From IMG/VR virus record IMGVR_UViG_3300045922_000326, positions 1 through 24,590 of that record: a stretch of 24,590 nt of DNA. One strand, given 5' to 3'. Origin of the DNA: a virus. Of the stretch, positions 1-24,590 are shown in pieces (within the stretch, counting starts at the first letter, position 1; every line of letters starts with the position of its first letter). A model generated the notes under the pieces. That model was not told the origin of the DNA, ran no database searches, and saw only the letters and a program-made list of their open reading frames with translations. The position numbers were made by a program, and so were the translations under genes.

Positions 1-1695
1 GCTACCAACCCTCTTAACGGAGCTGCTTCCGCTCGCCTAGCAAAGGATGCGGCGAATCGACAGGGTCAGGGAGCAAGCTTGACGCTTGATGTTCCGGCCT
101 ATCTTCGCGGTCAACCTGTAAGGTTTAAACTAAGTTATGCTGGTAGCGCAAACTTTGGCTTTGGAAATCCATTTGACTTGGCGGCTTCTCCTAGCGACGT
201 CATGGTTTATGCCTATGACGTTACTAATTCAGTCCTAATTACTCCTTATCCTAATGCGCTAAGTGGGGGCAATTTTGCCGAAGGCACGTTTCAGATTCCT
301 ACTACGTGCGAAAGCGTGCGACTAATTTTGCACATTGCAACTACAAATGCGCTGGCCTGGGACCTTGACGTAGATAATGTGGAGCTTGAGCTGGCTTCAA
401 ATGAGTATGTAAGCGCAGACTCTGACTGGGTAGCCTATACGCCAACCTTTACTGGTTTTGGGACAGTTACGGTTCAGGACTTTAGATATAGACGCAATGG
501 TCAAAGTTTAGAAGTTAGGGGAAGATTTACCGTTGGAACACCTACTGCCACAGAAGCCAGAGTTAGTTTTCCTACAGGTTTAGTCTCTTCAACTGGAATT
601 GCTTCTCCTTTAGAAGTTGCGGGAGTTGCCGGTTTGAACGCAAACTCTTCCAGTTTTTTCGGACAATACGTATTACGAGAGCCTTCAGTTGGTTATTTTA
701 CTTTTGGACAACAATCATCAACATTAAATGCTTTAGCAAAGGGTAATGGTTCTGCAATTTTTAATGCAGGAAATGCGGTTAGTTTTTTTGCAACCGTACC
801 AATCCAAGGCTGGACCTCAGGCACGCTGCATCCTGCGGCCTTGGGGCTTAATGCACCGGCTATTTTCCAGGGAACTCAAACGTCACAATCGGTTACGGCT
901 AACGTAACAAACATAACCTTAACTCCAGTGATAGATACTCTTGGTGGGTGGAGTACTAACATTTACACCGTAAAATCTCCTGGAGATTATATGGCTTTTG
1001 GTAATTCCGTAGGAAGTAGCAACCACCGAACTGTCGTATATCTAAATGGCACATTTTTCGGCTCATTTAATACGTCGGGACCCGGCCATGCTACCGGCTC
1101 AGTGCTTCTACCATCTCTTAAATATGGCGACACAATATCCTTTAGAGATGACGCTTCTGTTACGGTTACTAATAGTCGTTTAAGTATTGTAAAACTAGGT
1201 TCCGAAGCTCAACCATACGCGCCACGCATAGTATACATCAAAGACGTTAAGGCTAATAATACGGCGGGTGGGACAGCAACCGCAGGTTCTTATCAGACAA
1301 GAACACTTAACACTCTAGAAGGAGACACAAGCTTTGTGTCCTTGGCTTCTAACCAGTTTACCTTGCAGCCAGGGACTTACCACATTGAGGCGGAAGCTCC
1401 TGCTAACAGTGTAGCAAGTAATAGTATTGGTATGCACAAAATAAGGCTTAGAGATATAACAAACTCTACAACTACTATAGTTGGGCAAAATGCTATGACC
1501 CAGGCTACTGGCAGTACCACTGTAGATATAGCTGATGCCGCGCTACTTAAAGGTGTATTTACGATTGCAACAGCAACTACATTTGAAATACAACATAGGG
1601 TACTAACCACGCAAAGTGGTCAAGGTTTTGGTAGAGCAGCAAACTTTGGAGACTCCGAAGTCTACACACAAGTAAAAATTACAAAGGTCTTATAA
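1..1695 (+). CDS. Tail fibre / receptor-binding protein, 5'-truncated by the window
   Basis: The reading frame is open from base 1 without a stop, so the gene begins outside the window; the TTG at 79 is only an internal codon. The visible 564 residues are rich in Ser, Thr, Gly, Asn and Ala and look all-beta. The first ~130 residues resemble a carbohydrate-binding-like beta-sandwich. The last ~150 residues (from about KANNTAGGTATAGSYQTRTL, with TYHIEAEAPA and FEIQHR) match the trimeric C1q/TNF-like knob common at the ends of phage tail fibres. It would sit at the tail tip and contact the host surface. The next gene starts 11 nt downstream behind a strong AAAGGAGG, so it heads the visible late operon. 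The fibre class is fairly sure; the receptor is unknown. Confidence 0.8.
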   Translation, partial: ATNPLNGAASARLAKDAANRQGQGASLTLDVPAYLRGQPVRFKLSYAGSANFGFGNPFDLAASPSDVMVYAYDVTNSVLITPYPNALSGGNFAEGTFQIPTTCESVRLILHIATTNALAWDLDVDNVELELASNEYVSADSDWVAYTPTFTGFGTVTVQDFRYRRNGQSLEVRGRFTVGTPTATEARVSFPTGLVSSTGIASPLEVAGVAGLNANSSSFFGQYVLREPSVGYFTFGQQSSTLNALAKGNGSAIFNAGNAVSFFATVPIQGWTSGTLHPAALGLNAPAIFQGTQTSQSVTANVTNITLTPVIDTLGGWSTNIYTVKSPGDYMAFGNSVGSSNHRTVVYLNGTFFGSFNTSGPGHATGSVLLPSLKYGDTISFRDDASVTVTNSRLSIVKLGSEAQPYAPRIVYIKDVKANNTAGGTATAGSYQTRTLNTLEGDTSFVSLASNQFTLQPGTYHIEAEAPANSVASNSIGMHKIRLRDITNSTTTIVGQNAMTQATGSTTVDIADAALLKGVFTIATATTFEIQHRVLTTQSGQGFGRAANFGDSEVYTQVKITKVL

Positions 1696-1705
1696 AGGAG
1701 GCCAT

Positions 1706-2077
1706 ATGACTATAGAGCAAATACAAGAACTCATCTCCGAGATTGAAGCTCAGCTATCAGTCTTAGAACCAGATGCTCCGGAGCGTCAACATTTGGAAGC
1801 TCAATTAGCCGATGCCCAAGCCCAGCTTGCGCAGGCACAGGCTGCTACTCATAGAGCCGAGCTTGAGGCCCGCATAGAAGCGCTAGGAGACATAGCCCTT
1901 CTTGTTCAGGCCTACTACGATGCAGCGCCAGCGGAGCAGAGGCGGCCAGACGACGCATTTAATCTGGCTGGCTTCACTGCAGACCACATAGAGTCCGACT
2001 TTGGATGGCATTTTGAGGCCTTGCCAAAGCCAAGTCTTGCAGAGCTTGAGCAGATTAAGCAGGATTTAGAGGTCTAA
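1706..2077 (+). CDS. Coiled-coil protein next to the tail fibre, possible fibre accessory or chaperone
   Basis: 123 aa. AAAGGAGG lies 5 nt before the ATG, one of the strongest ribosome sites in the window. Residues ~3-60 form a heptad-like Ala/Gln/Glu/Leu-rich segment expected to be a long coiled coil. The C-terminal half is a small globular part containing HIESDFGWHFEAL. There is no signal peptide or membrane segment. It sits between a tail fibre and the endolysin, a common place for fibre-assembly chaperones or hinge proteins, but no family was recognised. The next gene starts 2 nt after its stop. Confidence 0.7.
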   Translation: MTIEQIQELISEIEAQLSVLEPDAPERQHLEAQLADAQAQLAQAQAATHRAELEARIEALGDIALLVQAYYDAAPAEQRRPDDAFNLAGFTADHIESDFGWHFEALPKPSLAELEQIKQDLEV

Positions 2078-2079
2078 GT

Positions 2080-2472
2080 ATGAGCGAACCAGCACGCTGG
2101 CAAACTTACAGATATTTTAAGAAAGAAGAATTTGACTGCAAGGAGACAAATCAAAATAAGATGCAACACACGTTTATGCAGAAGCTAGAACTTCTTCGCG
2201 AACAGCTTGGTTTTCCGCTGCGCATTACTAGCGGATTTCGCTCTCCAGAACACAGTCTAGAAAAGGCTAAGGCCGTGCCAGGAGCGCACACTAAGGGCAG
2301 GGCCGCAGACATTGCGGTGCAGGGGGCGCAGGCTTACGCAGTCGTTGCCGCTGCAATTAAGTTGGGCTTTCGCGGGATTGGTGTGCAGCAAAAAGGCTCA
2401 GTGCGCTTCATACATTTGGACGATTTAGAGCACTTGCCCGAGAGGCCTAGGCCGGCTATCTGGAGCTACTAG
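2080..2472 (+). CDS. Peptidase M15-family endolysin (L,D- or D,D-peptidase)
   Basis: 130 aa, a single-domain zinc peptidase of the M15A (Peptidase_M15_3) type. SGFRSPEH at 51-58 is the family's substrate-side motif. The zinc ligands are visible as H70 and D77 in GAHTKGRAAD, and H112 in FIHLD. The C-terminus PRPAIWSY is also typical. Such enzymes cut peptide cross-links in peptidoglycan and serve as phage endolysins. There is no signal peptide, so release would rely on the holin encoded about 3 kb downstream at 5528. The start lies 2 nt after the previous stop. The enzyme family is confident; the exact bond cleaved cannot be read from sequence. Confidence 0.9.
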   Translation: MSEPARWQTYRYFKKEEFDCKETNQNKMQHTFMQKLELLREQLGFPLRITSGFRSPEHSLEKAKAVPGAHTKGRAADIAVQGAQAYAVVAAAIKLGFRGIGVQQKGSVRFIHLDDLEHLPERPRPAIWSY

Positions 2473-2509
2473 GGGCGTTGTAAAATGCACCGGGAGAAGG
2501 GGATATGAA

Positions 2510-2653
2510 ATGAATAGGTCTGATAAAATTGCAAAGGTAATGCGAGAGTTTAAGGCTGGAAAATTGCGCTCTGGCTCGAAGAAGGGGCCGAAAGTGGCGA
2601 GTAGGGAGCAGGCTTTAGCAATTGCAATGAGTGAGTCGCGAAATAAAAAATAG
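2510..2653 (+). CDS. DUF6496-like small basic protein
   Basis: 47 aa, rich in Lys and Arg, containing KIAKVMREFKAGKLRSGSKK followed by SREQALAIAMSE. This pattern (VMREFK-GKL-S-S-K, then QA-AIA-SE) is a recurrent small family in bacteria and phages that I recognise as DUF6496-like. A GGGAGAAGGGG ribosome site precedes the ATG. A competing ATG five bases earlier stops after two codons. The function is unknown; its positive charge suggests nucleic-acid or assembly contacts, which is inference only. It sits among late genes. Confidence 0.75.
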   Translation: MNRSDKIAKVMREFKAGKLRSGSKKGPKVASREQALAIAMSESRNKK

Positions 2654-2684
2654 ACTATTGACCTAGTAAGGAAGGAAGGAAAAT

Positions 2685-3056
2685 ATGAGAATTGCAAACG
2701 ATGAATTAAACTTAAGCGGCACAAATATGGCCGTGTCTATAGAGAGTGAGCCGATTTGGCTTGGCCACATCGCAAACTACAACATTCAGTTAGTTTTTAC
2801 TGGAAACCCAAGTGGGAACTTTAAGCTTCAAATTTCAAACGATGCTGGCAATCCTAATGCGCCAAAAGAAGCTGACCGCAATTTTAAGATTGAAAATTGG
2901 ACCGACATGGCTGATAGTGGGCAAACTATTAGTGCAGCCGGAAATCACTCGTATGAAGTGCAAAATGCTGGGCACAGGTGGGTCCGCCTAGTGTGGACTG
3001 CTACGTCGGGAAGCGGCACAATCACTTCGGCTCGGTTTAACGCAAAGGGCGTGTAA
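2685..3056 (+). CDS. Small beta-sandwich virion-associated protein
   Basis: 123 aa behind a repeated AAGGAAGGAAGG ribosome site. The layout is IANYNIQLVFTGNPSGNFKL, then NWTDMADSGQTISAAG, then AGHRWVRLVWTATSGSGT. This recurs in phage structural neighbourhoods as a small jelly-roll or discoidin-like protein, with a W(V)R(L/V) strand and a Gly-Thr rich last strand. There is no signal peptide. It ends one base before the GTG of the next tail fibre, so it is probably a fibre-linked or decoration protein. The precise role is unknown. Confidence 0.7.
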   Translation: MRIANDELNLSGTNMAVSIESEPIWLGHIANYNIQLVFTGNPSGNFKLQISNDAGNPNAPKEADRNFKIENWTDMADSGQTISAAGNHSYEVQNAGHRWVRLVWTATSGSGTITSARFNAKGV

Positions 3057-3057
3057 C

Positions 3058-4383
3058 GTGGCTTCAACTTACATAAAATTACCAGTAGTAAGCGGTGGTG
3101 GGCCTAGCGGAGACGTCGATAGCTTTAATGGGCGCACTGGAGTTGTGGTTTCACAAGCGGGCGACTACGGTGCATCGCTCATATCAAATGTTCCCGCCGG
3201 CAATATTTCTGCTACTACAGTGCAAGCAGCCATAAATGAGCTAGACGCTGAAAAGCAGGCGACAGTTGCGGGAGCCGCTAGCACAATTGTGAGCTCAAAT
3301 CTGACTGCGAATAGGGCCGTAATCTCGGATGCAAGTGGTAAAGTAGCAGTTTCTAGTGTTACGAACACAGAGTTGGGCTATTTATCGGGCGCAACGTCTA
3401 GTGTGCAGACTCAAATAAATGCCCTTAGTTCTGGCAAACAGAATGCTGATGCTACGTTGACATCTTTGGCCGCCTACAATACTAATGGTCTGCTAACTCA
3501 AATAGCTCCGGACACTTTTGCTGGAAGAATTATTACGGGCGCAGCCGGGGAAATTACCGTGGTCAACGGCAACGGAGTTGCAGGAAATCCAGTACTATCC
3601 TTAACTGCTACGGGGGTTACGCCCGGAACGTATACAAATCCAGTAGTGACCGTAAATGCTAAAGGACGAATTTCGTCCATAACTAGCTCTACGGCTCCTT
3701 CTCTTAATCCAGACCAAAACATTGAGATTAAGGACGATTTTACAGGAGCGGCTGTAACTGCGGGCTCTTATGGTTTTACCGTGTCAAACGTCGGCACAGG
3801 CGCCAGCTCTGGAATAGTTACTGCAGGACAAGACCCCACACTAAAAGCAATCGGAGTTGCTCAAATGAATACCGGCACAGCTAATAGCGGTAGGAGTACA
3901 ATGTCCACCGGATTAAGTGCCTTAAATACTGGATATTCCACATTTGACGCACGCTCTCGTTTGTGGCTTCAAAGTGCCGGCACTGTAGTAGACCCATTTG
4001 AATTTACTTTTGGGTTTATAGACAATAACGCAGCTACCCAAAATCATACTGATGGGGCTTATTTTCGTTTTCTTGCAAATGGGGTAAATGTTAACTGGGA
4101 AATAGTGACCGCAGCCGGTGGAGTTCTTACGACTACTACGACCAGTGCGCCAGTCTTAGTAAATAATCCTCAAATATTTCAGGTTATAATTAATGAAGAC
4201 GCTACACTTGCGCAATTTTATATTGACGGCGCACTTGTGGGCTCTCACAGCACAAATATACCACAAGATGGGCAATATTTTGGGTTTGGGTGGAAGATTT
4301 TAAAAACTGCTGGGACCAACTCACAGACATCACGAATTGATTGGGGCTACTTGAGCATTAATTATAGCGGACCTAGGGGATAA
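3058..4383 (+). CDS. Second tail fibre with beta-helical shaft and lectin-like C-terminus
   Basis: 441 aa with a GTG start one base after the previous stop. Near the N-terminus VDSFNGRTGVVVSQAGDYGA is the SFNGRTG(A/V)V...GDYGA motif widespread in phage tail fibres. The shaft (~60-220) is low-complexity Ala/Ser/Thr/Val with repeated AINELDAEKQ and QINALSSGKQ elements, typical of trimeric fibres. A VTVNAKGRISSIT segment follows. The last ~220 residues look like a concanavalin A/LamG-type beta-sandwich (QNIEIKDDFTG..., then SRIDWGYLSI). It would act at the tail tip. Confidence in a fibre is high; ligand specificity is unknown. Confidence 0.85.
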   Translation: MASTYIKLPVVSGGGPSGDVDSFNGRTGVVVSQAGDYGASLISNVPAGNISATTVQAAINELDAEKQATVAGAASTIVSSNLTANRAVISDASGKVAVSSVTNTELGYLSGATSSVQTQINALSSGKQNADATLTSLAAYNTNGLLTQIAPDTFAGRIITGAAGEITVVNGNGVAGNPVLSLTATGVTPGTYTNPVVTVNAKGRISSITSSTAPSLNPDQNIEIKDDFTGAAVTAGSYGFTVSNVGTGASSGIVTAGQDPTLKAIGVAQMNTGTANSGRSTMSTGLSALNTGYSTFDARSRLWLQSAGTVVDPFEFTFGFIDNNAATQNHTDGAYFRFLANGVNVNWEIVTAAGGVLTTTTTSAPVLVNNPQIFQVIINEDATLAQFYIDGALVGSHSTNIPQDGQYFGFGWKILKTAGTNSQTSRIDWGYLSINYSGPRG

Positions 4384-4386
4384 TAT

Positions 4387-4788
4387 ATGACTATTTATAA
4401 AGTTCAAGACGGCGCGTCTATTATAGAGTTTACGAATTTAATTCAGGCTGAGTTTTATGCAAATTCTAAGGGAATAGGCGTAAGTACGATTCAGACAGAA
4501 GAGAGACAATCTTCTGTAGACCTTTATTCTATAATTGATGCTGCATTGACTGCTAAACAGGCGGTAGGACTTCAACTTCTAAAGCAAATATTTGTAGAAA
4601 ATACAATTGCCGGAATTAATACGGAGCAAAGTAAGGAGCTGTTTAGAAATCATTTCGACATTATTATATGCATCTTAGTTGGGGCATTTCCTACCGCTTA
4701 TTCAATGATTTTAGAGATTCAACCTTACGGTTTTTTAACACAAGAAAGATTAAATTCTTGGAAGGCAGCTCTTGAGCAGTACCTATGA
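4387..4788 (+). CDS. Unknown protein after the tail fibre
   Basis: 133 aa. ATG preceded by AGGGGATAATAT, and a 4-nt ATGA overlap with the next gene indicates translational coupling. The N-terminus (TIYKVQDGASIIEFTNLIQA) looks like a small alpha/beta domain. The rest is helical, with one apolar stretch (IIICILVGAFPTAYSMI) that is probably buried rather than membrane-spanning. The position directly after a fibre gene fits a fibre-assembly or baseplate accessory role, but no family was recognised. Confidence 0.65.
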   Translation: MTIYKVQDGASIIEFTNLIQAEFYANSKGIGVSTIQTEERQSSVDLYSIIDAALTAKQAVGLQLLKQIFVENTIAGINTEQSKELFRNHFDIIICILVGAFPTAYSMILEIQPYGFLTQERLNSWKAALEQYL

Positions 4789-5291
4789 AAGTTCATTTCT
4801 TGTTTAGTCGTAATAAAAAAATAGGAAGCAAGCTGATTTCTTGGGCGGCTTCCTTTGAGAACTTGCAACTAGAGCACCTGCCTTCCCATGTTGCCGTCCT
4901 TTTGGACGAGACTTGGGTATTAGAAAGCACTATGAGTTCTGGCATACGCGTGCTTCCGTACGAAAGTTGGCTTGAAATTAACAAGCAATTATATAAGTTT
5001 AAAAGTAAAGTTGTAGAAAGCGAAGTTGTGCTTAAAACTGCAGCAAAGTTGTGGGGACTAAAGTACGATTGGGCAGGCGTTATATATTTTGGTATTAAGT
5101 ATTTGCAGTTAATCGTGTGCGGACGCCAATTGCCATCTCGCAATGCTTGGCAAATGCCTAGGGCCTACTTTTGTACAGAATTGGCAGCTATGTTAGAGGG
5201 CAAGGACTATAGTATGGTTAGTCCAGCTCGTTTGTGCGCAAGTTTAATGCACAAGGAAGAGAGTATAAATGAATCTAAGAAAAGAGCATAA
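4785..5291 (+). CDS. Permuted NlpC/P60 (YiiX-like) papain-fold protein
   Basis: 168 aa. The order of conserved residues is that of circularly permuted papain-fold proteins: a His in LPSHVAVLL (H35), then an acidic residue in WVLES (E47), a YDWAGVIYFG segment (94-103), and the presumed nucleophile in YFCTELAAML (C130). Family members cleave or transfer amide or thioester bonds in peptidoglycan or lipids. There is no signal peptide. It starts inside the previous gene's stop and overlaps the next gene by 23 nt. In a lysis-proximal position it may be an auxiliary wall or virion-associated enzyme. The substrate is unknown. Confidence 0.65.
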   Translation: MKVHFLFSRNKKIGSKLISWAASFENLQLEHLPSHVAVLLDETWVLESTMSSGIRVLPYESWLEINKQLYKFKSKVVESEVVLKTAAKLWGLKYDWAGVIYFGIKYLQLIVCGRQLPSRNAWQMPRAYFCTELAAMLEGKDYSMVSPARLCASLMHKEESINESKKRA

Positions 5292-5526
5292 AAATCCGGA
5301 AGGTGGACTTTCAGCTAAGGGCCGCGCTGCCTACAATAAGGCAACTGGCTCAAATTTGAAACCTCCAGTGTCAATGGAGCGGGCAAAAAAATCCGTAAAA
5401 GATGCAGCAAGGCGTCGAAGTTTCTGTGCTAGAATGCGAGGACTTAAGGCTAAGATGGCAAGTGAAAAAACTAAGCGCGACCCAGACAGTCGGGTAAATA
5501 AAGCGCTTAGGAAGTGGGACTGTTAG
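5269..5526 (+). CDS. DUF6321-like small basic protein
   Basis: 85 aa, strongly basic. NPEGGLSAKGRAAYNKATGS, then LKPPVS, RRSFCARMRG and SRVNKALRKWDC, match the layout of a small phage family I recognise as DUF6321 (PEGGL-A-GR--Y---TG--LKPPV; SF-ARM-G; AL--W). It overlaps the upstream gene by 23 nt. The ribosome site is the AAGGAAGAGAG stretch within that gene. The function is not established; it is often found near structural or lysis genes. The family call is from memory of the motif pattern. Confidence 0.72.
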   Translation: MNLRKEHKNPEGGLSAKGRAAYNKATGSNLKPPVSMERAKKSVKDAARRRSFCARMRGLKAKMASEKTKRDPDSRVNKALRKWDC

Positions 5527-5527
5527 T

Positions 5528-5956
5528 ATGAATACTTTAAAGTATGTAGGAGTTTCCTTGATTGCACTTTTAGCTCCCGCAAAAGCACTTTTAATCAGTG
5601 TTGGTTTCTTGATTATTGCAGACCTAGTTACTGGAATTTGGGCTGCAGTAAAGAGGAACGACAAAATAAGTAGTGCTGCGCTGCGCCGGTCGGTTTCTAA
5701 GATTTTTGTTTATCAGCTCGCAGTCATAAGTGGATTTCTGGTAGAGCATTTCATGCTTGCTGACATGTTTCCGGTGTCAAAGGTTGTTGCATCTGTGATT
5801 GGCTTAGTAGAGCTCACAAGCATACTAGAAAATAGCAATACCATATTGGGCCAAGACTTATTTAAGTCAGTTATAGCAAAATTAGGTTCACAAAATGATA
5901 GGCTGCGCGAAGAAATAAAGCAGCAAATTAAAGAGGAAATAGACAAGCGCATTTAA
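5528..5956 (+). CDS. Phage holin
   Basis: 142 aa. There are two or three N-terminal hydrophobic segments (about 8-42 and 60-80) with the holin_4-type core FLIIADLVTGIWAAVKR, basic and Ser-rich after the helix, followed by LRRSVSKIFVYQLAVISGF and VELTSILENSNTI. The C-terminal ~40 residues are a charged helix (REEIKQQIKEEIDKR). Holins form inner-membrane lesions that release endolysin and time lysis; the partner here is the M15 peptidase at 2080. The start lies one base after the previous stop. The match to Phage_holin_4 (the toxin-secretion/lysis holin family) is good. Confidence 0.85.
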   Translation: MNTLKYVGVSLIALLAPAKALLISVGFLIIADLVTGIWAAVKRNDKISSAALRRSVSKIFVYQLAVISGFLVEHFMLADMFPVSKVVASVIGLVELTSILENSNTILGQDLFKSVIAKLGSQNDRLREEIKQQIKEEIDKRI

Positions 5957-5974
5957 AAACCGCCTTCCTATGGC

Positions 5975-6457
5975 ATGAAGCAACGACTGCGGCTAGAAAA
6001 CTTAAAGCCACAATCCATAAATAGCATGTATTATGGCACGGGTTCCGGATATACTAAGACTTCTGAAGCTAAGCGGTGGACAATGGAAGTATTCTTTCAG
6101 TTATCTCTTCCGGAAAATCAAGCCGCACTGAGACAATTAAGAGAAACTTTTGACCCTCAACTACATGCGTTTGCTGTCCGCATGAGCGCAACATATCCTG
6201 AGTCTATTTTTATGACTAAAAAGGGTACAGTGTCTTCAAAAACTCAAGACTTATCCAACTGGGAAAAGCCACTAATTGACTGCCTATTCTTACCAAAGTT
6301 TAATGAGCTTTCAGTGCCGGAAGGTGTGCCAAACATAAATGCAGACGACAAATACGTAGTGCTTATGGAAAGCCGGAAGCAGCCTGGCGACTGCTATCAG
6401 ATAGACATAGAGGTAGAAATCCTGCCTATAGAGCAGGCTTACAATTCTAGGTCGTAG
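5975..6457 (+). CDS. RusA-like Holliday-junction resolvase
   Basis: 160 aa. The pattern is that of RusA: an N-terminal PQSINSMYYGTGSGYTKTSEA segment (N..Y....., then W), the acidic DLSNWEKPLIDCLF (equivalent to D-D-N--K---D-L), and NADDKYVVLMESRKQPGD (the DD-V--....K motif). These Asp residues bind Mg2+ in RusA, which cuts four-way junctions to resolve recombination or replication intermediates before packaging. It is the last rightward gene, and its last 19 bases overlap the leftward gene at 6439. It lies 19 nt after the holin. Confidence 0.7.
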   Translation: MKQRLRLENLKPQSINSMYYGTGSGYTKTSEAKRWTMEVFFQLSLPENQAALRQLRETFDPQLHAFAVRMSATYPESIFMTKKGTVSSKTQDLSNWEKPLIDCLFLPKFNELSVPEGVPNINADDKYVVLMESRKQPGDCYQIDIEVEILPIEQAYNSRS

Positions 6458-6786
6458 ATTACGTATATTGGCTGGCCAGTCTCCGAATCATTCGCAATCA
6501 TGATTGGGCCGTGCTTGGAAACTAGCTCCTTCATCTTGCGTTTAGAGCCTATAATTGGCCACTCAGAAACGACAGGGTATTTTTTTCGCAGGATGCGCTC
6601 AACACGGTCTAGAAGCCTTTGCATTCTTTTTGCCTGCTCCTCTTCTAACGCCATAGGCTTTTCCGAATCAATCCCTTCTCGCAAAAGAATTTTGTCGTAT
6701 ACTTGTCGCATCTCTTCTTGAAATGCTTGCGCGTGCTCATATTCTACGGGCATACCGCTTGCTCTTAGTACTTTTATCCTGCTCAT
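6439..6786 (-). CDS. Unknown helical protein at the end of the replication operon
   Basis: 115 aa, charged. The middle is a long helix rich in Glu, Arg, Lys and Met (EEEQAKRMQRLLDRVERILR), followed by a small basic domain with SEWPIIGSKRKMKELVSKHG and ending QPIYVIYDLEL. There is no signal or membrane segment. ATG overlaps the stop of the upstream nuclease-like gene (ATGA), so the two are coupled. Its 3' end overlaps the convergent rusA-like gene by 19 bp, so neither can have a terminator inside the intergenic space. No family recognised. Confidence 0.7.
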   Translation of the reverse strand: MSRIKVLRASGMPVEYEHAQAFQEEMRQVYDKILLREGIDSEKPMALEEEQAKRMQRLLDRVERILRKKYPVVSEWPIIGSKRKMKELVSKHGPIMIANDSETGQPIYVIYDLEL

Positions 6787-7250
6787 GATTGTGACTCCTT
6801 TAACATTTCTTCCATAGTTATGGCAATGTGGTCTAGAGCTTCACGGGGAACCTTATAGCCTCTAGTTGTGTGAGAGACATTGTATACGTCTATGAGTGGC
6901 AAATTCTTGCAAATTTTATTTAACTCTTTCACAAGTTCTTTGGTGCGGAAAACGTAGATTGCGCCAGTCTTGGGAAAGTAGTAGACATAATAGTCGACGC
7001 GCTTATCAAGAGCCTGCCAAGCTCCTCCGTTTTTGTCGGCGTAGCTATAGCGTTCCATGAAGTAATTTTTTGTCTTTTTTGGGTCATACGTGTCACTCTT
7101 TAAGTCTAAGGATAGGCTCGTGCCTTTTATTATGAAGTCGGAGATATATCCGTCTGTGCGCTCTAGAAAATCTCCAAACAGGCGCTCAAACTCCGCCTCT
7201 TTTCTTGAGCCGTAAGCTAGTTGAGTTTTGAAGTCATAAATCTTTTTCAA
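6783..7250 (-). CDS. PD-(D/E)XK-like nuclease (tentative)
   Basis: 155 aa from a TTG start, chosen because TAGGAG sits 5 nt upstream and no other in-frame start is near. GSRKEAEFERLFGDFLE could supply the early acidic residue, and SDFIIKGTSLSLDLKSD gives a D...(D)xK arrangement (LDLK at ~48-51) like the catalytic core of PD-(D/E)XK nucleases. WQALDKRVDYYVYYF then IYVFRTKEL are the following strands. Such enzymes act in phage recombination, repair or host DNA degradation. The neighbours (RecE-like exonuclease, RusA) are compatible. The fold is inferred from motif spacing only. Confidence 0.6.
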   Translation of the reverse strand: MKKIYDFKTQLAYGSRKEAEFERLFGDFLERTDGYISDFIIKGTSLSLDLKSDTYDPKKTKNYFMERYSYADKNGGAWQALDKRVDYYVYYFPKTGAIYVFRTKELVKELNKICKNLPLIDVYNVSHTTRGYKVPREALDHIAITMEEMLKESQS

Positions 7251-7258
7251 GTAAGCTC

Positions 7259-7579
7259 CTAAAACGTAATTGTGGCGCCGGTAAGTAAAAAGACTACGGC
7301 TGCTAGACCTACGTAAAGCACTGTCTTTTTAAGCTTTTTATTTTCTTCTTCTAATTTATGTGCATTCTCTGCGTGCATTTCAATAAGTTTTTCGCGCTCT
7401 GCGCGCTCTTTCATAGCAGCATCAATCGCGGCCTTTTGGTCCTTTACCACTTGCGCGCACTGGGCTAGGAGGCTCTCGCAAGTCCGAGTTTGAGCTCTGC
7501 TCGTCCAGGTACTTAGAGTAAGCGTCAAGAAAAGCATCGGAACTAGAACTAGCCCTCTCAACTTTTTTGTCCGTGTCAT
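7259..7579 (-). CDS. Exported protein with coiled coil and C-terminal membrane anchor (spanin-like topology)
   Basis: 106 aa. The N-terminal signal sequence (KKLRG then LVLVPMLFLTLTLSTW) has a possible signal-peptidase I site at SRA-Q. The periplasmic middle is a coiled coil (ESLLAQCAQVVKDQKAAIDA to EENKKLKK), and the C-terminus has a membrane segment (TVLYVGLAAVVFLLTGATI). Signal plus coiled coil plus C-terminal anchor resembles unimolecular spanins, but the Cys (C34) is not in a lipobox, so an outer-membrane lipid anchor is not shown. ATG overlaps the upstream stop (ATGA). It is overlapped by the out-of-frame gene at 7422-7697. Spanin function is an inference from topology. Confidence 0.65.
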   Translation of the reverse strand: MTRTKKLRGLVLVPMLFLTLTLSTWTSRAQTRTCESLLAQCAQVVKDQKAAIDAAMKERAEREKLIEMHAENAHKLEEENKKLKKTVLYVGLAAVVFLLTGATITF

Positions 7580-7697
7580 TTTTTAGCATCTCCACTTTTT
7601 TCGTCTGATTTTGTAGACACATTTTTTTCCACAGGTCCCTTAGCCACGCCAGTAAAGCGAGACTGGATAACACTAATAACATCTTTAATCTCAACAC
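7422..7697 (-). CDS. Nested small membrane protein, possible inner-membrane spanin partner
   Basis: 91 aa, out of frame with both genes it overlaps: the last 122 nt of the 7576 gene and the first 158 nt of the 7259 gene. The GTG start has AAAAGGAGG 5 nt upstream, as strong as any real gene here. One N-terminal membrane helix (LKMLLVLSSLALLAWL) is followed by a hydrophilic, Ser/Asp/Lys-rich tail. Overlapping pairs of membrane-anchored proteins in different frames are typical of phage spanins, but neither frame has a lipobox. It could be a chance open frame. The ribosome site and clear helix make it better than noise. Confidence 0.45.
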   Translation of the reverse strand: MLRLKMLLVLSSLALLAWLRDLWKKMCLQNQTKKVEMLKNDTDKKVERASSSSDAFLDAYSKYLDEQSSNSDLREPPSPVRASGKGPKGRD

Positions 7698-7992
7698 AAT
7701 TGCCTCCTTTTAAAAGGTCAGAGGAAATGCACCATGAGCTGTGCACGACTCCGTCAACATGTTTCGCCCCGCACTCACAAAATTCATGCAGCAGCAATTT
7801 AAGTTCCATAGGACCAAGATTGGTTGCAAGCTTTAATACAGACTCGTCTAGAAAAACATTGGCTCTTACGTCAAAGAAGAATACCTTGTATAAGGGACTA
7901 TTCCAAGTTGTATATACTGGGTCCTCCTCTATTATTAGACCTAGCCGTGGTCCGTAGTATACGAAATTTCCTGTCCTGTAAGAGCTTAACAT
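7576..7992 (-). CDS. Unknown protein with a possible Cys/His metal site
   Basis: 138 aa. The start is set at the ATG at 7992, because GGGAGGA lies 7 nt upstream; the GTG five codons earlier is part of that ribosome site and touches the polymerase stop. The N-terminal half looks like a small beta-barrel (RTGNFVYYGPRLGLIIEEDP, then YKVFFFDVRANVFLDE), perhaps SH3-like. The middle has HEFCECGAKHVDG and HSSWC, which could bind zinc. The tail is Lys/Ser/Asp rich and probably disordered; that part is overlapped by another frame. It follows the DNA polymerase gene immediately. No family recognised. Confidence 0.65.
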   Translation of the reverse strand: MLSSYRTGNFVYYGPRLGLIIEEDPVYTTWNSPLYKVFFFDVRANVFLDESVLKLATNLGPMELKLLLHEFCECGAKHVDGVVHSSWCISSDLLKGGNCVEIKDVISVIQSRFTGVAKGPVEKNVSTKSDEKSGDAKK

Positions 7993-8006
7993 AAATGGTC
8001 CTCCCA

Positions 8007-10214
8007 CTACTTTACTTCTCCATAAGTGTAGCCTACTTGGGGGTCGGCAGTCAAGGGTGCGCTTAATTTTGTTGTATTTTCCATGATAGGTTTCATAAGG
8101 GAACAGACTGTTTCAACTTCAGATTCTGGACACCTGACACACAGCTCATCGTGCACGTTCATGCAAATATAGGACTGCAAGTTTTTCTCTTTCATGGCAC
8201 GAGCAAGGGCAATGCTAGCCCTATTTACTATTGAGGCAGCCAGACTTTGAATTGGAAAGTTTAGTGCATTATTTATTATATTATTTAATTTTCTTCTGGC
8301 CCTCTTTGCGTCCTCTAATAGGCCCTTGTAATTTCCGTACTTTTTGTACAGGGTGCGCATGTCTAGAATATCTCTGCCCCAATCATTTACTATTTGCACG
8401 GCCCCCGGAAGGTGTCTTACGCGGCCTGCCTTTGACTGCACATAGCCCAAACTTAGGGCCTGTTCCGTGTACTGGTCCATTTTAGACTTTAACCCAGGAT
8501 AGGCTGCAAAGTAGCGTTCTATAATTTGAGCAGCTTCCTCAATAGGGATGTTGAGAGTTTTTGACAGCTTCCAGTCTCCCATTCCATACCTAATGCCAAG
8601 GCCGTAAACTTTTGCAGACTGGCGCAAATGGGGTTTGTGCTTTTTTAGAAAGTTTTCTGACTTCTTGTCAGCCGAATATTGGTCTTGCAGGTTGTGCACG
8701 CCTATGGCCACTACACTGTAGAAGTCAAGGTTCTTATTAATCGTATCTAGCAAGGCCTGGTCTCCAGCGTCGTCGGCAAAGACTACAACTTCAAGGCTCG
8801 AATAGTCGGCGTCCACGAACTTGTGTCCTGGACCTGCAATAAAAAAGTTTCTAACTAAGTTTGTATACTTTCGTACTACTTCGCTGCTCTCGTCTTCTTC
8901 CGTTAGAAATTTTGGCAGTTGCTGCAGGTCTCCGCCAAATCGGCCAGACGTCGTGCGATGTTGCTGAAAGCTTGGGTAAAATATGCCGTCTTCCTGTGCG
9001 TCTAGAAATCGCTCAATATATGTTGCACGAATCTTTGATAGCTTATTAAATACAATTAGCTCGTCTACAAAATTATACTTTGTGCGAAGTCTTTCTAAAA
9101 ATTCTTCGTTTACTTGAGGCACGCCCTTGTCTGTAAAGGAAGTTGGCGTCTCTTTGAGAATTGAAAAGAAGAGATAGCGCAACTGGTCCTTACTGTGAAG
9201 ATTAAAATTTGGGGGCCCACCATGCAGACTTTCCTGAACCTTTCTAATAAGGTCTGGGGGCAGGTTGATGCGGCCTTCCATAAATTGTTTAAATATGTGC
9301 CAATTTGGTAGACTTTCAATTGCCTTTTTTGCTAGAGAGGGCTGCCCAGACGCTGTTAGTGGCAATTTGGCGCCAGTCAATCGAGCTGCAGTCTTTGCAA
9401 AGTTTCCAGTGTATGAGACGGGATATTCCTTGTTTAAAAACCTAGTTTCAAAGTCTCGCAAGTAAGGGCGCATTTGCTCAAGTATGGAGCGCTCTCTTGT
9501 TAATAGCTCGTCGCTGATTTCCTTGTGCGCTTCCTTTAGCAAAGGTACGTTCACCGGAACGCCGTTTCTTTCCATTGGGATGGTTACTTCCCGGTAAAGC
9601 GGCATTACTTCTTCTTCTAGAAAGAATTTTGTAAGGCCCTGTGCTTCTAGGCGTTCTGCATAAAGTTGATTAAGTTTAAAGGTCAATATTGCATCTTGTC
9701 GTGCATACTTGGCTAAGACGTTTACGTCGGCCTTATAGAATTCTTTTGCTCCTGCCCCCGCACTTTGTAGGCTCTCTTTTAGCTCGGTCTGTTCCAACTT
9801 GGAGTCGGACCCAAATTCTAGTGCTGCGTTGCCTTTTAAGTCAAAGGGGCCTTCCTCATTTAGTGTGTGAAGGGCTAACATCGCATCGCTGTGTAAGCAA
9901 GGAAGTAGGTCAATATTAAAGTAGGAATGCACAAACCTTACGTCAAAGGAGGCATTCCACGTTACAATTTTTGTATTCAGAAGACTGCGCAAGATAGAGG
10001 CGCAGGCTGCTTTGGGCACAATTTCTACTAATTGTTCCCCGTCCCAGGCTAAGTGCACAACATAAAAAGATGTTGATTGATTTGACATAGAAAAGCCTAT
10101 TACTACGTCTTTGCGGGGATTTAAGCCTGAAGTTTCAGTGTCGAAAGAAAGAAGCGGCTGAGTTTTGATAAACTCCTCTAAGTATACCAAATCCTCAGCG
10201 CGCTTAATTACCAT
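8007..10214 (-). CDS. polA-like: Family A DNA polymerase with 3'-5' exonuclease
   Basis: 735 aa replicative phage polymerase without a 5' nuclease domain. The proofreading domain has Exo I DTE (D25, E27), Exo II NASFD (D91) and Exo III YARQD (Y170, D174). In the polymerase domain, motif A is DADYSSLE (D470, E475), motif B RQSAKVYGLGIRYG (R531, K535, Y543), and motif C VHDE (H688-E690). All catalytic residues are present, so both activities should be intact. The O-helix residue equivalent to E. coli Phe762 is Leu539 (codon at 8598-8600). ATG overlaps the stop of the OB-fold-like gene upstream (TAATG), which fits co-expression at the fork. Confidence 0.96.
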   Translation of the reverse strand: MVIKRAEDLVYLEEFIKTQPLLSFDTETSGLNPRKDVVIGFSMSNQSTSFYVVHLAWDGEQLVEIVPKAACASILRSLLNTKIVTWNASFDVRFVHSYFNIDLLPCLHSDAMLALHTLNEEGPFDLKGNAALEFGSDSKLEQTELKESLQSAGAGAKEFYKADVNVLAKYARQDAILTFKLNQLYAERLEAQGLTKFFLEEEVMPLYREVTIPMERNGVPVNVPLLKEAHKEISDELLTRERSILEQMRPYLRDFETRFLNKEYPVSYTGNFAKTAARLTGAKLPLTASGQPSLAKKAIESLPNWHIFKQFMEGRINLPPDLIRKVQESLHGGPPNFNLHSKDQLRYLFFSILKETPTSFTDKGVPQVNEEFLERLRTKYNFVDELIVFNKLSKIRATYIERFLDAQEDGIFYPSFQQHRTTSGRFGGDLQQLPKFLTEEDESSEVVRKYTNLVRNFFIAGPGHKFVDADYSSLEVVVFADDAGDQALLDTINKNLDFYSVVAIGVHNLQDQYSADKKSENFLKKHKPHLRQSAKVYGLGIRYGMGDWKLSKTLNIPIEEAAQIIERYFAAYPGLKSKMDQYTEQALSLGYVQSKAGRVRHLPGAVQIVNDWGRDILDMRTLYKKYGNYKGLLEDAKRARRKLNNIINNALNFPIQSLAASIVNRASIALARAMKEKNLQSYICMNVHDELCVRCPESEVETVCSLMKPIMENTTKLSAPLTADPQVGYTYGEVK

Positions 10215-10582
10215 TACTCGGCGACCTCTACCAAAAAAGCATGAGCTTCTTTTCCGGCCATTCGACCTTTTTTCATGGTCTCTAGTCCTTTGTAGTTGAT
10301 TCGCACATAGGAGCCGGGAGACACTTGAGACAACTGGTTCTTTAGTGAACCTGTACTGTTTAAGATAGCAATGCTGCCATCGTTTAGACGAACCTTGTAG
10401 TCACTACGTGTTTCGTCGAAGTTATTGGGGATTGTGCCTTCGTAAATGCCCTCCGCAACTACTCCAGTGATGCCGCTTGCAGCCAGTTCCTTGGCTCGAA
10501 TGAACTTGACGTTTCCGCCAGTTCCAGTAGTAGATTCTTCTCCACCACCTAGTACAGAACGAAATGTTCTTGATTCGCTCAT
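10214..10582 (-). CDS. OB-fold-like protein, putative single-stranded DNA-binding
   Basis: 122 aa. VKFIRAKELAASGITGVVAEG, then IPNNFDETRSDYKVRLNDGS, GSLKNQLSQVSPGSYVRINY and HAFLVEV is the layout of a small phage family with an OB-like beta-barrel, usually next to replication genes. The Gly/Ser/Thr-rich N-terminus (GGGEESTTGTGG) looks flexible. AAGGAG lies 6 nt before the ATG, inside the end of the upstream gene. It is directly upstream of, and overlaps, the polymerase gene, so an ssDNA-binding or polymerase-accessory role is likely. This is inferred from context and fold resemblance; no acidic C-terminal tip typical of SSB is obvious. Confidence 0.6.
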   Translation of the reverse strand: MSESRTFRSVLGGGEESTTGTGGNVKFIRAKELAASGITGVVAEGIYEGTIPNNFDETRSDYKVRLNDGSIAILNSTGSLKNQLSQVSPGSYVRINYKGLETMKKGRMAGKEAHAFLVEVAE

Positions 10583-10585
10583 TTA

Positions 10586-11113
10586 TTACTCCTTAGTTTG
10601 TGCCCTGTTGGGCGTTGTTGGTTTTCCATTATATTCTAATATATCAGCCGGCGCCTTGTCAAGCACTATAAGCTTTGGTTTGACTAATTGTCCCTTAACC
10701 GGCCTATTGTCCGTACCAGACTGCGTTTCAACGTAATACATTAACATACTTAGGCAGGCTAGTGCGTGGCCTAAATGATGCACGCCGGATTCTGGGTCTA
10801 AGTTTTCTCCTTCTTGGAAGGCGGTCACATGTCGCATGCACGATGCGGTCAGGCGAGTCCACTCCATTCCTTCTCTAAAATTATCTCTTTCGTATTTTGA
10901 TGCCCCAAACATAAAGGCTTTGGCGCACGAGTCTAGAGCCGCCTTAGGTATAAGGCTAAGGTCTGGCTTATTGCCGTCGTATTTTAGTCCTTTATTCTTT
11001 GACGTCTTTGCGATTTCTTGTGCGCTGGCCGCTTCGCACTCAATGCTGCAAAAACTCATGTCCGATGGAATGCTTACTACTTTACACTGCTTGCATTTTC
11101 TTGTACCGCTCAT
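10586..11113 (-). CDS. Zinc-ribbon plus dATP/dGTP diphosphohydrolase-like (MazG-fold) protein
   Basis: 175 aa. The start is placed at the ATG at 11113, preceded by AAAGGAGG which overlaps the upstream stop. An N-terminal CxxC...CxxxC (C7, C10, C22, C26) looks like a zinc ribbon. From ~44, LKYDGNKPDLSLIPKAAL, FMFGASKYERDNFREGMEW and PESGVHHLGHALACLSML match the dATP/dGTP diphosphohydrolase N-terminal family (formerly DUF5664), an all-alpha MazG-like NTP pyrophosphatase. Such enzymes adjust dNTP pools during phage DNA synthesis. It lies among primase, exonuclease and polymerase genes. The catalytic assignment is from the family; the zinc-ribbon fusion is seen in sequence. Confidence 0.75.
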   Translation of the reverse strand: MSGTRKCKQCKVVSIPSDMSFCSIECEAASAQEIAKTSKNKGLKYDGNKPDLSLIPKAALDSCAKAFMFGASKYERDNFREGMEWTRLTASCMRHVTAFQEGENLDPESGVHHLGHALACLSMLMYYVETQSGTDNRPVKGQLVKPKLIVLDKAPADILEYNGKPTTPNRAQTKE

Positions 11114-11123
11114 TGAACCTCCT

Positions 11124-11921
11124 TTAAACGTCGAGTATCTCATAGTCGTCGCCAAAGTCAAGCTCTTTGTTATATGTTTTTCTCCATACGCCAGTTCTCA
11201 TGCATTCCTTATAAGTTTGCAAGGCGTCAGAGACCATGCGGTCCCCAATGTGTCTAGATTCTTTTGAAAGTTTGAAAACTTGGCAGTCTGCCTCTCTTTT
11301 TGCCACGGCAATAAAATAGAAGTCAAAAGGCTTTTTATAAAACTGCTCTGCAACTGTGCAATAAAGTGCGGCGCTTAGTTGGTACTTGTACTTGTCTATC
11401 GTAAGTCTAAAACTATCGCGGTCCACCGAATATCCGGAAGTTTTAAGGTCGGCAATATAGCCCTTTTCTACGTTCACGTAGTCGCAACGAATTTTTACGT
11501 TTACGCCTTGAAGACTTGTAAATATGCTTTGCTCTGCTACTCCTCCGCTAATTAGCCCGACTGCGGCTTTTCTTCTTTTAAATGCAGCAATCCAATACTT
11601 GCAGCGTTCTAGTTGCGGCTTACTCATACAGATTCGGCCCTTATTTTGTGTCTTAAATTCTTCCCAGGCCGTACCTTGCTTCCTTAGTCCGTCAAAGAAT
11701 GCAAATTCTTTATCGACGATGTCGGGCTCTAGTATGAGCGCATGAAATAATGTGCCTTCGTCAAAGAAACTTCCCGACACGTCTACTTTATTGCCTAAGA
11801 TGCGCTCCTCATAAAACTTGTGAGGGTCTTCGAGAAGAAGCTTTAAGCTTGAACTAGAAAGGTGCGTCTTATCAGCGTGGTACTGCGAGTTTGTGCACTC
11901 AACTATGCCTTCTAATTTCAT
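11124..11921 (-). CDS. RecE-like PD-(D/E)XK exonuclease (exodeoxyribonuclease VIII type)
   Basis: 265 aa. YHADKTHLSSSSLKLLLEDP near the N-terminus, then GTLFHALILEP (H60), VAEQSIF (E130), IRCDYVN (D147), ADLKTSG (D158, K160) and YKYQLSAALY (Y180, Q181) reproduce the RecE C-terminal nuclease motif order, including the H, E, D, DxK and QxxxY elements. RecE degrades the 5' strand at double-strand ends to make 3' tails for annealing. A partner annealase is not recognised in the window. AAAGGGAG precedes the ATG, which overlaps the primase stop (ATGA). Confidence 0.85.
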   Translation of the reverse strand: MKLEGIVECTNSQYHADKTHLSSSSLKLLLEDPHKFYEERILGNKVDVSGSFFDEGTLFHALILEPDIVDKEFAFFDGLRKQGTAWEEFKTQNKGRICMSKPQLERCKYWIAAFKRRKAAVGLISGGVAEQSIFTSLQGVNVKIRCDYVNVEKGYIADLKTSGYSVDRDSFRLTIDKYKYQLSAALYCTVAEQFYKKPFDFYFIAVAKREADCQVFKLSKESRHIGDRMVSDALQTYKECMRTGVWRKTYNKELDFGDDYEILDV

Positions 11922-12766
11922 GCGTCTCCCTTTACTCGGGCGGCGGCTAGGGCTTCTTCAAGCGGAAAACCTCTAGTGTCTGATAAGTTGTTGTAGGTCC
12001 TAAGCGTATATTTTTCTCTCATTTCTTGAGTAAAGTTGCTCTCGTCCATTCTCTTGCCTAGATAATAAAATAGGGCGTTCCGTCCGCAAATGTCGTGCTT
12101 CTCCATGAAGTCGTCTGGAAAATTGCTAGCCTCAATTAGAACCGAACTTACAAAATTCTTTCGCTGGTCCGCCGTAAAGCTTATACTTCTAGGGGCTAAA
12201 GGGGGAGGAAGCAGTGGTTCAAGCTCTGCAAGGTGTACTCTATTTCCTAAATAACGCAACTCTTGCATTTTGTTTGTTTCTGGCCTAATTACTCCTGGAA
12301 GTCTGCTCAATCTGCTTGGATTCTTGCATGTCTTGTCTGCTTGCGGAAACATCTTCAGTAATCTTAGTGCAAGGTTCTTATATTCTACGGAATTGGGCAG
12401 AGGTTCTGTGAGAGATATAATAAAATGCAGCGACTTGCCGCCACTGTATACCACGGACGACACTGGAATCTTGTTCATAATGTAAGAAGACTGCTCGGAA
12501 AGCGGTACGTTGTCTAGTTCTAAAAGAAAATTTCTGTAACACACAATATTTGCGTCGCTACGTCTTGGCAAGTACTCACTGTGCCAGTCCTTGTGAGGAT
12601 TAAGGTCCTTGGTTGGGTGTAGCGCATTTATGCAGAAAAAAATGTCGTCGGAGCGCGGGGTGTGCGACACTTTGTAGCCATGGGGCGAAGCCGTAAAGCA
12701 GGTAGCCTGACCTGGGTCAAATAGAAGGCTCAAAAACTTAGATTGCACTTCCTGTCTCTTAGTCAT
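11918..12766 (-). CDS. Archaeo-eukaryotic-type primase (PrimPol-like)
   Basis: 282 aa. FLLELDN (E83, D85) is the acidic metal-binding motif I, SGGKSLHF (S112, H114) is motif II, and NPSRLSRLPGVIRP supplies the conserved basic motif after motif III. The intervening text (SEQSSYIMNKIPVSSVVYSG) also matches phage AEP proteins. It should lay primers for the PolA polymerase. The SF3 helicase with which such primases are often fused is encoded separately, more than 6.5 kb upstream in the direction of transcription. GGAGG lies 5 nt before the ATG, which overlaps the upstream stop (ATGA). Confidence 0.8.
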   Translation of the reverse strand: MTKRQEVQSKFLSLLFDPGQATCFTASPHGYKVSHTPRSDDIFFCINALHPTKDLNPHKDWHSEYLPRRSDANIVCYRNFLLELDNVPLSEQSSYIMNKIPVSSVVYSGGKSLHFIISLTEPLPNSVEYKNLALRLLKMFPQADKTCKNPSRLSRLPGVIRPETNKMQELRYLGNRVHLAELEPLLPPPLAPRSISFTADQRKNFVSSVLIEASNFPDDFMEKHDICGRNALFYYLGKRMDESNFTQEMREKYTLRTYNNLSDTRGFPLEEALAAARVKGDA

Positions 12767-13362
12767 TTAAGCCTCCGAAATTGTCTAGCGAATCCTACGC
12801 CAGCGGTTCTGTGGTCCCAGACCGGCAAACCTTTTATGTCTTCTGGATAAATTTTCCATCCAATCCATAGTCGGCGTCGGCCAAAAATGCCAAAGTTTCG
12901 TTGCACTCTTATGCATGAGTAGAGTCCGTGCCACGCAAAGTACGCGAAGTCTTCGTTATCCTCGTCATACAGTTCTACAGCATTTTTATCGGGAGTTGCA
13001 ATGAAACGAACATTCTTAGGCTTAATTATAAAACTTAGGTAAGGCACATAGCGTGCATTATTGGACGGATTTCTTACACATTCAGAGTAAATTATTCGAA
13101 GCCATAAGGGCCATTTTGGATTGCCGTAGTGTCCTATGCCTTCTTCTTCATTAGACCATAGCCACATGAATGAAGGAGAAAATGCGCGAACAATTCTGCC
13201 TTCGTACTTTGATGATTCTCGCATTTCGTAGGCTCCAGTGATTGCACATATTGGCACAAGTATGTAGCCAAGCACGTCTAAAATTAAAGCTAAAATCATG
13301 TACAGAAGCCAGCTTATTGGGGCCCAAACGTACATCCATATTGGAATCGGAGCATTGCTCAT
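12763..13362 (-). CDS. Membrane protein of the replication operon (DUF7338-like, tentative)
   Basis: 199 aa from the ATG at 13362, chosen because GGAGGA lies 6 nt upstream; 26 more codons are open before it but lack such a site. Two close hydrophobic helices (MYVWAPISWLLYMILALILD and VLGYILVPICAITG) are followed by a Trp/Arg-rich cytoplasmic domain with RIIYSECVRNPSNNARY and RRRLWIGWKIYPED. The layout recalls a phage family I know as DUF7338. Function unknown; a membrane anchor for replication or a host-takeover role are guesses. It overlaps the primase start by 4 nt. Confidence 0.7.
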   Translation of the reverse strand: MSNAPIPIWMYVWAPISWLLYMILALILDVLGYILVPICAITGAYEMRESSKYEGRIVRAFSPSFMWLWSNEEEGIGHYGNPKWPLWLRIIYSECVRNPSNNARYVPYLSFIIKPKNVRFIATPDKNAVELYDEDNEDFAYFAWHGLYSCIRVQRNFGIFGRRRLWIGWKIYPEDIKGLPVWDHRTAGVGFARQFRRLK

Positions 13363-13448
13363 ACAAAATCCTCCACGTCTTGAGTCTAAATTGGCCTTTT
13401 CTACGAGTAAATTTAAATATGAAAAACTACCTAAAGGCATGTGAAAAG

Positions 13449-14084
13449 TTAGAAAATCTCGTCTACAACACCAAGTTCCAGCAACTGTTCAGCAGTAAAA
13501 TATGAATCAACGTGCATTCCTTTCTTTAGCCAGAATTGTGAAGGCTTATTCGTAAGTTGAGCCATGGTGTCGGCCCATGCGCGCTCTTCTCGCTCGGCCT
13601 GCGCAACTGCAGCCTTATTAGAAGCGTGTCGGCCCTCTATAAGGTAAGAGGCCTCATGGTGCATGAACCATGCTCTGCGAGAAAGTTTTCGCCTATCTCC
13701 ACAGGCAAGCAAGAGCGTGGCCGCGCTCATTATTGCGCCATATCCTTCGGTCACAATGTAGCACGGCGAACGCTCTATGCGGCCCAATATGGCTAGAGCC
13801 TCGTACACGGAACCGCCAAGGCTGTGCACTTTTAAGGTTACAGTGCTCTTAGACTGTCTTTCCATTTCGTTTAAGGCAGCGTCTACAAAGTCAAATAGAG
13901 GCCGTTCAATATCTCCGGTTACTTGTATAATGCGGTCACGTAAGTTTATGCCCCGGTCGAAGCATAGGTCTAGGTGCAAAGACTCTGCATTAACTCTGGC
14001 TTCTGGAGACTTGTTAACCGCGTTGGCTACTATGGTTTTCTTGGGACGTTTGCTGCCCTTCTTAAATCTTATCTTCGTATGCAT
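13449..14084 (-). CDS. ClpP-like serine protease
   Basis: 211 aa. HSLGGSVYEALAILG matches the ClpP SPGG-like substrate loop, GAIMSAATLLLACGDRR holds the nucleophile (S120), and AWFMHHEAS holds the His (H142). The C-terminus YFTAEQLLELGVVDEIF is the typical ClpP ending that includes the triad-proximal region. A basic N-terminal ~20 residues (KIRFKKGSKRPKK) is extra. Phage ClpP-like proteases usually mature the capsid, but this one sits in the replication operon. GGGAGAG lies 7 nt before the ATG. It overlaps the small secreted gene upstream by 16 nt. A signal-peptide-peptidase-like enzyme is the alternative. Confidence 0.85.
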   Translation of the reverse strand: MHTKIRFKKGSKRPKKTIVANAVNKSPEARVNAESLHLDLCFDRGINLRDRIIQVTGDIERPLFDFVDAALNEMERQSKSTVTLKVHSLGGSVYEALAILGRIERSPCYIVTEGYGAIMSAATLLLACGDRRKLSRRAWFMHHEASYLIEGRHASNKAAVAQAEREERAWADTMAQLTNKPSQFWLKKGMHVDSYFTAEQLLELGVVDEIF

Positions 14085-14236
14085 ACGCCAACTCTCCCAG
14101 ACCTAGCCGCCTCGCACGCTTCTAAGGTGTGGTAGAAGCACTGGGTCAGGAAAGATTGTTGCAAGCACCACGGGGCTGAACCGATGCGATTTTCGGCAGA
14201 GGCCGAACTTAAAAAAATAAATAGCAATAAGCTCAC
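14069..14236 (-). CDS. Small secreted Cys-rich protein, DUF3551-like
   Basis: 55 aa. A GTG start with AAGGAGG 5 nt upstream overlaps the upstream stop (GTGA). MSLLLFIFLSSASA is a short signal peptide ending in an A-x-A site. The mature part begins ENRIGSAPWCLQQ and continues FYHTLEACEAARSGR, ending VCIRR, with four cysteines (C24, C33, C41, C52). The PWC...C...(F/L)E-C-A---GR-G-C pattern resembles DUF3551 periplasmic proteins, best known to me from Rhizobiales. It would act outside the cytoplasm, oddly inside a replication operon. Function unknown. Confidence 0.65.
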   Translation of the reverse strand: MSLLLFIFLSSASAENRIGSAPWCLQQSFLTQCFYHTLEACEAARSGRVGVCIRR

Positions 14237-14598
14237 TTGGTCCTCCTTTTTTCTTCAATGTAAGCTTTGCACGCCTTTAGCTGTTCGTCAAGCCTTATCT
14301 TATCATTTAGTGCTCTATTTAGTCCAGAAGGATGTGGTAGTGTAAAGTGTTCGAGCCCTTGCTTTTTTAAATAATTGTGTGCGGCCTTACCGAGCGCAAC
14401 TATAACTATTTCTGGTATTCTAAGAATTTTGTGGGCGTACTTGTGGGATGCGTTTACGAGCAGTGTCTCATTTATGCGAAGGCCAAGCTTTGGAGTCCAC
14501 CTTATGATTTGCTTTTGTGACCTCGTGCCTACGAATGCAAAGAAGCGGTGTCTGTTTTTGTTTGACGGCCTGTCTCCTACGAATATGACGTACTTCAT
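14233..14598 (-). CDS. Uracil-DNA-glycosylase-superfamily-like protein
   Basis: 121 aa. FVGDRPSNKN near the N-terminus corresponds to the (G)E-x-PG/DxPS loop of family 4/5 uracil-DNA glycosylases. LLVNAS, IVIVALGKAAHNYLKK and LPHPSGLNR correspond to the central strand and the HPS(x)xNR loop that enters the DNA minor groove. It is shorter than most UDGs (about 190-220 aa), so it is a minimal phage version. It would remove uracil or act in base repair or host control. AAAGGATACACC precedes the ATG. It is the first gene of the replication operon in the direction of transcription. Confidence 0.65.
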   Translation of the reverse strand: MKYVIFVGDRPSNKNRHRFFAFVGTRSQKQIIRWTPKLGLRINETLLVNASHKYAHKILRIPEIVIVALGKAAHNYLKKQGLEHFTLPHPSGLNRALNDKIRLDEQLKACKAYIEEKRRTK

Positions 14599-14634
14599 GG
14601 TGTATCCTTTTTATTTTCTTTTTCTTCGTCCTAA

Positions 14635-15972
14635 TTAGCCATCTGCCAAAAATTTACCAAAATCATCGTTTCCAAAATGGCCTTTAGTTATTTTCAAAAT
14701 CAACCTTGGCGTTAGCTTTTTTGGAACTTCGATTGATTTAACAAATTCTTTTACCCCAAACTCGCAAGCGCCAGTGATTGTCCTATAGGCGGCAATTGCG
14801 TCATCTATTGTGACCTCTTGGTCTGGGTTATCCTTCCATGACTCAAATTCTGAAACGTCTCTTCCAGAAACCTTGTAACGCATATCCTCAATAGCCTTTT
14901 TAATCGTCTCGCCATGGGAGAATGTGTTATTGCGCTTAACAACATAGCTTATGTTTTTCTGTAGGAAATCTTCGCATTCAAAAACCTCTATTTCACCTAT
15001 CTTTTTCTGTGACTTTAGCTTTTTGCAGATTCCGTCAGCGTAAACGTAGCCACGCCTTAGCCACTCTTCAAATGAGGGCTCAATTTCTTTTGGGATTTCC
15101 CGAGCATGAGAAGTGTTTGATTTTTCCTCAACATTGACAGGGCATCCCTTAAACACTGCTGTCGAGTAGTCCATGAGTTTTTTAATTAAAACTTTTGATG
15201 AAAGCACCATCGCGTAGGCAGAAATAAAAAGCTGGACATTAGAGCTGCCCCTAGCCTCGACTCTGGAATTGTCCCAGGCTTCGACACTTGAATTGTGCCA
15301 GGCTTCGACACTTGAATTGTGCCAGGCCACGACGCTGGAATTGTCCCAGGCTTCGACACTTGAACTGTGCCAGGCTTCGACACTTGAGTTGCCCCTAGCC
15401 TCGACGCTGGAATTGCCCCTAGACTCGACGCTGGAATTGTCCCAGGCTTCGACACTTGAACTGTGCCAGGCTTCGACACTTGAGTTGCCCCTAGCCTCGA
15501 CGCTGGAATTGCCCCTAGACTCGACGCTGGAATTGCCTAAGGCGACGACCTTAGAGCTGCCTCTAGCCTTGACTCTGGAATTGTCCCAGGCGACGACGCT
15601 GGAATTGTCCCAGGCTTCGACTCTGGAATTGTCCCAGGCCACGACCTTAGAGCTGTCCCTAGCCTCGACGCTGGAATTGTCCCTAGCCTCGACGCTGGAA
15701 TTGCCCCTAGCCTCGACGCTGGAATTGCTCCAGGTGACGACCTTAGAGCTGCCCCTAGCCTCGACGCTGGAATTGTCCCTAGCCTCAACTCTGGAATTGC
15801 CCAAGGCCACGACCTTAGAGCTGCCCTTAGCCTCGACGCTGGAATTGTCCCAGTCCTTTTTTACATAAAGCCAGTCTGAATTTTCCGACCTGATTTCGAT
15901 TGTCGTGAACTCTTCAAAACTGTCTGGCAAAGCATCTAAATCAGATTGTTTTTTGATTACTACAGTTTTCAT
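14635..15972 (-). CDS. Repeat protein with 25 eight-residue beta-solenoid-like units and conserved C-terminal domain
   Basis: 445 aa; ATG at 15972 overlaps the stop of the next gene upstream (ATGA), which decides it over a TTG six bases earlier. Residues ~43-242 are 25 tandem units of the type NSSVEARG, alternating with SSKVVAWD-type units, probably a regular beta-solenoid with Val inside and Ser/Asn turns. The C-terminal ~200 residues form a conserved-looking domain (SFEEWLRRGYVYADGICKKL, FSHGETIKKAIEDMRYKV, TIDDAIAAYRTITGACEFGV, TKGHFGNDDFGKFL) that occurs with repeat arrays in other phages and bacteria. No signal peptide. Function unknown. The array carries an exact 96-nt tandem duplication. 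Confidence 0.8.
   Translation of the reverse strand: MKTVVIKKQSDLDALPDSFEEFTTIEIRSENSDWLYVKKDWDNSSVEAKGSSKVVALGNSRVEARDNSSVEARGSSKVVTWSNSSVEARGNSSVEARDNSSVEARDSSKVVAWDNSRVEAWDNSSVVAWDNSRVKARGSSKVVALGNSSVESRGNSSVEARGNSSVEAWHSSSVEAWDNSSVESRGNSSVEARGNSSVEAWHSSSVEAWDNSSVVAWHNSSVEAWHNSSVEAWDNSRVEARGSSNVQLFISAYAMVLSSKVLIKKLMDYSTAVFKGCPVNVEEKSNTSHAREIPKEIEPSFEEWLRRGYVYADGICKKLKSQKKIGEIEVFECEDFLQKNISYVVKRNNTFSHGETIKKAIEDMRYKVSGRDVSEFESWKDNPDQEVTIDDAIAAYRTITGACEFGVKEFVKSIEVPKKLTPRLILKITKGHFGNDDFGKFLADG
15247..15846 (-). repeat. 24-bp tandem repeat array (25 units)
   Basis: Twenty-five in-frame 24-bp units encode the eight-residue repeats. Common unit codons read AAT-TCC-AGC-GTC-GAG-GC. Because 24 is a multiple of three and the unit lacks stop codons in several frames, long antisense open frames arise over this stretch. 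Two adjacent 96-bp blocks (15344-15439 and 15440-15535) are identical base for base, showing recent duplication by slippage or unequal recombination. Confidence 0.95.
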
Positions 15973-16745
15973 TTGCAACCCCTAATTAGTTCCAAAAGTT
16001 TATTAGCAAATTTGCTGTATTCTTTTTCAGCAGCAGCAGCAGCAGCAGCATGGGCAGCAGCATAAGTAGCAGTAGTAGCATCAGCATAAGCAGCATAAGT
16101 AGCAGCACGAGCATCATAAGCAGCAGCATCAGCAGCAGCATAGGCAGCATAAGCAGCAGCATCAGCAGCAGCATCAGCAGCAGCATCAGCATAAACAGCA
16201 GCAGCAGCATCAGCATAAGCATAAGCAGCAGCATAAGTAGCAGCAGCAGCATAAGTAGCAGCAGCATAAGCAGTAGCATCAGCATAAGCAGCAGCAGCAG
16301 CATAAGCAGCACGAGCTTTTTTTAGCGCATCTAAATTCAAAACATCTTTACGAAGTTCAACTAAAACGCCGTCAATAGCTGCCAAAGACCTTTTGTTTTT
16401 CGTGTTTGCTCTTGCAGACTCGACAATAAAAACAAGCATCGGTATCTTAATTTTATTTAAGTCTGCGCCAACATTGATTGCATCCAGAAATAGCGACGGA
16501 AAGTTTTTGGCCTCATCATTTGGTAGACCCTCAAAAATTCTATCTTCTAATCTTGCTAGCCACTTAGGTATGCCAAGCTCGGTCTCGTATGCTGAATGGT
16601 CGTCGCTATGAATTGTACATCCCACGGCACAACCTTTACCGTTCTCCCAGTACTTGCCTTTGATAATTTCATCGGCAGTTTTATGAGCCAATACTCTGTC
16701 TAAATATTTTTGTTTAACTTTTTCGTCATTGTGAAATGCTTTCAC
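15969..16745 (-). CDS. Alanine-rich repeat protein with conserved N-terminal domain
   Basis: 258 aa from a GTG at 16745, chosen because AAAGGAG lies 5 nt upstream and the resulting N-terminus (KAFHNDEKVKQKYLDRVLAH) is that of a phage and bacterial family I recognise. The N-terminal ~120 residues include KYWENGKGCAVGCTIHSDDH, YETELGIPKWLARLEDRIFE and NFPSLFLDAINVGAD. The next ~100 are almost only Ala, Tyr, Asp and Thr (AAYAD/AAATY runs), probably a long Ala helix, ending in a charged tail (EKEYSKFANKLLELIRG). No signal peptide. It is coupled to the 25-repeat gene by an ATGA overlap. Function unknown. Confidence 0.8.
   Translation of the reverse strand: MKAFHNDEKVKQKYLDRVLAHKTADEIIKGKYWENGKGCAVGCTIHSDDHSAYETELGIPKWLARLEDRIFEGLPNDEAKNFPSLFLDAINVGADLNKIKIPMLVFIVESARANTKNKRSLAAIDGVLVELRKDVLNLDALKKARAAYAAAAAYADATAYAAATYAAAATYAAAYAYADAAAAVYADAAADAAADAAAYAAYAAADAAAYDARAATYAAYADATTATYAAAHAAAAAAAEKEYSKFANKLLELIRGCK
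16030..16312 (-). repeat. GCA-rich (alanine-codon) imperfect repeat
   Basis: On the + strand this stretch is built from GCA, GCAGCATAA and GCATCA blocks with irregular spacing. On the coding strand these become GCT-GCT-TAT-GCT-GAT-type codons, giving the Ala-rich part of the gene at 15969. It is a slippage-prone simple-sequence tract without a single fixed period, and it opens spurious frames on both strands. Confidence 0.9.
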
Positions 16746-16791
16746 TATTTCTCCTTTTTTCAAAATTGCTTTTTAAAGTCTAGGTCATTAA

Positions 16792-17004
16792 TTATTGCAA
16801 ATACTCATTTCCATTAGTAAAATCAATTATTTGAACGACTTCGACATAATATTTAAAAAAATCAGGAGGGACGTGCACCTGTGTACCTTTAGCAGACTCA
16901 ATTACTTTTTTGTGCGGATAATCCATTACAACTGTCCAAACTTTTCCAGTTTCTACGTGCTTCACTAGTTGACCTTCTGAAGTTTCGTGACTCATGTATT
17001 TCAT
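16792..17004 (-). CDS. Small unknown protein
   Basis: 70 aa; AAGGAGG lies 5 nt before the ATG. The layout is a small beta domain: GQLVKHVETGKVWTVVMDYP, KKVIESAKGTQVHVPPDFF, then YYVEVVQII. This is compatible with an SH3- or Tudor-like barrel, inferred from the strand pattern only. No signal peptide or metal motif. It lies between a possible lipoprotein gene (10 nt upstream) and the Ala-rich gene (46 nt downstream). Confidence 0.65.
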   Translation of the reverse strand: MKYMSHETSEGQLVKHVETGKVWTVVMDYPHKKVIESAKGTQVHVPPDFFKYYVEVVQIIDFTNGNEYLQ

Positions 17005-17014
17005 GTTTTCCTCC

Positions 17015-17290
17015 TTAAAATTCTGCGCTTATGTCTAGTGTAGTTTGTCCGGGCTGAAAACGCAAACTAAATGTTCGATTAATCCTGATTTGAGCCACTC
17101 CGCGACTCTGGGCTAACGCAAGGGCTGGGACTGCATATAAGACCCACTCTCCAGCATACTTTACAGCGCGTACCTGCGTTTTCTTTACGTACTGCCTGAT
17201 GGGCGGTGTATGGGCATAGTAGGCGCGGGCTGCCGGGCTGCAAGCATCTTTTGTACTTAAGCATGCCGTAAGAAGTAAGGCTTCAAGCAC
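17015..17290 (-). CDS. Possible small lipoprotein or membrane protein
   Basis: 91 aa from a GTG that lies in the last codons of the preceding 41-residue gene. The N-terminus MLEALLLTACLST contains LTAC, which fits a lipobox, but the signal is very short and lacks positive charge, so lipidation is uncertain. A second apolar segment (EWVLYAVPALALAQ) is followed by a strand-rich end (VAQIRINRTFSLRFQPG). GAGG about 9 nt upstream is a weak ribosome site, so it may rely on coupling. The reading frame continues upstream to a TGA without a better start. Function unknown. Confidence 0.55.
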   Translation of the reverse strand: MLEALLLTACLSTKDACSPAARAYYAHTPPIRQYVKKTQVRAVKYAGEWVLYAVPALALAQSRGVAQIRINRTFSLRFQPGQTTLDISAEF

Positions 17291-17408
17291 GAGTCTGCAC
17301 CTCGGCTTTATGTGCGCGTTCTGTCAATTGCCAATTGTGAAAGTTTTTTTTAAGATAGGTTTTGAGTGTGAGCAGCCGGGTGCTTGGTACGTTTTGGGCA
17401 AACTTCAT
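17283..17408 (-). CDS. Small basic peptide (41 aa)
   Basis: 41 aa, with AGGAGG 8 nt before the ATG, overlapping the upstream stop (TAGGAGG). The sequence is basic and helical (TRLLTLKTYLKKNFHNWQLT then ERAHKAEV). Its end overlaps the GTG of the next gene by 8 nt, fitting the tight coupling of this operon and filling an otherwise empty 130-nt gap. No family recognised. The strong ribosome site is the main support. Confidence 0.55.
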   Translation of the reverse strand: MKFAQNVPSTRLLTLKTYLKKNFHNWQLTERAHKAEVQTRA

Positions 17409-17420
17409 AGGCTTGACCTC

Positions 17421-17693
17421 CTAATGCACTGCAGCCGAATTGCCGCGCCGCCCAAGGTCTAAATATAGCTCTATGTCAAATATCCACCACTGCTTTTCGT
17501 CTCCGTGGAATACTCTGTATGTTGCTGGCTCTTTTGAGAGCAGTACAGGATGGCCTGTACCGGCAAGAAGCCAGTGCTTTGCGCGGAAGCGATAGTAACG
17601 TGAGTTTTTTTCTAGGACCTCAACAACTTCAATAAAGACTTCACTATTGCTTTGGTGAATATAAAATTCTCCCGCCTGAAAGTGCGAACTCAT
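17421..17693 (-). CDS. Small unknown protein
   Basis: 90 aa; ATG overlaps the protease stop (ATGA) and has GGGGGA upstream. Beta-rich with many aromatics: FQAGEFYIHQ, VFIEVVEVLEKNSRYYRFR and KQWWIFDIELYLDL. The strand-turn-strand layout recalls the small single-barrel proteins common in phage accessory operons. No signal peptide, membrane helix or metal motif. Function unknown. Confidence 0.65.
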   Translation of the reverse strand: MSSHFQAGEFYIHQSNSEVFIEVVEVLEKNSRYYRFRAKHWLLAGTGHPVLLSKEPATYRVFHGDEKQWWIFDIELYLDLGRRGNSAAVH

Positions 17694-18367
17694 TTTGTCC
17701 CCCTAATTAAAAACTTGGCAACGGCCTTTCCTGTGTAGATTGCAGTAGCCTGTGACGTGCCGCTCATGGTGTAGCCGCCGCCTTTCTTTTTCTTACCAGA
17801 TTCTAGCACATTAACTCGTGTGCCTATATTTGAGTAAAGCAGGTCATACGCGCCGACAACAACTATGCGCGGGTCTGCACAGGCTGGGTAAATTATGCAG
17901 CCCCGGTCTAAGTTTATCTTATTGTTCCCAGAAGCTGCGCTTATGCGGGTCCCGTTGTTTAAAATTTGTTTTAAGTAGTGCACTTCCATGGGGTCCTCTC
18001 CAGTGCCCGCAATGCTAAGATTAATAAAATCAAACTTTTCTAGATTTGCAGTCATTAGGGCTGAAATGTAAGGCGTAAATCTGGTCCAAGTCTTAGAGTC
18101 GTCGAATGCCTTATACATGACTATACAAGCGCCAGACTTAGGAAGCTCTCGGGCTATGAGACTGGCCACGTTTGTGCCGTGTCCAATATTGTCTCGCAGA
18201 CCCGTGCCCGTAAAGTCTTTATGCCCATATTTGCACAGCTTAAGATTTTCAGGGCTGTAGTGCACGCCGGAGTCTATCACAAGAATTCGAACCTCGGCAC
18301 GTGCGGCAAATGTACCAAAAATGTACGCAAAAAGTACTAAAAATGTCCACAGTATGGCACGCTTCAC
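17690..18367 (-). CDS. Secreted subtilisin-like serine protease (S8 family)
   Basis: 225 aa. Signal peptide: MKRA then a ~17-residue apolar core ending AARA-E. The triad is complete: Asp32 in VIDSGV, His63 in GHGTNVA, Ser205 in SGTSQATA, with the oxyanion Asn148 in ASGNN. At ~200 mature residues it is compact, without a visible pro-domain, so maturation or inhibition must differ from classical subtilisins. It would act in the periplasm or outside the cell; possible roles are lysis, surface remodelling or exclusion of other phages (all inference). The GTG start overlaps the upstream stop (GTGA), with AAAGGGG before it. Confidence 0.88.
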   Translation of the reverse strand: MKRAILWTFLVLFAYIFGTFAARAEVRILVIDSGVHYSPENLKLCKYGHKDFTGTGLRDNIGHGTNVASLIARELPKSGACIVMYKAFDDSKTWTRFTPYISALMTANLEKFDFINLSIAGTGEDPMEVHYLKQILNNGTRISAASGNNKINLDRGCIIYPACADPRIVVVGAYDLLYSNIGTRVNVLESGKKKKGGGYTMSGTSQATAIYTGKAVAKFLIRGTK

Positions 18368-18783
18368 GGGCGCCCCTTTCCTAGCTGCTTTAACGCATCT
18401 TCATAAATAACTTGCGCTAGTAAATGAACGACCTCGTCAAAAGAAATTTCGTGCGCAAGTATGAAGCGAGAGCCGAAACTATCGTCGACCCCAAATACAG
18501 TAAAGCCGCCGGGACGCTCACCAAAGACTTCGTACGTAATTCCAAGGCAGGTTAACGTGGTGTAATTTTGCTCAAAGTGAGCCCGCACGAGGGCTTCTAG
18601 AGGATTAATGCGCACGTCTTTGCTCTCCTGTGTGTGCACGTCTTTGCTCGCCAGTGCGGGCACCTGTATGCTATCGTACATGCGCCGTATGTGACTATTG
18701 GCCGGGTCATTTAAATACTGGTCCAGCTCTTCTTTCGTGATGGCAATTGTGCCACGCTTTGGGTTTCTATATGGAAGGCTCAT
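18364..18783 (-). CDS. Unknown protein
   Basis: 139 aa. The ATG at 18783 is chosen because it overlaps the upstream stop (ATGA); an open extension of 23 codons lies in the end of the upstream gene and is Arg/Ser-rich, unlike coding sequence here. The N-terminal part (ITKEELDQYLNDPANSHIRR) is helical. The C-terminal part has LTCLGITYEVFGERPGGFTV and FDEVVHLLAQVIYEDALKQL. No signal peptide. It precedes the secreted protease and overlaps its start by 4 nt. No family recognised. Confidence 0.65.
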   Translation of the reverse strand: MSLPYRNPKRGTIAITKEELDQYLNDPANSHIRRMYDSIQVPALASKDVHTQESKDVRINPLEALVRAHFEQNYTTLTCLGITYEVFGERPGGFTVFGVDDSFGSRFILAHEISFDEVVHLLAQVIYEDALKQLGKGRP

Positions 18784-19184
18784 TCGAAGTCCCCGTGTTT
18801 CCATGCGTCGTAGGCTGCGTCGACTGCAACGGCTCGTGGTCCGCTGCGCCATTCGTAGTCTACGTCTGATAAATTTTTGTTACAGTATTCGGCCAATGCA
18901 TCGTCGAGGTCCAAGTCTTCTAGGCCAATGTATTCAAACGCAAAAGACTTGCTTGAGTCGTTTGGGTGCACGACGTAGGCAGAGCCGTCTAGTATTAGAG
19001 TTGCGCTATCGTCTTGGCGCTCAAAATAGCAAGAGCCTTCCACGTCTATGACGTAGCCGTAGTCTGAGGGTAGGCCTAAGATTTCTAGCGCCTTTTCGTA
19101 GCCGGGACCAAGGTCCAGCTCGGCCTTTACAGTCATGGTTCGATAATCAATTCTAGTAACTACTAGCTTTGGTCGGTCTTTCAT
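18780..19184 (-). CDS. Unknown acidic protein, first gene of the accessory operon
   Basis: 134 aa with TAGGAGA before the ATG. Acidic (many Asp and Glu), with alternating beta and helical stretches (KLVVTRIDYRTMTVKAELDL, YEKALEILGLPSDYGYVIDV, LEDLDLDDALAEYCNKNLSD). No signal peptide, membrane helix or recognisable motif. A sigma-70-like promoter 32-60 nt upstream makes it the promoter-proximal gene of the leftward set that contains the subtilase. Function unknown. Confidence 0.7.
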   Translation of the reverse strand: MKDRPKLVVTRIDYRTMTVKAELDLGPGYEKALEILGLPSDYGYVIDVEGSCYFERQDDSATLILDGSAYVVHPNDSSKSFAFEYIGLEDLDLDDALAEYCNKNLSDVDYEWRSGPRAVAVDAAYDAWKHGDFE

Positions 19185-19215
19185 AAACTCTCCTAGGTTT
19201 TGTGCATTTTTTTAA

Positions 19216-19244
19216 AGTTTAATGCAGCGACATTAGGAAGTCAA
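19216..19244 (-). promoter_or_regulatory. Sigma-70-like promoter for the accessory operon
   Basis: On the minus strand TTGACT (19239-19244) and TAAACT (19216-19221) are separated by exactly 17 nt, with the ATG of the next gene 32 nt beyond the -10. It lies in the only sizeable gap (125 nt) before that operon. The rest of the gap is GC-rich and shows no clear terminator. Confidence 0.6.
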
Positions 19245-19309
19245 GCAATGGACGATTTTGTCTTGTTTTGAAACTGGGCCGTGAGGGCGGCCAGGGCGCG
19301 GGCCGTGCC

Positions 19310-20839
19310 TCAATCGCTTCCCTTCTTTGCCAAGACGTGCACAGTCTTCGATAGCTCGCCGGTCTTTAAGCGCACTCCAGAAAAGCCGCGCACTCTAGCG
19401 GTTTCCCCGCCCAATCGCCTTGATTGAACGCCAGGAATTTTTGTTAGGCGTCGCACAAGGTGTACCATTCTGTATTCGGACCTTGCCCAATTATTTGCAG
19501 AAAAGCGCATGAAGGCGTTTAGAAGTTCGCTTCTACTGACAAAATAATCGGGTCCGAACTCTAGTTCAGACTGCAAAAACTCATCTAGCGAGTTGGTCTC
19601 GTCTGACGTACACGAGGCCTCAATGTCTTCGGCCATATCTGGTGGGACGATGAGATTCATGCCTGTTGGGCACTGCGACGCGTAGGCAACTTTGCAAGAA
19701 TATAGGAAATGACCAATCTCGGCCTGAAGGCCTGGGGCGAACTTGCTATCTCCTAGCTCGTTATTTTTTAGCGGATAAACTCGGATGAGTAGCAATCGTG
19801 TTCTCTCTGCTGCCTCATTTATGTCTATCGAAGGATTGAAATTTGAGGAAACGATTAACTTTGCGTAAATGCGCGCGCTAAACGCGGTCTGAAACTTTTC
19901 ATTGATTTCTACGGTGTCGCCGCCAGTTAAGCTTTTGATTCGATTGTGCCTGATAATTTGCGTATTATTGCAATCCATGTAAATTGCAAATTGCTTTCCG
20001 TAGGCCGAGCCGTAAAAAAACGGGCTATCGGCGAAAGTGTCTCCGAGGGAAAGCACGGCATGACGTCCGTAGAAGTCTGCTATTGCGTTAATTACCGAGC
20101 TCTTTCCGTCGTTGCCGCTTCCTTGCAGCCACAGGACTTGGCGGGTCTCATTAGAGGGCTCAAATATGGACCAAACGTAGGCTTTGAAAGTTTCAGGATG
20201 GCTTAGGCGGCATAGGAACTGGTCCCAGGTCGGATGCGTGCCGGGCTTGATAAGACTTGAGTCTAGTACTCTAAATGCAGGTCCCCTATCGAAGGCTAGT
20301 TGCGGGACCTTGCCGTGAATGAGCGTGTCTAGGTCCGAGCAAAATATTTTGTAGAGACTTTGGGCCAGGTCAGTGGCCGTAAGCTCGGCCAGGTCTGGTT
20401 CCTCTTTTAAGGCAGAGTTTAGCCGTGCAAGGAGAGAGCCACTATTGACTAGAATTTCGGTGAAACGCTGGGGCGATAGTTCCCCTCGGCGCAAGATTTC
20501 GCCCCGCTCGTCTCCTGCAAATAGGGCTACTGATAGGCGCTCGTCGGCTCTGTAAAGTCTTAGCGCTGGCTTTAGACTCTTGTAGGCTCGCTCTAGGGCC
20601 GCCCTTCGGTCAACTTTTCGGTGGTGGGATGCAGAGGCCTTGGGCTTGGGCGCCGGGCCAGAGCGCAGCTCGCGAATGCTTTGGGCAACTTGGGCGGCCT
20701 TTTCTGGCGTAAGGTCGAACTTGTAGAGCAGGAGGGTCTCAAACTCGGATTGGGGCCAAGATTTGCCGGAAGAGGCGTCAAAGTAGGCTTTACTTGGCTC
20801 TAAGTATGTGATATTCCTTATGTATTCGGTTAAATGCAC
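19310..20839 (-). CDS. SF3 (D5/P4-alpha type) replicative helicase
   Basis: 509 aa. Walker A GSGNDGKS (240-247), Walker B FAIYMD (D289) and sensor VSSNFNP (N333), with IKSLTGGDTVEINEKF between them, are the SF3 D5-like signature. The hexameric ring unwinds DNA at the fork; its usual fused primase is missing here and is probably the separate AEP gene at 11918. The start is set at the GTG at 20839 with GGAG 8 nt upstream. An in-frame TTG at 20900-20902 is part of a promoter -35, so it cannot be the start. The C-terminal ~110 residues are a basic winged-helix-like tail that may bind the origin. Confidence 0.9.
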   Translation of the reverse strand: MHLTEYIRNITYLEPSKAYFDASSGKSWPQSEFETLLLYKFDLTPEKAAQVAQSIRELRSGPAPKPKASASHHRKVDRRAALERAYKSLKPALRLYRADERLSVALFAGDERGEILRRGELSPQRFTEILVNSGSLLARLNSALKEEPDLAELTATDLAQSLYKIFCSDLDTLIHGKVPQLAFDRGPAFRVLDSSLIKPGTHPTWDQFLCRLSHPETFKAYVWSIFEPSNETRQVLWLQGSGNDGKSSVINAIADFYGRHAVLSLGDTFADSPFFYGSAYGKQFAIYMDCNNTQIIRHNRIKSLTGGDTVEINEKFQTAFSARIYAKLIVSSNFNPSIDINEAAERTRLLLIRVYPLKNNELGDSKFAPGLQAEIGHFLYSCKVAYASQCPTGMNLIVPPDMAEDIEASCTSDETNSLDEFLQSELEFGPDYFVSRSELLNAFMRFSANNWARSEYRMVHLVRRLTKIPGVQSRRLGGETARVRGFSGVRLKTGELSKTVHVLAKKGSD

Positions 20840-20873
20840 GGCGATAACTCCATTTTGTAGTGGTTTAGGTCTT

Positions 20874-20902
20874 ATTGTAGCACGACCAGCGGATGCAGGC
20901 AA
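20874..20902 (-). promoter_or_regulatory. Sigma-70-like promoter of the helicase gene, extended -10
   Basis: On the minus strand TTGCCT (20897-20902), 17 nt, then TACAAT (20874-20879), preceded by TGC to give an extended -10 (TGnTACAAT). Transcription would begin near 20867, leaving a leader of about 28 nt before the GTG. Two CGTCCAA-family heptamers (20912-20918 and 20924-20930) lie just upstream and may act as an operator or iterons. Confidence 0.7.
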
Positions 20903-21438
20903 GCAGATTCACGTCCAAATGTCCGTCCAATTTTTGAAAAAACCCTATTCATAATATTTTTTTCTTTCTCCCTCAAAAAAATAAATGCATGAATGTAGAC
21001 CCTGGGTAATTGGACGTAAAATTGGACATTTCACCTTCAGCTTGCATATATTTGAGCTGAGACTACTTCCAAGTCCAATTCACGTCCAACGCGTCCAATT
21101 TTTAAATTTTTAGCGGCGCCAAAATGCTTCTTTGGCGTCCATTTTTTGTCAAAAGTCCAAATTTTTTAGCCCAAATATGTCCGGTAAGCCCTATCTGGCG
21201 TCCCTAAGCCCTAATTTTTGGTCAGATAGCCGTGCATTTTTTGGACGTAAATTCCAATTTTTTGGACGCAAGTGCTATTTTTGGACCGAGTTCACGGCAT
21301 TTTTGGCCAAATTGCCAATTTTTGTCACATGGTGCCCTCAATTTCTGGACCAAGGCGTCCAAATTTGCGGCCAAATTGTCAATTTTTGGCCTCGGCGTCC
21401 AAATTTGCGGCCTCGGCGTCCAAATTTGCGGCCAAGGC
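20903..21438. repeat. Iteron-like gene-free region, candidate replication origin
   Basis: 536 bp without a convincing gene. Ten exact copies of CGTCCAA or TTGGACG start at 20912, 20924, 21010 (inverted), 21083, 21092, 21241 (inverted), 21262 (inverted), 21357, 21397 and 21418, plus many near-copies. Three copies lie in an identical 19-bp unit, GGCGTCCAAATTTGCGGCC, at 21354, 21394 and 21415. An AT-rich tract (about 20931-20992) sits beside the array and could melt. An imperfect inverted repeat GGCCAAATTG...CAATTTTTGGCC lies at 21369-21391. The position directly upstream of the SF3 helicase suggests an origin or a repressor-binding array. Confidence 0.7.
21354..21433 (+). repeat. Three identical 19-bp direct repeats
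   Basis: GGCGTCCAAATTTGCGGCC occurs at 21354-21372, 21394-21412 and 21415-21433; starts are 40 and 21 bp apart. The spacing of about two and four helical turns would place bound proteins on the same face of the DNA. It abuts the stop of the gene at 21439. Confidence 0.85.
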
Positions 21439-21723
21439 CTAAGTTCGCAGCCTTTCGTAGGCCCGCAGCATGAGCCCAATCTCGGCTTCTACAATTACGT
21501 CCTCATAGTCTAGTAGGCTGGCCATGGCCGGGTCTATGAAGACAAACTGCGCCCCTTCTGGAGACAACACATTCTTAGCCCGGTTTGCTGCTTCTTGAGT
21601 CAATAGAGCGCCCTCTGGCCATAATTCTGAAAAGCACAAAACTAGGTCCCTATTCAGCGCCTTCTTCAAGTTTACGCTTTCTTGAACTGCCTTCCCGCCT
21701 TGAATTAATTTTAGATGCCTCAT
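21439..21723 (-). CDS. Small unknown protein
   Basis: 94 aa. The ATG at 21723 overlaps the stop of the 51-residue membrane gene (TCATGA) and has AAGGAAGGGG upstream; the 25 codons before it belong to that gene in another frame. Layout: basic N-terminus (MRHLKLIQGGKAVQESV), then VLCFSELWPEGALLTQEA, FVFIDPAMASLLDYEDVIVE and a helical end. No membrane helix or signal. The iteron region begins right after its stop. Function unknown. Confidence 0.6.
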   Translation of the reverse strand: MRHLKLIQGGKAVQESVNLKKALNRDLVLCFSELWPEGALLTQEAANRAKNVLSPEGAQFVFIDPAMASLLDYEDVIVEAEIGLMLRAYERLRT

Positions 21724-21875
21724 GACTCCCCTTCCTTTGCAAGGACGTATAATATTGCACAGAATACTGCCGCATTTACTATTTCCGGATTGCTGCAAGT
21801 TCCCAAGTGATATGCTGTGGCCGCAAAGACAAAAAGCCCCATCGTGCCTTTAATCCGCCCAATTATCAAACTCAC
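21720..21875 (-). CDS. Small two-helix membrane protein (51 aa)
   Basis: 51 aa. The GTG start shares bases with the previous stop (TCGTGAG) and has GGGGA 6 nt upstream; its stop shares bases with the next start (TCATGA). Two apolar helices (TMGLFVFAATAYHLG and VNAAVFCAILYVLA) are joined by a short CSNPE loop, with a KEGES tail. The hairpin size fits a small holin-like or antiholin-like protein, but the main holin-like gene is at 5528, so the role is open. It fills an otherwise empty 148-nt gap. Confidence 0.6.
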   Translation of the reverse strand: MSLIIGRIKGTMGLFVFAATAYHLGTCSNPEIVNAAVFCAILYVLAKEGES

Positions 21876-22069
21876 GAAAGTTCCCCGGCATCTTTTCGCG
21901 CCCTCATTAAGGACGCGCCAAGCGCCTTTCTTTCTTCATCCGTAAGTCGTGACGCGGCGGCCCTCATAATTTGATTTGCCCTGCGTGCCGCCGAATTGTA
22001 TCCCAATATGTAAGTTACTGCCATGCCCACGCTTGCCGTTCCAACCACTATAAAGTCCCAAATGCTCAT
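21872..22069 (-). CDS. Small membrane-anchored protein
   Basis: 65 aa from the ATG at 22069 (AAAGGCGAG upstream); an upstream open extension has no ribosome site. One N-terminal helix (IWDFIVVGTASVGMAVTYIL) is followed by a basic, Ala-rich cytoplasmic helix (RRANQIMRAAASRLTDEERK). No lipobox. It lies between the collagen-like lipoprotein gene and the 51-residue membrane gene, which it overlaps by 4 nt. Function unknown; an accessory to lysis or superinfection control is only a guess. Confidence 0.6.
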   Translation of the reverse strand: MSIWDFIVVGTASVGMAVTYILGYNSAARRANQIMRAAASRLTDEERKALGASLMRARKDAGELS

Positions 22070-22130
22070 GTTCTCGCCTTTCTGGCCGATAATTGGCCGA
22101 AAATATTTACACTTTTTAATAAACAAAATC

Positions 22131-22580
22131 TTACCAAGTCACAGTGCCGTCACCGTGCACTTGAAACTTACACTTTTGCTGGTCCGTAGTTTGGTACAGG
22201 CCGGGCCCAAGAACGTGCAAGAATCTATTGCCCGAATGCTCAAAGTATACCAAAATTTGCCCCGTGCTCAATCTTAGTAAGACCTCATCGTAGCCGCCGC
22301 TTGGTCCGCACGGGTCTATAATTTCGATGATTGAGTCTTGACCATCTGTTCCATCGCGCCCATCTGCCCCATCGCGCCCATCTGTTCCATCGCGCCCATC
22401 TGTTCCATCGCGCCCATCTGGCACAACAATTGACGTACCGCCACAAGTTATGCGCGTCCCTTCTGGCACTGTCTTGACTTCACACGGATTAATTGCTTCA
22501 AGCCTTGCATCTTGGCACGCTGCAAGCAGTACCGCCACGCCCGCCATTGCCGCTAGTTTAAAATTACGTAAACTGCTCAT
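22131..22580 (-). CDS. Collagen-like lipoprotein
   Basis: 149 aa. Signal with lipobox LLAAC, so C22 should be lipidated; the +2 residue Gln fits outer-membrane sorting. Residues ~56-82 are nine Gly-X-Y triplets (GRD, GTD, GAD, GQD), a short Pro-poor collagen-like stretch. The C-terminal domain (IIEIIDPCGPSGGYDEVLLR, LSTGQILVYFEHSGNRFLHV, DQQKCKFQVHGDGT) is beta-rich with paired Cys. It is likely surface-exposed or periplasmic. AAGGAAGGGGAA precedes the ATG, and a FliA-type promoter lies 48 nt upstream. A role in altering the host surface is inference. Confidence 0.8.
   Translation of the reverse strand: MSSLRNFKLAAMAGVAVLLAACQDARLEAINPCEVKTVPEGTRITCGGTSIVVPDGRDGTDGRDGTDGRDGADGRDGTDGQDSIIEIIDPCGPSGGYDEVLLRLSTGQILVYFEHSGNRFLHVLGPGLYQTTDQQKCKFQVHGDGTVTW
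22342..22420 (-). repeat. 18-bp repeat coding the Gly-X-Y stretch
   Basis: About four copies of an 18-bp unit (+ strand CGCGCCCATCTGTTCCAT, one copy with CCCC) encode the GRDGTD repeats of the lipoprotein. Being a multiple of three, copy-number changes would lengthen or shorten the collagen-like stalk without breaking the frame. Confidence 0.9.
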
Positions 22581-22598
22581 AGGTTCCCCTTCCTTAAT

Positions 22599-22790
22599 TT
22601 ACTTATCGTTTGCCGTCGAAAAAACTTTAGACCTTTTTTTTAAAAATTTAAGCAAGTACAGCTTGTGCACTCTTTGGTCCAAATCAAATTCTAATTCCTT
22701 CCTTTTCGAACTTAAAATTTCTGCAATCATAATCGCCCAAAGCGTTAGCAGTGTGCCTAATATGACGCCGTTTGAAAAGTCCGCATTCAT
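22599..22790 (-). CDS. Small membrane protein with basic C-terminus
   Basis: 63 aa; ATG overlaps the transglycosylase stop (ATGA) with GGAGG 7 nt upstream. A single N-terminal helix (GVILGTLLTLWAIMIAEIL) is followed by a Lys/Arg-rich tail (SSKRKELEFDLDQRVHKLYL then FLKKRSKVF). Its last codons contain the FliA-type promoter at 22603-22629. No lipobox. It could assist the neighbouring transglycosylase in lysis, but no family was recognised. Confidence 0.65.
   Translation of the reverse strand: MNADFSNGVILGTLLTLWAIMIAEILSSKRKELEFDLDQRVHKLYLLKFLKKRSKVFSTANDK
22603..22629 (-). promoter_or_regulatory. FliA (sigma-28)-type promoter for the lipoprotein gene
   Basis: TAAAGTTT (22622-22629), 11 nt, then AACGATAA (22603-22610) on the minus strand, against the consensus TAAAGTTT-N11-GCCGATAA: the -35 is perfect and the -10 matches six of eight. 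It sits inside the end of the preceding gene, and the lipoprotein ATG is 48 nt from the AAAGTTT element. Two further copies lie upstream in the same operon set. Confidence 0.65.
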
Positions 22791-23215
22791 TGACCGCCCT
22801 CCATTTCCCTTAGTTTTTGCTCTAACTTTTCCGCGTACGCCGCCTTGCGCGCCGGCGTGCGAGAGTGATATCGACCTTTCCAGTGTGGGTCAATGTCTTT
22901 GAATTTCTTGTGTCCTCTTAAAATCTTTGCGGCACACATTGCATTTCCTTCGAGAGTAAACACGTCGTAAGCCTTACATGTAGTGTGCCAATGTACGCTG
23001 TTTATTTGAAATACCCCAATGTCTTCGCTGCCGTCACTATTACGCTTTGGTCCCAAAAACCTTCCCCCACTGCTTTCCAGATGAGCGATTGCAATAAGTT
23101 CCATTGCGTCGACGTCATAGGCTTTCGCTGCCCTTTCAACGGCACTACTTAGCCCCGAGCTTTGAGCTTCCGCCGTCAAGCTTAAACTTAGTATTAAAAG
23201 GCTAAGCAGACTCAT
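22787..23215 (-). CDS. Secreted lytic transglycosylase (SLT domain)
   Basis: 142 aa. Signal peptide (LLSLLILSLSLTAEA). The SLT fold is shown by IAIAHLESSGGRF with the catalytic Glu47, EDIGVFQINSVHW (the GxxQIN motif), and RYHSRTPARKAAYAEKLEQK at the C-terminus. Such enzymes cleave the MurNAc-GlcNAc bond. With a signal peptide it can act in the periplasm without a holin, unlike the M15 enzyme on the other strand. It overlaps the upstream gene by 14 nt and the downstream membrane gene by 4 nt. It is expressed from the FliA-type promoter at 23529 if that is active. Confidence 0.85.
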   Translation of the reverse strand: MSLLSLLILSLSLTAEAQSSGLSSAVERAAKAYDVDAMELIAIAHLESSGGRFLGPKRNSDGSEDIGVFQINSVHWHTTCKAYDVFTLEGNAMCAAKILRGHKKFKDIDPHWKGRYHSRTPARKAAYAEKLEQKLREMEGGQ

Positions 23216-23504
23216 TTGTTAAGCTCTCGATTAAGGCCTCAAGTTCGTCTGTTCTAACATATCTGCCTGACTCAATTTCTGTATAGTCCTCAAGTAAGTT
23301 GCTAATGTAGTCTGCCATGCCAACTTGGTAAGCAGTCGGGTCAATGGACCTTAACGCATCTGCCACGTCATAATCATATCCCGCAATATTAACCCTATCG
23401 TAACAGTCTCTAAGCATATCACTGTATAGTTCTTCGAACTCTTCATCTGACCAGATTTCTAAACTGCTTTCAATAACCTCAATTTGTGATTTTGAAAATT
23501 TCAT
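23202..23504 (-). CDS. Acidic unknown protein
   Basis: 100 aa, strongly acidic (IWSDEEFEELYSDMLRDCYD, EDYTEIESGRYVRTDELEAL), mostly helical, with YDYDVADALRSIDPTAYQVG and ADYIS in the middle. This layout occurs in phage hypothetical proteins but has no assigned function that I know of. AAAGGAG lies 6 nt before the ATG. A near-perfect FliA-type promoter is 50 nt upstream, making this the first gene of that transcript. Its charge would allow DNA mimicry or host-protein binding; that is speculation. Confidence 0.65.
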   Translation of the reverse strand: MKFSKSQIEVIESSLEIWSDEEFEELYSDMLRDCYDRVNIAGYDYDVADALRSIDPTAYQVGMADYISNLLEDYTEIESGRYVRTDELEALIESLTNESA

Positions 23505-23528
23505 GCACTTCTCCTTTTTATAGTTTAC

Positions 23529-23555
23529 TTATCGGCAAATCTTACAAAAACTTTA
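23529..23555 (-). promoter_or_regulatory. Perfect FliA (sigma-28) consensus promoter
   Basis: TAAAGTTT (23548-23555), exactly 11 nt, GCCGATAA (23529-23536) on the minus strand: 16 of 16 consensus bases with ideal spacing, in a 101-nt gap with no gene. The first downstream ATG is at 23504, 50 nt from the AAAGTTT element, with its own ribosome site in between. FliA is the flagellar sigma factor; its core consensus is well established in enterobacteria and similar in many motile bacteria. Confidence 0.85.
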
Positions 23556-23605
23556 CTGCTTTTTATGCGTTAAGTAATTCTTGTTTGACTAATTTTACTG
23601 GCGTT

Positions 23606-23995
23606 TTATTTTGACATTAGGTTTGTCGCATATTGCGCCAATTTCTCGCCTTCCCTAAGGTCTTTTTTATAGTCGATAAACAATTGCGAGCCCGCCGTTA
23701 CGTCAACTAAGGTATAAAAATACATGACCGTGCGCTCTGCGTGTTTGCCTAACTTATATCCAACATTTGGCACGTCCGAGTGATTAAATAGCTCGCCGTC
23801 TCCAAGGACTAGGCAGTCTCGACGCTCGTCGAAGGTAAAAACGTAGTCCCTTAATTCGGTTGAGGCTACTGTCCTCGTGTCTTGTTCGCTTAACACTAGC
23901 AGCTCTGCGCTAAATAAAATTTTGTTACCCTGTAAGTCCGTAGCGGCGTAAAGTCCGCGCCCGTATTGTTCGCACTGTTTTATAAAATATTGCAT
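23606..23995 (-). CDS. SET-domain protein (putative lysine methyltransferase)
   Basis: 129 aa, a minimal SET domain. Residues 12-17 GRGLYA are the N-terminal SET motif. GELFNHSDVPNVGY contains NHSxxPN (71-77), the SAM-binding pseudoknot. SQLFIDY ends in the catalytic (E/Q)LxxDY (D108, Y109). VMYFYTLVDVTAGS is the strand before it. No post-SET cysteines. SET enzymes methylate protein lysines; targets in bacteria are mostly unknown. It follows the 24005 gene with AGGGGG before the ATG, in the transcript from the FliA-type promoter at 24434. A phage SET protein is uncommon; the substrate cannot be deduced. Confidence 0.78.
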   Translation of the reverse strand: MQYFIKQCEQYGRGLYAATDLQGNKILFSAELLVLSEQDTRTVASTELRDYVFTFDERRDCLVLGDGELFNHSDVPNVGYKLGKHAERTVMYFYTLVDVTAGSQLFIDYKKDLREGEKLAQYATNLMSK

Positions 23996-24004
23996 TTTTG
24001 CCCC

Positions 24005-24409
24005 CTATTTATTAAGCTCATTTAAAGTAAATTGAATTTGGTCAACGACAAACTGCCCCGTCTTAAGATAGTGTGCTGCCTGACCCGCAATCTCAATATA
24101 AAATAGTTTCGCAATTATGTCTGAACCTATAGCTGCAGCCTGAATGCGGCCCATCTCAATTTCTTGTTCTGGACTAAAGTTAAGGCCAGTGCGCAAGTGC
24201 AAAGCGTCGTGCACGGCCCTGAAGGCCCAATTTATAGAAGCTTCCCCGTAAATAGTGCCTTCACTGGCGCCGGACCAAACTACGAGCCCCGGCTGACTCC
24301 ACAATTCGTTCTCTGTGCTGGGCGCTTTGTCCGACACTCTATAATTTAAGCCCTTAGCCTGTTTTAGAACTTCCTGATTTAGCGCTCTCTGAAGGTCTTT
24401 AGCTAACAT
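24005..24409 (-). CDS. Unknown protein with an HxxxH motif
   Basis: 134 aa. The ATG at 24409 has TAGGAGA just upstream; an open extension of 22 codons lies over the promoter and the previous gene, so it is rejected. VVWSGASEGTIYGEASINWA, then FRAVHDALHLRTGLNF with HDALH, and FSPEQEIEMGRIQAAA. The two His and following Glu could bind a metal, but the spacing fits no family I can name; a similar R-x-x-HDxxH layout occurs in phage hypothetical proteins. No signal peptide. First gene after the FliA-type promoter, followed by the SET gene. Confidence 0.7.
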   Translation of the reverse strand: MLAKDLQRALNQEVLKQAKGLNYRVSDKAPSTENELWSQPGLVVWSGASEGTIYGEASINWAFRAVHDALHLRTGLNFSPEQEIEMGRIQAAAIGSDIIAKLFYIEIAGQAAHYLKTGQFVVDQIQFTLNELNK

Positions 24410-24433
24410 ATTATCTCCTACGCAATGCCTTTC

Positions 24434-24461
24434 ATATCGGCTGCCCCTTACAAAAACTTTA
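24434..24461 (-). promoter_or_regulatory. FliA (sigma-28)-type promoter upstream of the SET operon
   Basis: TAAAGTTT (24454-24461), 12 nt, GCCGATAT (24434-24441) on the minus strand: 15 of 16 bases of the FliA consensus with one extra spacer base. The -35 overlaps the stop codon of the partial gene upstream. The next ATG is 51 nt from the AAAGTTT element. The first 14 bases of the element (AAAGTTTTTGTAAG) are identical to the copy at 23529-23555. Confidence 0.75.
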
Positions 24462-24590
24462 GTCCGCATTCTCATATCGTGACAAGTCCAGAGTTTTGTG
24501 CTCGTCTGTTCTCAAATTAAGCCACACCGTAAGCACAATAAAAAAATTGCCGACTGGCGCCACTACTAGTGTTAGGTCTTTATCCCTGTC
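24459..24590 (-). CDS. Membrane protein, N-terminus outside the window
   Basis: The frame is open from the right edge (24590) to a TAA at 24459-24461, giving the last 43 residues: DRDKDLTLVVAPVGNFFIVL, then TVWLNLRTDEHKTLDLS and RYENAD. VVAPVGNFFIVLTVWL could be a membrane helix, so the protein may end in a short charged tail inside the cell. Its stop overlaps the -35 of the FliA-type promoter, separating it transcriptionally from the next gene. Function unknown; the start is not visible. Confidence 0.55.
   Translation of the reverse strand, partial: DRDKDLTLVVAPVGNFFIVLTVWLNLRTDEHKTLDLSRYENAD

Follow-up and report, generated by a model that had tools for sequence, protein, structure and literature searches.

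Gene layout of the window

The DNA analysed here (the window, G000 in our collection) is an IMG/VR record of 24,590 bases of phage DNA with a G+C content of 45%. Plus-strand genes, among them those for a tail fibre, an endolysin-type peptidase and a holin, occupy positions 1-6457 (PHROGs), and minus-strand genes begin at the right end and continue to 6439, with small genes first and replication-type genes after them (PHROGs, Pfam). This arrangement suggests that two blocks converge here, a rightward late one and a leftward one that is presumed to be early. As genes for terminase, portal and capsid are absent from the window's 24,590 bases, we take it to be a genome fragment. The features of its leftward block, listed from right to left, are as follows:

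24434..24461, minus strand: putative sigma-28-type promoter 1, TAAAGTTT-N12-GCCGATAT, 15/16 consensus positions, -10 element ending 24 nt upstream of the ATG at 24409
24005..24409, minus strand: first gene after promoter 1, phrog_7806 (PHROGs E 3.4e-13 on the longer ORF)
23606..23995, minus strand: SET-domain protein, second gene of the promoter 1 unit (PF00856 E 6e-11)
23529..23555, minus strand: putative sigma-28-type promoter 2, TAAAGTTT-N11-GCCGATAA, 16/16, 24 nt upstream of the ATG at 23504
23202..23504, minus strand: gene after promoter 2, phrog_9294 (PHROGs)
22787..23215, minus strand: transglycosylase (SLT)-like protein with a hydrophobic N terminus (PF01464 E 1.2e-4, over cut-off)
22599..22790, minus strand: small ORF encoding a single hydrophobic stretch; promoter 3 is formed by its last codons
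22603..22629, minus strand: putative sigma-28-type promoter 3, TAAAGTTT-N11-AACGATAA, 14/16, 22 nt upstream of the ATG at 22580; overlaps the 3' end of the ORF 22599-22790
22131..22580, minus strand: gene after promoter 3, with a collagen-like repeat and an apparent lipobox (LAAC) (PF01391 E 3.6e-4, below cut-off)
22090..22116, minus strand: possible degenerate fourth site, AAAAAGTG-N11-GGCCAATT, 12/16, 20 nt upstream of the ATG at 22069
6439..20902, minus strand: rest of the leftward block (PHROGs, Pfam), collinear in the relative G105

The start of the phrog_7806 gene at 24409 was picked by its ribosome site, and the lipobox of the 22131..22580 protein was read by eye. The remainder of the block (6439..20902) encodes a primase/helicase, a subtilase, a head-maturation-type protease, a primase-like protein, a RecE-type exonuclease, a MazG-like protein, a family A DNA polymerase and a spanin-like protein.

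Sigma-28-type sites in the leftward block

FliA (sigma-28) is the host sigma factor that controls the flagellum. Our reference was the consensus of the FliA class of proteobacteria, TAAAGTTT-N11-GCCGATAA with a spacer of 11 (10-12). The original prediction for this locus had placed an exact minus-strand match to FliA promoters at 23529-23555 and near-copies at 24434-24461 and 22603-22629; all three are present as listed above, the spacer of promoter 1 being one base longer. The spacing that it gave between the initial A of AAAGTTT and the ATG, namely 50 (23555), 51 (24461) and 48 nt (22629), was likewise recovered. Each of the three ATGs is preceded by a Shine-Dalgarno or AGGAG-like ribosome site, and the 22-24 nt between the -10 element and the ATG leave room for a short leader containing it. 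The -35 boxes read TAAAG, as in many proteobacteria, and no good sigma-70 promoter was found at any of the three sites.

When both strands of the window were scored against the FliA consensus, these three sites ranked highest, and the next best (13/16) lay on the opposite strand. That such matches are unlikely to arise by chance, another claim made at the outset, agrees with a second-order Markov null, under which 0.03 sites of 14/16 or better are expected per window against the three observed; any such site occurred in 9 of 300 simulated windows and an exact one in none. Likewise, 635 kb of sequence from 44 phage loci not selected by motif contained a single site of this quality. For the degenerate fourth site, a chance match is still possible. 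An inverted repeat, GGCCAATTATCGGCC (22070-22116), lies 5' of the gene at 22069 and overlaps this degenerate match.

Conservation in a distant relative

Relatives of the window were obtained only through its SET-domain gene; searches of viral and genome collections with the primase and the first early gene turned up no usable close relatives. One of those obtained was G105 (IMGVR_UViG_3300045918_000348, 57,271 bases), found through the window's SET gene and a distant copy of it, which has the whole early block plus genes for terminase, portal and capsid; its terminase and capsid themselves gave remote matches or none. About 20 window proteins match G105 in collinear order at 28-60% identity (DNA polymerase 43%, primase 40%, exonuclease 50%, SET protein 60%), and the SET gene of G105 is downstream of a sigma-28 site of its own. 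The SLT-like protein of the window is 35% identical to its homologue in G105 and 38% to that in a further contig, L329.

G105 has five distinct sites of 14/16 or better and one of 13/16, all on the early strand and within the first 4.4 kb, whereas the null gives 0.175 sites of at least 14/16 for the whole 57 kb. Three of its sites correspond in position to those of the window: the one at 2365, just 5' of the SET gene, to promoter 1; the one at 2865, just 3' of the SET gene, to promoter 2; and the one at 4396, overlapping the end of the transglycosylase (SLT) gene, to promoter 3. The boxes in G105 read TTAAGTTT...ACCGATAA or close variants, and the spacers are unrelated to those of the window. 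In L329, a 13/16 site (9269) is again found where the SLT gene ends. No convincing sigma-28-type site was found in the other carriers of SET homologues (L330-L332 and L334-L337), and the single-gene relatives L003/G001 are also without sites. Because several single-gene relatives lack them, the sites are confined to some lineages rather than universal.

Recurrence in other phages

Viral contigs were scanned for exact TAAAGTTT-Nx-GCCGATAA, which gave at least 120 stretches, from which duplicates were then removed. Among the matches listed there were at least 4 exact sites with a spacer of 10, 75 with a spacer of 11 and 46 with a spacer of 12, of which 0, 49 and 26, respectively, were intergenic and 0, 44 and 18 lay 5-120 nt upstream of a start. 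The spacing-10 class, all of whose sites among the matches listed fall within genes, serves as an internal control for chance. Some of these phages carry whole sets of sites. For example, G029 (L124 458-5037) has 11, all on the same strand in a stretch of 5 kb, with almost every small gene having one, mostly 29-38 nt upstream of an ATG, and G014, G016, G019 and G031 have 9 or 10 each, against 0-2 sites for reversed-pattern controls on whole records. The 19 bacterial genomes with an exact site, on the other hand, have 1-7 sites at up to one mismatch per 2-8 Mb. Of the 71 sites in 11 phages with several sites each, 49 (69%) are intergenic, compared with a background of 12%, and 52 (73%) are located just 5' of a start, compared with 10% for random positions; gene calls in this count were crude, an error that would, if anything, blur the enrichment.

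The original prediction had also proposed that sites would cluster upstream of orthologous genes in relatives. This is seen at the three positions in G105 and, in addition, in an independent pair of related phages (G017 and G072), where all eight G017 sites have a counterpart 5' of the orthologous gene. Identity within this pair is 98% for the -35 element, 95% for the -10 element, 59% for the spacer and 69% for the 20 nt upstream, the identity of the boxes being partly built in, as sites were chosen by consensus; the one-to-one positions and the kept subtype (TCAAG, TTAAG or TAAAG) are not built in.

Among 216 distinct phage sigma-28-type sites, 31 (14%) have a sigma-70 promoter scoring at least 10/12 woven into them, such that TTGACA falls inside the sigma-28 spacer and GCCGATAA inside the sigma-70 spacer; shuffling the spacers and downstream bases gave an expectation of 0.7%. 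These interleaved sites (in L019, L046, L047, L048, L073, L090, L104, L142 and others) look like double promoters which either holoenzyme might use. The window's three sites are not of this type.

Two phages that attack the flagellum were also searched: 7-7-1 has no site, and Chi has only two sites with two mismatches, one of them inside an annotated CDS. A PAPS-reductase-like gene of G029 was rejected as a marker of relatives, as its own relatives have no sites; the gene probably moves on its own. One G029 site has TAAAGTTTTTGTAA in common with window promoters 1 and 2, and a search with this extended motif returned G029 as the sole viral contig.

Sigma factors, polymerases and the host

No protein of the window or of G105 gave a hit over cut-off to sigma region 2 or 4, and none of the 18 other site-bearing records did so over the curated cut-off; one 85-aa sigma region-4 hit was found in G072. 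PHROGs scans of the window and G105 proteins revealed no RNA polymerase, and the profile for T7-type enzymes (PF00940) had no hit in either, but it gave none in the control genomes of that search either.

The host was not found, there being no close relative of the window among the genomes searched. The best match of the primase to a named phage is to a Silvanigrella phage at 30%, and the exonuclease matches the same phage at about 30%. Megablast against named phages gave no match for the window or for the G029 and G019 regions, and nothing but a tRNA match for G031. The primase had no match in 395 genomes of one phylum, a search run without a positive control.

Discussion

In the usual view, the early promoters of a phage compete for the housekeeping sigma factor. 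We consider it probable that the three elements of the window are real sigma-28-type promoters that head an early operon and are read by host RNA polymerase carrying the flagellar sigma factor. What was computed is the motif, its position, its synteny and conservation in relatives, and the absence of a detectable sigma gene; promoter activity, the use of a host sigma factor, the early nature of the block and the link with motility are what we infer from it. The central claim of the original prediction, that FliA-type promoters drive phage genes, thus gains support at the sequence level from synteny, from recurrence in other phages and from the lack of any sigma gene found. Motif and position alone do not prove which sigma factor acts. 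Given that G105 has no detectable sigma factor, the likely reader is host RNA polymerase with host sigma-28.

According to the mechanism that we propose, once phage DNA has entered the cell, the three sites would be engaged by host RNA polymerase whose sigma subunit is the flagellar one, FliA or another member of its family, with transcription starting about 7 nt after each -10 element. The resulting short-leader mRNAs would cover the SET/phrog_7806 pair, the transglycosylase unit and the lipoprotein unit, possibly with read-through into the replication genes. As the phage brings no sigma factor, its first genes would be expressed most strongly where sigma-28 is free, that is, in motile cells or in the attack-like phase of a predator, and, because the sites stand at the front of the block presumed to be early, the first phage transcripts would depend on free sigma-28.

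A narrower form of this explanation, which we regard as rather unlikely, has a Bdellovibrio-like predator as the host, with FliA acting as a general attack-phase sigma factor and the sites being ordinary promoters. In Bdellovibrio, FliA runs the attack-phase programme from promoters of the form TTAAG-N16-CCGATA (PMC3627812), to which the boxes of G105 are close, and in both systems sigma-28-type boxes serve, or in the phage would serve, a large gene set not confined to flagella. The Silvanigrella-borne phage matched by the primase and exonuclease also fits a predator. However, Bdellovibrio attack-phase promoters drive host genes, the protein matches are remote and the TAAAG of the window sites is that of many proteobacteria. 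In addition, the Bdellovibrio phage phi1422 has no set of sigma-28-type sites, so a Bdellovibrio host stays a lead and is not confirmed.

It is improbable that the motif is an operator for a phage repressor or activator, with transcription carried out by sigma-70. While its repetition at a fixed distance and the 14% of sites elsewhere that are threaded through a near-perfect sigma-70 promoter would suit an operator, both boxes equal the sigma-28 consensus, the spacer is 11-12 and almost never 10, the motif is common to unrelated phages, and it precedes starts by 20-40 nt, as a promoter would; moreover, the window sites lack a good sigma-70 promoter. About equally improbable is a phage-encoded FliA-type sigma factor from an unsequenced part of the genome. 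The window is partial and lacks most late genes, so a sigma gene could lie outside it, but G105, complete for the early block and with its terminase, portal and capsid genes present, gave no sigma region 2 or 4 hit, and the other site-bearing records yielded nothing beyond the short region-4 match in G072. Finally, chance matches in upstream regions that are A+T-rich, a composition with which the sigma-28 boxes share words, are hardly credible and are contradicted at the sequence level by the excess over expectation in both the window and G105, by syntenic conservation with diverged spacers and by the spacer-10 control.

If the sites are indeed host-read sigma-28 promoters, they would resemble the FliA flagellar promoters of proteobacteria in boxes, spacer and distance to the gene but serve phage early genes where those serve flagellar and chemotaxis genes, and at a far greater density (11 sites in 5 kb in G029 against the few per bacterial genome given above). 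Pseudomonas phage YuA reportedly has sigma-54-type promoters; as in our case, the promoters fit an alternative sigma factor of the host and no phage sigma gene accompanies them, but here the sigma factor would be a different one serving early genes, and the pattern recurs across many phages. Other phages encode their own sigma factors, for example T4 gp55, SPO1 gp28 and the sporulation-type phage sigmas. In these, too, a set of phage genes has a promoter class of its own, whereas no sigma gene was found in the window or G105 and the sites match a host-type consensus. The use of other host sigma factors by phages is already known, and the novelty would lie in an early gene set fitted with sigma-28 promoters. 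The original prediction knew of no phage with a FliA-controlled operon set, and we likewise found no phage running its genes from FliA promoters in the published full-text literature available under open licences.

The presence of the same promoters in a distant relative and in many other phages suggests that some phages may tie infection to swimming cells. We lean slightly towards a broader reading, in which many unrelated phages, independently of one another, equipped their early genes with promoters for the flagellar sigma factor, some of them interleaved sigma-70/sigma-28, so that take-over would be gated by, or insured against, the motile state. If true, infection by such phages would depend on the motility programme of the host, which would make it easy to predict the times and the cells in which they win. 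It would also give a clue to the hosts of thousands of uncultured phage contigs, namely that they are flagellated and have free FliA.

Other features of the presumed early block

The SET-domain (protein methyltransferase-like) gene at 23606-23995 is among the first genes of the phage and has homologues in at least 10 other viral contigs. A protein with an apparent lipobox and a collagen-like repeat is encoded both in the window (22131-22580) and in G105 (L339 12695-13063), at different positions of the early block. Within the same block, a subtilase-like gene with a hydrophobic N terminus (17690-18367) is kept in G105 (37%). Low-complexity repeat proteins, NSSVEAR-type and alanine/tyrosine-rich, occupy the middle of the window's early block (14635-16763), and G105 (L339 8814-10000), also in mid early block, encodes serine/glycine-rich ones.
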